Assembly (NCBI RefSeq): GCF_030064675.1
Contig: NZ_CP116413.1
Location: 3,318,001-3,382,000, forward strand
Source of the DNA: Crossiella sp. CA-258035
GTDB taxonomy: Bacteria; Actinomycetota; Actinomycetes; Mycobacteriales; Pseudonocardiaceae
Direction of reading: 5' to 3'
DNA length: 64,000 bases
A program made the position numbers and the translations under genes. The notes beneath the pieces are model-generated. The model was not told the origin of the DNA, did not search any database, and saw only the letters and a list, made by a program, of their open reading frames with translations. Numbering within the stretch: the stretch's first letter is position 1; every line of letters starts with the position of its first letter. Positions 1-64,000 of this stretch are shown here, piece by piece.

Positions 1-1
1 G

Positions 2-1816
<1,815 letters not shown>

Positions 1817-1838
1817 CCGCCACCCGAGAGGACCCGCC

Positions 1839-3128
1839 ATGACCGTCACCGCGCACCACCCCGGCACGCACACCGCGGCCACCGACTTCTCGGTGTTCCA
1901 GGACCTCGAGTCCGAGGTGCGCAGCTACTGCCGGAAGTTCCCGATCGTCTTCCACCGGGCCAAGGGCGCCGAGCTGCACGGCGAGGACGGCCGGGTCTTC
2001 ATCGACTTCTTCTGCGGCGCGGGCACCCTGAACTACGGGCACAACAACGAGTTCATCAAACGCCGCCTCACCGAGTACCTGGCCGCCGATGGGATCGTGC
2101 ACGGCCTGGACATGCACACCGTGGCCAAACGCGAGTTCCTGAGCGCGTTCGCCGAGACCGTGCTGCGGCCGCGCGACCTGGACTACAAGATCCAGTTCTG
2201 CGGCCCGACCGGCACCGACGCGGTGGAGGCCGCGCTGAAGCTGGCCCGCAAGGCCACCGGCCGCACCGGCGTGGTCGCCTTCACCGGCGCCTACCACGGC
2301 ATGTCCCGCGGTTCCCTCGCGGTCACCGGCAGCCGACGGGCCCGCCGCGCGGGCGGCATCGGGCCATCGGAGGTCACCTTCGTGCCCTACGAGGACGGTC
2401 CACAAGGGACATTCGACTCGGTCGGCTACCTGGAGCGGATGCTCGCCGACCCGTCCTCCGGGTTCGAGGTGCCTGCCGCGGTGATCGTGGAGCCGATGCA
2501 GATGGAGGGCGGCATCTACCCGGCCTCCCCGGACTGGCTGCGCAGCCTGCGCGCGCTCACCGAGCGGCACGGCATCCTGCTGATCTTCGACGAGATCCAG
2601 GCGGGTTGCGGCCGCACCGGCACCTTCTTCTGCTTCGAGCACGCCGGCGTGGTGCCCGACCTGGTCACCGTGTCCAAGTCCATTGGCGGCTACGGACTTC
2701 CGCTGTCGTTGACCCTGTTCCGCCGCGACCTGGACGTGTGGGAACCGGGCGAGCACACCGGCACCTTCCGCGGCAACCAGCTGGCCTTCGTCGCCGCCAC
2801 CGCGGCCCTGGAGCTGTGGCGGCAGACCAAGTTCCACACCGACCTCGCCGTGGCCGCCCGCCGCCTGGACCGCTTCCGCACCGAACTGACCGAACCGGCG
2901 ATCGCCACCCGCGGCCTCGGCATGGCCCTGGGCATCGACCTCGCCCAGGCCGGTGGCCCGGAGCGCGCGGACCGGGTGCAGCGGCACGCCTTCGAGCACG
3001 GCCTGATCGTGGAGCTGTGCGGCCGTCACGACGAGGTGGTCAAGGTGCTGCCGCCGCTGACCATCGACATCGCCCGGCTGGACCGCGGCCTCGACGTGCT
3101 GCGCGACGCCCTGCACACCACCCGGTGA
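1839..3128 (+). CDS. EctB-like diaminobutyrate--2-oxoglutarate transaminase
   Basis: Class III (fold type I) PLP aminotransferase of 429 residues. It closely resembles EctB/DABA aminotransferases, which convert aspartate semialdehyde plus glutamate into L-2,4-diaminobutyrate. The FDEIQAGCGRTG segment (Asp251 binds the PLP pyridine) and VSKSIGGYGLP (Lys280, Schiff base) are intact. The N-terminal FPIVFHRAKG and CGPTGTDAVEAALK blocks are typical of EctB. The start is ATG after GAGAGGA, 22 bases behind the NRPS stop. No ectA or ectC is nearby, so it supplies a peptide building block rather than ectoine (inference). The ACT protein at 20921 may raise its aspartate-semialdehyde supply. An ornithine or GABA aminotransferase role is less likely. 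Confidence 0.88.
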   Translation: MTVTAHHPGTHTAATDFSVFQDLESEVRSYCRKFPIVFHRAKGAELHGEDGRVFIDFFCGAGTLNYGHNNEFIKRRLTEYLAADGIVHGLDMHTVAKREFLSAFAETVLRPRDLDYKIQFCGPTGTDAVEAALKLARKATGRTGVVAFTGAYHGMSRGSLAVTGSRRARRAGGIGPSEVTFVPYEDGPQGTFDSVGYLERMLADPSSGFEVPAAVIVEPMQMEGGIYPASPDWLRSLRALTERHGILLIFDEIQAGCGRTGTFFCFEHAGVVPDLVTVSKSIGGYGLPLSLTLFRRDLDVWEPGEHTGTFRGNQLAFVAATAALELWRQTKFHTDLAVAARRLDRFRTELTEPAIATRGLGMALGIDLAQAGGPERADRVQRHAFEHGLIVELCGRHDEVVKVLPPLTIDIARLDRGLDVLRDALHTTR

Positions 3129-3138
3129 GGAGACGACC

Positions 3139-4059
3139 ATGGCCGACCGACGGCACCTGATCTCCATCGACGACCTGTCCGAGGAGGACCTGCGCTGGCT
3201 GGTCCAGCGCGGCGCGGACTATTCCGCCGGACGGTTCGACGGCGCGAAACCGTTGCGGGACCTGGTGGTGGCCGTGCTGTTCCGGCGCACCTCCACCCGC
3301 ACCCGCACCGCCTTCTCCGCAGGCGCGCTGCGCCTGGGCGCCCAGCTGATCACCTACGGACCCGGCGACCTCCAGGAGAACACCGGCGAGTCGGTGGCCG
3401 ACACCGGCGCGGTGCTCTCCGGGATGCTGGACGTCCTGGTCGCCCGCACCGCAGGCCCGGAACGGGAACTGCGCGAGTACGCGGCGCAGCAACGCATGTC
3501 GGTGATCAACGCGATGACCGCGGAGGAACACCCCACCCAGGCCCTCACCGACCTCACCACGATGACCCGCCACTTCGGCCGCGTCGACGGACTGCGCGTG
3601 CTGTACGTGGGGGAGGGCAACAACACCGCCACCGCGCTGTCCCTCGCCCTGACCCGCTTCCCCGGCACCGAGCTGCACCTGCGCACCCCGAACGGCTACG
3701 GCGTCCCGGCGAGCTTCCTGGAACGCGGCGCCATCAGCGCCAAACGCGGCGACGCCCGCATCGAGCAGCGGCACGACCTGGCCGACCTGCCCGAGGTCGA
3801 CGTCGTCTACACCACCCGCTGGCAGACCACCGGCACCAGCAAACCCGACCCGGACTGGCGCACGCGGTTCGCACCGTTCCAAGTGGACAGTCGGCTGATG
3901 GAGTCCTGCCCCGGCGCGGTGTTCATGCACGACCTGCCCGCGCACCGCGGCGAGGAGGTCACCGCCGAGGTGCTCGACGGACCGGTCAGCATCGCCTTCG
4001 CCCAGGCGGAGAACAAGTACCACAGCGCCCGCGCCGTCCTGGAATGGTGCACGGCCTGA
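3139..4059 (+). CDS. carbamoyltransferase of the aspartate/ornithine family
   Basis: Carbamoyltransferase of 306 residues that would move a carbamoyl group from carbamoyl phosphate to an amine. The carbamoyl-phosphate loop STRTR (residues 52-56) and HPTQ (131-134) are intact. The acceptor side departs from ornithine transcarbamylase: HDLPA (264-268) stands where OTCases have HCLP, and a VYTTRWQ segment, closer to aspartate-type enzymes, stands where the ornithine-binding SMG loop should be. It starts 11 bases after the EctB-like gene with a good GGAG site. A plausible acceptor is diaminobutyrate or a peptide containing it, giving a ureido amino acid (inference). A primary arginine-pathway role is unlikely in this context. 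Confidence 0.8.
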   Translation: MADRRHLISIDDLSEEDLRWLVQRGADYSAGRFDGAKPLRDLVVAVLFRRTSTRTRTAFSAGALRLGAQLITYGPGDLQENTGESVADTGAVLSGMLDVLVARTAGPERELREYAAQQRMSVINAMTAEEHPTQALTDLTTMTRHFGRVDGLRVLYVGEGNNTATALSLALTRFPGTELHLRTPNGYGVPASFLERGAISAKRGDARIEQRHDLADLPEVDVVYTTRWQTTGTSKPDPDWRTRFAPFQVDSRLMESCPGAVFMHDLPAHRGEEVTAEVLDGPVSIAFAQAENKYHSARAVLEWCTA

Positions 4060-4079
4060 ACCGAAAGGTGTCCGAGGCG

Positions 4080-6377
4080 ATGTCCGACAACGTGTTCCTC
4101 CCCACCGGCGACTGGCGGCTGTGGTCCCAGTTCTCCTTGCGCGGACCCGGTTTCCCCGCCGCCGGGGTGCTGCGGCTCGCGCCGGACGGGCTCGCCGCGG
4201 CCGCGGACAAGTTCGACGAGCAGCTCACCGGCGCGGACTGGGCCGCCTTCGAGGAGGAGTTCGGCGCGGCCGCGGTGCGCACCGCGCGGGAGCTCCAGGA
4301 CATCGCGGCCCGGCCGGACTTCCGCGCCGCGGTGGCCTGGCAGAACCGCACCGTGCTGGACACCGGCATCAAGCCCTTCCTGGCCTGGACACCCAGCGCG
4401 GACAACCGCAGCAGCATGCCCCGCCAGCGGGAAGAACTGGTCGCGCACTACTGGCAGCGGTTCTGCGTCAAGAACGACACCATCGGCTTCTTCGGCCCGG
4501 TCGGCTGGGGCCGGTGGGACCTCGGCCAACCCGGCGTGACGATCGACCCGGGCACCGGCCTGATCGCCGAGTCCACCGTGTACTTCTCCAGCTGGGCCAT
4601 CGACACCCTGGCCCGCGTGCTCGGCGAGGACCCCGCACTGCGCCGCTGGATCCCGCCCCGCCGGGTCTCCTTCGTCCGCATCGCCACCGACGCCGTGCAC
4701 CTGCCCGGCCGACCGTCCCAGCCGATCACCCCGGACCAGCGTGAACTCCTGCTGCGCTGCGACGGCACCCGATCCCCGGTCGACCTGGCCGCACAGCTCA
4801 ACCGGCCAGAGGCAGAGGTGCTGGCCGCGATCGAGGACCTGGTACGGCGGCGGTGGCTGGTGTGGCGACTGGAAGTGCCGACCAGCGCACACCCGGAGCA
4901 GCACCTCCGGTCCACAGTGGAGCGAGTGGGCGATCCTGAGGTGCGCGAACGGGCACTGGCCAAGCTGACCGTGCTGGAACAAGCCAAAGCGCGCATCCAC
5001 GACGCCTACGGCGACTCCGCCGCCCTGTCCACCGCGATGGCCGCACTGGAACAGGACTTCGCCACCCTCACCGAGTCCGCGGCCGTGCGCGCCAAGAACA
5101 GCCGCACCGCGCCCTGCCGCTCCCTGGTCTACGCCGACTGCCGACGTTCGGCCACCGCCACCCTCGGCGCCGCGGTCCTGGCCGAGCTCACCCCGCTCGC
5201 CCTGTGCCTGACGGCTGCCCGCTGGCTGACCAACCGCTTCGCCGAGGCGATGACCGGCCGCATCCGCGCCGCACACCGGAAGCTGCTGGACCGGCACGGC
5301 CGGGTCGACCTGGGCGCGCTCTGGTTCGAGTGCCTGCCGGTGCCGCACCCCGACTCCACGGCCGAGATCGACCGCATCCAGGCGGAGCTGCGAGCACGCT
5401 GGGCGCGGATCATCAAAGCCCCCCAGGGTGTCCGCCGGGTCCGACTGTCCGCTGTGGACATCGCGGACCGGGTGCACGCGGAGTTCGGCGAACCTGGGCT
5501 CGCCTGGAACATCGCCCGCTACGTCAGCCCCGACGTGCTGGTCCTGGCCGAGAACGCCGAAGCGGTCGCCCGCGGCGAGTTCGAGCTGGTGCTCGGTGAG
5601 CTGCACGTGGCCATGAACACCGTCGGCGCCTCGCTGTTCGCCATGCAGCACCCGGACATCACCGAGCTGCTCGCCGAGACCACCAGGGACTTCCCCGGCC
5701 CCCGGGTGATGCCCATGCTGCCCAAGGAACAACCGCCGCGCTGGTCCACCCGCAGCCGCCCGGCGCTGGTGCGGCCGGAGGACTACTTCATCGGCATGGT
5801 CGACTACACCGCCGATCCGCACCACCCGCGCGCCCTCAACAGCGCCGACGTCGAGGTGGTCGACTGCGACGGCGAACTGCTGCTGATCCTGCCTGACGGC
5901 ACCGAGTTCCCGCTGCTGGACGTCTTCGGCAACGCCCTCACCAACCGCGTCATGGACCGGTTCTCCCTGCGCCCCAACGCTGATCACAGTCCACGGATCA
6001 CCGTCGACCGAATGATCATCGCGCGGGAGACCTGGCGGATCCCGGCCGCGGACCTGGTTTTCGCCGCGGAGAAGACCGAGTCCCGCCGTTTCGTCCGGGT
6101 CCGGCAGTGGCGCGAGGAGCTGGACCTGCCCCGGTTCGTCTTCGTCACCTCGCCTGCCGAACCCCGGCCGTTCTACGTCGACTTCGACAGCCCGGTCTAC
6201 GTCACCATCCTGGCCAAGGCCGCCCGCCGCCTGGCCCGCACCGACCCGGAGGGCAGGCTCACCATCAGCGAGATGCTGCCCAACCCGGAACAGGCCTGGC
6301 TCACCGACGACCAGGGCAACCGCTACACCTCGGAGCTCCGCTTCGTCGCGGTGGACCAGACCGGTGGTGCGGCATGA
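4080..6377 (+). CDS. LanB-like protein 1: lantibiotic dehydratase aminoacylation domain without elimination domain
   Basis: Protein of 765 residues matching the N-terminal domain of class I lanthipeptide dehydratases, which uses aminoacyl-tRNA (glutamyl-tRNA in true dehydratases) to esterify Ser/Thr. The hallmark RFCVKNDTIGFFGPVGWG is at about residues 127-144, and late blocks such as RPFYVDFDSPVY are present. Full LanB enzymes run to about 1000 residues because a C-terminal elimination domain follows. Here the protein ends without it, as in split thiopeptide glutamyltransferases (TbtB type) and in PEARLs, which add amino acids to a carrier peptide from aminoacyl-tRNA. ATG at 4080 is preferred over 4044 because it follows GAGG and gives the same N-terminal length as the paralogue at 8960. 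It overlaps the next gene by ATGA. Substrate unknown; the neighbouring carrier protein is the obvious candidate. Confidence 0.82.
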   Translation: MSDNVFLPTGDWRLWSQFSLRGPGFPAAGVLRLAPDGLAAAADKFDEQLTGADWAAFEEEFGAAAVRTARELQDIAARPDFRAAVAWQNRTVLDTGIKPFLAWTPSADNRSSMPRQREELVAHYWQRFCVKNDTIGFFGPVGWGRWDLGQPGVTIDPGTGLIAESTVYFSSWAIDTLARVLGEDPALRRWIPPRRVSFVRIATDAVHLPGRPSQPITPDQRELLLRCDGTRSPVDLAAQLNRPEAEVLAAIEDLVRRRWLVWRLEVPTSAHPEQHLRSTVERVGDPEVRERALAKLTVLEQAKARIHDAYGDSAALSTAMAALEQDFATLTESAAVRAKNSRTAPCRSLVYADCRRSATATLGAAVLAELTPLALCLTAARWLTNRFAEAMTGRIRAAHRKLLDRHGRVDLGALWFECLPVPHPDSTAEIDRIQAELRARWARIIKAPQGVRRVRLSAVDIADRVHAEFGEPGLAWNIARYVSPDVLVLAENAEAVARGEFELVLGELHVAMNTVGASLFAMQHPDITELLAETTRDFPGPRVMPMLPKEQPPRWSTRSRPALVRPEDYFIGMVDYTADPHHPRALNSADVEVVDCDGELLLILPDGTEFPLLDVFGNALTNRVMDRFSLRPNADHSPRITVDRMIIARETWRIPAADLVFAAEKTESRRFVRVRQWREELDLPRFVFVTSPAEPRPFYVDFDSPVYVTILAKAARRLARTDPEGRLTISEMLPNPEQAWLTDDQGNRYTSELRFVAVDQTGGAA

Positions 6378-7816
6378 CCGGCTTCGTCGACGACATCCTC
6401 AACCACCCGCCCGAGACCACCGCGATCATCACCCCGGATCACACGGTGTCCTACGGCGAGCTCCGCAACCGGATCGTCCAGTTGGCCCAGTGCCTGGTGT
6501 CCGACGGGGTACGCCCCGAGCAGGTCTGCGCCATCGCCGTGCCCAGATCCGTCGACGCCGTGGTGGCCATGGCCGCGGTGCTGCACGCAGGCGGCGCGTT
6601 CCTCACCCTGGACATCGACCAGCCACCCCAACGCCTGGCCACCCTGCTCGGCTGCGCGACACACCTGCTCACCACCAGCGCCACCGGCCTCCCGTTCAAC
6701 GGCCCCACCACCCTGCTCGACCAGCTCACCCCGGTCACCGCCCAACTTCCCACTGTGCCAACACAATCCCTGGCCTACGTCAGCCACACCTCCGGCTCCA
6801 CCGGCACCCCCAACGCCGTGCTCATCGAACGCCGCGGCCTGGACTCCTACCTGCGGTTTCTGGTCCAGGACTACCACCTCGACCCGGACACGGTCGCCGT
6901 GCAGCTGGCCCCGCTCGGCTACGACGCCTCGATCCGCGACACCTTCGCCCCACTGCTCGCCGGCGGCCGCCTGGTCTTGGCGCCCCGCGCCGACCTGCTG
7001 CGCGCCAACGGGTTCGCCGAGGTCATCCGGCGGTACCAGGTCAACTCCGTGCTGAGCGTGACGCCCTCGTTCCTCACCTTCCTGGCCCAGCACCAAGGAT
7101 CCTTCGACGGGCTCCGGCTGGTGGTCGCCAGCGGCGAGTCCCTGCGCCCGTTCCTCACCGCGGGCGGACGCGAGCTGATCACCGGTGACCTGGTCAACCA
7201 GTACGGCCCCACCGAATGCACCATGACCTCCACCCGGCACCACGTGCCCACGACCCCGGATCTCAACGCCGACCACATCGGCGACCCGATCCACGGCGTC
7301 ACCGCGCACCTGCTCGACGGGCAGGGAAACCCGGTGCCGGACAACGCCATCGGCGAGATCCACCTCGGCGGCATCGGCGTCGCCCGCGGCTACGCGAACC
7401 GCCCCGCGCTGACCGCCGACCGCTTCCGCCCGGACCCCTTCGGCGAACCCGGTTCCCGCCTGTACCGCACCGGCGACCTGGCCCGCCGCACCGGCAACGG
7501 CCTGGAGTACCTGGGCAGGATGGACCGCCAAGTCAAGATCCGCGGCTACCGGGTCGACCCGGCCGAGGTGGAGTCCGCGCTGCTGACCCATCCCGCGGTC
7601 ACCGGAGCCGTGCTCACCGCCGCCACCGACGACCGCGACCGGGTGCACCTGGTCGCCCACCTCACCGGCGACCTGGCGGAAACCACCGACGCCGAACTGC
7701 GCACCCACCTCGGGAAAACCTTGCCGCCACACCTGATGCCGCGCCGGTTCGCCCGCATCGACCACCTGCCCACCACCAGCACCGGCAAGGCCGACCGCAA
7801 GGCCCTGGCCCGATGA
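6374..7816 (+). CDS. stand-alone NRPS adenylation domain
   Basis: Free-standing amino-acid-activating enzyme of 480 residues. It would form an aminoacyl-AMP and load it onto a carrier protein supplied in trans. Core motifs are HTSGSTGTPNAV (Asn where Lys is usual in A3), NQYGPTE, YRTGDL, RQVKIRGYRVDPAEVE and the terminal STGKADRKAL lysine. Pocket residues read D-A-R-S-V-S-Q-M-T by alignment to PheA; I do not recognise this code. No condensation or thiolation domain is fused. The 82-residue carrier protein encoded two genes downstream in the same coupled operon is the likely partner. Start and stop overlap the neighbours by ATGA on both sides. Confidence 0.92.
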   Translation: MTGFVDDILNHPPETTAIITPDHTVSYGELRNRIVQLAQCLVSDGVRPEQVCAIAVPRSVDAVVAMAAVLHAGGAFLTLDIDQPPQRLATLLGCATHLLTTSATGLPFNGPTTLLDQLTPVTAQLPTVPTQSLAYVSHTSGSTGTPNAVLIERRGLDSYLRFLVQDYHLDPDTVAVQLAPLGYDASIRDTFAPLLAGGRLVLAPRADLLRANGFAEVIRRYQVNSVLSVTPSFLTFLAQHQGSFDGLRLVVASGESLRPFLTAGGRELITGDLVNQYGPTECTMTSTRHHVPTTPDLNADHIGDPIHGVTAHLLDGQGNPVPDNAIGEIHLGGIGVARGYANRPALTADRFRPDPFGEPGSRLYRTGDLARRTGNGLEYLGRMDRQVKIRGYRVDPAEVESALLTHPAVTGAVLTAATDDRDRVHLVAHLTGDLAETTDAELRTHLGKTLPPHLMPRRFARIDHLPTTSTGKADRKALAR

Positions 7817-8718
7817 CCGCGCCCACCCTGCGCCTGGGCCGCGCCGACGTCCGCGCCGCCGCCGAGCGAATCGCCGACCACATCAGGCCCACCCCGCTGC
7901 TGCCGTGCCTTCCCGGCCTGCGCCTGAAGGCCGAGCACCAGCAGCGCGGCGGCTCCTTCAAGTTCCGCGGCGCGGCCAACGCCCTGCTCGGCACCCCGGC
8001 CACCGCGGTCGTCACCGGTTCCTCCGGCAACCACGGCATCGCGGTGGCCACCCTCGGCGCCCGCCTCGGCATCCCGGTCACCGTCGTCATGGCCGAAGGA
8101 GCCAGCCAGGCCAAAGCAGCGAAGATCCGCAACCTCGGCGCGACGGTCATCGCCGTGCCCGGGGGAGTGGCCGCTCGCGAGCACCACGCCCGCGACCTGG
8201 CCGCCCGCGCCGGCGCGTTCCTGCTGCCCTCCTCCGACCACGCCCTGGTGGTCGCGGGCGCGGGCACGGTGACCCTGGAGATCCTCGCCGACGCGCCGGA
8301 CACCGGCACCCTCTTCGTGCCCACCGGCGGTGGTGGCCTGCTCGCGGGCGCCTGCCTGGCCGCGCTGGACCACCCGGTCCGGGTGATCGGCGTCGAACCG
8401 GCCGCCTGCCCCCGCTACGCCCGCTCGCTGGCCGCCGGCCACCCGGTCGAGCTCCCACCCTCGGACACCATCGCCGACGGCCTGCGCGGCCAGCGTCCCG
8501 GCGAGGTCCCGTTCCCCATCATCCAGCACCGGGTCGACGACCTGGTCGCGGTGTCCGATGAGGACATCAACCAGGCGCTCGACCTATTGCAGCACAACGG
8601 GGTCAACGCCGAACCCAGCGGGGCGGTCGCCTTCGCGGGCGCACTGCGCGCCGGGTGGCAGGGCAACACCGTCGCGATCGTCTCCGGCGGAAACACCACA
8701 CCGAAAGGACTCCCGTGA
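7813..8718 (+). CDS. threonine dehydratase/serine racemase-like PLP enzyme
   Basis: Fold type II PLP enzyme of 301 residues. The Schiff-base lysine is Lys50 in GGSFKFRGA, the phosphate and substrate loop is SSGNHG, and the glycine-rich PLP phosphate cup is PTGGGGLLAG. These match catabolic threonine dehydratases, serine racemases and hydroxyaspartate ammonia-lyases. The enzyme lacks the C-terminal ACT domains of biosynthetic IlvA. It lies between the lone adenylation domain and the lone carrier protein with ATGA/GTGA overlaps. It may therefore make or modify the amino acid loaded there, by racemisation, alpha,beta-elimination or beta-replacement (inference). Sequence alone does not choose between these. 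Confidence 0.82.
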   Translation: MTAPTLRLGRADVRAAAERIADHIRPTPLLPCLPGLRLKAEHQQRGGSFKFRGAANALLGTPATAVVTGSSGNHGIAVATLGARLGIPVTVVMAEGASQAKAAKIRNLGATVIAVPGGVAAREHHARDLAARAGAFLLPSSDHALVVAGAGTVTLEILADAPDTGTLFVPTGGGGLLAGACLAALDHPVRVIGVEPAACPRYARSLAAGHPVELPPSDTIADGLRGQRPGEVPFPIIQHRVDDLVAVSDEDINQALDLLQHNGVNAEPSGAVAFAGALRAGWQGNTVAIVSGGNTTPKGLP

Positions 8719-8963
8719 CCAGCAACCTCAAGGTAGACGTGCCCGAGCTGCTCGCCGCCATCTACCGCGAAACCCTGGGCGATGCCACCCTGGACGCCGG
8801 CAGCGACTTCTTCGAAGCCGGTGGCGACTCCCTGGCCGCGTTCCAGATCACCGCCCGCATCCAGGAGTCCCTCGGCGTCGAGGTGCCGGTGGCCCTGGTG
8901 TTCGCCTACCCCTCGCCCGCCGACCTGGCGAGTGTGGTGGACCTCGAACCGGCCCAGGGGTGA
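8715..8963 (+). CDS. free-standing peptidyl carrier protein
   Basis: Discrete carrier protein of 82 residues. The phosphopantetheine attachment site is Ser39 in FFEAGGDSLAAF, followed by the usual helix III region (VALVFAYPSPADLASVV). The GTG start at 8715 overlaps the preceding stop (GTGA), and its own stop overlaps the GTG of the second LanB-like gene in the same way, so one carrier sits between two LanB-like enzymes and downstream of a lone adenylation domain. It would hold an aminoacyl thioester made by the 6374 enzyme. Whether it is also the scaffold that the LanB-like proteins act on is the key open question of this cluster. Confidence 0.92.
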   Translation: MTSNLKVDVPELLAAIYRETLGDATLDAGSDFFEAGGDSLAAFQITARIQESLGVEVPVALVFAYPSPADLASVVDLEPAQG

Positions 8964-11194
8964 GGCCGGTGGAGGTGCGCCTGGACCGGACCTGGCGGCT
9001 GTGGGACCAGTTCGCCCTGCGCGGACCGGGTTTCCCCGCCAACGGGGTGCTCCGGCTCGCGCCGGACGGACTCGCCGCGGCCGCGGACAAGTTCGACGAG
9101 CAGCTCACCGGCCCCGACTGGGCCGCCTTCGAGGAGGAGTTCGGCGCGGCCGCGGTCCAGACCGCGCGAGAACTCCAGGACATCGCGGCCCGGCCCGACT
9201 TCCGGGCCGCGGTCGCCTGGCAGAACCGCCCGGTGCTGACCACCGGCATCAAGCCGTTCCTGGCCTGGACCCCCACCGCGGCCGGTCGCACCAGCATGCC
9301 CCGCCAGCGCGAGGAGCTGGTGGCGCACTACTGGCAACGGTTCTGCGTCAAGAACGACACCATCGGCTTCTTCGGCCCGGTCGGGTGGGGCCGCTGGGAC
9401 CTCGGCCAGCCCGACATCGAGGTCGACCCCGGCGACTCCCTGATCGCACAAATCACCGTCTACTTCGCCAGCTGGGCCATCGACACCCTGGCCCGCACCC
9501 TCGAACCCGAGCTGCGCCAGTGGATCGCGCCCCGCCGAGTGCCCTTCGTCCACATCGGACAGACCGAGGTCACCATTCCCGGCCGCCCACCGCAGCCGAT
9601 CACCGCGGACCAGCACCGCCTGCTGACCCAGTGCGACGGCACCCGCTCCGCGCACCACCTGGCCCGCGCAAACCCGGACCTGGACGTCCCCGCCCTGCTG
9701 GCCGAGCTGGTCAGCCGCCGCTGGCTGGTGTGGCGCCTGGAGGTGCCCGCCGACGCGCACCCGGAACGCTGGTTGCGGTCCTGGCTGGCCACCGTCGAGG
9801 ACGAACCCCAGCGCGCCCGCGCCGAAGCAGCGCTGGACCTGCTGGAACAAGGCCGGTCCCAGGTCGCGGCCGCCACCGACGCGGACGCCCTGGCCGAAGC
9901 GCTCACCCGGCTGGAGCAGGACTTCCTCGCCTGCACCGACACCGCCGCGGTCCGGGAGAAGTCCGCTGGCACCGCACCCTGCCGCGCCCTGGTCTACGCC
10001 GACTGCCGCCGCACCGCCACCGCCACCGCCGGCCACCGCGTGCTGGCCGGACTGGCCCCGCTGCCGCTGTTGCTGACCAGTGCGAACTGGCTGACCGCCA
10101 CCCTCGCCGACCGCGTGCTGCACCGCGCCGAGGAGGTCTTCGACCGGCTGGCCGCCACCGGCCCGGTCAACCTGGCCGAGTTCTGGTTCGCCTGCATGCC
10201 CATCCTGCACGGCGCCGCCGTTGAGGACGCCTCCGAGCTGCAACAGGAGTTCCAGCGCCGCTGGCAGACCATCCTCGACCCGGCCAACGCGAGCCGAGTG
10301 TGGAGGTCCACAGAGGACATCGAGCACCAGGTGGAGCTGGCCTTCGGCAACCGGGAACCCGGCTGGACCGCGGCCCGCTACCTCAGTCCCGACATCCTGC
10401 TCACCGGGAACCAGTTCGTCCTCGGCGAACTCCACCTGGCCACGAACAGCCTGGGCTCCTCCTTGTTCGTCAACCAGCACCCCGACCAAGCCGAGCTGCT
10501 CGCACGAACCACCCGCGACCACCCCGGTCCGCGGCTGCTTCCGTTGCTGCCCAAGGAACACCGCTCGCGCCTGTCGGCCAGGACCCGCCAGTCACTGGTC
10601 CGCCCAGAGGACCACTACGTCGCCCTGGTCGACCACACCGCCGACCCGGCCCGCCCGCGAACCCATGCCAGCGCCGACATCCTGGTCGAACGCCACGACA
10701 CCCTGTCGGCTGTGCTGCCCGACGGCACCAGGTTCCCGGTGATCGACGTCTTCGGCCACGTGCTGACCACCCTGGCCATGGACCTGTTCCGCCTCGCCGC
10801 GGATGCGCCGCACACCCCGCGGATCACCATCGACGACCTGGTGGTCGCCAGGGAGACCTGGCGCTTCCCCGCCGCCGAGATCACCGCGGCCGAGGAGAAG
10901 TCCGAACCGCGCCGTTTCGTCCGCCTGCGCCAGTGGCGGGAAACCCACAGCCTGCCGAGGTTCGTCTTCCTCACCTGCCCGACCGAACCCCGCCCGTTCT
11001 ACGTCGACTTCGACAGCCCCGTCTACCTCAACATCCTGGCCAAGGCCATCCGCCGCCTCGCCCGCAAGGACCCGGCCGGCCAGCTCACCGTCACCGAGAT
11101 GCTGCCTGCCCCCGACCAGGCCTGGCTGCCCGACCACAACGGCGAGTCCTACACCGCCGAGCTCCGTTTCGTCGCGGTGGCGGATCCCCAGTAA
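8960..11194 (+). CDS. LanB-like protein 2: paralogue of 4080 gene
   Basis: Protein of 744 residues, very similar to the one at 4080: the first hundred residues differ at only a few positions, and RFCVKNDTIGFFGPVGWG again begins at about residue 127. The GTG at 8960, overlapping the carrier-protein stop, gives the same spacing to the first conserved Trp-Arg-Leu-Trp as in the paralogue, which supports this start over GTG 8969. Like its twin it has only the aminoacyl-tRNA-using half of a class I lanthipeptide dehydratase and no elimination domain. Divergence is greatest in the middle (about residues 210-420), consistent with duplication and specialisation. It is last in the coupled run and is followed by a strong terminator. 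No precursor peptide, LanC or elimination-domain protein was found. Confidence 0.82.
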   Translation: MRPVEVRLDRTWRLWDQFALRGPGFPANGVLRLAPDGLAAAADKFDEQLTGPDWAAFEEEFGAAAVQTARELQDIAARPDFRAAVAWQNRPVLTTGIKPFLAWTPTAAGRTSMPRQREELVAHYWQRFCVKNDTIGFFGPVGWGRWDLGQPDIEVDPGDSLIAQITVYFASWAIDTLARTLEPELRQWIAPRRVPFVHIGQTEVTIPGRPPQPITADQHRLLTQCDGTRSAHHLARANPDLDVPALLAELVSRRWLVWRLEVPADAHPERWLRSWLATVEDEPQRARAEAALDLLEQGRSQVAAATDADALAEALTRLEQDFLACTDTAAVREKSAGTAPCRALVYADCRRTATATAGHRVLAGLAPLPLLLTSANWLTATLADRVLHRAEEVFDRLAATGPVNLAEFWFACMPILHGAAVEDASELQQEFQRRWQTILDPANASRVWRSTEDIEHQVELAFGNREPGWTAARYLSPDILLTGNQFVLGELHLATNSLGSSLFVNQHPDQAELLARTTRDHPGPRLLPLLPKEHRSRLSARTRQSLVRPEDHYVALVDHTADPARPRTHASADILVERHDTLSAVLPDGTRFPVIDVFGHVLTTLAMDLFRLAADAPHTPRITIDDLVVARETWRFPAAEITAAEEKSEPRRFVRLRQWRETHSLPRFVFLTCPTEPRPFYVDFDSPVYLNILAKAIRRLARKDPAGQLTVTEMLPAPDQAWLPDHNGESYTAELRFVAVADPQ

Positions 11195-11211
11195 CCCCAG
11201 TCGCACCACAA

Positions 11212-11243
11212 AGCCCCCGCCCCGGACAACCCGGGCGGGGGCT
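11212..11243. terminator. bidirectional hairpin terminator
   Basis: A perfect 11-base-pair GC stem (AGCCCCCGCCC and its complement) closes a 10-base loop. It lies between the stop of the second LanB-like gene and the stop of the convergent MFS gene, so it can end transcription from both sides. Confidence 0.85.
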
Positions 11244-11254
11244 GACTTCCGCGA

Positions 11255-12490
11255 TCACCGCACAACCGCCTCGCGTTCCGCCACCGCCCGCGCCAGACTG
11301 GGCGCGTCCCGCACCGCCGGGCTCACCGTGGCCAGCACCGCCAGCCCGATCATCCACACCGCCAGCGCCCACACCGTGGCCCGCGCCCCGATCCACTCCA
11401 GCGCGAACCCGCCCAGCAACGACCCCAGCGGCACCGCGCCGAACGCGATCATCCCCGCCGCCCCCAGCACCCGCCCCTGGATGTGGTCCGGGGTGACCGC
11501 CAGCTGATAGGCCGAGATCGCCACGTTCCACACCGGGCCCACGAAGCACATCAGCGCGTACACCGCGCCCAGCACATAGGGATTCGGCACCAGCAACACC
11601 ATCGGCACCAACAACCCCCAGGCCCAGTTGGCCCCGACCACCACCACCCGCATGGACAGCCGCCGCTCCAGCGCGGGCGCGGCCAGCGAGCCCAGTACCC
11701 CGCCGACCGCGGCCAGCCCGAACATCACCCCCACCAGCGTCGGCGAGGCCCCGTAGTCCGCGGCGATCACGATCACCACCAGGAACAGCGCGCGGAACAG
11801 GAAGTTGCTGCCCGCCACCAGGAACGTGGTCATCCGCAGGAACGGCTGCCGCCACAACCAGGTGATGCCGGCCGCCAGGTCCACCGGCTGCCGCTTCCGG
11901 GCAGCCTGGAAGTCCTTGCGGATCAACAGCAACGAGGCCAGCGACACCAGGTAGGTCAGCGCGTCGAACAGGAACGGCACCGCCCGCCCCAGCCCGAAGA
12001 GCACCCCGCCCAGCGGCTGGCCCAGCATCGCCGCGCCCCGCTCCCTGGCCTCGTTGCGGGACAGCGCGAAGGTCAGATGACTCGGATGCACCACGTTCGG
12101 CACCGCGGCCGCCGCGGCGATCTTGAACGTCACGGTCAGCACCCCCTCGATGAACCCGACGGCCAGGATGTGCGGCAACGTCAGCACATCCAGCACCAGC
12201 GCCGCGGCCAGCGTGCCGATGGCCAGCGCGCGCAGGACATCGCACCAGATCATCACCCGCTTCCGGTTCCACCGGTCCACCAACGCCCCGGCGGGCACCT
12301 GGAAGATCAGCTGGGGCAGCAGCGCGACGAACCCGCTCAGGCCCGCGTCCACCGGCGACCCGGTCAACGCCAGCACCAGCAGGGGATAGGCCACGCTGGA
12401 GGCGTTCGCGCCGAGGCTGGACACCGCCGAACCCGACCACAGCAACAGGAAGTCCCGATTGCGCCGCAGCGGCGGCACCTCTTCGCTCAT
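11255..12490 (-). CDS. MFS exporter of the peptide cluster
   Basis: Major facilitator transporter of about 411 residues with roughly twelve hydrophobic segments. The cytoplasmic VDRWNRKR loop after the second and third segments matches the MFS signature of drug exporters (MFS_3/enterobactin exporter-like). ATG at 12490 (Met-Ser-Glu-Glu) is chosen because upstream codons in the frame lack a membrane or signal character. It is transcribed towards the LanB-like operon and away from the large NRPS gene, sharing a 165-base divergent promoter region. It is the only transporter inside the cluster and most likely exports the product or gives self-resistance (inference). Confidence 0.88.
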   Translation of the reverse strand: MSEEVPPLRRNRDFLLLWSGSAVSSLGANASSVAYPLLVLALTGSPVDAGLSGFVALLPQLIFQVPAGALVDRWNRKRVMIWCDVLRALAIGTLAAALVLDVLTLPHILAVGFIEGVLTVTFKIAAAAAVPNVVHPSHLTFALSRNEARERGAAMLGQPLGGVLFGLGRAVPFLFDALTYLVSLASLLLIRKDFQAARKRQPVDLAAGITWLWRQPFLRMTTFLVAGSNFLFRALFLVVIVIAADYGASPTLVGVMFGLAAVGGVLGSLAAPALERRLSMRVVVVGANWAWGLLVPMVLLVPNPYVLGAVYALMCFVGPVWNVAISAYQLAVTPDHIQGRVLGAAGMIAFGAVPLGSLLGGFALEWIGARATVWALAVWMIGLAVLATVSPAVRDAPSLARAVAEREAVVR

Positions 12491-12655
12491 GCGCCCGATG
12501 CTGCTCGCGGCCACCCCGCCCCCACAGAGAAGGACCGGCACCCACGCAGGCAGTCCCACCTGCCGACAGAGGTACCGCGCTGACTCTGCTCCACCACCCG
12601 CGCCCTAGGCAGGCTGTCCTCTGATCGGCCGACCGGAAGCACAGGAAGGCGAACG
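12491..12655. promoter_or_regulatory. divergent promoter region MFS / large NRPS
   Basis: This 165-base spacer separates the oppositely directed MFS and NRPS genes and must hold both promoters. A purine-rich AGGAAGGCGA ribosome-binding site precedes the NRPS ATG. I do not see a convincing -35/-10 pair or a clear long palindrome. Confidence 0.5.
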
Positions 12656-15600
12656 ATGAGCACAAGCTCGATCTCCCGCGCGGAGCTGTTGCAGCGCAGG
12701 CTGCGCGGCCTCAGCCCGGCCGCACCGGAGCACGGGATCACCCCGGTGCCCAGGGACGGCGCGCTGCCGCTGTCGTTCGCCCAGCGGCGGCTGTGGGTGC
12801 TGGACCAGATCCAGCCCGGCGGCACCGAGTACCTGATGCCGCTGCGGCTGCGGCTGCGCGGCCTGGTCAACGTGGTCGCGCTGCGCGCCGCGCTGGAGCA
12901 GGTCGTGGCCCGCCACGAGATCCTGCGCACCCGTTACTCCACTGTGGACGGTGAGCCGGTGCAGATCATCGACCCGCCGGGCCCGATCACCTGGCGCGAG
13001 GCCGACCTGCGCGGCGCCAACTCCGAGGCCCGGATCGGCAAGCTGATCGACGCCGACGGCCGCCGCCCGATCGACCTGGCCACCGAACACCCGATCCGCG
13101 CCCTGCTGATCCGGCTCACCGCGGACGAGACGATCCTGCTGATCACCACCCACCACATCGCCGCCGACGGCTGGTCGGAGTCGGTGCTGCTGACCGAGCT
13201 GGACCGGCTCTACGCCACCCTCGCCGCCGGCATGCCCTCCCCGCTGCCCCCGGTCCCGGTGCAGTACGCCGACTACGCCGCCTGGCAGCGCGAACAGCTC
13301 ACCGGCGCCCACCTGGCTGACCAGCTCGCGCACTGGCGGAAGACCCTCGCCGGGCTCACCCCGCTGGCCCTGCCGACCGATCGGCCGAGAGGCCCGGTCC
13401 GGGACAGCCGCGGCGCCACCGAGACCTTCACCCTGCCGGCCCGGCTGGTCGAACCGCTGCTGCGCACCGGCCGCGAGGTGGGCGCCACCCCGTTCATGGT
13501 GCTGCTGGCCGCTTTCCAGCTGCTGCTCGGCCGCTACGCCGGAGCGCACGACGTGGTGGTGGGCAGCCCGGTGGCCGGTCGCGACCGCGCCGAGCTCCAG
13601 CACCTGGTCGGCCTGTTCGTCAACACCGTGGTGCTGCGCACCGACCTCTCCGGCGACCCGACCTTCCGCGACCTCGTGGCCAGGGTCCGGGAGACCGCCC
13701 TGGCCGCCTACGCGCACCAGCACACCCCGTTCGAGCGCATCGTGGACGAGCTGGCCCCCGAACGCGACCCGTCCCGCAACCCGCTGTTCCAGGTCACCTT
13801 CCAGCTCACCAGCGGCACCCCCACCGAGCTGACCGGCCTGCGCGCCGAACAGGAACCGGTCGCCTGGAGCGCGGCCAAGTTCGACCTCGGCCTGGCCCTG
13901 GCCGCGCACCCCGACGGCTCGCTGACCGGCCAGCTCGAGTACGCCACCGCGCTGTTCGACGCGAGCACCATCCGCCGGCTGATCGGCCACTTCACCCAGC
14001 TGCTGACCAGCATCGCCGCCCGGCCGGCCGTCCGGGTGAGCGCCCTCGACCTGCTCACCGCACCGGAACGCGCCCAGCTGCTCGGCCCGTGGGCAGGCGC
14101 AGCCAGGACCTTCCCCGCCGCGGAGTGCCTGCACGAGGTGTTCCAGGCCCAGGTCCGCCGCGACCCCGAGGCGACCGCGCTCCGCCACCACGGCCGGCAC
14201 CTCACCTACGCCAGGCTGAACGCACGCGCCAACCGCCTCGCCCACGCCCTGCGCGCCCGCGGCGCCGGACCCGACCACCTGGTCGGCGTCTGCCTGGACC
14301 GGGGCCCGGAGCTGGTGGTCGCCCTGCTCGCCGTGCTCAAGTCCGGCGCGGGCTACCTGCCGCTGGACCCGGCCGCGCCCGCCGACCGGCTGGCCTACCT
14401 GCTCGAGGACGCCGAGGTCTCCCTCGCGGTCACCGACACCGCGCTGCCCGGGGTCACCTGCCTGCCCGTCGACCAGCCCGGCCACCCGGACACCGACCCG
14501 GAAAACCTGGCCGCGCCGGACAACCTCGCCTACGTGATCTACACCTCCGGCTCCACCGGCCGCCCCAAGGGCGTGCAGGTCAGCCACGCCAACGTGGTGC
14601 GCCTGCTGCGCGCCTGCGAACCGGACTTCGGCTTCGGCCCCACCGACGTGTGGACCCTGTTCCACTCCTACGCCTTCGACTTCTCCGTCTGGGAGCTGTG
14701 GGGCGCGCTGCTGCACGGCGGCACCGCCGTGGTGGTGCCCTACGAGGTTTCCCGCTCCCCGCAAGACTTCCTCGACCTGCTGGTCCGCGAACAGGTCACC
14801 GTGCTCAACCAGACCCCCTCCGCCTTCCGCGGCCTGGTCGAGGCGGTCACCCAGGCCGGCCTGCCTGCCGACGCGCTGGCCCTGCGCACCGTGGTCTTCG
14901 GCGGCGAGGCCCTGGACGTGACCGAGTTGGCCCCGTGGTTCGACCGCTTCGGCGACCAGCGGCCCGAGCTGGTCAACATGTACGGGATCACCGAGACCAC
15001 CGTGCACGTCACCTACCGGCCGATCGGCCGGGCGGACCTGGACGGGGAGCTGCGCAGCCCGGTCGGCGGCGCGCTGCGCGACCTCCGGCTGTACGTGCTG
15101 GACGAGGAGCTGAACCCGGTGCCGATCGGGGTGCCCGGCCAGGTCCACGTCTCCGGCCCCGGCCTGGCCCGCGGCTACCTCGGCAAACCCGCGCTCACCG
15201 CCGACCGCTTCGGCCCCGACCCCTACGCCACCACCCCGGGCGCCCGCATGTACCGCACCGGCGACCTGGCCCGCTACCGCGCGGACGGCGACCTGGAGTT
15301 CCTCGGCCGCGCCGACAACCAGGTCAAGATCCGCGGCCACCGCATCGAACCCGGCGAGATCGAGGCGGCCCTGTCCACCCACCCCTCGGTGGACAAGGCC
15401 CTGGTACTGGCGCACCGGTCCCGGCTGGTCGCCTACCTCACCGGCCGACCGGCAGCGGTCACCGAGCTGCGCGAACACCTCGGCCGGACCCTGCCCGCCT
15501 ACATGGTCCCCGCGCTGTTCGTCCCGGTGGCCGACTTCCCGCTCACCGTCAACGGCAAGATCGACCACGCCGCCCTGCCCGACCCGGACACCCACCGCGG

Positions 15601-18600
15601 CCAGGACTCCGCCGAGCGGGTCGCCCCGCGCAACCCGGTGGAACAGGTCATCGCCGAGACCTGGGCCGAGGTGCTCGGCGTGCCCGAGGTCGGTGTGCGG
15701 GACAACTTCTTCACCCTCGGCGGCGACTCCATCCGGGCCATCCGGGTGATCGGCGCGCTCCGCCCGCGCGGCATCGACCTGTCCGTGCAGAACCTGCTGC
15801 TGCACCAGACCGTCGAGGAACTGGCCCGGTTCAACGAAACCCGCGTCCAATCCACTGTGGACAATGCGGAGGAGCAGCGGGTCGACGCCTTCGCCCTGCT
15901 GTCCCCGGCCGATCGGAGCGCGCTGCCCGCCGGGCTGGTCGACGCCTACCCGATGTCCATGGTGCAGGCGGCCATGGTCTACCAGATGATCGCCGACAGC
16001 GAGGAGAGCCCGTACCACAACATCACGCTGCTGCCGATCAACGACGACGGCCCGTTCGACCTGACCGCCCTGCGCCAGGCCGCGGCACTGCTGGCCCGGC
16101 GGCACGAGATCCTGCGCACCTCCTTCGCCCTCAACGGTTTCAGCGAACCCCTCCAGCTGGTGCACCCGGCCGGGACCATCGAGGTCGGCTACCACGACCT
16201 CCGGGACACCGCCGACCCGGACGCCGAGATCCAGCGCTTCATCACCGCCACCCGCGCCACCCCGTTCGACGTCACCAAGGCGCCGATGCTGCGGTTCCAC
16301 GCGCACCAGACCGCCGAGGACCGCTGGACGTTCTCCTTCATCGAATGCCACGCCATCCTGGACGGCTGGAGCCACCACTCCCTGATCACCGAGCTGATGG
16401 CCGACTACCGCGCCCTGCGCGAGGGCCGCGAACCGGCGGAGTCGACCGTCCACAGTGTCCGGTTCGCCGACTACATCGCGCTGGAACGACGCTCCCTCAC
16501 CGAGTCCGGGGACCGCGAGTTCTGGCGGGACCGCCTGAGCCGGTTCGACCGGGTCGAGCTGCCCGAGGGCTGGGCCGCCGATCCGGCACAGGGCGAGACG
16601 GCCTACAAGATCGGGGTGCCGATCGGCGACCTGGAACCCGGCCTGCGCGCGCTGGCCGTGGTGGCCGGGGTCTCGCTCAAGAGCGTGCTGTTCACCGCGC
16701 ACCTCAAGGCCCTCAGCGTGCTCAGCGGATCCCAGCGCTTCCACACCGGCCTGGTGTGCAACGGCCGCCTGGAGACCAGCGGCGGCGAAACCGTGCGCGG
16801 CATGCACCTCAACACCGTGCCGGTCGGCGTCGAGCTGACCGGGAGCACCTGGATCGACCTGGTGCGGCAGGTCTTCGCCGAGGAGGTCGCGGTGTGGCCG
16901 CACCGCCGCTTCCCGCTGCCGGAGATGCAGCGCGAGTGGGGCGGCGGCGCGTCACTGGTGGAGACCGCGTTCACCTACCTGGACTTCCACGTGCTGGACG
17001 CGCGGCGGATCGAGTCGGCCGGCGTGGTCGACGTCAGCCCGAACGAGTTCGCCCTGGACGTGTGGACCTTCCCCGGCGCGCTGTTCCTGGCCGCCCGGCC
17101 GGAGCGGATCAGTCGCGCCAACGGCGAACGCCTGGCCAAGCTGTACCGGCGGATCCTGGAGCTCATGGCCGCCGACCCGCTCGGCGCGGCCAGGAACAAC
17201 GGCCTGGACGAGCAGGAGGCCGCACGACTGCTCTCCTTTGCCAACGGTGAACCCGTGCAGTACCCGGAACTGTGCCTGCACGAGCTGTTCGAGCAGCAGG
17301 TCAGCCGAACCCCGGACGCGGTGGCGCTGCACTGCCCCGACGGGTCCACTGTGGACTATGCCGAGCTCAACGCCCGCGCCAACCGGATCGCCCGCCACCT
17401 CCGTGATCTCGGCGTCGGCCAGGAGTCCCGGGTCGGCATCCTGCTGCGCCGAGGGCCGGACCTGGTGGCCGCGATGCTCGGCGTGCTCAAGGCCGGTGCG
17501 GCCTACCTGCCACTCGACCCCGCCCACCCGGCCCAGCGGCTGGCCGGCCTGCTCGCCGAGACCCGGGCCGAGGTGGTGCTGGCCGAGTCCGCGACCGCGT
17601 CCCTGCTCTCCGGCGACAACACCGTTCTCCTGGACCGCGCCGACCTCACCTCACTGTCCACAGTGGACCTCACTCGGACGGCGACCCCGGACTCGCTCGC
17701 CTACATCATCTACACCTCGGGCTCGACCGGCACGCCCAAGGGCGTCATGATCGAGCACCGCAACCTGGTCAACTACGTGCTCTGGTGCCTTGATGCCTAC
17801 ACACCGTTGCGGGGCAACGGATCGCCGCTGTACTCCTCGGTCGCCTTCGACCTGCCGGTCACCTCGGTGTTCCCCGCGCTGCTCACCGGCCAGCCGGTCA
17901 CCATCACCGCCGACGACGGCACGCCCGGCATCGACGCGCTCGTGGACGCCTTGGAAAACGGCGAGTTCGGCCTGCTCAAACTGACCCCCTCACACCTGGC
18001 GGTGCTCAACCAGTCCCTGTCCCCGGAGGCGATCCGCCGGGCCACCGGGCGGATCATCGCCGGCGGTGAGGAACTGGTCCGGGACATGGTGTCCAGCTGG
18101 GCCCAGCACGCCCCGGACACGGTGGTGGACAACGAGTACGGCCCCACCGAGACCACCGTTGGCTGCTCCTGGCTGGAAGCGACCCCCGACCGGCTCGAAC
18201 CCGGTGTGCTGCCCATCGGCAAGCCCATCGCCAACACCGTGATGTGGGTGCTGGATGCCAACCTGGAACTGGTGCCGGTCGGCGTGGCGGGGGAGCTCTA
18301 CATCGGCGGCGCCCAGCTGGCCCGCGGCTACGTCGAGCGGCCCGAGCTGACCGCGGCCCGGTTCATCCCCGATCCCTTTGCCAGTCAGGCAGGTGCGCGG
18401 CTGTACCGCACCGGCGACCTGGCCCGCTACCGCCCCGACGGGGTGCTGGAGTTCGCCGGCCGGGTCGACCACCAGGTCAAGATCCGCGGCTACCGGATCG
18501 AACTTGGCGAGATCGAGGCCGCGCTGCACCGGCAGGTCCCGCTCCAGGACGTCACCGTGCGCGTGCACACCGCGCCCTCCGGCGACAAGGAACTCATCGC

Positions 18601-19876
18601 CTACCTGGTGCCCGCGGAGGGCACCACACTGGACCTGGCCGCGTTGCCGGGCAGCCTCGCCGAGCTCCTGCCGGACTACCTGGTTCCGCAGGCATTCCTC
18701 GAACTCGACGAGCTGCCGCTGACCGCCAACGGCAAGGTCGACACCGCCCGCCTGCCCCAGCCCGAGCTGTCCCGGACCGCCGCCCGGTTCCAGGCGCCGC
18801 GAACCGCGGTGGAGAACATCCTGGCCCGCGCCTGGGCCGAAGCCCTGCGGCTGCCCCGGATCGGCGTGCACGACAGCTTCACCGAGCTCGGCGGCCACTC
18901 GCTCAGCGTCATGCGGATCATCGTGAAACTCCGCGAGGAGCACGGCATCCGGCTGTCCTTCCGCGACTTCTACGAACACCGCACCATCGCCGAACTGGCC
19001 AGGATCATCGGCACGGCAGCAGAGTCCGATGTGGACAGTCTGGATGCGGTGGTATGGCTGCGCCGTGGGGGAAGCAAGCCGCCGCTGTTCTGCGTGCACC
19101 CCGGCAGCGCGCACTGGTTCACCCAGCTGGCCGAGCACCTCGGCCCCGACCAGCCGGTCGCCGCCTTCGAGTGGCCCGGCCTGAGCCGCCAGTGCCCGGC
19201 GCCGGAGAGCGTGCGGCAGATCGCCGAACTGAACCTCGCCCAGCTGCGCCGCCTGCAACCCACCGGCCCCTACCGCCTGCTCGGCTGGTGCGGCGGTAGC
19301 CAGATCACCACCGAGATGACCCGGCAGCTGCGCGCCGAGGGCGAGCAGGTCACCTTCATGCTGCTCGATCCCGCGCTGGACAGCCATGATCGCGCCAACA
19401 TGCACGAGTTCATGGCCCGGTTCCGCCGCGCCGAGGCACTGCTGGCCGAGCTGGCCACCGCAGTGGCCGAGGAGGTCCCCGGCATCCAGGACCGGGCGGT
19501 CGGCGTGCTGGAGCAGATCGTCGACGACGGCCGCATCGACCCGCCGGTGCCGGGCGACGAGTTCTGGCCGTCCAGGGTGCGGGTGTGGCGCGAACTGCTG
19601 GCGACCCGCCTGGACTACCGGCACGAACCCTGTCCGGGCCGCCTGCACCTGATCGCGGGCGACGAGCTGGCCGCCGGTGAGCACGAGGTCGCCGTGGGCG
19701 TCGACTTCACCGACTACACCCAGCGCTGGGCCGAACTGGCCACCGGCGGACTCGACGTGCACCGGGTCAGCGGCAACCACCTCGGCGTCCTGCGCCCGCC
19801 GCACGTCGGCGAGGTGGCGCGGGTGCTGACCCGCCTGATGGCAACCCCCGAAGACGTGCAGAAGGATGTGAACTGA
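12656..19876 (+). CDS. NRPS: C-A(Thr)-T-C-A(Asn)-T-TE with cysteine thioesterase
   Basis: Terminal synthetase of 2406 residues. Domains: C1 about 35-460, with HHIAADGWS (His166-His167), LCL type; A1 475-975, code D-F-W-N-V-G-M-V-H, the threonine signature; T1 Ser1025 in LGGDS; C2 1095-1520, where CHAILDGWS (Cys1231-His1232) replaces the first histidine and YPMSMVQ/YHNIT starts resemble condensation domains that act on modified residues; A2 1540-2025, code D-L-T-K-I-G-E-V-G, one change from the asparagine signature; T2 Ser2082 in LGGHS; and a thioesterase 2140-2400. The thioesterase nucleophile lies in GWCGGS, so it is Cys2212, not serine; GNHLGV carries the probable catalytic His. It would add Thr then Asn and release the peptide. 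The Thr-C2 pair may give dehydrobutyrine, and the Cys-TE may form a strained ring (inference). Confidence 0.95.
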   Translation: MSTSSISRAELLQRRLRGLSPAAPEHGITPVPRDGALPLSFAQRRLWVLDQIQPGGTEYLMPLRLRLRGLVNVVALRAALEQVVARHEILRTRYSTVDGEPVQIIDPPGPITWREADLRGANSEARIGKLIDADGRRPIDLATEHPIRALLIRLTADETILLITTHHIAADGWSESVLLTELDRLYATLAAGMPSPLPPVPVQYADYAAWQREQLTGAHLADQLAHWRKTLAGLTPLALPTDRPRGPVRDSRGATETFTLPARLVEPLLRTGREVGATPFMVLLAAFQLLLGRYAGAHDVVVGSPVAGRDRAELQHLVGLFVNTVVLRTDLSGDPTFRDLVARVRETALAAYAHQHTPFERIVDELAPERDPSRNPLFQVTFQLTSGTPTELTGLRAEQEPVAWSAAKFDLGLALAAHPDGSLTGQLEYATALFDASTIRRLIGHFTQLLTSIAARPAVRVSALDLLTAPERAQLLGPWAGAARTFPAAECLHEVFQAQVRRDPEATALRHHGRHLTYARLNARANRLAHALRARGAGPDHLVGVCLDRGPELVVALLAVLKSGAGYLPLDPAAPADRLAYLLEDAEVSLAVTDTALPGVTCLPVDQPGHPDTDPENLAAPDNLAYVIYTSGSTGRPKGVQVSHANVVRLLRACEPDFGFGPTDVWTLFHSYAFDFSVWELWGALLHGGTAVVVPYEVSRSPQDFLDLLVREQVTVLNQTPSAFRGLVEAVTQAGLPADALALRTVVFGGEALDVTELAPWFDRFGDQRPELVNMYGITETTVHVTYRPIGRADLDGELRSPVGGALRDLRLYVLDEELNPVPIGVPGQVHVSGPGLARGYLGKPALTADRFGPDPYATTPGARMYRTGDLARYRADGDLEFLGRADNQVKIRGHRIEPGEIEAALSTHPSVDKALVLAHRSRLVAYLTGRPAAVTELREHLGRTLPAYMVPALFVPVADFPLTVNGKIDHAALPDPDTHRGQDSAERVAPRNPVEQVIAETWAEVLGVPEVGVRDNFFTLGGDSIRAIRVIGALRPRGIDLSVQNLLLHQTVEELARFNETRVQSTVDNAEEQRVDAFALLSPADRSALPAGLVDAYPMSMVQAAMVYQMIADSEESPYHNITLLPINDDGPFDLTALRQAAALLARRHEILRTSFALNGFSEPLQLVHPAGTIEVGYHDLRDTADPDAEIQRFITATRATPFDVTKAPMLRFHAHQTAEDRWTFSFIECHAILDGWSHHSLITELMADYRALREGREPAESTVHSVRFADYIALERRSLTESGDREFWRDRLSRFDRVELPEGWAADPAQGETAYKIGVPIGDLEPGLRALAVVAGVSLKSVLFTAHLKALSVLSGSQRFHTGLVCNGRLETSGGETVRGMHLNTVPVGVELTGSTWIDLVRQVFAEEVAVWPHRRFPLPEMQREWGGGASLVETAFTYLDFHVLDARRIESAGVVDVSPNEFALDVWTFPGALFLAARPERISRANGERLAKLYRRILELMAADPLGAARNNGLDEQEAARLLSFANGEPVQYPELCLHELFEQQVSRTPDAVALHCPDGSTVDYAELNARANRIARHLRDLGVGQESRVGILLRRGPDLVAAMLGVLKAGAAYLPLDPAHPAQRLAGLLAETRAEVVLAESATASLLSGDNTVLLDRADLTSLSTVDLTRTATPDSLAYIIYTSGSTGTPKGVMIEHRNLVNYVLWCLDAYTPLRGNGSPLYSSVAFDLPVTSVFPALLTGQPVTITADDGTPGIDALVDALENGEFGLLKLTPSHLAVLNQSLSPEAIRRATGRIIAGGEELVRDMVSSWAQHAPDTVVDNEYGPTETTVGCSWLEATPDRLEPGVLPIGKPIANTVMWVLDANLELVPVGVAGELYIGGAQLARGYVERPELTAARFIPDPFASQAGARLYRTGDLARYRPDGVLEFAGRVDHQVKIRGYRIELGEIEAALHRQVPLQDVTVRVHTAPSGDKELIAYLVPAEGTTLDLAALPGSLAELLPDYLVPQAFLELDELPLTANGKVDTARLPQPELSRTAARFQAPRTAVENILARAWAEALRLPRIGVHDSFTELGGHSLSVMRIIVKLREEHGIRLSFRDFYEHRTIAELARIIGTAAESDVDSLDAVVWLRRGGSKPPLFCVHPGSAHWFTQLAEHLGPDQPVAAFEWPGLSRQCPAPESVRQIAELNLAQLRRLQPTGPYRLLGWCGGSQITTEMTRQLRAEGEQVTFMLLDPALDSHDRANMHEFMARFRRAEALLAELATAVAEEVPGIQDRAVGVLEQIVDDGRIDPPVPGDEFWPSRVRVWRELLATRLDYRHEPCPGRLHLIAGDELAAGEHEVAVGVDFTDYTQRWAELATGGLDVHRVSGNHLGVLRPPHVGEVARVLTRLMATPEDVQKDVN

Positions 19877-20862
19877 TGTCGATGGTCCTCGAGGTCGACG
19901 CGCCGACCGGCGTGCTGACCCTCAACCGCGCCAACGCCCTCGCCGTCGAGGAGGTCGCGACCACCCTGCTGTCCATTGAGGACGGTCACATCGACGAGCG
20001 GGGCTGGGTCAAGGCCGCCGGTGAACGCGCGCACGAGCTGCCGATCTCCCTGCGCCGTGCCCTGTCCGCGTACCGCCGGGACTCCGGACCCAGTGGCGCC
20101 ATGGTGATCCGCGGCCTGCCGGTGGACGAGTCACTGGTGCCGGAGACGCCGACGCGCAGCGGTTCGGTGCAGCGCACGGCCACCGTGCCCGCGGCCACCC
20201 TGATGATGGTCACCCACCTGCTCGGCGACGTGATCGCCTTCCGGCCGGAGAAGTCCGGCGCGCTGGTGCACAACGTGGTTCCGGTGCCCGGCAGCGAGGA
20301 CTTCCAGGGCAACGAGGGCTCGGTGCTGCTGTCCTTCCACAACGAGAACGCCTTCCACGACAACCGCCCCGACCACGTGCTGCTGTTGTGCCTGCGCGCC
20401 GACCACGACCGCGAGGCCGGGCTGCGCACCGCGTCCATCCGCCAGGTGCACGACCTGCTCAGCGACCAGAGCCGGGAAGTGTTGTTCCGCAGGGAGTTCG
20501 TCACCGCGCCCCCGCCGTCCTTCGGCCTGCCCGCAGGCGAGACCGAACCGCACGCGGTGCTCACCGGCGCCCCGGACGACCCCGATGTGCTGGTCGACTT
20601 CGCCGCCATCAGCCCGCTCACCGAAGCGGCCCGCACCGCCATGGCCGAGCTGCAGAACCTGTTCGCGGCCAACGCGCTGACCCACTACCTGGTGCCCGGC
20701 GATCTGGCCATTGTGGACAACCGCGTCACCGTGCACGGCCGCACCGGGTTCACCCCGCGCTACGACGGCCAGGACCGCTGGCTGCAACGGACCTTCGCCA
20801 CCCAGGACCTGCGGCGCTCGCGGGCGCACCGGATCGGCGACGGCCACGTGCTGTACGGCTGA
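19876..20862 (+). CDS. Fe(II)/2-oxoglutarate amino acid beta-hydroxylase (AsnO/VioC-like)
   Basis: Non-haem iron dioxygenase of 328 residues from the clavaminate synthase-like/TauD group. The iron ligands are visible as His155-x-Glu157 in FHNENAFH and His287 in RVTVHGRTGF; Arg305 in LQRTF would bind 2-oxoglutarate. The HxE (not HxD) motif followed by AFH is characteristic of the AsnO (asparagine) and VioC (arginine) beta-hydroxylases. It starts one base inside the NRPS stop (TGATG), so it is co-translated with a synthetase whose last module reads as asparagine. 3-Hydroxyasparagine is therefore the best guess for its product; hydroxylation of diaminobutyrate is the main alternative. Confidence 0.85.
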   Translation: MSMVLEVDAPTGVLTLNRANALAVEEVATTLLSIEDGHIDERGWVKAAGERAHELPISLRRALSAYRRDSGPSGAMVIRGLPVDESLVPETPTRSGSVQRTATVPAATLMMVTHLLGDVIAFRPEKSGALVHNVVPVPGSEDFQGNEGSVLLSFHNENAFHDNRPDHVLLLCLRADHDREAGLRTASIRQVHDLLSDQSREVLFRREFVTAPPPSFGLPAGETEPHAVLTGAPDDPDVLVDFAAISPLTEAARTAMAELQNLFAANALTHYLVPGDLAIVDNRVTVHGRTGFTPRYDGQDRWLQRTFATQDLRRSRAHRIGDGHVLYG

Positions 20863-20920
20863 GCATCCCGGGCGCGGACTCCGGCGGCGGAGCCCGCGCC
20901 CGGCCCACCGCGGAGGAACC

Positions 20921-21436
20921 ATGGAACAGGCAGTCCTGCACGGCATCCACCGCTCGCACACCCACGCCAAGATCACCGTCACCGGCCAGATGGCCCTGTC
21001 CCCGCTGCTGCACGCGATCGCCGACCTGAACATCCCGCTCGGCCCCCTGGCCCGCCGACCGGCCGGTTGGGCGTTCACCGTGCCCAGGACAGCGGGCGCG
21101 CTGGTCGCGGCCACCCTCCAGTCGGCAAGGCCCCGCCTTGGCTTCACCCGGCTGGCCCTGGACGAGCGGATCGCCGAGGTCGCCGTCACCGGCTCCGGCC
21201 TGCGCTCCGACCCTGCCATCCGGCCGATCTTCTGCGAGGCCCTGCTCCGGATCGGCGTGCACCTGGAACTGATGTCCGCCACCGCCGACTGCCTTTCCGT
21301 GCTGTGCCACGACTCGCAGGCGATCCCAGCCACCCGCGCCCTGCGCGAGGCCCTGGAGATCGGCATCACCGGACTGCTACTAGCGGATGATCAATCCACT
21401 TGTGTTACGATACAGGTGGATAGAAAATCCGGTTAG
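20921..21436 (+). CDS. stand-alone aspartokinase-type ACT-domain protein
   Basis: Protein of 171 residues built of two ACT-like repeats and no kinase domain. The second (about 97-160) matches the regulatory C-terminus of aspartokinases: VAVTGSGLRSDP, then FCEALLRIGVHLELMSATADCLSVLC, then a final helix with TRALREAL. The start is ATG after CGGAGG, 58 bases downstream of the hydroxylase. Actinobacterial aspartokinases use a separately translated beta subunit of this kind for lysine/threonine feedback. A copy inside a cluster that needs aspartate semialdehyde for diaminobutyrate and also uses Thr and Asn could relieve that feedback (inference). Its last 40 bases overlap a 28-base palindrome that probably controls the next gene. 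Confidence 0.72.
   Translation: MEQAVLHGIHRSHTHAKITVTGQMALSPLLHAIADLNIPLGPLARRPAGWAFTVPRTAGALVAATLQSARPRLGFTRLALDERIAEVAVTGSGLRSDPAIRPIFCEALLRIGVHLELMSATADCLSVLCHDSQAIPATRALREALEIGITGLLLADDQSTCVTIQVDRKSG
21394..21421. promoter_or_regulatory. 28-base operator-like palindrome upstream of SDR gene
   Basis: Arms ATCCACTTGTGT and ATACAGGTGGAT are inverted repeats with two mismatches around a 4-base centre. The size and position (26 bases before the SDR start, inside the 3' end of the ACT gene) are those of a TetR or MarR operator. The local sequence is AT-richer than its surroundings, as expected for a promoter. No TetR or MarR gene lies next to it. Confidence 0.6.
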
Positions 21437-21447
21437 TGGAGGTTGCC

Positions 21448-22365
21448 GTGCAGCACTGGACCGCCGCGGACATGCCAGACCAGACCGGCCGGACAGCAGT
21501 CGTGACCGGCGCCTCCAGCGGCCTGGGCCTGGCGGTCACCAAGGCCCTGTCCGCCCGTGGCGCCCAAGTGACCATGGCCGTCCGCAACCCCGCCAAGGCC
21601 GAACGCATCCGCGCCCAACTGCCCGACGTCAACCTGGTCATCCGCGAGCCCGACCTGTCCGACCTGGACTCGGTCCGCGCCTTCGCCGCTGAGCTGACTG
21701 CCCGCGGCGACCAGATCGACGTCCTGGTCAACAACGCCGGCATCGGCAACCAGCCGCAGAGCCACTCACCGCAGGGCCATGAGCTCCACTTCGCCACCAA
21801 CCACCTCGGCCACTTCCTGCTGACCGCCCTGCTGCTGGAAAACCTGGCGAAAGGCAACGACCCGCGCGTGGTGACGGTGGCGTCGCTGATGTACCGCTAC
21901 GGCAGGCTCGACTTCGACAACCTGCCCATCACCCGCGGCTACACCACCGCCCGCGCCTATTCCCAGTCCAAACTCGCCAACGTCCTGTTCGCCCTGGAAC
22001 TGGATCGCCGCCTGCGCGCCGCGAAGTCCCCGATCCGCAGCATGCTGACCCACCCCGGCATCGCCCGAACCCCCATGCTCGGCAGCGCCCCCTCCCCGTT
22101 GATCAGCCGCCTGTCCAGCACACTGGCCGGAATCGTGAGCCGCCCGGTGGAACAAGGCGCCCTCCCCATCATCTTCGCCGCCGCTGCCCCGAACGCGCCG
22201 GCAGCCGTCATGCTCACCCCCGGCGGCATCCTCCGCCCGCACCGCCTCACCCCGGAACAACTCCGCCCCCACGCCACCAACCCCACCACCGCCGCCACCC
22301 TCTGGACCGTCTCCGAAACCCTCACCAACACCCCCTTCCCCACCGACCACAACCCCACCACCTAG
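21448..22365 (+). CDS. short-chain dehydrogenase/reductase
   Basis: NAD(P)-dependent SDR of about 305 residues, of the retinol dehydrogenase/WW-domain-oxidoreductase-like type common in actinobacteria. The cofactor site TGASSGLG, the NNAG motif and the YSQSKLAN catalytic block (Tyr-x-x-x-Lys) are present. GTG at 21448 is chosen because GGAGG lies six bases upstream, although the frame is open to 21436. The last hundred bases are strongly C-rich and encode a Thr/Pro-rich tail. It resembles the SDR at 33726, which is paired with a TetR regulator. It may tailor the peptide, but its own operator-like palindrome suggests an independent unit. Confidence 0.85.
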   Translation: MQHWTAADMPDQTGRTAVVTGASSGLGLAVTKALSARGAQVTMAVRNPAKAERIRAQLPDVNLVIREPDLSDLDSVRAFAAELTARGDQIDVLVNNAGIGNQPQSHSPQGHELHFATNHLGHFLLTALLLENLAKGNDPRVVTVASLMYRYGRLDFDNLPITRGYTTARAYSQSKLANVLFALELDRRLRAAKSPIRSMLTHPGIARTPMLGSAPSPLISRLSSTLAGIVSRPVEQGALPIIFAAAAPNAPAAVMLTPGGILRPHRLTPEQLRPHATNPTTAATLWTVSETLTNTPFPTDHNPTT

Positions 22366-22835
22366 CCCCTGTGGACAGCCACCCCCACCAGTCCAACTTC
22401 CCCGCTATGTTCAACTGGCGACCCGTCCACCCACCCCCAAAACCCCCACCGGAGCCCCGCAAAAACCAACCCCACCACGGTTCGCCAACCCCACCTGCCC
22501 ACACCCAGTCGCTCAGCGTGACCAGCCCAGCGACCACCTATCGCCAATCCGGGTGGAGTCGGTATGCCGGTCATAGTGAATGCCCCACGGAACTTTGACC
22601 CTTGATCATTTCGTTACCGCAGTAGGAAGCGGAGGGCGGCGCAGGGCACCACGATCGGCTCCCACCCCCGCCCCCAGGCAACCACCCAAGAACAACAGCC
22701 ACCGGGGACGAGCGACAGCCACCGCCACCGCCACCGAGCGACAGGCGACGAGCAACCAGCGACAGCCCCGCTGGCAACTGGCACCAGCCCACACCCTGTC
22801 GGCAACTGGCGACAGCCGCGCGAGAGCGGACGTCG

Positions 22836-22877
22836 GCCGCCAGAGAACGCACCGGAGCCGCCAGGGAACGCACCGGA
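22836..22877. repeat. two-copy 21-base tandem repeat
   Basis: Two adjacent 21-base units, each beginning GCCGCCAG and ending GAACGCACCGGA, differ at a single base. The region is non-coding. Two copies are too few for a CRISPR array, and there is no spacer between them. Confidence 0.85.
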
Positions 22878-23145
22878 AGCGGCAGCAGCGGGAAGCTGCG
22901 AAGGCGGGGCAGGCGTGGCGGGCCGGGCGAGAACGGCGGCCAGCTGGCGGGACCGGTGGCGCTGGCTGACGGGCGGTGACGCTCGCGCTGACTGGCGGGC
23001 CGCGCTGAGCCGGGCGGGCCGGTGGGCCGAGCGGGCCGAGCCGGGCGGGCTGGCGGGCCAGGTGGGCGGGCTGGCGGGCCGAGACAGGCGGGCCGGGACC
23101 AGCGCGCCGGGCGAGCCGAGACGGGCGAGCCGGGTCGGGGCGAGC

Positions 23146-23170
23146 CGGGTCGGGTCGGGTCGGGTCGGGT
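23146..23170. repeat. (CGGGT)5 simple repeat in G-rich DNA
   Basis: Five consecutive CGGGT units provide five evenly spaced GGG runs on the plus strand, within about 250 bases of G-skewed DNA. Such a tract could fold into a G-quadruplex or vary by slippage (inference). Confidence 0.85.
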
Positions 23171-23234
23171 CGAGCCAGGTTGAGCCCGAGCCGTGGCCGT
23201 GGCCGGGCAGGTGGGCGGCAGGTGGGTTCGCGGG

Positions 23235-23636
23235 TTAGGTGGCTTGGTTGGTGCGGCGGGTCTTGAGGACCTTGCGGATGTTGAACGGCACCAGGTTCAG
23301 GGCCGGGCCCGGAGGCGGGTTGCGGATGGCCGCGGCGATGCGGATGTTGATCGCGTCGATGATCGCGCGGGCCCGGTCCTCAGTCGGCGCGGCGAGGGCC
23401 GCCTCGTACGCCGTGGCCGCGTCCTTTCGCAGGAGCAGGCTCGGGGGCAGGTTGGTGAGCTTTTCGTCGGCCAGTTTCCGGTTGATCCACCACAGTTCCT
23501 GGTACGGCTGGTTGGCGTCGGGGAGGGGTTTGCCGGCGCCGGACAGGTTGTCGAACTCGCCGCGTTCCATGGCTTCGCGGATCTGGCGTTCGACCCGGGT
23601 TTCCCAGGTCGCGTCTGCGGGTTTGCGGGCGGTCAT
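23235..23636 (-). CDS. DUF1992 (DnaJ-like C28 conserved domain) protein
   Basis: Small protein of 133 residues with the DUF1992 signature: WETRVERQIREAMERGEFDNLSGAGKPL near the N-terminus, then WWINRKLADE. ATG at 23636 follows AAGGAGGCC, so the longer open frame upstream is not used. The family is widespread, its function is unproven, and it is thought to be a small chaperone-related factor. It is transcribed divergently from the aldo/keto reductase, with a 203-base spacer. Confidence 0.9.
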   Translation of the reverse strand: MTARKPADATWETRVERQIREAMERGEFDNLSGAGKPLPDANQPYQELWWINRKLADEKLTNLPPSLLLRKDAATAYEAALAAPTEDRARAIIDAINIRIAAAIRNPPPGPALNLVPFNIRKVLKTRRTNQAT

Positions 23637-23839
23637 GGGTGGGCCTCCTTGGCGGATCCGGGGTGGGGCTGGGGTTGTTGGGGGCTCACCATCCAGTGTG
23701 CCGGAGAGTTGGTGGGGCGCAGGCAGAGCTGGGGGCCGGTTCGCGGGATGGCTTGGCGGGGCGGGTGTGCGCGGCGGGGTGGTGGGCAGCCGGGGATGGG
23801 TTAGCGTTCGCGTAGTTTCGACTGGCCACAAGGAGCACG

Positions 23840-24835
23840 ATGACCTACGTCGCCGCTGATGCGCGTTATGACGCCATGATCTACCGCCGGTGCGGCCGCA
23901 GTGGGCTGAAACTGCCCGCGATCTCGTTGGGGCTGTGGCACAACTTCGGCCATGAGAAGGCCCTCGACACCCAGCGCGACATCGTGCGGGCCGCTTTTGA
24001 CCTCGGGGTCACGCACTTCGACCTGGCCAACAACTACGGTCCGCCGCCCGGCGCTGCCGAGGAGAACTTCGGCCGGTTGTTCGCCGCGGATCTGCGCAGC
24101 TACCGGGACGAGGTGCTGATCTCGACCAAGGCCGGGTACCTCATGCATCCGGGGCCGTATGGCGAGTGGGGGTCGCGCAAGTACCTGGTGTCGTCGCTGG
24201 ATGCGAGCCTGGCCCGGCTCGGGCTGGACTACGTGGACATCTACTACCACCACCGGCCGGACCCGGACACCCCGGTCGAGGAGACCATGGGCGCGCTGGA
24301 CTCCTTGGTGCGACAGGGGAAAGCGCTTTATGTCGGGGTGTCCAACTACTCGGCTGAGCAGACCAGGGAAGCCGCGGCGGTGCTGGCGGAGCTGGGCACG
24401 CCGTTGCTGATCCATCAGCCTTCGTACTCGATGGTCAACCGGTGGATCGAGGACGGGTTGCAGGATGTGCTGGACGAGGTGGGGGCGGGGTCGATCGCGT
24501 TCTCGCCGTTGGCGCAGGGGCTGTTGACCGATCGGTACCTGGACGGCATTCCGGCTGACTCGCGAGCCGCGGGGGCCAGCCCGTTCCTCCAAGCCGAGGG
24601 GATCACCGAGGAGCAGCTCGCGGTGGCCAGGGCACTCAACGAGGTCGCGAAGCGGCGGGGGCAGACGTTGGCGCAGCTGGCGCTGGCGTGGGTGCTGCGC
24701 GGGGGGCGGGTGACCTCGGCGCTGATCGGGGCCAGCAGCGTCAAGCAGTTGGCGGACAACGTCGCGGCCACCGCGAACCTCGACTTCGCGGCGGAGGAGC
24801 TGGCGGAGATCGAGGGGTTGCTCGGCAAGGGCTGA
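23840..24835 (+). CDS. aldo/keto reductase (L-glyceraldehyde 3-phosphate reductase type)
   Basis: NADPH-dependent AKR of 331 residues. The catalytic tetrad is visible: Asp and Tyr in HFDLANNYG, Lys in STKAGYLM, His in YYHHRPD. The N-terminal YRRCGRSGLKLPAISLGLW and the HNFG segment are typical of the YghZ/MgrA subgroup, which reduces L-glyceraldehyde 3-phosphate and detoxifies aldehydes. The start ATG follows AAGGAG. It converges on the GH6 gene, with hairpins between them. Confidence 0.9.
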   Translation: MTYVAADARYDAMIYRRCGRSGLKLPAISLGLWHNFGHEKALDTQRDIVRAAFDLGVTHFDLANNYGPPPGAAEENFGRLFAADLRSYRDEVLISTKAGYLMHPGPYGEWGSRKYLVSSLDASLARLGLDYVDIYYHHRPDPDTPVEETMGALDSLVRQGKALYVGVSNYSAEQTREAAAVLAELGTPLLIHQPSYSMVNRWIEDGLQDVLDEVGAGSIAFSPLAQGLLTDRYLDGIPADSRAAGASPFLQAEGITEEQLAVARALNEVAKRRGQTLAQLALAWVLRGGRVTSALIGASSVKQLADNVAATANLDFAAEELAEIEGLLGKG

Positions 24836-24869
24836 GCGGGTTGCGGGGGATGTGCGGGCAGGCTGGCCC

Positions 24870-24923
24870 GCTGCCGACCGGTCGGTTGAGGGCAGCCTGG
24901 TGTGCTACCAACCGGTCGGCAGC
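24870..24923. terminator. long-loop inverted repeat after aldo/keto reductase gene
   Basis: Twelve-base arms GCTGCCGACCGG and CCGGTCGGCAGC flank a 30-base loop, 34 bases after the reductase stop. A smaller self-complementary CCGACCGGTCGG lies within the left arm. It probably acts with the next hairpin to separate convergent genes. Confidence 0.55.
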
Positions 24924-24932
24924 GAGCTGGGG

Positions 24933-24963
24933 CCCGGGGGCGAGTTGGAGGCTCGCCCCCGGG
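24933..24963. terminator. hairpin terminator between convergent genes
   Basis: Perfect 12-base-pair stem (CCCGGGGGCGAG and its complement) with a 7-base loop, ending six bases from the stop of the convergent GH6 gene. Confidence 0.8.
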
Positions 24964-24969
24964 GCTCGG

Positions 24970-26022
<1,053 letters not shown>

Positions 26023-27066
26023 TCAGGCCGAGGCGCGGCGCACGAGGCTGACCGGGAGGACCTTGCGGCGCGGCGGCGGGTTGTCGCCCTCGATGAGCTG
26101 GTACAGGGTGTCGACCATCTGCCGGACCTGTTCGCGCGGGTCCTGGTGCACGGTGGTCAGCGGGGGGTTGGTCGCCTCGGCGATGCCCCGGTGGTCGTCG
26201 AAGCCGACCACGGCCACGTCCTCGGGCACCCGGCGGCCCGCGGCGTGCAGGGCGCGGAGCGCGCCCGCGGCCATGGGGTCGTTGGCGGCGAAGACCGCGT
26301 CGAGGTTGGGCACCCGGGCGAGCAGGCGGGTCATGGCCTGTTCGCCGCTTTCGGTGCTGAAGTCGCCTTCCTCGGACAGCCGGGCCGCGGCGCGGTCGTC
26401 CAGGCCGAGGGTCTTGCGCCAGCCGGTGCGGCGGTCCACCGCGGAGCGTTGGTCCTGCGGGCCGGCGACGGTGCCGATCCGCTTGCGCCCCAACGACAGC
26501 AGGTGCTGCACCGCCAGCTTCGCGCCGCCCTCGTTGTCGAAGTCGACCAGGTGCAGGCCGCGGGTGGCGCCGCCGGGCCTGCCGCCGCCGAAGACCATCG
26601 GCAGCCGCAGCGAGCGCAGCGCGGCGGGCAGCGGGTCGGCGCGGTGGGAGGCGAAGACCAGCGCGCCGTCGACGTGGCCGCCGTCCAGGAAGCGCACCGT
26701 GCCCGGCACGTCCTCGCGGCTGTCCACCAGCATCATCAGCATCTGGCTGCGGCGGGCGGAGAGCTCGCGGAAGGCGCCACGGACGATCTCGGCGAAGTAG
26801 GGGTCCTCCAGCACCTTGGTCTCCGGCTCGGAGAGCACCAGGGCGATGGCGTTGGTGCGGCGGGTGACCAGCGAGCGCGCGGCCTGGTTGGGGGAGTAGC
26901 CCAGCTCGCGGGCGGCGTCGAGGACCTTCTCCCTGGCCCGGGAGCTGACGTAGGCCTCCTCGTTGAGCGCCCTGGACGCGGTCGAGCGCGACACACCCGC
27001 GTAGGCGGCGACGTCTTCCAGCGTCGGCCGCACGTCACCTTGGGTCACGCCCACCACCTCATCCAC
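26023..27066 (-). CDS. cebR: LacI-family repressor, CebR-like
   Basis: LacI/GalR regulator of about 347 residues. The N-terminal helix-turn-helix (TLEDVAAYAGVSRSTASRALN) is followed by the hinge helix NQAARSLVTRRT and a periplasmic-binding-protein-like sensor domain ending in VGFDDHRGIAEATNPPLTTVHQ. Its position beside a GH6 cellulase and a perfect CebR box makes CebR the natural assignment: a repressor released by cello-oligosaccharides. The start is uncertain; GTG 27066 has a weak ribosome-binding site and GTG 27048 is possible. No cellobiose ABC transporter genes are in the window. Confidence 0.85.
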   Translation of the reverse strand: MDEVVGVTQGDVRPTLEDVAAYAGVSRSTASRALNEEAYVSSRAREKVLDAARELGYSPNQAARSLVTRRTNAIALVLSEPETKVLEDPYFAEIVRGAFRELSARRSQMLMMLVDSREDVPGTVRFLDGGHVDGALVFASHRADPLPAALRSLRLPMVFGGGRPGGATRGLHLVDFDNEGGAKLAVQHLLSLGRKRIGTVAGPQDQRSAVDRRTGWRKTLGLDDRAAARLSEEGDFSTESGEQAMTRLLARVPNLDAVFAANDPMAAGALRALHAAGRRVPEDVAVVGFDDHRGIAEATNPPLTTVHQDPREQVRQMVDTLYQLIEGDNPPPRRKVLPVSLVRRASA

Positions 27067-27088
27067 ACCGCTGCCCGGGATGATCAGC

Positions 27089-27607
27089 CTAGTCGCCGAG
27101 CCAGGCCGCGCGGACCAGCTCGGCCACCTCCGGCACCGACCGGTCGGTCGAGTCCAGGCACAGGTCGCCGAGCGGGGGGTGGGACGCCGCCGCGGCCAGT
27201 CGGCGCAGCTCCGCCGGGGGCTTGCCGCGCAGGTCGTCGCCGGGGATCGGTGGCCCCTCGCCGCGGCTCCTGGCGAGCAACCGCTCGGTCAGCCGGTCCT
27301 GGTCGGCGTGCAACCGGCACACCGTCAGTGGCACGTCCCCGAGAGCCGCGGCGTAGGCGTCCAGGGTGGCGGGTTCGCCGACCTCGCCGGAGAGGACCAG
27401 GTAGCGGGTGCCGGTGGCCTGGAAGGTGCGCCAGGCGGTGGCCAGGTTGCGGGCCTTCACCGAGCCCTGGTCCGGGCGGCAGAAGCCGAGCTGGGCGAGG
27501 TCGAGGTAGGCGGCGGGCTGCCCGGCCCGGGCCAGGTGGGCGTAGACCGCCCAGGCGACCACGGACTTGCCGACGCCCCGGGGACCGCACAGCAGCAGCG
27601 CCCTCAT
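27089..27607 (-). CDS. P-loop ATP-binding protein (tandem copy 2)
   Basis: Small nucleotide-binding protein of 172 residues. A Walker A loop GPRGVGKS lies at residues 8-15, followed by YLDLAQLGFCRPDQGS and VKARNLATAW. It is a homologue of the adjacent upstream gene and shares the same layout. It resembles small kinases (shikimate/adenylylsulfate kinase fold), but I recognise no specific substrate. Its ATG overlaps the stop of the upstream gene by one base, so the two are probably made together. Confidence 0.75.
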   Translation of the reverse strand: MRALLLCGPRGVGKSVVAWAVYAHLARAGQPAAYLDLAQLGFCRPDQGSVKARNLATAWRTFQATGTRYLVLSGEVGEPATLDAYAAALGDVPLTVCRLHADQDRLTERLLARSRGEGPPIPGDDLRGKPPAELRRLAAAASHPPLGDLCLDSTDRSVPEVAELVRAAWLGD

Positions 27608-28107
27608 CAGACCCAGCGCTCCAGCACCATCCGCGCCACGGCCACCGCGGGCAGCCCGCTGGTGTCCACGCACAGGTCCGCGAAGTCCTCCCGGTCCAGC
27701 TCCGCCGCCTCGCGCACCGCGGCCTCGGCCAGGTGGGTGAGCCAGCCCCGGCGCAGGAACCGCTCCCGCAGCTCCGAGGAGCCCGCGCGCAACCGGCACA
27801 GCGTCACCGCCGCGCCCGGCAGCGCGCGGGTGTATCTGCGGGCGACCGCGGCCGACTCCAGGATTCCGGACACCACAAGGCGATCCGCGCCCGCCTCCCG
27901 GTAGTGCGGCCACATCGCGGCCAGGTTGCGCGCCTTGATCCGGTGCTGCGCCGGATCGTCGGCGGGCGCGGGCGAGCACAGGCCGAGCTGGTCGGTGTCC
28001 ACGAAGCCGGAGCGGTCCAGCTGGGTGTGGATCTCCCAGCCCACCGTGGACTTGCCGACGCCGGAAGGCCCGCACAGCCACAGCACCGGGAAACGATCAC
28101 CAGCCAC
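27607..28107 (-). CDS. P-loop ATP-binding protein (tandem copy 1)
   Basis: Small protein of 166 residues with Walker A GPSGVGKST near the N-terminus, a VDTDQLGLC segment and IKARNLAAMWPHY, each mirrored in the downstream homologue. GTG at 28107 gives a start a few residues before the P-loop; longer starts would run into the TetR gene. The pair is convergent with nothing and sits behind the TetR gene at 28152. Function unknown; a kinase-like or nucleotide-sensing role is likely. Confidence 0.72.
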   Translation of the reverse strand: MAGDRFPVLWLCGPSGVGKSTVGWEIHTQLDRSGFVDTDQLGLCSPAPADDPAQHRIKARNLAAMWPHYREAGADRLVVSGILESAAVARRYTRALPGAAVTLCRLRAGSSELRERFLRRGWLTHLAEAAVREAAELDREDFADLCVDTSGLPAVAVARMVLERWV

Positions 28108-28151
28108 CCGGCGGAGGCTAGTGCGGCCGGCGCCGTCGCGGCCAGCGGATT

Positions 28152-28850
28152 TCAGGCGTCGGCGATCCGGTCCAGCCACTCCACCAGCAGCGCCTGTTCC
28201 GCCGGGGACAGCGCGCCGGCCGGGTCCCGGCGCAGCGCGGCGGCGAGCCCGGCCGCGCGGGCGGGCACATCGGTGTCGCCGACCGCCTGCCCGCCGGTGG
28301 TGATCGAGCTGATCACGTTCTCCCTGGCCGCCGTGGACAGCTCCCGGTCCCGCCGGTCCGCAGGCGTCGCGATCAGGGTGAGCACAACGCCCTTGCCGGT
28401 GGCGTGCACCAGGTCCGCGCCCCGGCTCACGCTCACCCGCAGCAGCCCGGCCTCGGCGATCCGCTGCACGATCCGGCGCAGCCGCGCCTCGGCCTCCTGG
28501 CCCGCGCCCGAGGAACCGGCCCGGGTGTCGCCGTACATCAGCAGGTAGAAGGCCGGGTGGCTGAGGCCGAACTCGACGTGCAGGTCCCAGCCGCGGCGCA
28601 GGTCCTCGACCGGGTCGTCGGTCTCGCCGAGGGCGGCCTTGCCGGTCAGGTACTCGGAGAAGGCGTGCGCGGCCACCGCCTCCAGCAGCCCGTCCTTGTC
28701 CCCGAACAGGCGGTAGAGGGTGGGGGCCTGCACGCCGGCCGCGGCGCTCACCGCACGGGTGGACACCGCGTCCCTGCCGCCCTCGGCCAGCAGCTCCGCC
28801 GCAGCCCGGACCAGGCGTTCCCTGGTGGACTCGGCGCTCTTCTCGGTCAT
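28152..28850 (-). CDS. TetR-family regulator
   Basis: Regulator of 232 residues. The N-terminal helix-turn-helix reads RLVRAAAELLAEGG with VSTRAVSAAAGVQAPTLYRLFGDKDGLL, the classic TetR pattern. The C-terminal domain has no recognised ligand motif. It is divergent from the SDR at 28947. The shared 96-base spacer carries a clear palindrome, so it most likely represses itself and the SDR. Confidence 0.92.
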   Translation of the reverse strand: MTEKSAESTRERLVRAAAELLAEGGRDAVSTRAVSAAAGVQAPTLYRLFGDKDGLLEAVAAHAFSEYLTGKAALGETDDPVEDLRRGWDLHVEFGLSHPAFYLLMYGDTRAGSSGAGQEAEARLRRIVQRIAEAGLLRVSVSRGADLVHATGKGVVLTLIATPADRRDRELSTAARENVISSITTGGQAVGDTDVPARAAGLAAALRRDPAGALSPAEQALLVEWLDRIADA

Positions 28851-28874
28851 GAATCAATGCTAACAAACTTTGAT

Positions 28875-28900
28875 TATCACCGCTCCGGTATCGGTGATAC
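28875..28900. promoter_or_regulatory. palindromic TetR operator between TetR and SDR genes
   Basis: Inverted arms TATCACCG and CGGTGATA are separated by nine bases, and the right half also forms GTATC-GGT-GATAC. The site lies in the middle of the divergent TetR/SDR spacer. Confidence 0.75.
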
Positions 28901-28946
28901 GATGATCTCGATATCAACGGAAACACCTGTTGGGAAGGCTGGAACC

Positions 28947-29687
28947 ATGACTGACTCCACCGTGGGCCGGGTCGCGATCGTCACCGGCGGATCGCGCGGC
29001 ATCGGCCGGGCGAGCGCGCTGCGGCTGGCCGCCGACGGGCAGGCCGTAGTGGTCGGCTACGGCGGCAGCAAGGCCGAGGCCGACTCCACCGTAGCCGAGA
29101 TCACCGCCGCGGGCGGGCGGGCCATCGCGGCACAGGCCGACGTCGCCGACGAGCAGGCCATGACCGAGGTCTTCGACGCGGCCGAGCGGGCCTTCGGCGG
29201 GGTGGACGTGGTGGTGCACGCCGCGGGTGTGCTGTACCAGTCCACCATCGCCGAGCTGGACCTCGACCAGCTGGACCGCATGCACCGCACCAACATCCGG
29301 GGCCCGTTCGTGGTGGCCAAGCTGGCCGCCAGCCGGGTCCGCGCGGGTGGCGCGATCCTCACCTTCTCCACCTCGGTGGTGGGCACCCTGCTGCCGGCCT
29401 ACGCCCCCTACGCCGCGTCCAAGGGCGCCGTGGAGGTGCTGACCAAGATCCTCGCCCGCGAGCTGCGCGGCCGGGACATCACGGTCAACGCGGTGGCGCC
29501 CGGCCCGACCGCGACCGCGATGTTCCTCGAGGGCAAGGACGAGGCCATCATCGACCGGCTGGTCAAGATGGCCCCGCTGGAGCGGCTGGGCGCCCCGGAG
29601 GACATCGCCGAGGTGGTCTCCTTCCTGGCCGGGCCCGCCCGCTGGGTCAACGGCCAGGTGCTGCGCGCCAACGGCGGCATGGTCTAG
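28947..29687 (+). CDS. short-chain dehydrogenase (FabG-like)
   Basis: Classical SDR of 246 residues. The cofactor loop is TGGSRGIG, followed by AAGV and a YAPYAASKGAVE active site (Tyr-x-x-x-Lys with the upstream Ser in FSTSVVG). NAVAPGPTATAMF and the C-terminal RWVNGQVLRANGG are typical of FabG/glucose dehydrogenase-like reductases. It is under the probable control of the divergent TetR. The substrate cannot be told from sequence. Confidence 0.9.
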   Translation: MTDSTVGRVAIVTGGSRGIGRASALRLAADGQAVVVGYGGSKAEADSTVAEITAAGGRAIAAQADVADEQAMTEVFDAAERAFGGVDVVVHAAGVLYQSTIAELDLDQLDRMHRTNIRGPFVVAKLAASRVRAGGAILTFSTSVVGTLLPAYAPYAASKGAVEVLTKILARELRGRDITVNAVAPGPTATAMFLEGKDEAIIDRLVKMAPLERLGAPEDIAEVVSFLAGPARWVNGQVLRANGGMV

Positions 29688-29711
29688 CCGACCCCGGCGA
29701 CCCAGCTTTGC

Positions 29712-29740
29712 TACAGTCTTCTAGTGTTACAGTTGACTAG
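29712..29740. promoter_or_regulatory. putative YtrA-type operator before GntR/ABC operon
   Basis: TACAGT is repeated 16 bases apart (29712 and 29728), and CTAGT/ACTAG arms flank the second copy (29721-29740). The AT-rich site lies 21 bases before the GTG of the GntR gene, where autoregulation by a YtrA-type repressor would act. Confidence 0.5.
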
Positions 29741-29760
29741 CACAATTCAGGGGCGGTGCG

Positions 29761-30144
29761 GTGGAGTTCCGGGTTGATCGATCAGCGGGCATGCCCGCCT
29801 ACCGGCAGCTCATGCACCAGGTCCGCGACGCGGTGCGGCTCGGCTGGATCAAGCCGGGCGACCGCCTGCCGACCGTCCGGGAGGTAGTGGCCACCTGCGC
29901 GGTGAACCAGAACACCGTGCTCAAGGCCTACCGGGAGCTGGAGCTGGCCGGGGTGCTCGAGGTCCGTCAGGGCTCGGGCACCTACGTCCGGGACTCCGGC
30001 GCCCCCGCCCCCGCGCAGCTTCCGCCGGAGCTGCGGGAACGACTGGAGGACTGGGTGCGCAGAGCACGCGAGGCTGGACTGAACGACGAGGACATGCGGG
30101 CGCTGCTGGGCGCGGTGCTCTCCGGCCGGGCGGGTCAGGAATGA
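29761..30144 (+). CDS. GntR-family regulator, YtrA subfamily
   Basis: Short GntR protein of 127 residues. The winged helix (AYRQLMHQVRDAVRLGWIKPGDRLPTVREV, then VNQNTVLKAYRELELAGVLEVRQGSGTYV) is followed by only a short tail. This is the YtrA subgroup, which typically controls adjacent ABC transporters. It overlaps the ABC ATPase gene by ATGA, so it is first in a three-gene operon and probably senses the transported or toxic compound. Confidence 0.93.
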   Translation: MEFRVDRSAGMPAYRQLMHQVRDAVRLGWIKPGDRLPTVREVVATCAVNQNTVLKAYRELELAGVLEVRQGSGTYVRDSGAPAPAQLPPELRERLEDWVRRAREAGLNDEDMRALLGAVLSGRAGQE

Positions 30145-31046
30145 CCGGCAACGCGCTGGAGGTGGCCGGCATCGGCAAGCAGTACAAGCGCCGTTTCGGC
30201 CGCGGCTCGAACTGGGCGCTGCGGGACTGCACCTTCGAGGTGCCGACCGGCCGGGTGGCCGCGCTGGTCGGCCCGAACGGCGCGGGCAAGACCACCCTGC
30301 TGAGCATGCTGGCCGGCCTGCTGGCCCCCACCGAGGGCACCGCCAAGGTCGGCGGCAGGCTGGTCACCGCGGGCCGGGGCCGGGCCGCGGGCCGGGTTTC
30401 CTTTGTCGCACAGGAGAAACCGCTGTACCGGCAGCTGAGTGTGGCCACCATGCTCGCGGTCGCCGCCCGGCTCAACCACGAATGGGACCAGCGGCGCGCG
30501 ACGCGCTGGCTGGAGCGCTTCGAGATCCCGCTGGACCGGCCGTGCGGCAAGCTCTCCGGCGGGCAGCAGGCCCAGGTGGCCTTCGCCATCGCGCTGGGCT
30601 CCTGCCCCTCGGTGCTGCTGCTGGACGAACCGCTGGCCAACCTGGACCCGTTGGCGCGCAACGAGGTCACCCAGGAACTGCTCGGCGAGGCGGCCGAGAC
30701 CGGGATGACCGTGCTGCTGTCCACGCACGTCGTCGCCGAGCTCGGCGGGGTCGCTGACCACCTGGTGCTGCTGGCCGACGGCGCGCTGCTGGCCGACGGG
30801 CCGGTCGACGACATCCTGGAGCGCCACCGCTTCTACGACGGCCCGCGCTCCTCGGCCCCGCCGGTGCCGGGCGAGGTGGTGCAGGCCAAGCACAGCGACC
30901 GGCAGTCCAGCTACCTGATGGGCTTCACCCCGTCGCGGCGGCCACCGGAGGTCAACCCGCCGTGGCGCGAGCGCGAGATGACGCTGGAGGACTTCGTGCT
31001 GGCACAGCTGGAGAACAGCCGCGCGAGCAAGAGGAGGGCGGCATGA
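30141..31046 (+). CDS. ABC transporter ATP-binding protein
   Basis: ATPase subunit of 301 residues. Walker A is GPNGAGKTT, the signature LSGGQQAQ, Walker B SVLLLDEPLANLDP and the switch histidine is in LLSTHVV. A C-terminal extension of about 80 residues is outside the core domain. Coupled by ATGA to the regulator before and the permease after, it should drive an exporter, by analogy with other YtrA-controlled ABC systems. Confidence 0.93.
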   Translation: MTGNALEVAGIGKQYKRRFGRGSNWALRDCTFEVPTGRVAALVGPNGAGKTTLLSMLAGLLAPTEGTAKVGGRLVTAGRGRAAGRVSFVAQEKPLYRQLSVATMLAVAARLNHEWDQRRATRWLERFEIPLDRPCGKLSGGQQAQVAFAIALGSCPSVLLLDEPLANLDPLARNEVTQELLGEAAETGMTVLLSTHVVAELGGVADHLVLLADGALLADGPVDDILERHRFYDGPRSSAPPVPGEVVQAKHSDRQSSYLMGFTPSRRPPEVNPPWREREMTLEDFVLAQLENSRASKRRAA

Positions 31047-32089
31047 CCACCGGCACGGTGCGCACCGACCCGCCCGCCACCGGCAAGCGGGGTGGCGCGG
31101 GACTGCTCGACCTGGCCTGGGTGACCTGGCGCCAGTACCGCTGGCTGGTCCTGGGCACCACCCTCGCGGTGGCCGCGGTCTCCGGCTTCTTCCTGTGGAG
31201 CTACTTCGCCGCCAGCGGACTGCCGCCCTGCGGCAACGCCTGCCCGGACGGCGGCGCCTCACCGGCACTGGAGGCGATCGCCCGGCGGGTCAGCCTGCTG
31301 GAGTACCCGGTGCTGCTCTTCGCCGGGCTGGTCGCGGCGTTCTGGGGCGCGCCGCTGCTGTCCCAGGAGTACGAGCACCGCACCCACCTGTGGGCCTGGA
31401 CCCAGGACGTCTCGCCCACCCGCTGGCTGGCCACCCGGCTGCTGGCGCTGTGCGCGACCCTCACCGTGCTCACCGGTCTGCTCGGCCTCACCGGCACCCT
31501 GGTCACCCAGTACCTGCACGCCCAGGACAGCTCGGCGTTCCACCCGTACAAGAGCATGTCCTTCGACCTGTGGCCGCCGCTGCAGATCGGCTACGTGCTC
31601 TTCGGCTTCGCCCTCGGCGTCGCGGTGAGCGCGGTGGCCCGGCGCACGGTCATCGCCATGCTGGTCACCGTGCTCGGCTTCGCCGCGGTGCGGGTGTTCG
31701 TGGCCGAGTTCCTGCGCCCGCACTACCTGGCCCCGCTGCGCCACGCCACCCCGCTGGGGCAGTCGGTGAAGCTGGAGGGCGCCAACCTGATCACCGGCAC
31801 CGGCTACCTGCACACCTCGGGTGCGACCATGCCGCAGGACGGCAGCCTGGTGGCCGAATGCCGCAAGCTGGCCGAGCAGGTCAGCCCGTCGAACGCCACC
31901 TACAGCCAGGTGCAGGCGGAGATGTCCAAGTGCCTGACCGAACGCGGCTGGACGCAGACCTACATCGACTACCAGTCCGACGCGCGCGTGCTGCCGATCC
32001 AGCTCATCGAGACCGGCATCTACCTCGGGCTGGCCATCGTGCTGCTGGTGGTGGCGGTGCGGCTGGTGCGGCGCACGGCCACGCTCTGA
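31043..32089 (+). CDS. ABC transporter permease
   Basis: Membrane protein of 348 residues with about six hydrophobic segments and a large extracytoplasmic loop between the last two. The first segment follows WRQYRWLVLGTTLAV, and the cytoplasmic SQEYEHRTHLWAWTQDVSPTRW stretch after the second is common in ABC-2-type permeases. The start ATG overlaps the ATPase stop (ATGA) and follows GAGGAGGG. It is the probable membrane partner of the 30141 ATPase. Confidence 0.88.
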   Translation: MTTGTVRTDPPATGKRGGAGLLDLAWVTWRQYRWLVLGTTLAVAAVSGFFLWSYFAASGLPPCGNACPDGGASPALEAIARRVSLLEYPVLLFAGLVAAFWGAPLLSQEYEHRTHLWAWTQDVSPTRWLATRLLALCATLTVLTGLLGLTGTLVTQYLHAQDSSAFHPYKSMSFDLWPPLQIGYVLFGFALGVAVSAVARRTVIAMLVTVLGFAAVRVFVAEFLRPHYLAPLRHATPLGQSVKLEGANLITGTGYLHTSGATMPQDGSLVAECRKLAEQVSPSNATYSQVQAEMSKCLTERGWTQTYIDYQSDARVLPIQLIETGIYLGLAIVLLVVAVRLVRRTATL

Positions 32090-32090
32090 C

Positions 32091-32681
32091 TCAGCCGCTC
32101 AGCTCCAGCGCGGCCAGCGCGGTGTCCAGCACCGTGGTCTGCCGGGCCGGCCGGTAGGTCGCCGGATCGGCCGTGGCCAGGGTGTTCATCCCCTCGACCA
32201 GTGAGACCAGGGTCAGCGCGGCGGTCGCCCGGCGGGCCCTGGTCCACTGTGGACGGACCTGGGCGATGAGCCGTTCGATGCGGCGGAGGAAGGACTGGTT
32301 GGCCGCGCGGTGCCGCTCGGCCAGCTCGTCATCACCCAGCGCGGCGGCCAGGTAACCCAGCCACACCCTGGCTTCCTGCTGCTTCGCCGGATCCACCGAG
32401 GCGGCGTGCCGCAGCACCGCGCGCAGCACCGCCGCCGGTGGGCCGCCCCCGGCGGTCAGCTCGTCCATCGCCGCGCCGGTGCGCTGGTGCAGCAGGTCCC
32501 TGGCGTGCCGCAGCAGCGCCCGCTTGTCCGGGAAGCGGTGCAGTACCAGCCCGGTGGTGCAGCCCGCCGCCGCGGCCACCGCCCGCAGGGTCAGCCCCTG
32601 CGGCCCGGACTCGGCCATCAACCGCCACACCGCGGCGGAGATCCGCTCGCCCTGCTCCGCCCGATCCGCGGTCCTCGCCAT
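32091..32681 (-). CDS. TetR-family regulator
   Basis: Regulator of 196 residues with a TetR helix-turn-helix (ISAAVWRLMAESGPQGLTLRAVAAAAGCTTGLVLHRFPDKRALL). ATG 32681 follows GAGAGGTGG and is preferred over 32705, which would lie inside the operator. It is divergent from the GNAT gene, with two copies of a 14-base palindrome between them. It converges on the ABC permease with a one-base gap. Confidence 0.9.
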   Translation of the reverse strand: MARTADRAEQGERISAAVWRLMAESGPQGLTLRAVAAAAGCTTGLVLHRFPDKRALLRHARDLLHQRTGAAMDELTAGGGPPAAVLRAVLRHAASVDPAKQQEARVWLGYLAAALGDDELAERHRAANQSFLRRIERLIAQVRPQWTRARRATAALTLVSLVEGMNTLATADPATYRPARQTTVLDTALAALELSG

Positions 32682-32696
32682 CGGCCACCACCTCTC

Positions 32697-32725
32697 GTAA
32701 CACATGTTACCGTAACGGCTGTTAC
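32697..32725. promoter_or_regulatory. twin palindromic TetR operators
   Basis: Two perfect copies of GTAAC-N4-GTTAC (32697-32710 and 32712-32725) lie 15 bases apart between the divergent TetR and GNAT genes. Spacing of about one and a half helical turns suits binding of two dimers. Confidence 0.85.
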
Positions 32726-32742
32726 GAGGAGAGGGGCAGTCG

Positions 32743-33198
32743 ATGACGGTGCGGGTGACCGAGGTGAGCTGGGCGGATCCGGAGGGCGCGGCGCTGCGGG
32801 CGGCCCAGCGGGCGGAGCTGGACGCCCGCTACGGCTTCGCCGACCACGAGCCGGGCGCCCCGCCCACCGCCGCCGACATCGAGGTGTTCCTGCTGGCCAG
32901 GGACGCCGACGGCCGGGCGGTCGGCTGCGGCGGACTGCGGCTGCTCGGGCCGGACTCGGCGGAGATCAAGCGGATGTACGTCACGCCGCGGGCGCGCGGC
33001 ACCGGGGTGGCGGTGGTGGTGCTGCGGGCACTGGAGAACGAGGCGCGGCGGCGCTCGCTGCGCACCCTGCTGCTGGAGACCGGCACCGCGCAGCCGGACG
33101 CGATGCGCTTCTATGAGCGTGAGGGCTACCACGCGGTGGCGAACTTCGGCCCGTACGTGGCTTCGGAGCTGTCCCGCTGCTACCGGCGGGAGCTGTAG
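32743..33198 (+). CDS. GNAT N-acetyltransferase
   Basis: Acetyl-CoA-dependent acetyltransferase of 151 residues. The conserved motif A appears as EIKRMYVTPRARGTGVAVVVLRALENEA (the usual Q/RxxGxG/A is ARGTGVA), and motif B as TAQPDAMRFYEREGYHAV. The start ATG follows GGAGAGGGG. It is paired with the divergent TetR regulator and its twin operators. The substrate (a small amine or drug) is not evident. Confidence 0.9.
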   Translation: MTVRVTEVSWADPEGAALRAAQRAELDARYGFADHEPGAPPTAADIEVFLLARDADGRAVGCGGLRLLGPDSAEIKRMYVTPRARGTGVAVVVLRALENEARRRSLRTLLLETGTAQPDAMRFYEREGYHAVANFGPYVASELSRCYRREL

Positions 33199-33204
33199 GC
33201 GCCG

Positions 33205-33654
33205 CTAGCGGGGCACCAGCTTCGGCGGGATCACCACCACCGGGCAGGTCGCCTTCCGGATGCACTCCGCGCTGATCGAGCCGAGCACCGCGCTGTAGAG
33301 CCGTCCGTGGCCGTGGCTGCCCACCACCAGCAGGTCCGCCTGCGCGGCCTCCTCGGTCAGCACGTCACCGGCGTAGCCCTGCCGCACCACCGTGCGCACC
33401 GGGTGCGGCTCGCCGCCGGTGACCTCGGCGATCGCCTCGTCCAGGCGTTCCCGGTGCACCTTGTCGTGGTCCACGTCCAGGTCCGTGGGCTCGGCCACGG
33501 TGAACGGGGTCGCCGAGGACGGCACCGGGTTGGGCATCCAGGCGATCACCGCGACGAGCTCGGCGTCCCGACGGCGGGCCTCGGACAGGGACCAGCCCAG
33601 GGCGCGCAGGCTCTCGGTGGAGCCGTCCACGCCCACCACGATCGTTCCGGCCAT
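33205..33654 (-). CDS. universal stress protein
   Basis: Single-domain UspA-family protein of 149 residues. It starts IVVGVDGSTESLRALGWS and ends with the ATP-binding signature GSHGHGRLYSAVLGSIS before CPVVVIPP. Such proteins bind ATP and help dormancy and stress survival in actinobacteria. It converges on the GNAT gene with a six-base gap. Confidence 0.95.
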   Translation of the reverse strand: MAGTIVVGVDGSTESLRALGWSLSEARRRDAELVAVIAWMPNPVPSSATPFTVAEPTDLDVDHDKVHRERLDEAIAEVTGGEPHPVRTVVRQGYAGDVLTEEAAQADLLVVGSHGHGRLYSAVLGSISAECIRKATCPVVVIPPKLVPR

Positions 33655-33725
33655 GCCGCCTCCCTAGCCTCGCGTGCGTTCAGCTTGCCGAATACCACCG
33701 GGGACGGCTCGCTGAAACCGGATGC

Positions 33726-34643
33726 TCAGACGGGGAAGATCACACCGGTGAGGCGCTCGGACTCCGCCCACAGCCGTCGTTGCAGGTCCTCGTCGCGGGA
33801 CTGCCTGCTGGAGCGCACCGCCACCGGCGCGCCGCGCAGTTCGCGGAACCCGTTGGGCCCGTAGTACTGGCCGGTCACCGCCGCCGGGTCGGTGGCCGCG
33901 CGCAGGGTCGGCAGCGCGCCCTGCTCGGCGGGCTGGGTGAACAGCCTGCCGAACAGGCTCATGCCGAGGCGGAACACCGCGGGGGAGTTGCGCATCAGCT
34001 CGGTCATGGAGATGCCGGGGTGCGCGGCCAGTGCCAGCGCCGGGCTGCCGTGCGCGCTCAGGCGGCGGGCCAGCTCGTAGGTGAACATCAGATTCGCCAG
34101 CTTGCTCTGGCCGTAGGCGGCGACCCGGTCGTAGGAGCGGCTCCACTGCAAGTCGTCGAAGTGAATCGCCGCGCGGATGTTGTGCGCGATGCTGGCCACG
34201 GTCACGATCCGCGCGCCGGGCGTCTCGGTCAGGCGGTCGACCAGCAGGCCGGTGAAGGCGAAGTGGCCGAGGTGGTTGGTGCCGAACTGGAGCTCGAAGC
34301 CGTCCTGGGTGAGCTGCTTGGGGGTGTACATCACCCCGGCGTTGTTGATCAGCAGGTCGATCCGCTCGAAGGAGTCGCGCAGCTCGCCCGCGGCCTCGCG
34401 CACCGAGTCCAGCGAGGTCAGGTCCAGGCGCTGCACCACCACCTGCGCGCCGGGCGCGGTGCCGGCGATCGCGGCCGCGGCCCGCTTGCCCTTCTCCAGG
34501 TCCCGCACCGCCAGCACCACGGTCGCCCCGCGCTGGGCCAGCACCTGGGCGGTGGGGAAGCCGATGCCGGTGTTGGCGCCGGTGACGATCGCGACCCGCC
34601 CGGCCTGACTCGGCACCTCGGCCGTGCTCCACAGCTTGGTCAT
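33726..34643 (-). CDS. short-chain dehydrogenase paired with TetR
   Basis: SDR of 305 residues of the retinol dehydrogenase-like type. The motifs are TGANTGIG, NNAGVMY and YGQSKLANLMF. ATG 34643 follows GGGAG and is preferred over the upstream frame start at 34655. It is divergent from a TetR gene with an operator palindrome between them. It is similar in length and motifs to the SDR at 21448. Confidence 0.9.
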   Translation of the reverse strand: MTKLWSTAEVPSQAGRVAIVTGANTGIGFPTAQVLAQRGATVVLAVRDLEKGKRAAAAIAGTAPGAQVVVQRLDLTSLDSVREAAGELRDSFERIDLLINNAGVMYTPKQLTQDGFELQFGTNHLGHFAFTGLLVDRLTETPGARIVTVASIAHNIRAAIHFDDLQWSRSYDRVAAYGQSKLANLMFTYELARRLSAHGSPALALAAHPGISMTELMRNSPAVFRLGMSLFGRLFTQPAEQGALPTLRAATDPAAVTGQYYGPNGFRELRGAPVAVRSSRQSRDEDLQRRLWAESERLTGVIFPV

Positions 34644-34656
34644 GACAGCTCCCACC

Positions 34657-34699
34657 TATAATCCGGGGTGTGCGTTCCGTTTACGAACATACGGAACGC
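34657..34699. promoter_or_regulatory. promoter element and 28-base TetR palindrome
   Basis: A consensus -10 box TATAAT (plus strand, 34657-34662) is followed by perfect 9-base inverted arms GCGTTCCGT (34672-34680) and ACGGAACGC (34691-34699) around a 10-base centre. A repressor bound here would cover the transcription start of the TetR gene and block the divergent SDR promoter. Confidence 0.8.
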
Positions 34700-34726
34700 G
34701 CGCCCCGTTTGTCCAGTGGAGGCCGT

Positions 34727-35272
34727 GTGAAGAAGCTCAGGTCGGATGCCGTGCGCAACCGGGAACGCGTGTTGCGGGTCGCCTACGAGACCTTCGCGAC
34801 CGAGGGCCTCTCGGTGCCGATCGACGAGATCGCGCGCCGGGCCGGGGTGGGCGCGGGCACCGTGTACCGGCACTTCCCGACCAAGGACGCGCTGTTCCGG
34901 GCGATCGTGGCCGACCAGTTCGACCAGCTCATCGCCCGGGCCGCCGAACTGGCCGGGGCGGCGGACCCCGGCGCGGCCTTCTACGGCTACTTCAGCCGGT
35001 TCATCCAGGACTACGTCACCGACCAGGGCCTGATGGAGGCGTTCGCGGGCAGCAAGTTCGACATCGAGACCGCCGAACCCGAGCGCACCGCGGAGTTCAA
35101 GAAGGCCATCGGCGTGCTGCTGGCCCGCGCGCAGCAGGCCGGCGCGGTGCGCCCGGACGTGGACGTCGCCGACGTCAAGGCGCTGATGATCGGCGGCCAG
35201 GCCATGCTCAACTACCGGGGCGAAGCGGGCGCGCGGCTGATCCCGCTGCTGTGCAAGGCGCTCGCGCCCTAG
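34727..35272 (+). CDS. TetR-family regulator
   Basis: Regulator of 181 residues. The helix-turn-helix reads VLRVAYETFATEGLSVPIDEIARRAGVGAGTVYRHFPTKDALF, and the C-terminal part (FSRFIQDYVTDQGLMEAF) matches a common TetR ligand domain (SbtR-like). GTG 34727 sits four bases after GGAGG; earlier in-frame starts fall within the operator. It is divergent from the SDR at 33726. Confidence 0.92.
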   Translation: MKKLRSDAVRNRERVLRVAYETFATEGLSVPIDEIARRAGVGAGTVYRHFPTKDALFRAIVADQFDQLIARAAELAGAADPGAAFYGYFSRFIQDYVTDQGLMEAFAGSKFDIETAEPERTAEFKKAIGVLLARAQQAGAVRPDVDVADVKALMIGGQAMLNYRGEAGARLIPLLCKALAP

Positions 35273-35322
35273 GGGACGGCCCCTCGGGATTGACGGAAGC
35301 CGATTCCGGCTATTGCACAGCC

Positions 35323-35562
35323 ATGGAAGCCGACACGTCCAAGGACCTCGACAACCGGTCGCCCCACACCTGGCGGGCTGCCTCAACGGCGTCGATGGCC
35401 GTCATGGCAGTGGTAGCGGGCATCAGTATCCTCGCCTCCAGTGGCCAGGGAATCGGGTGGTTGTTTCTGGCCCTCGGGTTGGCCTGTGCTCTGATCGCCG
35501 CCGCGTTCGTCCACCTCGCCCGGAAGTCCCGTCGCCCGCGGGATGGGGCCGACCGGCCCTAA
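35323..35562 (+). CDS. small two-helix membrane protein
   Basis: Short protein of 79 residues with a charged N-terminus and two hydrophobic segments (about 30-45 and 49-67), then a basic tail. I recognise no family. The ribosome-binding site is weak (GGAAG further upstream), so the start is tentative. It overlaps the stop of the convergent methyltransferase gene by four bases. Confidence 0.45.
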   Translation: MEADTSKDLDNRSPHTWRAASTASMAVMAVVAGISILASSGQGIGWLFLALGLACALIAAAFVHLARKSRRPRDGADRP

Positions 35563-36341
35563 CGCGGCGCGCGTCCCCAGGTGCTGACCAGCGGGTAGGC
35601 GGAGACGCTGAACCCCGGATCGCGCAGCAGCCGGGTGAACTGGGCCAGCTCGCCCGGCCCGACCCCGGCCGCGCGCAGCTTCTCCCGCAGCTCCCAGGCG
35701 TTGGCCAGCAGCAGCCTGCTGCCCTCGCCGCCACCGACCCAGATCGGCGTGGACCGGCTGGACCCGACCTGCTCCAGTCCACAGTGGACGAACAGTTTCT
35801 CCACCCCCAGCGCCCAGTCCAGGTCGTCGGAGCCGAGCTTGGTCAGCACGTCCAGCACCTGGGTCTGCACCGCCCAGAACGCCTCCTGCCTGCGGTCGTC
35901 GGTGCTGAGCACCCGCTGCTCCTTGGGCAGGATCTCCTCCAGCAGCAGCACCCCGCCGGGGTTGAGCGCGGCGGTCAGCTTGGCCACCGCGGCATCCCGC
36001 GCCGGGTGGTGGATGAGCACCAGGCGGCAGTGGATCAGGTCGAAGCCGGGGCTGGGCAGCGGGTCGGTGAGCACGTCGTGCCGCCGGACCTCCACCGGCG
36101 CGGACAGCTCCAGCAGCCGGGTGTCCAGGTCGGTGGCCAGCACGTGGCCGTCCGGGCCGACCCGCTCGCCCAGCCAGCGCGCGATCGAGCCGCCGCCCGC
36201 GCCGACCTCCCAGCAGCGCTGACCCGGCGTCACGCCGAGCTCGGCCAGCAGCGGCGTGGTCACCGCGTCGTAGGTGGCCTCCAGCGCCGCCATGCGTGTT
36301 CGTGCGGCGTCCACCGCGTTGTCGAAGGGATAACTGCCCAC
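35559..36341 (-). CDS. SAM-dependent methyltransferase
   Basis: Class I methyltransferase of 260 residues. The SAM-binding motif I is CWEVGAGGGSIARWL, followed by VLATDLD and the post-motif DPLPSPGFDLIHCRLVLIHHP. GTG 36341 follows AGGAGGCG closely and is preferred over much longer open frames upstream. The YDAVTTPLL start and the low-complexity end are typical of small-molecule methyltransferases. The substrate is unknown. Confidence 0.87.
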   Translation of the reverse strand: MGSYPFDNAVDAARTRMAALEATYDAVTTPLLAELGVTPGQRCWEVGAGGGSIARWLGERVGPDGHVLATDLDTRLLELSAPVEVRRHDVLTDPLPSPGFDLIHCRLVLIHHPARDAAVAKLTAALNPGGVLLLEEILPKEQRVLSTDDRRQEAFWAVQTQVLDVLTKLGSDDLDWALGVEKLFVHCGLEQVGSSRSTPIWVGGGEGSRLLLANAWELREKLRAAGVGPGELAQFTRLLRDPGFSVSAYPLVSTWGRAPR

Positions 36342-36501
36342 CGCGCCTCCTGGTCCGGCTATTACCTTGGCGGCTGGCGGGCTCCGGCGAAAGTCGGCAG
36401 GGCCATCCGGCCGCGGATCCGGCCCGGGGAGCCCGGTGTCCGCGCTCCCGGGCGGTACTGCACACTGTGGACGGTCGCCGGTCGGGTGGGAGAGGGCTGA
36501 C

Positions 36502-37491
36502 GTGCTGTTCGGAATCCTGGCTGGAATCGCGGGCCTCGTCTTCCTGGTGCGGGTGATGCGGGAGCCGCGCCGGGTGAGCAACGCGGTCTGGTTCGGCATC
36601 CTGCTGTTCTTCGGCGGCCTGTGGGCGCTGTGGGAGCTGGGCAAGTACGGCTACGGCGAGATCGTGGTGGTGCTCGGACTGCTGGTGCTGCTCATCGGCT
36701 TGGTGCTGCCGTTCGCCATGGTCGCCAACGGAGTGATCATGTTACGCCGGGAGTCCTTCCGGCCGGCCAACCTGCTGTCCCTGCTGACCGGACTGGCCGT
36801 GCTGGGACTGATCGGGTTCACCGTGGTGTTCGGGCTCCGCCTGGACCGGGCCGCGCAACTCGTGTTGATCGCGGTGATCCTGGTGACCGGCTACTTCGCG
36901 TTCCTGTTCGCCAGCCTGCTCGCCTACTCCTTCGTGTACGGCCAGTTGAGCAGCAGGGCCAGGGCCGACGCCGTGGTGGTGCTGGGCAGCGGACTGATCG
37001 GCGACCGGGTGCCGCCGCTGCTGGCCGCCCGGATCGAGCGCGGCCTGGCGCTGTACCGCCGCGACCGCGCGGCCGGGGGTGAGCCGGTGCTGGTGGTCTC
37101 GGGCGGTCAGGGGCCGGGGGAGACCACCACCGAGGCGGCCGCCATGCGGGACTACCTGCTGGCCCGAGGGGTGCCCGCCGAGCACATCGTGCTGGAGGAC
37201 CGGGCCCGCACCACCGAGGAGAACCTGAGGTTCAGCGCCGCGCTGGTGACCAGGCCGGGGGCCCGGATCGTCGCGGTGACCAACAACTACCACGTCTTCC
37301 GCACCGCGGTGCTGTCCTACCAGCTGAAGCTGCGGATGCGGGTGGTCGGCTCGCGCACCGCGCTGTACTTCCTGCCGAGTGCGTTCATCCGCGAGTTCGT
37401 CGCGCTGCTCATGCAGTACCGGGTGACCACCGCGGTCGGCGTGCTCGCCGTGGTGTCGGTCCCGGCGCTGGGTGGACTGTTGCTGCTCTAG
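36502..37491 (+). CDS. YdcF/SanA-like DUF218 membrane protein
   Basis: Membrane protein of 329 residues. Four to five hydrophobic segments occupy the first 145 residues, and a DUF218 domain follows with its signature blocks: DAVVVLGSGLIGDR, SGGQGPGETTTEAAAM, EDRARTTEENLRFS and VTNNYHVFRT. A last hydrophobic helix ends the chain. GTG 36502 follows GGGAGAGGG. DUF218 proteins such as ElyC/SanA take part in envelope and vancomycin tolerance in other bacteria. Its end overlaps the convergent 37488 gene by four bases. Confidence 0.88.
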   Translation: MLFGILAGIAGLVFLVRVMREPRRVSNAVWFGILLFFGGLWALWELGKYGYGEIVVVLGLLVLLIGLVLPFAMVANGVIMLRRESFRPANLLSLLTGLAVLGLIGFTVVFGLRLDRAAQLVLIAVILVTGYFAFLFASLLAYSFVYGQLSSRARADAVVVLGSGLIGDRVPPLLAARIERGLALYRRDRAAGGEPVLVVSGGQGPGETTTEAAAMRDYLLARGVPAEHIVLEDRARTTEENLRFSAALVTRPGARIVAVTNNYHVFRTAVLSYQLKLRMRVVGSRTALYFLPSAFIREFVALLMQYRVTTAVGVLAVVSVPALGGLLLL

Positions 37492-37874
37492 AGAACCTGG
37501 CTGACCAGTTCGAGGTAGTCCGCGCCGTCCAGGGTGTCCGGCAGCGGATCGCCGGTGTGGCGCAGCTCGAACAGCCAGCCGGACTCGTACGGGTCGCGCA
37601 CCACCAGTCCCGGGTCGTCGAAGAGCAGCTCGTTGCGCTCGCTGACCAGGCCGGCGGCCGGTGCGAACAGGTCGCCGTACCAGGTCCGGGTGGCCAGGAA
37701 ACCGCACGGGGCCAGCAGGTGCAGCGCGCCGCCCGGTGGCGGCAGGCCCACCTCGACCAGGCCGGTCAGCCCCCCGGTCAGCACATCGGTCAAGCCCACC
37801 CGCAGTGTGTCGCCCTGGAGCCGGACCCAGGTGTGGTCCCTGGTGAACCGGAGGGTCTGGTAGCCGACGAACAT
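37488..37874 (-). CDS. glycine cleavage H-protein-like, lipoyl lysine missing
   Basis: Protein of 128 residues with the barrel-sandwich fold of GcvH: RFTRDHTWVRL, VGLTDVLTGGLTGLVEVGLPPPG, LFAPAAGLVSERNELLFDDPGLV and the terminal GWLFEL. In true H-proteins an ESVKA hairpin carries the lipoylated lysine; here that stretch reads ATRTWYGD and has no lysine. It therefore cannot be lipoylated there and is probably not part of the glycine cleavage system. No gcvT or gcvP lies nearby. The role is unknown. Confidence 0.8.
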   Translation of the reverse strand: MFVGYQTLRFTRDHTWVRLQGDTLRVGLTDVLTGGLTGLVEVGLPPPGGALHLLAPCGFLATRTWYGDLFAPAAGLVSERNELLFDDPGLVVRDPYESGWLFELRHTGDPLPDTLDGADYLELVSQVL

Positions 37875-38008
37875 GAACCGTTTCTAGCCCTCCGCTGAGC
37901 CGCGGGTAAACCCACGGAGGTCGCTTTTACCCGAACGAACACATGTGCTCCGTCCACTGTGGACAGACATTGGGCCAACCGGCCGCCGCCGTTCGCATGT
38001 CCGGCCGG
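37875..38008. other. intergenic region with TCCACTGTGGAC palindrome
   Basis: This 134-base region between two minus-strand genes holds the stop-side of the sigma gene and a copy of the recurrent TCCACTGTGGAC palindrome at 37953-37964. No promoter is obvious. Confidence 0.4.
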
Positions 38009-39202
38009 TCAGGCCTCCAGCGCCTGACGGCGGCGGCGCAGGAACTCGCGTTCGGCGGAGTTGCCGGTCAGCTCGATCGCCCGTTCGTAGGCCGCGACCG
38101 CCTCGGCGGTGCGGCCGAGGCGGCGGAGCAGGTCGGCGCGGATGGCGTGGCACAGGTGGTAGTTCGGCAGGTCCAGCCGGTCGACCTCGGTCAGCGCGAC
38201 GGCCGGGCCGTCGACCTCGGCGACGGCGACCGCGCGGTTGAGCGCGACCACCGGGGTCGGGGTGAAGGTGAGCAGCTGGTCGTAGAGGGTGCGGATGGCA
38301 GGCCAGTCGGTCGGCGGGGGATCGCCGTGCACCGCGTTGATCGCGGCCTGGAGCTGGTACGGGCCAGGCTGGGCGCGCCGGATGCACGCCTCCACGATCG
38401 ACTGGCCCTCCCGGAGCAGCCCGGCGTCCCAGCGGCCGCGGTCCTGCTCGGCCAGCGGCACCAGCTCGCCGTCCGGGCCGGTGCGGGCGGCCCGCCTGGA
38501 CTCCACCAGCAGCATCAGCGCGAGCAGGCCCCAGGCCTCCGGCTCGTCCGGCATCAGCGCCACCAGCACCCTGGCCAGCCGGATCGCCTCCGCGCCCAGC
38601 TCCGGCCGGTCCAGGCGCTCGCCCGCGCTGGCGGTGTGCCCCTCGGTGAAGATCAGGTACAGCACGGCCAGCACCGAGCGGAGCCGGTCCGGCAGGTCGG
38701 CCTCGGCGGGCACCCGGTACGGGATCCGGGCGTCCCTGATCTTGCCCTTGGCCCGCACCAGGCGTTGCGCCATGGTGGCCTCCGGCACCAGGAACGCCCG
38801 CGCGATCTCCACAGTGGACAGTCCGCCGAGCAGGCGCAGGGTGAGCGCCACCCTGGCCGAGGGGGACAGCGCGGGATGGCAGCAGGTGAAGATCAGTCGT
38901 AGCCGCTCGTCCGGCACCGCGCCCACCTCCTCGGGTTCCCCTGGCGCGCGCAGCAGCGCCGACTGCGCCTCGCGGGTGTCCCGGCCGGACTCGCGCCGGT
39001 GCCGGTCGATCGCCCGGTTGCGGGCGGTGGTGATGATCCAGCCGGCCGGAGCGGGCGGCAGGCCCTCGCGCGGCCAGCGCTCCAGCGCGGTGGCGAAGGC
39101 GTCCTGGACCGCCTCCTCGGCGAGGTCGATGTCACCGAGCAGGCGGACCAGCACCGCGACCGCGCGCCCGTACTCGGCGCGGAAGACTGACGCGACGTCC
39201 AT
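38009..39202 (-). CDS. ECF sigma factor with TPR-like C-terminal extension (ECF42 type)
   Basis: RNA polymerase sigma factor of 397 residues. The sigma-2 region covers about residues 8-75 ([34 protein letters not shown]), and sigma-4 about 110-165, with [26 protein letters not shown] long C-terminal extension of about 210 residues ([36 protein letters not shown]) has a TPR-like pattern. This layout, with a DGPF/YCII gene 13 bases upstream, is that of ECF42, which lacks a classical anti-sigma factor; the C-terminal extension controls activity in studied members. Confidence 0.9.
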
Positions 39203-39215
39203 CAGGCGAGGTCCA

Positions 39216-39557
39216 TCAGTCGTACATGGGCCGCACCTCGATGGGCAGCCCGATCGCCTCGGCCAGCCGTCGTCCCCAGTGCAGGGCGGCGTCCAGGTCC
39301 TCCACCTGGATCACGGTGAACCCGCCGATGTGCTCCTTGCCCTCGGTGAACGGGCCGTCGGTCATCAGCACCTCGTCCCCGTTCGCCCTGATCACGGTGG
39401 CCGTGCTGGGCGGGAACAGCCCGGCGGCGAAGACCCGCGCGCCCGAGGCGATCATGTCCGCGTTCACCGCGTCCAGCCGCTTCATGACCGGGTCGAGGAA
39501 CTCCGGCGGCGGGGTGGGGCCGTCCGGCTGGTAGATGCTGAGCAGGTACTGGGCCAT
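39216..39557 (-). CDS. YCII/DGPF-domain protein
   Basis: Small protein of 113 residues of the YCII-related family, named for its DGPF motif, seen here in [12 protein letters not shown]. The start follows GAGGAGGAG. Genes of this family accompany ECF42 sigma factors in many actinobacteria and are usually their targets. The 13-base gap to the sigma gene indicates one operon. Confidence 0.92.
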
Positions 39558-39641
39558 GGTGTTCTCCTCCTCGGTTCGCTCTCTACACGAACCCCGCGGC
39601 GCCGGATCGACACCACGTCGGGAGAGTTTCCAAGATTTTTC

Positions 39642-39977
39642 TCAGCGGTCCCCGGCGGCGGTCTTGACCATGGCCACCATCAGCCGCACCGCGTCCAGGG
39701 TGACCAGGCCGCTGGTGCGCACCAGGGACTCCCAGGTCTGGAAGGACGCGGCGTGCCGGATCGCGCCGGAGACCACTTCGGCGCGGGCCGCATCCGGCTG
39801 GAACGGCGCGCTGAGCTGGCTGACCACGCCATCCACATAGGACTCGTGCGCGGCGCCGGGCGGCCCGGCCAAGGTCGGGTAATACTCGTAGAGTGCGGCC
39901 AGCGCGATGGACAGGCGGCGGTCCGGTCGGGAGATCCGTTGCCAGTCCGCCGGATCCGGCAGGGGCGTCTCGTCCAT
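39642..39977 (-). CDS. probable TetR C-terminal fragment
   Basis: Protein of 111 residues without a recognisable DNA-binding region. LSIALAALYEYYPT and IRHAASFQTWESLVRTSGLVTLDAVRLMVAM resemble the ligand-binding half of TetR-family regulators. The LysR gene begins just upstream, leaving no room for a helix-turn-helix. It is either a decayed regulator or a small hypothetical protein. ATG 39977 is the only sensible start. Confidence 0.5.
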   Translation of the reverse strand: MDETPLPDPADWQRISRPDRRLSIALAALYEYYPTLAGPPGAAHESYVDGVVSQLSAPFQPDAARAEVVSGAIRHAASFQTWESLVRTSGLVTLDAVRLMVAMVKTAAGDR

Positions 39978-39988
39978 GGCCGCCGACC

Positions 39989-40900
39989 CTACCCCTCGGA
40001 TTTCGCCCGCTGCCAGGGGACTTCCAGGCCGTCGCGCACGGTGTCCAGCACGTGTTCGCGGAACTGCGCGGAGGCGGGCGGCAGTTCCCGCTCGGCCAGC
40101 CACATCAGGCCGATGTCCCTGGTCGCGGTGACGTCGGTGAGCCGCAGGTGCGGGGTGGCCGCCTCGCCGCCGGGCAGCGGCAGCACCGAGACGCCCAGCC
40201 CGGCCGCGACCAGGCCGCGCAGGGTCTCCACCTCCTCGCCCTCGAAGCCCGCCCTCGGGGTGAAACCGGCCTGGCGGCACAGCCGCTCGGTGGTGGCGCG
40301 CAGCGCGAAGCCGGGCCGGAGCAGGATGAAGGTCTCCTCGGCGAGCTCGGCCAGCCGGACCCCCGGCCGACCGGCCAGGCGGTGTCCCGGTGGCACGGCC
40401 AGCAGCAGCGGCTCGGTGAGCAGCCGCTGCCAGCGCAGGTGCGGGTGACCGGGATCGTCGCTGGTGACCGCCAGGTCGGCGGTGCCGGCCAGCAGCTCCT
40501 CGGCCAGCCCGGCCTCGCCGTGCTGGGTCAGCTCGAAGGCGATGTCCGGGAACCCGGCGCGGAAGCGGCTCAGCAGCGGCGGCACCAGCCAGGTGCCCAG
40601 GGTGTGCAGGAAGGTCAGCGGCACCGTGCCGCGGGCCGGGTCGGTCAGCTCGGCCACCGCGCGCAGGCCCTGGGCGTAGCGCTCCAGCGCCTCGGCCACG
40701 TGCGCCCGCAGCAGCCGCCCGGCCGGGGTGGGCCGCAGCGTCTTGCCGACCCGCTGGAACAGCGCGGCGCCCGCCTCCTGCTCCAGCCGGGCCAGCGCCC
40801 TGGACAGCGCGGGCTGGGTCAGGTGCGCCCGGCGCGCGGTCTCGGTGACGGTGGCCCCGTCGGCGACCTCGCGGAACCAGGCCAACGTCCGCAGATCCAT
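39989..40900 (-). CDS. LysR-family regulator
   Basis: LysR regulator of 303 residues. The N-terminal winged helix is LRTLAWFREVADGATVTETARRAHLTQPALSRALARLEQEAG; a periplasmic-binding-like effector domain follows. It is divergent from the PoxB-like gene, with an 89-base spacer, the classical LysR arrangement, so it probably controls that oxidase. The effector is unknown. Confidence 0.93.
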   Translation of the reverse strand: MDLRTLAWFREVADGATVTETARRAHLTQPALSRALARLEQEAGAALFQRVGKTLRPTPAGRLLRAHVAEALERYAQGLRAVAELTDPARGTVPLTFLHTLGTWLVPPLLSRFRAGFPDIAFELTQHGEAGLAEELLAGTADLAVTSDDPGHPHLRWQRLLTEPLLLAVPPGHRLAGRPGVRLAELAEETFILLRPGFALRATTERLCRQAGFTPRAGFEGEEVETLRGLVAAGLGVSVLPLPGGEAATPHLRLTDVTATRDIGLMWLAERELPPASAQFREHVLDTVRDGLEVPWQRAKSEG

Positions 40901-40989
40901 GTGTCCAGTGTATCGATGGGCACGGAATCCGGCATTGGACGCATGGATGAATCAGGCGCAGGCTGGCAGTGCAGCCGGAGGGAGACACC

Positions 40990-42720
40990 ATGACCAACGT
41001 GGCCGAGCAGCTCGTGCGCATGCTGCGCGAGGCCGGGGTCCAGCGGATCTACGGCATCGTCGGGGACAGTCTCAACCCGATCGTGGACGCGGTGCGCCGC
41101 ACCGAGGGCATCGAGTGGGTGCACGTGCGGCACGAGGAGACCGCCGCCTTCGCCGCCGCCGCGGAAGCCCAGCTGACCGGCCGGTTGGCGGTGTGCGCGG
41201 GCAGCAGCGGGCCCGGCAACCTGCACCTGATCAACGGCCTGTTCGACGCCCACCGCAGCGGCGCGCCGGTGCTGGCCATCGCCTCGCACATCCCGGCCGC
41301 CCAGATCGGCACCGGCTACTTCCAGGAGACCCACCCGGAGCAGCTGTTCACCGAGTGCAGCCACTACAGCGAGCTGGTCTCCCAGCCCGAGCAGCTGCCC
41401 CGGCTGCTGCGCATCGCCATGCAGACCGCGCTGGGCCGCGGCGGGGTGTCCGTGCTGACCATCCCCGGCGACCTGGCCGACCGCAAGGCCGTCGCGCCCA
41501 CCCCGCCGGTGACCAGGGTCCGGCCCTCGCCGGTGGTCCCGGCCGAGGAGACGGTGGACGAGCTGGCCGACCTGCTCACCAGCGCCGAGCGGGTGATGCT
41601 CTTCGTCGGCGCGGGCGCCCGCGGCGCGCACGCGGAGGTGATGGCGCTGGCCGGGAAGCTGAACGCGCCGGTCGGGCACTCCTTCGGCGGCAAGGAGTGG
41701 ATCCAGTTCGACAACCCCTACGACGTCGGCATGAGCGGCCTGCTCGGCTACGGCGCCTGCTTCGAGGCCATGCACTCCGCCGACCGGATCGTGTTGCTGG
41801 GCACCGACTTCCCCTACGACAACTTCCTGCCGCAGGCCCGCACCGTGCAGATCGACCACGACCTCACCCGGCTGGGCCGCCGCACCCCGCTGGAGCTGGC
41901 CGTGCACGGCAGCGTCAAGGAGACCCTGGCCGCGCTGCTGCCCAAGCTGGCCCAGCGGCGTGACCGGTCCTATTTGGACAAGATGCTGCGCAAGCACGCC
42001 GACCGGCTGGAGAAGGTGGTCGACGCCTATACCAGGGACATCGCCGAGCGCACCCCGATCCACCCGGAGTACGCGGCCGCGGTGCTGGGCGAGGTGGCCG
42101 CCGGGGACACCGTGTTCACCATCGACACCGGCATGAACAACGTGTGGGCCGCCCGCTACCTGACCCCCAACGGCAGGCGCCGCATGATCGGCTCCTTCCG
42201 GCACGGCAGCATGGCCAACGCGCTGCCCCAGGCCATCGGCGCCCAGCTGGCCTACCCGGACCGCCAGGTGGTCGCCCTCTCCGGCGACGGCGGCCTGTCC
42301 ATGCTGCTGGGCGACCTGCTCACCCTGGCCAGCGCGCGCATCCCGGTGAAGGTGGTGGTGTTCAACAACGCCAGCCTGGGCATGGTGAAGCTGGAGATGC
42401 TGGTGGACGGCCTGCCCGACCACGGGACTGATCATCCGCAGGTCGACTTCGCCGCGCTGGCCAAGGCCGCCGGCCTGCACGCGGTGCGCGCGGAGAAGCC
42501 CGGTGAGATCCGGGCCGCGTTCGAGGAGGCCTTCGCCCACCCCGGCCCGGCCCTGGTCGAGCTGGTCACCGACGCCAACGCGCTGTCCCTGCCGCCCAAG
42601 ATCACCGGCGAGATGGTCCGCGGCTTCGCCCTGGCCGCGGGCAAGACGGTGCTCAACGGCGGCGTGGGCAAGATGGTCGAGCTGGCCCGCAGCAACCTGC
42701 GCAACATCCCCCGTCCCTAG
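40990..42720 (+). CDS. poxB: thiamine-diphosphate pyruvate oxidase/dehydrogenase (PoxB-like)
   Basis: ThDP-dependent enzyme of 576 residues. The catalytic glutamate lies in HVRHEETAAFAAAAEAQ, and the ThDP/Mg motif runs from GDGGLSML to VVVFNNASLG. The N-terminal GIVGDSLNPIVDAVRR, GPGNLHLINGLFDAH and YFQETHPEQLF match PoxB, which oxidatively decarboxylates pyruvate to acetate at the membrane in stationary phase. ATG 40990 follows GGAGGGAG. The divergent LysR is its likely regulator. Confidence 0.9.
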   Translation: MTNVAEQLVRMLREAGVQRIYGIVGDSLNPIVDAVRRTEGIEWVHVRHEETAAFAAAAEAQLTGRLAVCAGSSGPGNLHLINGLFDAHRSGAPVLAIASHIPAAQIGTGYFQETHPEQLFTECSHYSELVSQPEQLPRLLRIAMQTALGRGGVSVLTIPGDLADRKAVAPTPPVTRVRPSPVVPAEETVDELADLLTSAERVMLFVGAGARGAHAEVMALAGKLNAPVGHSFGGKEWIQFDNPYDVGMSGLLGYGACFEAMHSADRIVLLGTDFPYDNFLPQARTVQIDHDLTRLGRRTPLELAVHGSVKETLAALLPKLAQRRDRSYLDKMLRKHADRLEKVVDAYTRDIAERTPIHPEYAAAVLGEVAAGDTVFTIDTGMNNVWAARYLTPNGRRRMIGSFRHGSMANALPQAIGAQLAYPDRQVVALSGDGGLSMLLGDLLTLASARIPVKVVVFNNASLGMVKLEMLVDGLPDHGTDHPQVDFAALAKAAGLHAVRAEKPGEIRAAFEEAFAHPGPALVELVTDANALSLPPKITGEMVRGFALAAGKTVLNGGVGKMVELARSNLRNIPRP

Positions 42721-42816
42721 GCCGGGTCCCCGGCGGTGTCCGCAGTGGACGGTGAACGTCCCGTGATCCCGGGTTTCCGCCTGGTGAACCGCTCGCGCCC
42801 GGCCCCCGCCAGGTCG

Positions 42817-42822
42817 TATAGT
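42817..42822 (+). promoter_or_regulatory. possible -10 box for M16 gene
   Basis: TATAGT stands out in GC-rich DNA 45 bases before the M16 start. A -35 partner is not convincing. Confidence 0.4.
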
Positions 42823-42866
42823 GCGCGCGGCCCCGAACGGGGTAGGCGCGCAAGGGGAGTCACGGC

Positions 42867-44405
42867 GTGGAGTGGGTTCGCACCGAGATCGACGGTGTGC
42901 CGGTGTTCTGGTCCGAACACGAGGGCGAGATCACCGCGGGCCTGGTCTTCCGGGTCGGGCACGCCGACGAGCGGCTGGCCCGGCGCGGCATCACGCACCT
43001 GGTGGAGCACCTCGCGCTGCACCAGGCCGGGAGCAAGCACGAGGAGTCCAACGGCACCGTCGATGCCACCCTGACCTCCTTCCTCACCCACGGCGGCCCG
43101 GACCACGTGGTCGCCTTCTTCACCGCGCTGTGCGCCGCGCTGCGCGAGCTGCCGGTGCACCGGATCGCCGCGGAGAACCAGCTGCTGCTCACCGAGGCCG
43201 ACGGCCGCGGCCGGGACATCCAGGCCTCGCTGGCGATCTGGCGCTACGGCGCGGCCAGCTACGGGCTCAGCGGCTACGAGGAGTTCGGCGTCGGCAGGCA
43301 CACCCCGGCGGAGGTGCTGGCCTGGGCGCGGCAGTGGTTCACCTCGGGCAACGCGGCGCTGTGGCTCATCGGCGGCCCGCCGCCGCGGGGACTGCGGCTG
43401 GAGCTGCCGCCGGGGCCGCGGATCCCGCCGCCGGAACCGACCAGCGCGCTGCGCCGCACCCCCGCCTACTTCCCGGCCTCGATCAACGGGGTGGCCGCCA
43501 GCAGCGTGGTGGAACGCTCCACCGCGGCCACCGCCTACACGGACCTGTTGCAGCGCAGGCTCTTCGACACCCTGCGCACCGCCGAGGGGATCAGCTACAG
43601 CCAGACCGCGACCTACGACCGGCGCGATGCCGACATGGCCGAGATCGTCGCCTTCGCCGACGGGCTGGCCTCCGTGCACTCGCGACTGGTGCGCGGGTTC
43701 ACCGACGTGATCGACTGGCTGGCCGAGGTCCCGCCACGGGACAGCGAGGTCACCGAGCTGATCGAGCTGCGCCGGGCCCCGCTGCTGGACCCGCGGATCC
43801 GGGCCGGGCTGCCGGTGGGCGCCGCGCACGCCGAGCTCTTCGGCGCCGAGCCGCCCACCATCGCCTCGGTGGAGGCCGAGCTGGCCACCCTGTGCGCCGA
43901 GGACATCCAGGACGTGGGGATCTCGGTGCGGGACAACCTGTTGCTCATGGTCCCGGAGGGCCACCTGCCCGGCGAGCGCTACGTGGCTGCCCCGCACGGC
44001 TCCACCGGCACCGTGCAGGGCGAGGTCCTGCTGCACATCGACTCCGCCCAGCCCGGCGAGCAGAAACCGTTCGGGCCGGGCAACCAGGGCAGGCCCCGGC
44101 TGTGCGTCGGCGAGGAGGGCGTGAGCCTGATCAACGGGCTGGAGTTCGTCACCGTCCGCTTCGCCGAGTGCGCGGCGGCGCTGGCCTGGCCCGACGGCGC
44201 GCGGCACCTGATCGGCCTGGACGGCCTGCACCTGCGGGTGGAGCCGAACCTGTGGAAGTACGGCGCGGCCCTGCCCGAGCTGATCGACCGGGGCGTCCCG
44301 CCCGAGGTGGTGGTGCCCCGGCCGCCGCGCGAAGAGCACGAGATACCCCGACCGGCCAAGAGCAGCTCCTGGAGCAGGCTCCGCGCCCGCCTCAAGCGTC
44401 ACTGA
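42867..44405 (+). CDS. M16-family zinc metallopeptidase homologue
   Basis: Protein of 512 residues with the inverted zinc-binding motif of M16 peptidases: HLVEH in GITHLVEHLALH (HxxEH). Around it lie GLVFRVGHADERLARRG and, later, a LRTAEGISYSQTATYD block typical of the second M16 half. M16 enzymes cleave small peptides or process secreted ones; bacterial members often work as pairs, but no second copy is here. A possible -10 box lies upstream. It is followed at 27 bases by a TPR-like gene. Confidence 0.82.
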   Translation: MEWVRTEIDGVPVFWSEHEGEITAGLVFRVGHADERLARRGITHLVEHLALHQAGSKHEESNGTVDATLTSFLTHGGPDHVVAFFTALCAALRELPVHRIAAENQLLLTEADGRGRDIQASLAIWRYGAASYGLSGYEEFGVGRHTPAEVLAWARQWFTSGNAALWLIGGPPPRGLRLELPPGPRIPPPEPTSALRRTPAYFPASINGVAASSVVERSTAATAYTDLLQRRLFDTLRTAEGISYSQTATYDRRDADMAEIVAFADGLASVHSRLVRGFTDVIDWLAEVPPRDSEVTELIELRRAPLLDPRIRAGLPVGAAHAELFGAEPPTIASVEAELATLCAEDIQDVGISVRDNLLLMVPEGHLPGERYVAAPHGSTGTVQGEVLLHIDSAQPGEQKPFGPGNQGRPRLCVGEEGVSLINGLEFVTVRFAECAAALAWPDGARHLIGLDGLHLRVEPNLWKYGAALPELIDRGVPPEVVVPRPPREEHEIPRPAKSSSWSRLRARLKRH

Positions 44406-44431
44406 ACCCCTTCTCGCTCCTGGAGAAACCC

Positions 44432-45421
44432 GTGCCCAGCACCGTGATCCGCATCCTGCGCGCGCTGCGCGACCTCGGCATCAGCACCGACGCCGGCCGT
44501 CCCGACCCGGAGCTCAAGGCCGCCGAGAACGACCTCTACCGCGGCGACCTGGACGCCGCCTGGAAGCTGCTCGCGGCCACCAGGGACCAGCACGAACTGC
44601 GCGACATCCGGGTCGGCAAGATCAGCAAGATCCTGGTCCGGCACGTCGATGAGCTGGGCAAGATCGCCGCGGCCAACCCCGACGACGCCGACCTCCAGCT
44701 GCTGCTGGGCGCCACCCGGATCAAGCACGCCTGGAAGGTGCGCACCGGAGCCACCGCCGACCGGGTCAGCCGCGAGCAGTTCGAGCAGTTCTGGTACCTC
44801 CTGGGCGGGGCCTACGATCCGCTGATGCGCGCCGCCGAGCTGCGGCCCGCGGACCCGGTGCCCTGGGACGAGCTCCAGTGGCGCGGGCTGGGCCTGCAGA
44901 TCGACCGCGGGGAGCTGGACGAGGTGTGGCGGGAGCTGACCGACCGCGACCCGTACCACTACGGCGGGCACTACTCCCGCACCCAGGTGCTGTGCGCCAA
45001 GTGGCAGGGCAGTGACGCCGAGGTGCTGGAGTTCACCGCCGAGGTCGCCGAGCAGGCCCCGCCGGGAGTGCCGCTGGGCGCGCTGACCGTGGCCGCGCAC
45101 CTGGAGGTCATGCTCAGCACCGAGGCCGAACCGCTGGACTACTTCGGACGGCCGGAGGTCGGCGCGCAGCTGGTCCGGGTCAGCGACGACTGGCTGGCCG
45201 GGCTGCGCCCGCACGACCGCAACATCGAGGCCCACCACCTGCTCGGCGCGGGGCTCTACCTTGCCGGGGAACGGGAACGGGCCCGCGACCACCTGTCCAG
45301 GGTGAGCGCGCGCAGCATCACCGACGGGCTGCCGTGGAGCTACCTCGGCTACCACTACGACAAGCTCGACTACCGCGCGATCCGCAAGTCCCTCGGCCTG
45401 AAGATGAAGGACGCGGGGTAG
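44432..45421 (+). CDS. hypothetical TPR-like protein
   Basis: Predicted cytoplasmic protein of 329 residues, largely helical. Repeated patterns such as ENDLYRGDLDAAWKLLAAT, DDADLQLLLGATRIKHAW and LLGAGLYLAGERERARDHL recall tetratricopeptide repeats. GTG 44432 follows TGGAG at good spacing; the frame is open far upstream but runs through the M16 gene. I recognise no specific function. It is probably co-transcribed with the M16 peptidase. Confidence 0.75.
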   Translation: MPSTVIRILRALRDLGISTDAGRPDPELKAAENDLYRGDLDAAWKLLAATRDQHELRDIRVGKISKILVRHVDELGKIAAANPDDADLQLLLGATRIKHAWKVRTGATADRVSREQFEQFWYLLGGAYDPLMRAAELRPADPVPWDELQWRGLGLQIDRGELDEVWRELTDRDPYHYGGHYSRTQVLCAKWQGSDAEVLEFTAEVAEQAPPGVPLGALTVAAHLEVMLSTEAEPLDYFGRPEVGAQLVRVSDDWLAGLRPHDRNIEAHHLLGAGLYLAGERERARDHLSRVSARSITDGLPWSYLGYHYDKLDYRAIRKSLGLKMKDAG

Positions 45422-45528
45422 AGCCCGCTCCACCATGGAAACGGGGGCGTCCCGTCGTGTGCGGCGGACCCGAGGTCGGCAGGGTTGTTCCTGACGGCGG
45501 AGGGACCGCCGCCACGGGAGGAACTCCG

Positions 45529-46686
45529 ATGAGACTGCGCAGGACCACGACCGCCGCCCTGACCGCCGGGATCCTGCTCGCCTGCACCGGCCCGGCCACC
45601 GCGCTCGCCGAACCGGCGCTGAACCGGGCGAACCCGGTGCAGCGAAGCCTGGACCACCTGGTCCGCGAGGCCAAGTTCCCCGCCGCGCTGGCCGCGGTGA
45701 GCGTGGACGGCCGTCAGCGTTCCTACGCGGCCGGGGTCCGGGACCGGGCCACCGGCGCGCCCGCGGTCAGGGACAGCCAGGTGCGGATCGGCAGCAACAC
45801 CAAGACCTTCATCGCGGTGGCCGTGCTCCAGCTGGTCGCCGAGGGCAAGGTCGAGCTGGACGCGCCGATCGAGCGCTACCTGCCGAACCTGGTGCGCGGC
45901 AAGGGCATCGACGGCAACCAGATCACCGTCCGGCAGCTGCTCCAGCACACCAGCGGGCTGCCCAACTACACCAAGCACATCGGCGTGGCGCGCTTCCCGG
46001 AGTTCCGCGACCGCTACCGCGAGCCGCGGGAGCTGCTGGACATCGCGCTGAGCCACCCCGCCGACTTCGCGCCCGGCACGAGCTGGAGCTACAGCAACAC
46101 CGGCTACCTGCTGGCCGGTCTGCTGATCCAGCGGGTGACCGGCCGTCCGGTGGCCGAGGTGGTCACCACCAAGGTGATCGACCGCGCCGGGCTGCGCGAG
46201 ACCTACTGGCCGCGGACCGGCGAGATGACCATTCGCGGGGCCCACCCCAAGGGCTACGGACTGACCGACTCGACCAAGCCGGACTCGCCGGTGCTGGACG
46301 TGACCGTGCAGGACACCGGCTGGGCCGGGGCCGCCGGTGAGCTGGTCGGCACGCCCAGCGACCTCAACCGGTTCTACGCCGCCCTGCTCGGCGGCAGGCT
46401 GCTGCCGCCCGCGCAGCTGGCCGAGATGCGCAAGACCGTGCCCGCCAAGGACTTCGTCCCCGGGGTGAGCTACGGCCTCGGCATCATGCGCACCGAGCTG
46501 AGCTGCGGCCGGGTCGCCTGGAGCCACGGCGGCGACATCCCCGGCTACGAGACCCGCAACGGGTCCACTGAGGACGGTCGCGCGGTGTCCATCGCGGTGA
46601 CCGCGCTGCCCGGCACCTTCGGCGATGCCGAGGGTTCGAGCAGCCAGGTGCTGGCCGCGGTGGACACCGCGCTGTGCGCTAGCTGA
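45529..46686 (+). CDS. secreted serine beta-lactamase-like hydrolase (D-Ala-D-Ala carboxypeptidase type)
   Basis: Exported serine hydrolase of 385 residues. A signal peptide (RLRRTTTAALTAGILLACTGPATALA) precedes a beta-lactamase class C/DD-peptidase domain. The nucleophile motif is Ser89-x-x-Lys92 in GSNTK, followed by YSNTGYL (Tyr-x-Asn) and a C-terminal HGGDIPG block. The start follows GGGAGGAA. Related Streptomyces R61-type enzymes trim D-alanyl peptides; esterase activity is also possible. Confidence 0.9.
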   Translation: MRLRRTTTAALTAGILLACTGPATALAEPALNRANPVQRSLDHLVREAKFPAALAAVSVDGRQRSYAAGVRDRATGAPAVRDSQVRIGSNTKTFIAVAVLQLVAEGKVELDAPIERYLPNLVRGKGIDGNQITVRQLLQHTSGLPNYTKHIGVARFPEFRDRYREPRELLDIALSHPADFAPGTSWSYSNTGYLLAGLLIQRVTGRPVAEVVTTKVIDRAGLRETYWPRTGEMTIRGAHPKGYGLTDSTKPDSPVLDVTVQDTGWAGAAGELVGTPSDLNRFYAALLGGRLLPPAQLAEMRKTVPAKDFVPGVSYGLGIMRTELSCGRVAWSHGGDIPGYETRNGSTEDGRAVSIAVTALPGTFGDAEGSSSQVLAAVDTALCAS

Positions 46687-47299
46687 CCGCCAGTCCGGTC
46701 GCCAGCGCGGTGATCAGCGCCGCCGAGGCCAGCGCGGTGGCCAGCCGACCGCGCGGTCCGGTGAGCACCCGGCCCAGCAGGCTGCCGCCGGTGGCCAGCA
46801 CCAGCTGCCAGCTCGCCGAGGCGAGGAAGGCGGCCAGCACGAACACCGCCGCGGCCCACGCGGTGGTGTTCGTCTGCGTCCGGCCCAGCACCAGCGCGGA
46901 GAAGTAGACCACGGTGGTGGGGTTGAGGACCGTGATGCCCAGCAACAGCAGGAAAGCCCGTGCCGGACTGGGCGGCGAGTCCCCGGAAGCCGGGGCCAAT
47001 CCCGCCCGGTAGCGGCGCACCGCGGTCCAGGCGGTGCGCAGTGCGAGCAGCACCAGGACGGCCACCGAGGCCCAGCGCAGCGGCTGCGCGATCGGCCGCA
47101 GCAGCTCGGTGAGGGTGCCGCCGCCGAGCACCGCGAGCAGGGCGTAGAGGCCGTCCGCCGCCGCGACCCCGAGCGCGGCGGCGGCGCCGGTGCGCGGGGT
47201 GGTGCGGGCGGAGAGGGCGACGAGGTAGGTCGCGACCGCGCCGACCGGCATGGCGATGCCGTAGCCGGCGAGCAGTCCGGCGACCAGCGCCTCGGTCAT
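46679..47299 (-). CDS. LysE/RhtB-family amino acid exporter
   Basis: Membrane protein of 206 residues with about six hydrophobic segments. The N-terminal GLLAGYGIAMPVGAVATYLV and the central LLGITVLNPTTVVYFSALV (Asn-Pro in the fourth segment) are hallmarks of LysE/RhtB exporters, which pump out amino acids or related metabolites. It overlaps the convergent hydrolase by eight bases. No regulator is adjacent on its strand. Confidence 0.88.
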   Translation of the reverse strand: MTEALVAGLLAGYGIAMPVGAVATYLVALSARTTPRTGAAAALGVAAADGLYALLAVLGGGTLTELLRPIAQPLRWASVAVLVLLALRTAWTAVRRYRAGLAPASGDSPPSPARAFLLLLGITVLNPTTVVYFSALVLGRTQTNTTAWAAAVFVLAAFLASASWQLVLATGGSLLGRVLTGPRGRLATALASAALITALATGLAVS

Positions 47300-47488
47300 G
47301 ACCGGACGGGGATCGGCCTCCGGTCGGAGCTGGGCTGCTGCTGCCGGGCGACCGGTCGGTCGGCGGGGCGGGTCAGCGGCATCGAGGTCGCGGTCATGGC
47401 AGGGAGGGTGCGACGCGGCGGGTACGGGCGGCAACCGCTTTTCCGGCCACCGACTTGACGCATGCTCATATGGGTATACGATGGGGCC

Positions 47489-47818
47489 ATGGCACGAGCG
47501 GCAACCACCTCCGACGCGTTCAACGCGATCGCCGAACCCCGGCGGCGGGAGATCCTCGATCTGCTGGCCGGCCGGGAGCGGGCGGTGCAGGACCTGGTGG
47601 CCGAGCTCGGGCTGGCGCAGCCGCTGGTGTCCAAGCACCTGCGGGTGCTGCGCGAGGTCGGCCTGGTCGAGGTGCGCGAACAGGGGCGGCAGCGGCTGTA
47701 CCGGATGAACGGCCGGCCGCTCAAACCCGTGCACGACTGGGTCCGGCGCTACGAACAGCTGTGGAGCGAGCGCTTCGAGCTGCTGGACGCCGTGCTGGCG
47801 GAGATGGAGGAGGACTAG
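47489..47818 (+). CDS. ArsR-family regulator
   Basis: Winged-helix regulator of 109 residues: FNAIAEPRRREILDLLAG, then LVAELGLAQPLVSKHLRVLREVGLVEVREQGRQRLYRM. ATG 47489 (Met-Ala-Arg) gives the normal family length. It lies one base before an AHSA1/SRPBCC gene, a pairing seen in many actinobacteria where the regulator controls its partner. It has no obvious metal-binding cysteine pair. Confidence 0.92.
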   Translation: MARAATTSDAFNAIAEPRRREILDLLAGRERAVQDLVAELGLAQPLVSKHLRVLREVGLVEVREQGRQRLYRMNGRPLKPVHDWVRRYEQLWSERFELLDAVLAEMEED

Positions 47819-47819
47819 G

Positions 47820-48317
47820 ATGGCCACGACGGCTGAGAACCGGGCGGAAATGACCCTGCCCAGCGACACCCAGCTGCTGATCAGGCGCGAGTTCGACGCG
47901 CCGCGGCACCTGGTGTACCGGGCCTGGACCACGCCGGAGCTGATCAAGCGCTGGTGGGGCGGGCAGCGCGGCGAGGTGGTCTCCGCCGAGGTCGACCTGC
48001 GGGTCGGCGGCAGCTGGCGGTACGTGATGGTGGCCAACGGCGGGTTCGAGGTGGCCTTCCACGGCGAGTACCGCGAGATCGTGCCCGAGGAACGGGTGGT
48101 GTGCACCGAGGTCTACGAGCAGCCCGGCGTGCCCGAGCCCGAGCAGCCGGTGGTGTGCACCTACACCTTCACCGCGCAGGGCGAGCGCACCTGCCTGCGC
48201 GTGCTGGTGGACCACCCGGACCAGGCGCTGCGGGACCAGATCCTGGCCTCCGGCATGGAGCTGGGCATGCAGGAGTCGCTGGCCGCGCTGGAGTCGGTGG
48301 CTCAGTCGTTGGCTTGA
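47820..48317 (+). CDS. SRPBCC (AHSA1-like) domain protein
   Basis: Protein of 165 residues of the AHSA1/START-like fold: IRREFDAPRHLVYRAWTTPELIKRWWG near the N-terminus, then VGGSWRYVM and FHGEYREIVPEERVVCTE. The family binds hydrophobic ligands. The start lies immediately after the ArsR stop, indicating an operon. The end overlaps the convergent permease gene by 16 bases. Confidence 0.92.
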   Translation: MATTAENRAEMTLPSDTQLLIRREFDAPRHLVYRAWTTPELIKRWWGGQRGEVVSAEVDLRVGGSWRYVMVANGGFEVAFHGEYREIVPEERVVCTEVYEQPGVPEPEQPVVCTYTFTAQGERTCLRVLVDHPDQALRDQILASGMELGMQESLAALESVAQSLA

Positions 48318-49600
48318 GAAGTGGGGCGCAGCAACAGGTTCAGCAGGAAGGCGACCACGGTGCCGGTGGCCACGCTGCTGGTCAGGAACAGCTGCGCCGA
48401 GGGCGGGAACTGGGTGTAGAAGGCGGGCTGCACGGTCGGCAGCAGGCCGATGCCCAGTGACACTGCCACGATGACCAGGTTGCGGTTGTCCTGGAGGTCC
48501 ACAGTGGACAGGATGCGGATGCCGACCATGGCCACGGTGGCCACCATGACCAGTGCCGCGCCGCCCAGCACCGGTTGTGGCACCACGGCCACGATCCGGC
48601 CCATGAACGGGAAGAAGCTGAGCACCAGCGCGATCGCACCCGCCACCGCGGTGACGTAGCGGCTGCGCACCTTGGTCACGCTGACCATGCCGATGTTCTG
48701 CGCGTAGGTCACGTACATGAAGGACTGGAACACGCTGGCCAGCATGGTGATCAGCCCGTCGGCGCGCAGGCTGGCCGCCACGTCGGACGGGCCGACCGGC
48801 TTGTCCACCGCGGTGCCGATCGCCTGCACCTGTCCCGCGCACTCCACCATGATCACGATCTGGATGATGATCAGCGACAGGGTGGCGGCCAGGTCGAAGC
48901 TGGGCAGCCCGAAGTGGAACGGCTCCGGGAAACCGAGCACCGGTCCCTGGACCACCGCGCCCAGGTTCACCTGCCCCAGCGCGATCGCCACCGCGGTCCC
49001 GGCGAGCAGGCCGACCAGGAACGCCAGCTGGCGCAACCGCGGCAGGAACCGGTGCACCGCGACGATGACCAGCACCACCAACAATGCCAGCCCGATCGCG
49101 CCAGGACTGCCGAACCCGGGCGCGGCCGGACTGTGCCCGGCCACCATCCCGGCGGCCACCGGCACCAGCTGGATGCCGATCAGTGTGATCGCGGTGCCCA
49201 TCACCACCGGCGGGAAGAACCGCAGCAGCCGGGCGAACAACGGCGCCGCCAGCACCATGAACACCCCGGAGACCAGCAGCGACCCGTACATGGTGCGGAT
49301 GTCGTGGCCCTGGGCGATCACCAGCATTGGCGCCACACTGGTGAACGCGGCGCCCAGCACCATGGGCATCCGCACGCCGACCCGCCACACCCCCAGTGAC
49401 TGCAACAGCGTGCCCAGCCCGCACAACAGCAGGTCGGTGGCCACCAGGTACACCAGATCCGCCGTGGACAGCCCCAGCCCGGCCGCCAGCACCACCGGCG
49501 CGGCCACCGCCCCCGCGTACAACACCAGCACGTGCTGCAACCCCAGCACCGCCAGTCGGCCGGCGCCGAGCCGCTCATCCACCGGATGGGTGTTTGTCAT
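48302..49600 (-). CDS. NCS2-family purine/xanthine permease
   Basis: Membrane transporter of 432 residues with about twelve to fourteen hydrophobic segments. The N-terminal GLQHVLVLYAGAVAAPVVL, the conserved glutamate in MVECAGQVQAIG and the family signature QNIGMVSVTKVRSRYV place it in the NCS2 (nucleobase:cation symporter 2) group, xanthine/uric acid branch. It would import purine bases. No purine catabolic genes are next to it. Confidence 0.93.
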   Translation of the reverse strand: MTNTHPVDERLGAGRLAVLGLQHVLVLYAGAVAAPVVLAAGLGLSTADLVYLVATDLLLCGLGTLLQSLGVWRVGVRMPMVLGAAFTSVAPMLVIAQGHDIRTMYGSLLVSGVFMVLAAPLFARLLRFFPPVVMGTAITLIGIQLVPVAAGMVAGHSPAAPGFGSPGAIGLALLVVLVIVAVHRFLPRLRQLAFLVGLLAGTAVAIALGQVNLGAVVQGPVLGFPEPFHFGLPSFDLAATLSLIIIQIVIMVECAGQVQAIGTAVDKPVGPSDVAASLRADGLITMLASVFQSFMYVTYAQNIGMVSVTKVRSRYVTAVAGAIALVLSFFPFMGRIVAVVPQPVLGGAALVMVATVAMVGIRILSTVDLQDNRNLVIVAVSLGIGLLPTVQPAFYTQFPPSAQLFLTSSVATGTVVAFLLNLLLRPTSQAND

Positions 49601-49676
49601 GCCCTACCCATATCGCCAACGCCTGCCCCGCCCGTACCCGGGGTGCCCTGAACCGCCGGCGGACCAGCCCGGCCGA

Positions 49677-50776
49677 ATGAGCGGCCGGTCACGGAGCCGG
49701 AGCCATCGGCTCCGCCATCATCGAGGCCATGCGGATCCCGGCGCCGCGCCGCTGCTGGTCATCGGGCTCGGACTCGGGGTGGGCTGGTGGCTGTGGTGGG
49801 AGAGCAGGGGACTGCCCGACCCGGAGCGGTCCCGCGCGCGCCGAGGCCATCCGCACCGGGCTGACCGCCGCGGGCGGCACCGGTGCTGCGCTGGCGTTGC
49901 TGCTCGCGGTCCGGCGGCAGCGCTCGACCGAGGCGGCCCTGGGCCTACAGGCGGAGGCAGCCGCCGACCAGCTCGGCTCGGACAAGGCCCGGGTCCGGCT
50001 CAACGGCCTGTACGCGCTGGCGCGGCTGGCCGAGGGCAACGCCGACCACCGCCAGATGATCGTCGACCTGATCTGCGCCTACCTGCGCATGCCCTACTCG
50101 CCCCGCAGCGGGACGAGCCACCGACGTCCGAACAGGCGCACGCGCAGGAACGGCAGGTGCGGCTGACCGCGCAGCGCATCCTGGCCGAGCACCTGCGCCC
50201 GGTGCGCGAGGAACGAGACCGGCCGGTCAACCCCGCTACTGGCCGGATGTCGACCTCGACCTCAGCGGGGCCGCGCTGATCGACGCCGACCTGTCCTTCG
50301 TCCGGGTGCGGCACGCCCGGTTCGAGCGGACCACCTTCCTCGGGCGCACCGACTTCCAGCACGCCGTCTTCACCGGGACCGCCCGGTTCGGCCAGGCCTC
50401 GTTCACCGACACCGCCGGGTTCACCGAGGCCGCGTTCGGCCAGGAAGCCTCCTTCGCCGGGGCCGGGTTCACCGGGGACGCCGAGTTCCACGCGGCCAGC
50501 TTCGCCGAGGAGGCGTGGTTCACCGGCGCCGAGTTCGACGGCAGCGCCGACTTCACCGCGGCCGCCTTCACCGGAACCGCCTGGTTCGACGCCGCGGCCT
50601 TCGCCGGCGACGCCGGTTCCCACCGGGTGGTCTTCGCCGAGGACGCCTGGTTCAGCGACGCCTTCTTCAGCCCGGACGCGCGGTTCGCGGGCAGCACCTT
50701 CGCCCGCCACGTCTGGTTCAACCGCACCGCCTTCGCCGGTGGGGCCCCGCCGGAGCAGCTCTTCAGGGACCGTTGA
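49677..50776 (+). pseudogene. frameshifted pentapeptide-repeat protein gene
   Basis: The pieces of one protein are spread over three frames. A membrane anchor (LLVIGLGLGVGWWLWW, frame of 49677) is followed near 49840 by AEAIRTGLTAAGG...LGSDKARVRLNGLYALARLAEGN...ICAYLRMPY in the next frame. The product then returns to the first frame near 50105 (RQVRLTAQRILAEHL), and shifts again near 50235 into YWPDVDLDLSGAALIDADL and a run of pentapeptide-like repeats (ARF, TDF, AVF, ASF...) to 50776. Intact homologues in actinobacteria carry these blocks in this order in one frame. Three shifts in 600 bases mean decay or sequencing/assembly error. The last frame alone could give a 156-residue repeat protein. 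Confidence 0.78.
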
Positions 50777-50931
50777 GCCGGGCCACGGCGACTGGGGGCT
50801 GGTGCGCCGCGGTTCACCCAGCAGCTGACATTCCTGTCACCCACGGGCGTGGCGCGGAGTCCGGTCCGATGTGGACGGTCGTGCGGCCGCCCTACGGTGA
50901 CTCCCCGTAGTCACCATCGGGAGGGGCGTTC
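50777..50931. other. short intergenic region upstream of P450
   Basis: Non-coding; GGGAGGGG before the P450 start is its ribosome-binding site. No clear operator. Confidence 0.4.
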
Positions 50932-52233
50932 ATGGAGCAGCTGGGCACCGGCACGTTGTTGCGGCTGGCGGCGCAGATTCCGGCCGAGTGGGCGGTGGTC
51001 CGGCTCTTCGACGGGCTGGGGGACCTGGTGATGCGGCTGGAGCAGCCCCGGTGGCAGCTCGACCCGTATCCGCTCTACGAACGCATCCGCGCGCGGGGAC
51101 CGCTCTACCGGGGGCCGAGCGGGATGTGGGCGGCCACCTCCTTCGACCTGTGCAACCGGGTGTTGCGGGACCGGCGATTCGGGATGCGGTCCGCCGACGG
51201 CCATTCCACCCTGCGGGGCGCGCAGCGGCTGGTCAGCGGGGACTTCGCGTGGAGCTTCGTGGGCATGGACCGGCCGGACCACACCCGGCTGCGCAGGCTG
51301 GCCGCCCCGGCGTTCACCCCGCGGCGGGTGCGCGGCTACACCGGGCGGATCGAGCGGGTGGTCGGCGAGCTGCTGGACCGGATGGCCGGGCGGGAGTCCT
51401 TCGATCTGGTCAACGAGGTGGCCCAGCCGCTGTCCATCGCGGTGATCAGCGATCTGATGGGGGTGCCGGAGTCCGAACGGGCCGACTTCGCCGCCTACAG
51501 CGACATGATCAACCAGGGCGTGACCGGCGCGCCGAGCATCCGGCAGGCCAAGGACCTGCGGGTGGCCACCAACCACCTGCTCGACCTGTTCGGCCGGCTG
51601 CTGCGCGAGCGCGGGCGGGAACCCCAGGACGACATCCTCAGTGCGATGGCCGTCGCGGCGGAGGGCTCGGAGCTGACCGCGCGGGACCTGCACGAGGTGG
51701 CGGTGCTGCTGCTGGCCGCCGGGTTCGACACCACCGCGAACCTGGTCGGCAACGGGGTGCACGCGATGCTGGCCAACCCCGGGCAGTGGACCCAGCTGCG
51801 CGAGCGGCCGGAGCTGGCCGGGGCGGCGGTGGAGGAGACGCTGCGGTTCGAGCCGTCGGTGCAGTTCACCGTGCGGGTGGCGCACACGGACATCGAACTG
51901 TGCGGGCAGCGGATCCAGGCGGGGCAGGGCGTCATGCTGCTGCTGGCCGCGGGCAACCGCGATCCGGCGGTGTTCGCCGAACCGGGGCGGTTCGACCTCA
52001 CCCGCACCGGCGGACCGGAGCACCTGGCCTTCGGCAGCGGCATCCACTACTGCATCGGCGCGGGGCTGGCCCGGCTGGAAGGCGAGGTCCTGTTCCGCGA
52101 GCTGGCCAGGCGGATGCCGCTGCTGCGCCCGGCCGGGCAGGCCCGCTGGCGGCCGATCCGCGAGCTGCGCGGCCTGACCACCTTCCCGGTGACCGCGACC
52201 GTGCCGGGTCAACGCGGCGGCCCGCCCTGGTGA
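50932..52233 (+). CDS. cytochrome P450
   Basis: Soluble bacterial P450 of 433 residues. The I-helix oxygen-binding motif is AAGFDTTAN, the K-helix ExxR is EETLR, and the haem loop FGSGIHYCIGAGLAR contains the axial cysteine. WSFVGMDRPDHTRLRRLAAPAFTP is the usual C-helix region. The start follows GGGAGGGG. No ferredoxin or reductase gene is nearby, so electrons must come from elsewhere. It is about 30 kb from the peptide cluster and probably unrelated to it. Confidence 0.95.
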   Translation: MEQLGTGTLLRLAAQIPAEWAVVRLFDGLGDLVMRLEQPRWQLDPYPLYERIRARGPLYRGPSGMWAATSFDLCNRVLRDRRFGMRSADGHSTLRGAQRLVSGDFAWSFVGMDRPDHTRLRRLAAPAFTPRRVRGYTGRIERVVGELLDRMAGRESFDLVNEVAQPLSIAVISDLMGVPESERADFAAYSDMINQGVTGAPSIRQAKDLRVATNHLLDLFGRLLRERGREPQDDILSAMAVAAEGSELTARDLHEVAVLLLAAGFDTTANLVGNGVHAMLANPGQWTQLRERPELAGAAVEETLRFEPSVQFTVRVAHTDIELCGQRIQAGQGVMLLLAAGNRDPAVFAEPGRFDLTRTGGPEHLAFGSGIHYCIGAGLARLEGEVLFRELARRMPLLRPAGQARWRPIRELRGLTTFPVTATVPGQRGGPPW

Positions 52234-52237
52234 GCAG

Positions 52238-52286
52238 GCGAGCCCGTTTGCCGCGCGGAGCCGGGCCGCTGGTCGTGCGGGCTCGC
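52238..52286. terminator. inverted repeat between P450 and Spo0M-like genes
   Basis: Nine-base arms GCGAGCCCG and CGGGCTCGC, 31 bases apart, occupy the short convergent spacer; the right arm touches the Spo0M-like stop. Confidence 0.55.
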
Positions 52287-53089
52287 TAGTCCAGCGAACC
52301 CGGTCCGCTGCCCGGGCTTGGCGGCAGGCCGTCCATGAGCGCGTCCCGGTCCCTGGCCGCGGCCTGCTCCAGCCACTGGCCGAGCAGCGCAGGCCAGTCC
52401 GCGGTCAGCGCCTCCTGCCTGCTCATCGTATGCCGCCGCGCCAGCTCCGGCTCCCGGTCCGCGATCAGCGACACCACCAGGTCCCGCGACCCGGCGACGA
52501 AGGTCAGCTCGATCTCGCGCAGCCGCTCGTGGTACTTCTCCGGTGGCAGGAAGAACATCCGCTGGATGAAGTCCAGCTCCTGCACCGCCCCCGGCAGCCG
52601 GCCGGCCACCACCTGGGTGTCGCGGAAGCTCAGGCCCAGCTCGCCCACCGCGTCCAGCACCCGGTCCTGCGCGTCCAGCGGCTGCACCAGCAGCGGCACC
52701 GGATCGGCCTGGGCCGGGGCGCCGGTGGTGTGCGCCTCGGCGCGCAGCTCGACCAGCACGCCCGGCAGCACCGCGGGGCCGACCGCGGTGACCGGGGTCT
52801 CCGCGGGCAGGGACAGCACGAACGGCAGGGTCAGCTGACCGAAGGCGGGCAGGTGGACCGCCTGGCCCAGCGCCATCCGGTGGAACTCGCCGGTGACCAC
52901 CTGGCCCGGCGTCGCGACCTGGGTGGTGAGCACCAGCGCGACCTGGGTGAGCTGCACGTCGGCGCGGCCGCCGCGCAGGTGCACCGCGCCGCCGAGCACC
53001 TGGCCGGGCTCTACGTGCTGGGTCTGCGGCACGGTGGTCACGGTCGGGCCGCCGCCCCGGCCGAAGGCGCCGAGCATCTTGTTGAACAC
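52286..53089 (-). CDS. Spo0M-like (arrestin-fold) protein
   Basis: Protein of 267 residues of the SpoOM family: FNKMLGAFGRGGGPTVTTVP at the N-terminus, a two-lobed beta-rich arrestin-like body with VQLTQVALVLTTQV and LPFVLSLPAETPVTA, and a C-terminal helix with a charged end. Spo0M proteins influence sporulation and division in Bacillus and occur widely in actinobacteria with unknown partners. It is convergent with the P450 gene. Confidence 0.85.
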   Translation of the reverse strand: MFNKMLGAFGRGGGPTVTTVPQTQHVEPGQVLGGAVHLRGGRADVQLTQVALVLTTQVATPGQVVTGEFHRMALGQAVHLPAFGQLTLPFVLSLPAETPVTAVGPAVLPGVLVELRAEAHTTGAPAQADPVPLLVQPLDAQDRVLDAVGELGLSFRDTQVVAGRLPGAVQELDFIQRMFFLPPEKYHERLREIELTFVAGSRDLVVSLIADREPELARRHTMSRQEALTADWPALLGQWLEQAAARDRDALMDGLPPSPGSGPGSLD

Positions 53090-53118
53090 GGCGGAAAACT
53101 AACAGCCGCCTGCGACAG

Positions 53119-54264
53119 TCAGCCCCAGATCGCGGAAACCCACTCCGGGTGGTCGATGAACGGGTTGCGGTTGCGCTGGTAGGTCTCGTAGATCACCTGG
53201 TTGCGCCGCCGCTCGAAGGCGTCCGGCGGGTCCTGGGCGTGCCAGTTCCGCAGCACCGACAGCCGCCCCTGGTACGGCTTGGTGCCGTTGTTCACGCTGT
53301 CGTTGAGCTCCAGGTCGGCGAAGCCGTCGCCGCCCTGGTAGCGGACCGCCATGTAGAACAGCATCCGCGCCACATCGCCCTTGACCGCGTCCCTGGGCTC
53401 CCAGGAGTCGCCGTCGGTGAAGTTGCCCGGCGCCTCGGCGGCGGGGGAGCCGCCCTGGTCGAAGTCCTTGTTGCCGCGGTCGGCGTTGACCGAGACGTCC
53501 TCCGGACGCAGGTGGTGCAGGTCGGTGCCGGGACCGGTGGCGGTGCCGAAGTCCCCGTGCGACTTGGCCCAGACGTGCTCGCGGTTCCAGTTGTCCGCCC
53601 CGCCGCCGTTGCCGCTCTTGCTCTGCGAGCGCCCGGAGTACAGCAGCACCACGTTGGCGGCGTTGGCCGGGTCCTCGTCGGTGGCCTTGAGCGCATCCCA
53701 CACCTGGTCGTAGCCGAGCTTCTGCTGGGTCCTGATGATCGTGTGCAGGGCGGTCTTGAGCGCGGGGCCGGTGTGGCCGGCCGCGGCCTTGTAGTAGTCG
53801 TCGGCGCCGCCGCCGCCAACGCTGGTGGAGCTGGTGGTCGGCTGCGCGCCCGCGAAGGCGAACCCGGTCGGCGAGGTCAGGCCGGGGTGGGCGAAGTAGG
53901 CGCCCAGCGGACCGGTCACCTCGATCTGCCTGCCCAGCAGACCGGGGTTGCTCTTCAGGCCCCACGCGGCCCGGAAGGCGCTGGTGATCTGCACGTAGAG
54001 CATCTGGCCGGTGCCGGTCTGGCCCGCGGTGTCGGCCAGGGCGAGGGCGTAGTCGCTGGGGAACTCCGCCCGGACCACGGTGTTGCTCGCGGTGGGCTGG
54101 CCGACCACGTAGCCGCGCACGGTGGCGACCGTGCCCGGCTGTGTCGTGACGGCCTGGGCCACGGTGATCGGGACCGCGCCGGTGGCGGCGGGCGCGTGCG
54201 TGATGAGCCCGGCGGCCACCGCGACGGTGGCGACCAGCAGGGCAAGTGGATGCCAGGGTCGCAC
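53119..54264 (-). CDS. secreted endonuclease I family nuclease
   Basis: Exported protein of 381 residues. A signal peptide is followed by an OB-fold-like domain ([17 protein letters not shown]...VTGPLGAYF) and then an EndA/NucM nuclease domain. The catalytic region has [12 protein letters not shown] and [20 protein letters not shown]. Near the end, [11 protein letters not shown] is also typical of the family. GTG 54264 follows GGGAGAGG. Its likely role is extracellular DNA degradation for nutrients. Confidence 0.9.
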
Positions 54265-54484
54265 GATCGTGTCCTCTCCCCAGGAGCGGCGCCGCAGGGT
54301 GACGCCGCTGCCGAGAATCACATGGCCAGAACACTTTCGGGTGAACTCCATGCGAAGGCTCAATCTCGACATTCGGATGTTGCCGACAAACCGGCCAATC
54401 CTCGGCCCGGTGGTGCGGGGCTGCGGCTTTGCTGGCAAGGTCACGGCGCGCACACCGGCGCGAGGACGTGGAGGAGACGAGCGG

Positions 54485-56467
54485 ATGAGCGGCGCCGAGC
54501 GGGTCATGGTCCCGGCCCGGATGGACAGCCCGGTGCGGCCACGGCACCCCCGCGGCAAGGTCAGCCGCTGGCTGCTGGCCAACCGGGTCGCGCCGGTGGG
54601 CCCGGAGTCCGACGCGGCGCACGCCAAGCCGCAGTCCTGGTGGAAGGTCATGTGCCTGACCGGCGTGGACTACTTCTCCACGCTGTCCTACCTGCCCGGC
54701 ATCGCGGTGCTCTCCGCGGGCTGGCTGTCCCCGCTGGCCACGCTGGTGATCGTCGCGCTCACCCTGCTCGGCATGCTGCCGATGTACCGGCGGGTGGCCA
54801 AGGAGAGCCCGCACGGCCAGGGCTCGGTGGCCATGCTGGAGGACCTGCTGCCGTTCTGGCGCGGCAAGATCTTCGTGCTGGTGCTGCTCGGTTTTGTGGT
54901 GACCTCCTGGATCGTCACCATCACGCTGTCCTCCGCCGATGCCACCGTGCACGTGCTGGAGAACCCCTACCTCACCGAGGCCCTGCACGGCCTGGCGGTG
55001 CCGATCACCATCGGGCTGCTGCTGATCCTCGGCTTCGTCTTCCTGCTCGGCTTCAGCGAGGCCGTCGGCGTGGCCATCCCGCTGGTCGGGGTGTTCCTGC
55101 TGCTCAACGCGATCGTCTGCGTGGCAGGCCTGTACGACGTGTTCACCCACCCCGAGGTGCTGGACCGCTGGTTCGACGCGCTGACCTCCGGCGCGGGCGG
55201 TTTCGGCGGGATCATCGGCCCGGCGCTGATCGCCTTCCCCTCGCTGGTGCTGGGGCTGTCCGGGTTCGAGACCGGGGTCAGCATGATGCCGCTGGTGGCC
55301 GCGGACGGCAAGGACGAGCGGGCGCGGCTGGCCGACCGGATCCGCAACACCCGCAAGCTGCTCACCGCCGCCGCGCTGATCATGTCGGTGTACCTGGTGG
55401 CCACCAGTTTGATCACCACCGTGCTCATCCCGCACGAGGCGTTCAAGCCCGGCGGCCCGGCCAACGGCCGCGCGATGGCCTTCCTGGCGCACCAGGAGCT
55501 GGGGGAGCTCTTCGGCACCGCCTACGACATCAGCAGCATCCTGATCCTGTGGTTCGCCGGGGCCTCGGCGATGGCCGGTCTGATCAACATCGTGCCGCGC
55601 TACCTGCCCGCCTACGGCATGGCGCCGGAGTGGGGCCGCGCGGTGCGGCCGGTGGTGCTGGTCTACACCGCGATCAGCATCGTGATCACCATCGCGTTCA
55701 ACGCCGATGTCAACAAGCAGGCCGGCGCCTACGCCACCGGGATCCTGGCCATGATGGTCTCCGGCGCGGTCGCGGTGGCCATCTCGGCCTGGCGGCACCG
55801 GCAGAAGCGGGCCGCGGCCGGGTTCACCGTGCTCACCCTGGTGCTGCTCTACGCCCTGGTGGAGAACGTGATCGACAAGCCGGACGGCATCGCCATCTCG
55901 GGCATGTTCATCGCCGGGATCATCGTGGTCTCGCTGGTCTCCCGGGTGTCGCGGACCACCGAGCTGCGGGTGGAGCACATCGAGTTCGACGAGCGGGCCA
56001 GGGAGTTCGTCGCCGACTCGATCGCCCACGACGGGCAGCTCAACATCATCGCCAACCGGCGCCAGGGCGGCGACGACGCCGAGTACTCGGCCAAGGAGCT
56101 GGAACAACGCGGCCTCAACCCGCTGCCCGGCGCCGCCGACGTGATCTTCCTGGAGATCGACGTGGTGGACCCCTCGGACTTCAGCGACGTGCTGCGGGTG
56201 CGCGGGGTGGACATCGACGGGCACCGGGTGCTGCGGGTGGACAGCCCGGCCGCGCCGAACGCGATCGCCGCGATCCTGCTCGCGCTGCGCGATGCCACCG
56301 GCGTGCGGCCGCACTGCCACTTCGAGTGGAGCGAGGGCAGTCCGCTGGGCCACCTGTTCCGCTACCTGATCCTCGGGCGCGGCGACACCCCGCCGGTGGT
56401 GCGCGAGATCCTGCGCACCACCGAGGAGGACCCCCAGCGGCGGCCGGTCATCCACGTCGGCGGCTGA
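54485..56467 (+). CDS. APC-superfamily amino acid permease
   Basis: Membrane protein of 660 residues. The first part (about 50-500) has about twelve hydrophobic segments beginning [25 protein letters not shown], as in large actinobacterial APC permeases. A cytoplasmic C-terminal domain of about 160 residues ([22 protein letters not shown]...) follows. The start follows GGAGGAGAC. The substrate is not clear; amino acid or potassium (KUP-like) transport are both possible, with amino acid favoured. Confidence 0.85.
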
Positions 56468-56556
56468 GCGCGGCCCGGCAGGGGCGGCGCGAGCTCGCCG
56501 AAGTAGCGACGTCAGTCCCTTGCCGGACCAGCCTTGGCACGCCGAGGATGTGGCCC

Positions 56557-58062
56557 ATGGGGATGAACCGCCGCCTCGGCGCGGCACTGCTGTCCGGAGT
56601 CGTGCTCGCCGTGTCCGGCATCGTCCCGGCAGCGGCGGCACCGGCGCCGACGCGGGCCGAGCCGGTCGCGCTGCTGGCCGGTCAGGGCGTCGGCGATGTG
56701 AACCAGACCCGGGACCGCTTCGCCGTGCACGCCACCGATCTGGGCATCATGTGGCGGGATGGCCGGGGCCGCACCGCGATCATGTTCGGCGACACCTACG
56801 GCGCGGGGTGGGGCGGCAACGGGGCCGGGCCGGAGACCGCGGACTGGCGGCTCAACGTGCTGGCCCATGCCACCGACAGCAACCTGGCCGACGGCCTGCG
56901 CATCGACTCGATGGTCACCGACCGGCCGGGGCACGCCGCCGAGCTGCTGCACCGCGACCCCTCGGTCGCCGAGGTCACCGTGATCCCGACCGCCGGGGTC
57001 AGCGTGGGCGCCCGCGATGTCGTGCACTACATGTCCATCCGCGGCTGGAACCCGTGGACCACCAACTACGCCGGGCTGGCCTACTCCGACGACGGCGGCC
57101 GCACCTGGGTCAAGGACCCGGCGCTGCGCTGGCCCAACTCCGGTGGCGCGGCCCGCTTCCAGCTGGGAGCGTTCGTCAAGGACGGTGGCTACGTCTACCT
57201 CTTCGGCACCCCGCAGGGCCGTTTTGGCGCGGCGCACCTGGCCAGGGTGCCGGAGCAGCGGATCCTGGAGCTGGGCGCGTACGAGTACTGGACCGCCTCG
57301 GGCTGGCAGCACGGGGCCGACGGCGCGGTGCCGGTCTTCGGCGGCCAGGTCGGCGAGTTGTCGGTGCAGTACAACACGGTGCTGCGGCGCTGGGTCGCGC
57401 TGACCCTGGACGAGAGCAGGGCGGCGATCGTGCTGCGCACCGCGCCCGCGCCGACCGGCCCGTGGACCGGCGGCCGGGTTGTGGTGCGCGGCAGCGACTT
57501 CCCCGCGCTCTACGGCGCTTTCCTGCACCCGGACAGCGCGCACCGCAACGAGATCTACTTCGCCATGTCGCAGTGGAACCCCTACCACGTCAAGCTGATG
57601 CGGCTGCGTCTCGATGAGTCGCTGCCGGAGCCGAACCTGTTGTCCGACGGCGGTTTCGAGGACCGTCCGGTGAACGCGGGCACCGGTCCGTGGGCGGTCA
57701 CCGGCAAGGGCGGCGTGGACTACGGCAAGGGCCTGGCGCACACCGGGTCGAACAACGCGTGGGTGCGGGAGAGCAGCGGCTGGCACGCGGTGACCCAGCA
57801 GCTGGCGGTGCGGCCGGGGCAGCGGTACCGGCTCTCCGGCTGGGTGCGCACCTCGGCGACCAACACCGACGGCTACTTCGGGGTCCGGCGGGCCGCGGGG
57901 GTGCTGGCCGAGCACAAGTTCGGCCACCTCGGCGAGTACACGAAGCTGACCGTGGAGTTCACCGCGGACACCAGCGAGATCGAGGTCTTCGGCGGCGCGT
58001 GGGCGCTGGACGGCAAGGACACCTGGATGCAGCTGGACGACGTGCTGCTGGCACCGGCCTAA
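56557..58062 (+). CDS. secreted DUF4185 protein with C-terminal carbohydrate-binding-like domain
   Basis: Exported protein of about 501 residues. After a signal peptide (RRLGAALLSGVVLAVSGIVPAAAA) comes a DUF4185 beta-propeller-like domain (TDLGIMWRDGRGRTAIMFGDTYG, YSDDGGRTWVKD), then from about residue 365 a jelly-roll module (NLLSDGGFEDR...GWVRTSATNTDGYFGVR) like those that bind carbohydrate. ATG 56557 has GAGG nine bases upstream; 56548 and 56563 are alternatives. Probably a cell-surface or secreted glycan-acting protein. Confidence 0.85.
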   Translation: MGMNRRLGAALLSGVVLAVSGIVPAAAAPAPTRAEPVALLAGQGVGDVNQTRDRFAVHATDLGIMWRDGRGRTAIMFGDTYGAGWGGNGAGPETADWRLNVLAHATDSNLADGLRIDSMVTDRPGHAAELLHRDPSVAEVTVIPTAGVSVGARDVVHYMSIRGWNPWTTNYAGLAYSDDGGRTWVKDPALRWPNSGGAARFQLGAFVKDGGYVYLFGTPQGRFGAAHLARVPEQRILELGAYEYWTASGWQHGADGAVPVFGGQVGELSVQYNTVLRRWVALTLDESRAAIVLRTAPAPTGPWTGGRVVVRGSDFPALYGAFLHPDSAHRNEIYFAMSQWNPYHVKLMRLRLDESLPEPNLLSDGGFEDRPVNAGTGPWAVTGKGGVDYGKGLAHTGSNNAWVRESSGWHAVTQQLAVRPGQRYRLSGWVRTSATNTDGYFGVRRAAGVLAEHKFGHLGEYTKLTVEFTADTSEIEVFGGAWALDGKDTWMQLDDVLLAPA

Positions 58063-58967
58063 CCGGCGACCAGCTCGTCCAGCCGTCGGCGGTTCGCCGC
58101 GGCGTCCGGGTGGCCGGGGGCCAGCTCGTCCGGGTCCGGCAGCACCGCGGACAGGCCCCAGACCCGGCCGCGGGCCCAGGTCGCCTCGTCCACGCCCAGC
58201 GCGGCCCGGAAGGTGACGCGGGCGTCGGTGTCCAGGAACGACCAGGCCGGGATCAGGTCCACCGCGGGGTCGCCGACGGCCAGCGTGCCGAAGTCGATCA
58301 CCGCGGACAGCCTGCCGTCCTTGGCGAGCAGGTTGCGCGGGTCCGGGTCGCCGTGCACCCACACCGGCGGCCGGTCCCACGCCGGGGCGTCCAGCCCGGC
58401 CTGCCAGACCTCGGTGAGCGCGGCGGTGTCGGCGAGCCCGCGCAGGGCCTCGATCCTGGCGCGCAGGCGCTCGGCGGTGATGGGGGAGTCGCGCGGATCG
58501 GCCACCGCGCAGCCGCGGAAGCCGTTGCTCCACTCCGGCGGCGGCCCGTCGGTGACGTCGATGCGTTGCAGGGCAAGGAGGAAGCCGGCCAGGTCGCGGG
58601 CGGCCTGGTGCAGGTCCAGTGCGGTGTGCGACAGGGTCTGGCCGTCCAGCCAGCGGTAGACCGACCACGGGAACGGGTAGTCCGCGGTCGGCTCACCTTG
58701 GGCGAGGGGCTCCGGCACGGGCAGCGGCAGGTGCGGGGCGAGCACCGGCAGCCAGCGCTGCTCGCGGTGCACCTGGCCCACCCAGCGGGCGAAGCGGGGC
58801 AGCCGCACCAGCATGTCCGCGCCCAGCCGCAGGGTCGCGTTGTCCACCCCGGGCGCGGGCACCGGGGTGACCGGCAGGTCAGCCCAGCGCGGGAACTGCG
58901 CGGCGACGAGCCCGCGCACCAGTGCGGCGTCGATGACCACGGGTTCGCTGTGCACGACGGTGATCAC
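58059..58967 (-). CDS. aminoglycoside phosphotransferase-family protein
   Basis: Kinase-like protein of 302 residues. The catalytic loop is VHGDPDPRNLL (HGDxxxxN), followed by AVIDFGTLAVGDPAVDL (metal-binding Asp of DFG). YPFPWSVYRWLDGQT is typical of the APH family that includes antibiotic kinases and house-keeping small-molecule kinases. GTG 58967 is the probable start. The gene is convergent with the DUF4185 gene (stops overlap). Substrate unknown; resistance is not proven. Confidence 0.88.
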   Translation of the reverse strand: MITVVHSEPVVIDAALVRGLVAAQFPRWADLPVTPVPAPGVDNATLRLGADMLVRLPRFARWVGQVHREQRWLPVLAPHLPLPVPEPLAQGEPTADYPFPWSVYRWLDGQTLSHTALDLHQAARDLAGFLLALQRIDVTDGPPPEWSNGFRGCAVADPRDSPITAERLRARIEALRGLADTAALTEVWQAGLDAPAWDRPPVWVHGDPDPRNLLAKDGRLSAVIDFGTLAVGDPAVDLIPAWSFLDTDARVTFRAALGVDEATWARGRVWGLSAVLPDPDELAPGHPDAAANRRRLDELVAG

Positions 58968-59008
58968 ACCGGGAAAACCCCTCGGGCGTCCACCGGATTT
59001 CCGGCAGC

Positions 59009-60193
59009 ATGATCGGCATGTCCGGCTACCGCCAGGTGCTCGCGCTGCCGCACGTCGGGCGGCTGCTGGCCTCCGCGCTGCTGTCCAGGCTGGCGGGGGA
59101 GATGCTCTCGCTGGCGCTGGTCCTGCACATCTTGGCAGTGTCAAGTTCGCCGGTGCTGGCCGGTTCGGTGCTCTTCGCGGCCTGGGCGCCCGGCGTGCTG
59201 CTCAGCCCGCTGGCCGGGGCGGTGCTGGACCGCTTCGGCTCGGTGCGCGCCATCGGCGCCGACCAGCTGGCCAGCGCGCTGCTGATCGGCGCGATCGCCG
59301 CGGTGGCCACCGGCCCGGACGACGCGCTGCCGCTGGTGCTGCTGGCCCTGCTGTTCTCGCTGACCTCCCCGCTGGGCCTGGCCGGGATCCGCACCCTGAT
59401 GCCCCGGCTGGTCCCGGACACCGCGCTGGAACGGGCGAACGCGCTGGACTCCGGCGCCTACAACCTGGTCGAGGTCACCGGCCCGGTGCTGGCCGGTGGC
59501 CTGTTCGCGGTGGCCGGCGGCCAGCTCACCCTGACCGTGATCGCCGGGCTGTACGCGGCGGCCTTCCTGCTGCTGCTCACCCTGCCCGCCGACGCGGGCC
59601 GCGCCGAACCCGCCGCCACCACCACCGGACTGCTCGCCTCGGCCTGGGCCGGGGTCCGCTACGTGCTGACCAACCCGTTGCTGCGCAACCTGATCCTCTG
59701 CTACGCGCCCTACCAGCTGGCCTGGGGCGTGCTCACCGTCGCGGTGCCGGTGCTCGCCCCGGACACCGCGGGCCTGCTCTGGGGCCTGGCCGGAGTCACC
59801 GGCATCCTGGGCGCCCTGCTCACCGGCCACCGCCTCACCGCGGGCCGGGAACGCCTGGCCATCGCCGCGGGCATCCTGGCCTCCGCGCTGGCCGCCGCCC
59901 CGCTGGTGGCCTACGGCGGCATCCCCGGCCTGGTCACCGGCCTGCTGCTGCTCGGCTTCGCCGCGGGCCCGGTCAACGTCGGCCTGCTCACCCTGCGCCA
60001 GCGCCGCAGCGACCCGGCCTGGCTGGGCCGGGTGCTGGCGGTCTCGATCAGCCTCAACCTCATCGGCCACCCGGTCGGCTCGGCCATCGGCGGCTTCCTC
60101 ACCGCGGTCTCCCCGGCGCTGGCCTGCACGGTAGCCGGGCTCGCCGCGGCACTGGGCGCGCTGCTGGCCTGGCTGCTGCTGCCCCGCGACTAG
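59009..60193 (+). CDS. MFS transporter
   Basis: Major facilitator protein of 394 residues with about ten to twelve hydrophobic segments and an early GAVLDRFGSVRAIGADQ loop, the MFS motif A region. It is divergent from the phosphotransferase gene by 41 bases, so the two may share control. The ribosome-binding site is weak; ATG 59018 is an alternative. The substrate is unknown; it is likely an exporter. Confidence 0.85.
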   Translation: MIGMSGYRQVLALPHVGRLLASALLSRLAGEMLSLALVLHILAVSSSPVLAGSVLFAAWAPGVLLSPLAGAVLDRFGSVRAIGADQLASALLIGAIAAVATGPDDALPLVLLALLFSLTSPLGLAGIRTLMPRLVPDTALERANALDSGAYNLVEVTGPVLAGGLFAVAGGQLTLTVIAGLYAAAFLLLLTLPADAGRAEPAATTTGLLASAWAGVRYVLTNPLLRNLILCYAPYQLAWGVLTVAVPVLAPDTAGLLWGLAGVTGILGALLTGHRLTAGRERLAIAAGILASALAAAPLVAYGGIPGLVTGLLLLGFAAGPVNVGLLTLRQRRSDPAWLGRVLAVSISLNLIGHPVGSAIGGFLTAVSPALACTVAGLAAALGALLAWLLLPRD

Positions 60194-60909
60194 GGCTGCT
60201 GGCCGGTGGCGGCGAGCACGATCTCGCGGATGGTGACACCCTGGGGTTGTTGGTAGGCAAAGAGAATCGCCTCGGCCACCGACTCCGCTGCGAGCATGCC
60301 ACTGGCCTTGGTGAACTCCCGGTAGCCCGCCTTGATCGACTCGCTGCTGGTGTGCGAGAGCAGCTCGGTGTCCACCGCGCCCGGCGCGATGGTGACCACC
60401 CGGACTCCGGTCGGGGCGAGCTCCTCGCGCAGGTTCTCCGACATCGCGTGCACCGCGAACTTGGTGCCCACGTAGGCGGTGTGGTCGGGGAAGGTCTTGC
60501 GGCCGGCCACCGAGCCGAGGTTGACGATGGTGCCGCGGCCGCGCTCGACCATGCCGGGCAGCACCGCGCGGATCGCGCCGAGCAGGCCCTTGACGTTGAC
60601 CTCGAACATCCGGTCCCACTCGGCCGCGGGCTGGTCGGCCAGTGTGCCGAGCAGCATCACCCCGGCGTTGTTGACGATCGCGTCCACCGGGCCGTGCACC
60701 GCCTCCGCCTCCCGGACGGCCTCGGCGACCGCGGCCGGGTCGGTGACGTCGGCCCGGCGGCACAGCGTGTCTGGCAGGCCCAGCGCGGTGAGGCGGTCGA
60801 GGCGGCGGGCGAGCAGCAGCAGCGGGTGGCCGTGCGCGGAGAGCAGGCGGGCGGTGGCCGCGCCGATGCCGGAGCTGGCGCCGGTGATCACGATGAGTGG
60901 CTTGGACAT
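60190..60909 (-). CDS. short-chain dehydrogenase/reductase
   Basis: SDR of 239 residues. TGASSGIG at the N-terminus, NNAGVM, and the YVGTKFAVH catalytic Tyr-x-x-x-Lys are present. PGAVDTELLSH and REIVLAATGQQP fit the YdfG/NADP-dependent dehydrogenase group acting on serine or small hydroxy compounds. It converges on the MFS gene with a four-base overlap, and is divergent from the MmyB-type regulator, which may control it. Confidence 0.9.
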   Translation of the reverse strand: MSKPLIVITGASSGIGAATARLLSAHGHPLLLLARRLDRLTALGLPDTLCRRADVTDPAAVAEAVREAEAVHGPVDAIVNNAGVMLLGTLADQPAAEWDRMFEVNVKGLLGAIRAVLPGMVERGRGTIVNLGSVAGRKTFPDHTAYVGTKFAVHAMSENLREELAPTGVRVVTIAPGAVDTELLSHTSSESIKAGYREFTKASGMLAAESVAEAILFAYQQPQGVTIREIVLAATGQQP

Positions 60910-61012
60910 GGCCCCAGCACAGCAGCCCGCGCCCGGCGCGCGCGTGGGCGAGCTCGTCCCTGGGTCTGGCAGACCCAGGGACGACCTGCGGTGATCCACC
61001 TAGACTGCCGGT

Positions 61013-61897
61013 ATGTCCGCCGAGCTCCGTGAGTTCCTGCGCACCCGCCGGGCCCGGCTCAGCCCGGCCGAGGCCGGACTGCCGCCGCACCTGGGCCCGC
61101 GCCGGGTGCCGGGGCTGCGCCGGGAGGAGGTCGCCTGGCTGGCCGGGATGAGCGTGGACTACTACGTCCGCCTGGAACAGGGCCGCAACCCCGGCGTCTC
61201 CACCGAGGTGCTGGACGCGGTGGCCCGCGCGCTGCGGCTGGACCGCACCGAACGCGCCCAGCTCTTCGACCTGGTCCGCTGCCGGGGCGGCCGTCCGCAA
61301 CCGGCGCAGCGGGTCAACCCCGCCCTGGACCGGGTGCTCACCGCGCTGACCGGACCGGCGATGATCCTCGGCCACCGGCTGGACGTGCTGGCCATCAACC
61401 CGCTGGGCACGCTGCTCTACACCGACTTCGCCGACCGCCCGGCCGGTGAGCGCAACCTGGTCCGGCACCTGTTCACCGATCCGGCCGCCCGCGAGCGGAC
61501 CGGCGACTGGCCCAGCGCCGCCCGTGCCACGGTGGGCGCGCTGCGCCGCTACGGCGGCTGCTGGCCGGGTGATGAGCTGCTCGCCGAGCTGGTGGCGGAG
61601 ATGTCATCGCGGGATGCGGACTTCCGGCGCTGGTGGGCCGCGCACGACGTGCTCGCCTACACCCACGGCGACAAGGTCTACCGGCTGCCCGGGCTCGGCG
61701 AGCTCACCCTGCACTTCGCCGCGCTGACCCTGCCCGACGACCCGGACCAGACCCTCTACGCCTACACCGCCGAACCCGGCTCGCCCACCGAGGCCGCGCT
61801 GCGCCGGGCCGCGCTCACGACTCCCGGAACCGCGCCGAGTGGCTCTCCTGCGCCATCCGCCGCAGCAGCGACACCAGCACATCGCCCAGCAGGGTGA
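61013..61897 (+). CDS. helix-turn-helix regulator with MmyB-like ligand domain
   Basis: Regulator of 294 residues. An XRE helix-turn-helix (VPGLRREEVAWLAGMSVDYYVRLEQGRNPGVSTEVLDAVARAL) is followed by the MmyB-like domain with LGHRLDVLAINPLGTLLYTDF and FRRWWAAHDV, typical of actinobacterial regulators that bind fatty-acid-like ligands. It is divergent from the SDR at 60190. Its last 83 bases overlap the convergent MerR gene and code for an atypical Ala/Pro-rich tail. Confidence 0.9.
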   Translation: MSAELREFLRTRRARLSPAEAGLPPHLGPRRVPGLRREEVAWLAGMSVDYYVRLEQGRNPGVSTEVLDAVARALRLDRTERAQLFDLVRCRGGRPQPAQRVNPALDRVLTALTGPAMILGHRLDVLAINPLGTLLYTDFADRPAGERNLVRHLFTDPAARERTGDWPSAARATVGALRRYGGCWPGDELLAELVAEMSSRDADFRRWWAAHDVLAYTHGDKVYRLPGLGELTLHFAALTLPDDPDQTLYAYTAEPGSPTEAALRRAALTTPGTAPSGSPAPSAAAATPAHRPAG

Positions 61898-62426
61898 TCA
61901 CCACCGCGGACTCCAGCACCTCGTCCTGGCTGCCCCGGTGGTCCAGGAAACCCACGTCCAGCGCGGCCAGCCGGCCGGCCAGCTCGGCGTAGTCGGTCAG
62001 GCTGCTCAGCAGCTCGGTGTGGCCCAGCTCGGTCAGCGTGCCCAGCAGTCCGGCCAGCGCGACCCTGGACGGGTTGTTCTCGCTGACCTGCCAGCCCAGT
62101 CGCTCGAGCAGTTCCGCCACCGGCCCGGTCGCCGGTTCGGCCTCGCCGGACCGTTCGGTGACCGCGTAGTGCACCTGGCCCAGCGCCTTGAACAGGTCGT
62201 TCTCCGGGTCGTCCACCGCGGTCAGCACCTGCTTGGCGGTGGCGATCGGCAGCCGGCCCAGGTCCACCAGCGCGCGCACCAGCCGCAGCCGCCGCAGGTG
62301 CTCCTCGGCGTAGTGCACCTGGTTGTACCCGGCCCGCTCGCCGTAGGGCAGCAGCCCTTCGCGTTGGTAGTACTTGATCGTCGGCACCGGGATCCCGGTG
62401 TGCCTGCTGAGGTCGCCGATGCGCAC
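61815..62426 (-). CDS. MerR-family regulator
   Basis: Regulator of 203 residues starting MRIGDLSRHTGIPVPTIKYYQREGLLPYGERAGYNQVHYAEEHLRRL, a classical MerR helix-turn-helix plus wing. No metal-binding cysteines are seen, so a small organic effector is likely. It is divergent from the membrane protein at 62517; twin TATCGATA boxes lie between them. Confidence 0.92.
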   Translation of the reverse strand: MRIGDLSRHTGIPVPTIKYYQREGLLPYGERAGYNQVHYAEEHLRRLRLVRALVDLGRLPIATAKQVLTAVDDPENDLFKALGQVHYAVTERSGEAEPATGPVAELLERLGWQVSENNPSRVALAGLLGTLTELGHTELLSSLTDYAELAGRLAALDVGFLDHRGSQDEVLESAVVITLLGDVLVSLLRRMAQESHSARFRES

Positions 62427-62450
62427 GCAGCCTCCTGGTTGATACTCTGG

Positions 62451-62474
62451 CTATCGATAGCTAGTGTATCGATA
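62451..62474. promoter_or_regulatory. twin TATCGATA operator boxes
   Basis: TATCGATA occurs at 62452-62459 (within the perfect palindrome CTATCGATAG) and again at 62467-62474, 15 bases apart. The two AT-rich boxes lie in the MerR/membrane-protein divergent spacer and probably form the shared operator. Confidence 0.8.
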
Positions 62475-62516
62475 GCGCGCGGTCAGAGAGACAGTAGTTC
62501 TCGCCTGGAGGTCTGA

Positions 62517-63485
62517 ATGTTCCGCACCGCCCTGCCCTTAGCCCGCCAATGGCATCGACCGTTGATGCTGGCCACCGCCCTGATGGCGGTCAGCACGCTG
62601 GTCTCGCTGGCCGGTCTGGTCCTCGACGACCGGCTGCTGGGCGGCCAGCCGATCTGGGGCAAACCGCTCAAGTTCTCGGTGTCCCTGCTGCTCTACCTGC
62701 CCACCTGGGCCTGGATGCTCTCGCTGCAACGCGTCCCCCGTCGCTGGACTTGGTGGACCGCCACCGCCATCGCGGTGCTGACCACCCTGGAAGTAGTGCT
62801 CATCGTCCTCCAGGTCATCCGCGGCCAGGCCAGCCACTTCAACCAGGCCACCCCGTTCGACGACGGGCTGTTCCGGCTGATGGGGGCCATGATCACCGTG
62901 GTCTGGGTGCTGAACATGGCCCAGGGTGTGGTGCTGCTGCGCGACCGGCTGCCGGACCGGCCGATGGCCTGGGCGATCCGCGGTGGCATCGTGCTCGGCT
63001 CGATCGGCATCGGCCTGGCCTTCCTGATGACCGGCCCGACCCCCGACCAGTTGCACGCGTTGCAGCAGAACCTGCCGGTGGAGGTGCGCGGCGCGCACAG
63101 CGTGGGCGTGCCCGACGGCGGCCCGGGCATGCCGCTGACCGGGTGGAGCCTGACCGGCGGCGACCTGCGCATCCCGCACTTCATCGGCATCCACGCCATG
63201 CAGGCCCTGCCGCTGCTCGCCCTGCTGCTGACCAGTGCCGCCGCGCGCAGGCCGCGGCTGGCCGATCCCGGCGTGCGCACCCGGCTGGTGCTGCTGGGCA
63301 CCGGGACCTACGCGGGGATCACCGGGCTGGTGACCTGGCAGGCGCTGCGCGGTCAGTCCATTGTCGCGCCGGATGCCTGGACCCTGCTGGCCCTGGGCGC
63401 GCTGGTGCTGGCGACCGGGCTGCTGGCCGGCCGCATCCTGCGCCGGACGCCGGAGCCGGTGGCCGAACCGGTCCCGCTCGGCTGA
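62517..63485 (+). CDS. polytopic membrane protein, unknown function
   Basis: Membrane protein of 322 residues with about eight hydrophobic segments. The WGKPLKFSVSLLLYLPTWAWML and TPFDDGLFRLMGAM stretches and a HFIGIHAMQALPLLALLL segment are recurrent in an uncharacterised actinobacterial family. The start ATG follows GGAGG. It is divergent from a MerR regulator with twin operators, so it probably answers to the same signal. No function is known to me. Confidence 0.85.
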   Translation: MFRTALPLARQWHRPLMLATALMAVSTLVSLAGLVLDDRLLGGQPIWGKPLKFSVSLLLYLPTWAWMLSLQRVPRRWTWWTATAIAVLTTLEVVLIVLQVIRGQASHFNQATPFDDGLFRLMGAMITVVWVLNMAQGVVLLRDRLPDRPMAWAIRGGIVLGSIGIGLAFLMTGPTPDQLHALQQNLPVEVRGAHSVGVPDGGPGMPLTGWSLTGGDLRIPHFIGIHAMQALPLLALLLTSAAARRPRLADPGVRTRLVLLGTGTYAGITGLVTWQALRGQSIVAPDAWTLLALGALVLATGLLAGRILRRTPEPVAEPVPLG

Positions 63486-63500
63486 GGCGCGGCGGCTGCG

Positions 63501-63989
63501 TCAGGTGATGATCCCGGCGCGCAGGGCCAGGGTGACCAGCAGCGCGCGGTCACCCGAGCCCAGCCGTCTGCCGATGCGCCACAGGTGGGTGTCCACGGTG
63601 CGCGCGGACAGGCCAAGCTCGGCCGCGATCTCCTTGTTGGAGTGGCCGTCGGCGACCAGGCGCAGCACGTCGATCTCCCGGTTGGACAGCTCCCACACCG
63701 GGTCCGGCACCGGCGGCGTGCGGCCGGGGCGCAGCAGGTAGCCCTGCGCGCCGGCCTGGTACGCCGCGGCCACCGCCCACGGTTCCTCGACGGAGACCAC
63801 CACCAGCACCTGTGGCCAGCCGCGGGACTTCAGCTCGCGCACCAGCCGGACGCCCTCGGCGCCCGGCCCGGCGAGCTCGACCACGGCCAGCGCGCACGGC
63901 CCGGCCAGCGCGGCGAACTCCAGCGCGGCGGCCTCGGAGGCGGCCTGGTGCACCGAGGCGACCCGCAGGTCGGTCAGGCGCGGCGCCAT
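63501..63989 (-). CDS. LuxR-type regulator
   Basis: Regulator of 162 residues: a reduced receiver-like N-terminal part (VAVVELAGPGAEGVRLVRELK, AAAYQAGAQGYLLRPG) and a C-terminal LuxR helix-turn-helix (LSNREIDVLRLVADGHSNKEIAAELGLSARTVDTHLWRIGRRLG). The usual phospho-acceptor Asp appears replaced by Glu (VVELAG), so it may act without phosphorylation. It ends close to the window edge; ATG 63989 gives a sensible start, but an earlier start beyond the window cannot be excluded. Confidence 0.85.
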   Translation of the reverse strand: MAPRLTDLRVASVHQAASEAAALEFAALAGPCALAVVELAGPGAEGVRLVRELKSRGWPQVLVVVSVEEPWAVAAAYQAGAQGYLLRPGRTPPVPDPVWELSNREIDVLRLVADGHSNKEIAAELGLSARTVDTHLWRIGRRLGSGDRALLVTLALRAGIIT

Positions 63990-64000
63990 GGTGCGGCGCA

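Follow-up and report, generated by a model that had tools for sequence, protein, structure and literature searches.

Five overlapping genes within a nonribosomal peptide synthetase (NRPS) cluster of Crossiella sp. CA-258035 probably serve to join amino acids delivered by tRNA to a building block that is tethered to a small carrier protein (PCP). They encode two LanB-like proteins (LanB1 and LanB2), a stand-alone A domain, a PLP enzyme (PALP) and a stand-alone PCP, and this block is a mix of two peptide-making systems, of which we found no description in this form. As the best explanation, to which we give a probability of about 0.5, we propose that it is a starter-unit cassette, in which loading by the A-PCP pair would be followed by extension through the PEARL-type LanB-like proteins and then by entry into the first synthetase of the cluster, NRPS1.

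The window analyzed here is a stretch of 64,000 nucleotides (bases 3,318,001-3,382,000 of the 9.17-Mb single-contig genome), and the coordinates of genes are given as positions in it. The NRPS cluster, the ends of which are a matter of judgement, spans from about 10 kb upstream of the window to about 22.4 kb inside it. NRPS1, a protein of 3149 residues with three C-A-T modules, starts about 7.6 kb upstream of the window and its 3' part occupies 1..1816 on the plus strand; upstream of it, the minus strand bears genes resembling SbnB and SbnA together with one for MbtH, all named from their sequence and from matches in related clusters. It is followed on the plus strand by two genes that are found in part of the related clusters, one for an EctB-like 2,4-diaminobutyrate aminotransferase (1839..3128; TIGR02407, above cut-off) and one for an ornithine/aspartate carbamoyltransferase-like enzyme (3139..4059). 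The block itself lies on the same strand and comprises LanB1 (4080..6377; 765 residues), the A domain (6374..7816; 480 residues, AMP-binding), PALP (7813..8718; 301 residues, a fold-type-II PLP enzyme of the serine racemase/threonine dehydratase family by its Pfam PALP match), the PCP (8715..8963; 82 residues, PF00550 with E 2.5e-15 and a GGDSL attachment motif) and LanB2 (8960..11194; 744 residues), for which we adopted the GTG start at 8960, the gene caller having favored 8975. All four junctions are four-base overlaps of the ATGA/GTGA type. Thus, coordinates and Pfam matches bear out the initial annotation, which had described LanB-like paralogs of 765 and 744 residues without an elimination domain in one overlapping chain with an A domain, a PLP enzyme and an 82-residue carrier protein. 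Downstream are an MFS-type transporter gene named from its sequence by eye (11255..12490, minus strand), which may act in export, NRPS2 with the Pfam domain order C-A-T-C-A-T-TE (12656..19876, plus strand), and a gene for an Fe(II)/2-oxoglutarate amino acid hydroxylase-like protein (19876..20862, plus strand) that resembles VioC and GntD and scores below the cut-offs of the GntD, VioC and clavaminate synthase models. No tRNA gene of the cluster was detected in the window or in the related loci L007, L008 and L010.

LanB1 matched PF04738 over model positions 1-649 (E 9.9e-58) and LanB2 matched it in two stretches (E 2e-34), the two proteins being 62% identical, and PF14028, the elimination domain, was absent from the Pfam hits of both. 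The genome contains PF14028 in two places (E up to 0.001), both within full LanBs at 3.95 and 5.31 Mb; given that the NRPS cluster is situated at 3.32 Mb, far from both, there is no elimination domain near LanB1 or LanB2. The initial annotation had allowed for an elimination-domain protein lying just outside the window, and there is none. A search of PDB sequences with LanB1 using phmmer recovered no relative (the best hit, with E 0.039, was an unrelated protein). A fold search with an AlphaFold2 model of LanB1 (36 sequences, pLDDT 88.2) did return relatives, namely 11 chains at E up to 0.001, belonging to MibB, MadB, TbtB, GodF and NisB. The top TM-scores were obtained with the split LanB TbtB (6ec7; 0.68/0.65), with the glutamylation domain matching along the length of the model.

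Active-site residues were compared across 148 aligned LanB rows comprising 146 distinct sequences (those of TglB, BhaBC, AmmB and SnaE not being among them), with the two full LanBs of this genome as internal controls. Three LanB rows shorter than 650 residues were dropped, the full LanBs and two fusion proteins were trimmed to 800 residues, and rows were assigned to LanB1-type and LanB2-type groups by BLAST score; rows are sequences rather than independent events, with L044 and L061 being one locus and L117 and L155 another. The roles of the ATP-grasp residues of TglB and of the tRNA-end residues of BhaBC are taken from the accounts in PMC11962472 and PMC11117183. The position equivalent to R803 of TglB is occupied by arginine in 67/68 LanB1-type and 54/56 LanB2-type rows, the other three being gaps, as well as in all 16 other LanB-like proteins from relatives and plasmids and in all six proteins of a Kitasatospora multi-LanB cluster; in both full LanBs of the genome it is a valine. 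Likewise, the histidine of an E-x-H motif, two residues after the second metal-binding glutamate (Glu564 in TglB), is present in 124/124 cassette rows and invariant across all 146 non-control rows, with glycine or serine replacing it in the two full LanBs. Other positions are less telling. The equivalent of Glu801 of TglB is kept in 66/68 LanB1-type rows (one serine, one gap) and 54/56 LanB2-type rows (two gaps), and says little, as it is common to PEARL-like proteins and full LanBs. The aspartate D542 of TglB is reported as PEARL-specific and as not conserved so in the split LanB (PMC11962472, PMC11117183, as far as these accounts go), and its equivalent is aspartate in each row of our alignment, full LanBs included, so that it does not discriminate here. 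At the tRNA-binding face, the arginine and tyrosine that contact the tRNA-CCA end (R208 and Y205 of BhaBC) are kept in 123/124 cassette rows with one gap, the arginine being present in the two full LanBs as well; Gln201 and Arg197 of BhaBC are unmatched in the cassette rows, where mostly leucine and glutamine are found. In LanB1 the conserved residues are D485, E507, H509, E752, R754, R127 and Y124.

Taken together, the PEARL arginine and histidine, the tRNA-end residues and the fold match of the model make PEARL-type chemistry the best reading. By these features LanB1 and LanB2 are very likely PEARL-type amide ligases, predicted to use ATP and aminoacyl-tRNA at a carboxylate. The initial annotation had considered LanB halves using aminoacyl-tRNA either as split glutamyltransferases or as PEARLs: the part concerning tRNA-using halves without a nearby elimination partner stands, and of the two branches the active-site residues favor the PEARL one. 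Loss of the tRNA-binding and active-site residues, which would have spoken against that view, is not what we observed. Its further suggestion that a hydroxyl might be activated, as by glutamylation, is not supported, given that both proteins have the PEARL arginine and histidine at positions held by valine and by glycine or serine in the two true LanBs. A glutamylating dehydratase was accordingly rejected on account of these residues and of the lack of PF14028 nearby.

The same residues bear on two other explanations. One is an ATP-free acyl transfer from aminoacyl-tRNA to the alpha-amine or a hydroxyl of the aminoacyl-S-PCP, in the manner of PacB or as a glutamylation of serine or threonine for later elimination. 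PF04738 dehydratase members do move glutamate from tRNA to hydroxyls, and a PALP of the dehydratase/racemase family adjoins the LanB-like genes; however, the presence of the PEARL arginine and histidine in every ungapped cassette row, their absence from the two true LanBs and the lack of a nearby elimination domain render such a transfer improbable. The other is that ordinary class I lanthipeptide or thiopeptide genes lie in the NRPS cluster by chance, as the family name and the two full LanBs elsewhere in the genome might suggest. Against this are not only the PEARL residues and the missing elimination domain but also the conserved link to A, PCP and NRPS genes, and in a rough test of short ORFs in the gaps between called cluster genes (up to 340 and up to 165 bases) no precursor peptide was seen; the ORFs in these gaps, LanB pieces aside, matched only Crossiella-type loci among 17 related loci. 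We regard this explanation as scarcely credible.

To delineate the distribution of the block, GTDB species genomes were scanned, yielding 128 stretches with a LanB1 relative, the best 80 of which gave 64 loci. Among these best 80 of 128, the genera represented were Streptomyces, Kitasatospora, Streptacidiphilus, Amycolatopsis, Saccharothrix, Actinosynnema, Actinokineospora, Salinispora, Kibdelosporangium, Actinomadura and Crossiella, with the closest LanB1 matches in Crossiella strains (95% and 87% identity). Together with four loci from other relatives, among which one coincides with a scanned locus, and two from plasmids, this set comprised 70 loci, a count that includes both L044 and L061. 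The whole block is found in order in 54 of the 70 (the scanned part being the best 80 of 128), whereas 10 are truncated at contig ends and the remaining 6 represent variants; the pattern of LanB, discrete PCP and A genes, for which the initial annotation had called for a genome survey, is thus a recurrent one. Such conservation across genera indicates that the block is not a chance assembly. At the same time, the LanB1-type protein is infrequent: among 394 genomes sampled from the class, for which the first two candidates per genome were scored, 11 contained a relative at E up to 1e-30, and 16 of the 100 near relatives examined had one at E up to 1e-10 (the window genome being included in both counts). 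The cassette also lies beside NRPS genes on plasmid records of Streptomyces fungicidicus and Streptomyces sp. CL7, and the annotation of these records that we examined names no product for them.

In a quick tree search of 71 chosen LanBs, LanB1 formed one clade of 20 rows with support 100, indicating that the paralogs have been kept apart across genera. LanB2 was not cleanly a single clade (3 changes), and the protein of L117 fell in the LanB1 group by BLAST score and in the LanB2 group by tree. Among the variants, three from Amycolatopsis have LanB1, PALP and LanB2 together, with the A-PCP pair beside NRPS modules elsewhere on the contig. In all three, at a distance of more than 20 kb from LanB1-PALP-LanB2, the A and PCP genes have stayed together, which implies that the PCP belongs to the unit, as had been supposed from the single locus. 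A further variant, from Actinomadura, has only A-PCP-LanB, its LanB grouping with LanB2 in the tree; this draft genome contains a single LanB of cassette level (56%, the next being 35%), and its PALP-family matches are no closer than 40-44% identity. LanB1 and PALP are hence missing together in this one case, and the A-PCP pair with one PEARL is the smallest form seen. The remaining variants are L104, with all five genes and an inverted partial copy, and L090, with a LanB alone on a short contig.

The stand-alone A domain is typified by a strongly conserved code, D-A-R-S-x-S-Q-M-T, seen in 60 of 62 rows (the 62 comprising 60 distinct sequences), in which only position 299 varies (Ala 32, Val 27, Cys 1); the two rows with a different code are one sequence from the Actinomadura locus. 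The protein of the window reads D-A-R-S-V-S-Q-M-T-K, the last lysine being assumed. The A codes of the NRPS modules, read from alignments with the first A domain of NRPS2 left out, vary between clusters, unlike this near-invariant code. Arg239, which we take to be a mark of A domains accepting dicarboxylic amino acids through the side-chain carboxyl, is present in all 62 rows; in the open-licence literature searched for the known codes, we found nothing that confirmed this meaning. In the other A-domain rows near LanBs, Arg239 occurs in only 3 of 38 (L054, L127 and one module of L128; 2 rows are gapped), a scarcity that weighs against an acidic substrate, and stand-alone A domains without it include those of L056, L059, L060 and L168. 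L127, a Streptomyces plasmid, carries a distant PEARL-like gene in a row with genes for glutamate mutase subunits, an ACP and an A domain in which Arg239 is likewise aligned (24% identity); glutamate mutase gives rise to 3-methylaspartate. There is precedent for condensation via a side-chain carboxyl in the description of ACV synthetase (PMC13338154), for beta-methylaspartate condensed through its beta-carboxyl in the account of another NRPS (PMC2174460), and for side-chain tethering of aspartate in two A domains of a curated set (PMC13126170). We would put the possibility that the stand-alone A domain takes an acidic residue with a free carboxylate at a little short of even, and tethering of that residue to the PCP by its side chain appears doubtful.

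The nearest solved sequences of PALP are serine racemases and threonine dehydratases, and the PLP lysine is seen in 58/59 rows (one gap) and SSGNH in 59/59. A serine-loop feature might point to an aspartate racemase, but this assignment was not adopted, the alignment being not decisive. With regard to the carrier protein, an A domain and a PCP with its attachment serine, together with an NRPS that starts with a C domain, have the makings of a loading module acting in trans. Given that NRPS1 begins with a C domain, a donor in trans is needed, and the stand-alone PCP is the obvious one. In a quick tree search of 50 C domains from 18 chosen loci and the window's cluster, the first C domain of NRPS1, which lies outside the window, fell into a clade of 15 (support 100), each member of which is at the N-terminus of its protein and which spans clusters whose later modules differ; the last C domains formed another clade of 9 rows (support 100). 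Outside the clade of 15 are the first C domain of the Amycolatopsis locus L152 and the Actinomadura C domains, first domains included, an observation that counts against the starter-unit explanation.

Under the starter-unit model, the stand-alone A domain would activate one amino acid, probably dicarboxylic, and load it on the 82-residue PCP with one carboxylate remaining free; if R239 acts as in side-chain-activating A domains, the side-chain carboxyl would be thioesterified and the alpha-carboxylate left free. LanB1 and LanB2 would each phosphorylate the free carboxylate with ATP and then couple the amine of an aminoacyl-tRNA, so that up to two tRNA-derived residues could grow opposite to the assembly-line direction. 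PALP would supply a residue, or racemize or modify one, in step with LanB1. Finally, the first C domain of NRPS1, a synthetase with no loading module of its own, would receive the unit from the PCP. We infer the chemistry of all four steps, while gene content, conservation, residues, C motifs, the A code and the relatedness of the first C domains were computed. That the PEARLs act jointly with the A-PCP pair to make a starter unit seems likely. The more specific proposal, put forward in the initial annotation, that the PCP replaces the ribosomal scaffold can be held only tentatively: here an acidic residue would be tethered to the PCP through one carboxyl, the two PEARLs would assemble a dipeptidyl branch of tRNA-derived residues on its second carboxyl, and the thioester would then enter the NRPS.

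A different timing has to be weighed, in which the PEARLs would act late, once the NRPS product has been released, on its free C-terminal or side-chain carboxylate, with the A-PCP pair being an ordinary loading module and PALP making a precursor. PEARLs are described as extending peptide C-termini (PMC11962472), and the account of SnaE leaves open whether its substrate is bound or free (PMC11212132); the separation of the A-PCP pair from LanB1-PALP-LanB2 in Amycolatopsis also fits ligases working on a released peptide, and to that extent goes against the starter-unit model. However, the ligases are interleaved with A and PCP in an operon-like block in 54 of the 70 loci, Actinomadura retains only A, PCP and LanB together, and the A code is near-invariant while the NRPS modules differ. 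On this evidence we consider late action unlikely.

Among known systems, the closest is SnaE, a PEARL in the NRPS pathway of threopeptin (sna cluster of Stackebrandtia nassauensis, 2024; PMC11212132). As described there, it too is a LanB-like protein in an NRPS cluster with no precursor peptide, proposed to form an amide at a carboxylate with ATP and aminoacyl-tRNA, against the assembly-line direction; it differs in being a single enzyme that works after a ureido-forming C domain (EHHXXHDG) has freed the carboxylate, in a cluster described without a stand-alone A, PCP or PALP. The cassette, in contrast, has two ligases, a dedicated A-PCP pair and PALP, and no ureido C motif was seen in it: EHHXXHDG was found in 0 of 82 C motifs of cassette loci versus 2 of 25 in other LanB loci, the 82 comprising C domains with an HH motif, some of them from loci entered twice or from NRPS genes truncated at the edge of a locus. 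None of the five C domains of the window's cluster has it, the fifth reading ECHAILDG. Ureido chain reversal as in sna was therefore rejected for the cassette loci, and the SnaE logic of freeing a carboxylate by chain reversal is, to judge from these motifs, probably not used in cassette clusters. What is known, then, is an NRPS-linked PEARL, and what is new is a cassette with two ligases, its own A-PCP pair and PALP. TglB, BhaBC and AmmB share with LanB1 and LanB2 the family and the ATP-grasp and tRNA-end residues as reported, and differ in that the PEARLs described extend a ribosomal scaffold peptide (PMC11962472, PMC11117183), whereas the rough test of short ORFs showed none here and the cassette block includes a PCP. 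The glutamylation domains of TbtB, NisB and MibB resemble the LanB1 model in fold, whereas these dehydratases work with an elimination domain, none of which is near the cassette. PacB, an aminoacyl-tRNA enzyme that works with a carrier-protein NRPS, belongs to its own family rather than to LanB/PEARL, and like the livipeptin enzyme it transfers an acyl group to an amine without ATP. TbtB further lacks the PEARL arginine in the published comparison (PMC11117183). The livipeptin enzyme likewise pairs aminoacyl-tRNA with a carrier-protein NRPS, of the C-minus kind, and is reported as a member of the leucyl/phenylalanyl-tRNA transferase family, not of LanB/PEARL (PMC10548850). In the open-licence literature, most subscription papers being outside its scope, we found no description of the five-gene layout, in keeping with the earlier impression that no pathway of this kind had been described.

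LanB-annotated enzymes occur in about two thousand NRPS/PKS clusters, one of which is characterized in the report on SnaE (PMC11212132). The cassette, which recurs in Streptomyces, Amycolatopsis, Salinispora, Saccharothrix, Actinokineospora and others, brings along both an A domain and a carrier protein, so that direct loading in vitro can reveal what the ligases act on. If the PCP does act as the scaffold, a single residue would be extended both by charged tRNAs and by a thioester assembly line, in two directions and with no need of the ureido chain reversal that is the route known so far. The starter-unit model, if true, would describe a second route by which a PEARL is supplied with a free carboxylate, and would make predictions possible for a family of clusters as yet unread.

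A run of adjacent LanB-like genes was detected on a Kitasatospora plasmid (locus L129, NZ_CP108290.1 761591-793441; run at 14374-31851 of that locus). Three of these genes carry the annotation lantibiotic dehydratase, and BLAST searches identified at least three further LanB-like genes among the hypothetical ones. Their alignment revealed that the PEARL Arg and His, i.e. the equivalent of TglB R803 and the His of E-x-H, are retained in all six aligned LanB-like proteins. On a Streptomyces plasmid (L127, NZ_CP108679.1, 10167-19848), a PEARL-like LanB occurs in a run with glutamate mutase subunits, a SnoaL-like protein, an ACP, an A domain, an ATP-grasp ligase, a GTP cyclohydrolase-like gene and a stand-alone C domain.

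In Streptomyces (L125, 12635-19756; L126, 12336-19743), the five-gene cassette of the window adjoins a LanM-like protein combining DUF4135 and LANC_like, a small ORF, a peptidase E and a phosphopantetheinyl transferase. At L104 (15313-18987), an inverted partial copy of PCP/LanB2 lies within the cassette, reflecting either an assembly artefact or a rearrangement. In the window itself, a 171-residue gene adjoining the NRPS (20921-21436) bears a weak resemblance, short of the curated cut-offs, to the C-terminal portion of aspartate kinase. As judged by eye, a regulator-like gene pair lies upstream of the window (window coordinates -11441 to -10258), with look-alikes in the clusters of S. griseofuscus, S. 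seoulensis and Amycolatopsis.

A different LanB context was noted at two loci (L059, 6941-14286; L168, 7147-14571), where a single run holds SbnB-like, SbnA-like and LanB genes, one unnamed gene, a short ORF resembling a carrier protein, and an A domain; this arrangement suggests diaminopropionate together with a PEARL-like enzyme. Elsewhere, a C-A-T unit is fused to a LanB-like domain in a single 1863-residue protein (L052, 9336-14927). Ureido-type C motifs (EHHxxHDG) were also observed close to single LanB genes (L166, 12550-19227; L057, 14894-19000); these two loci are possibly further clusters of the SnaE type, named for the PEARL of the threopeptin NRPS cluster.
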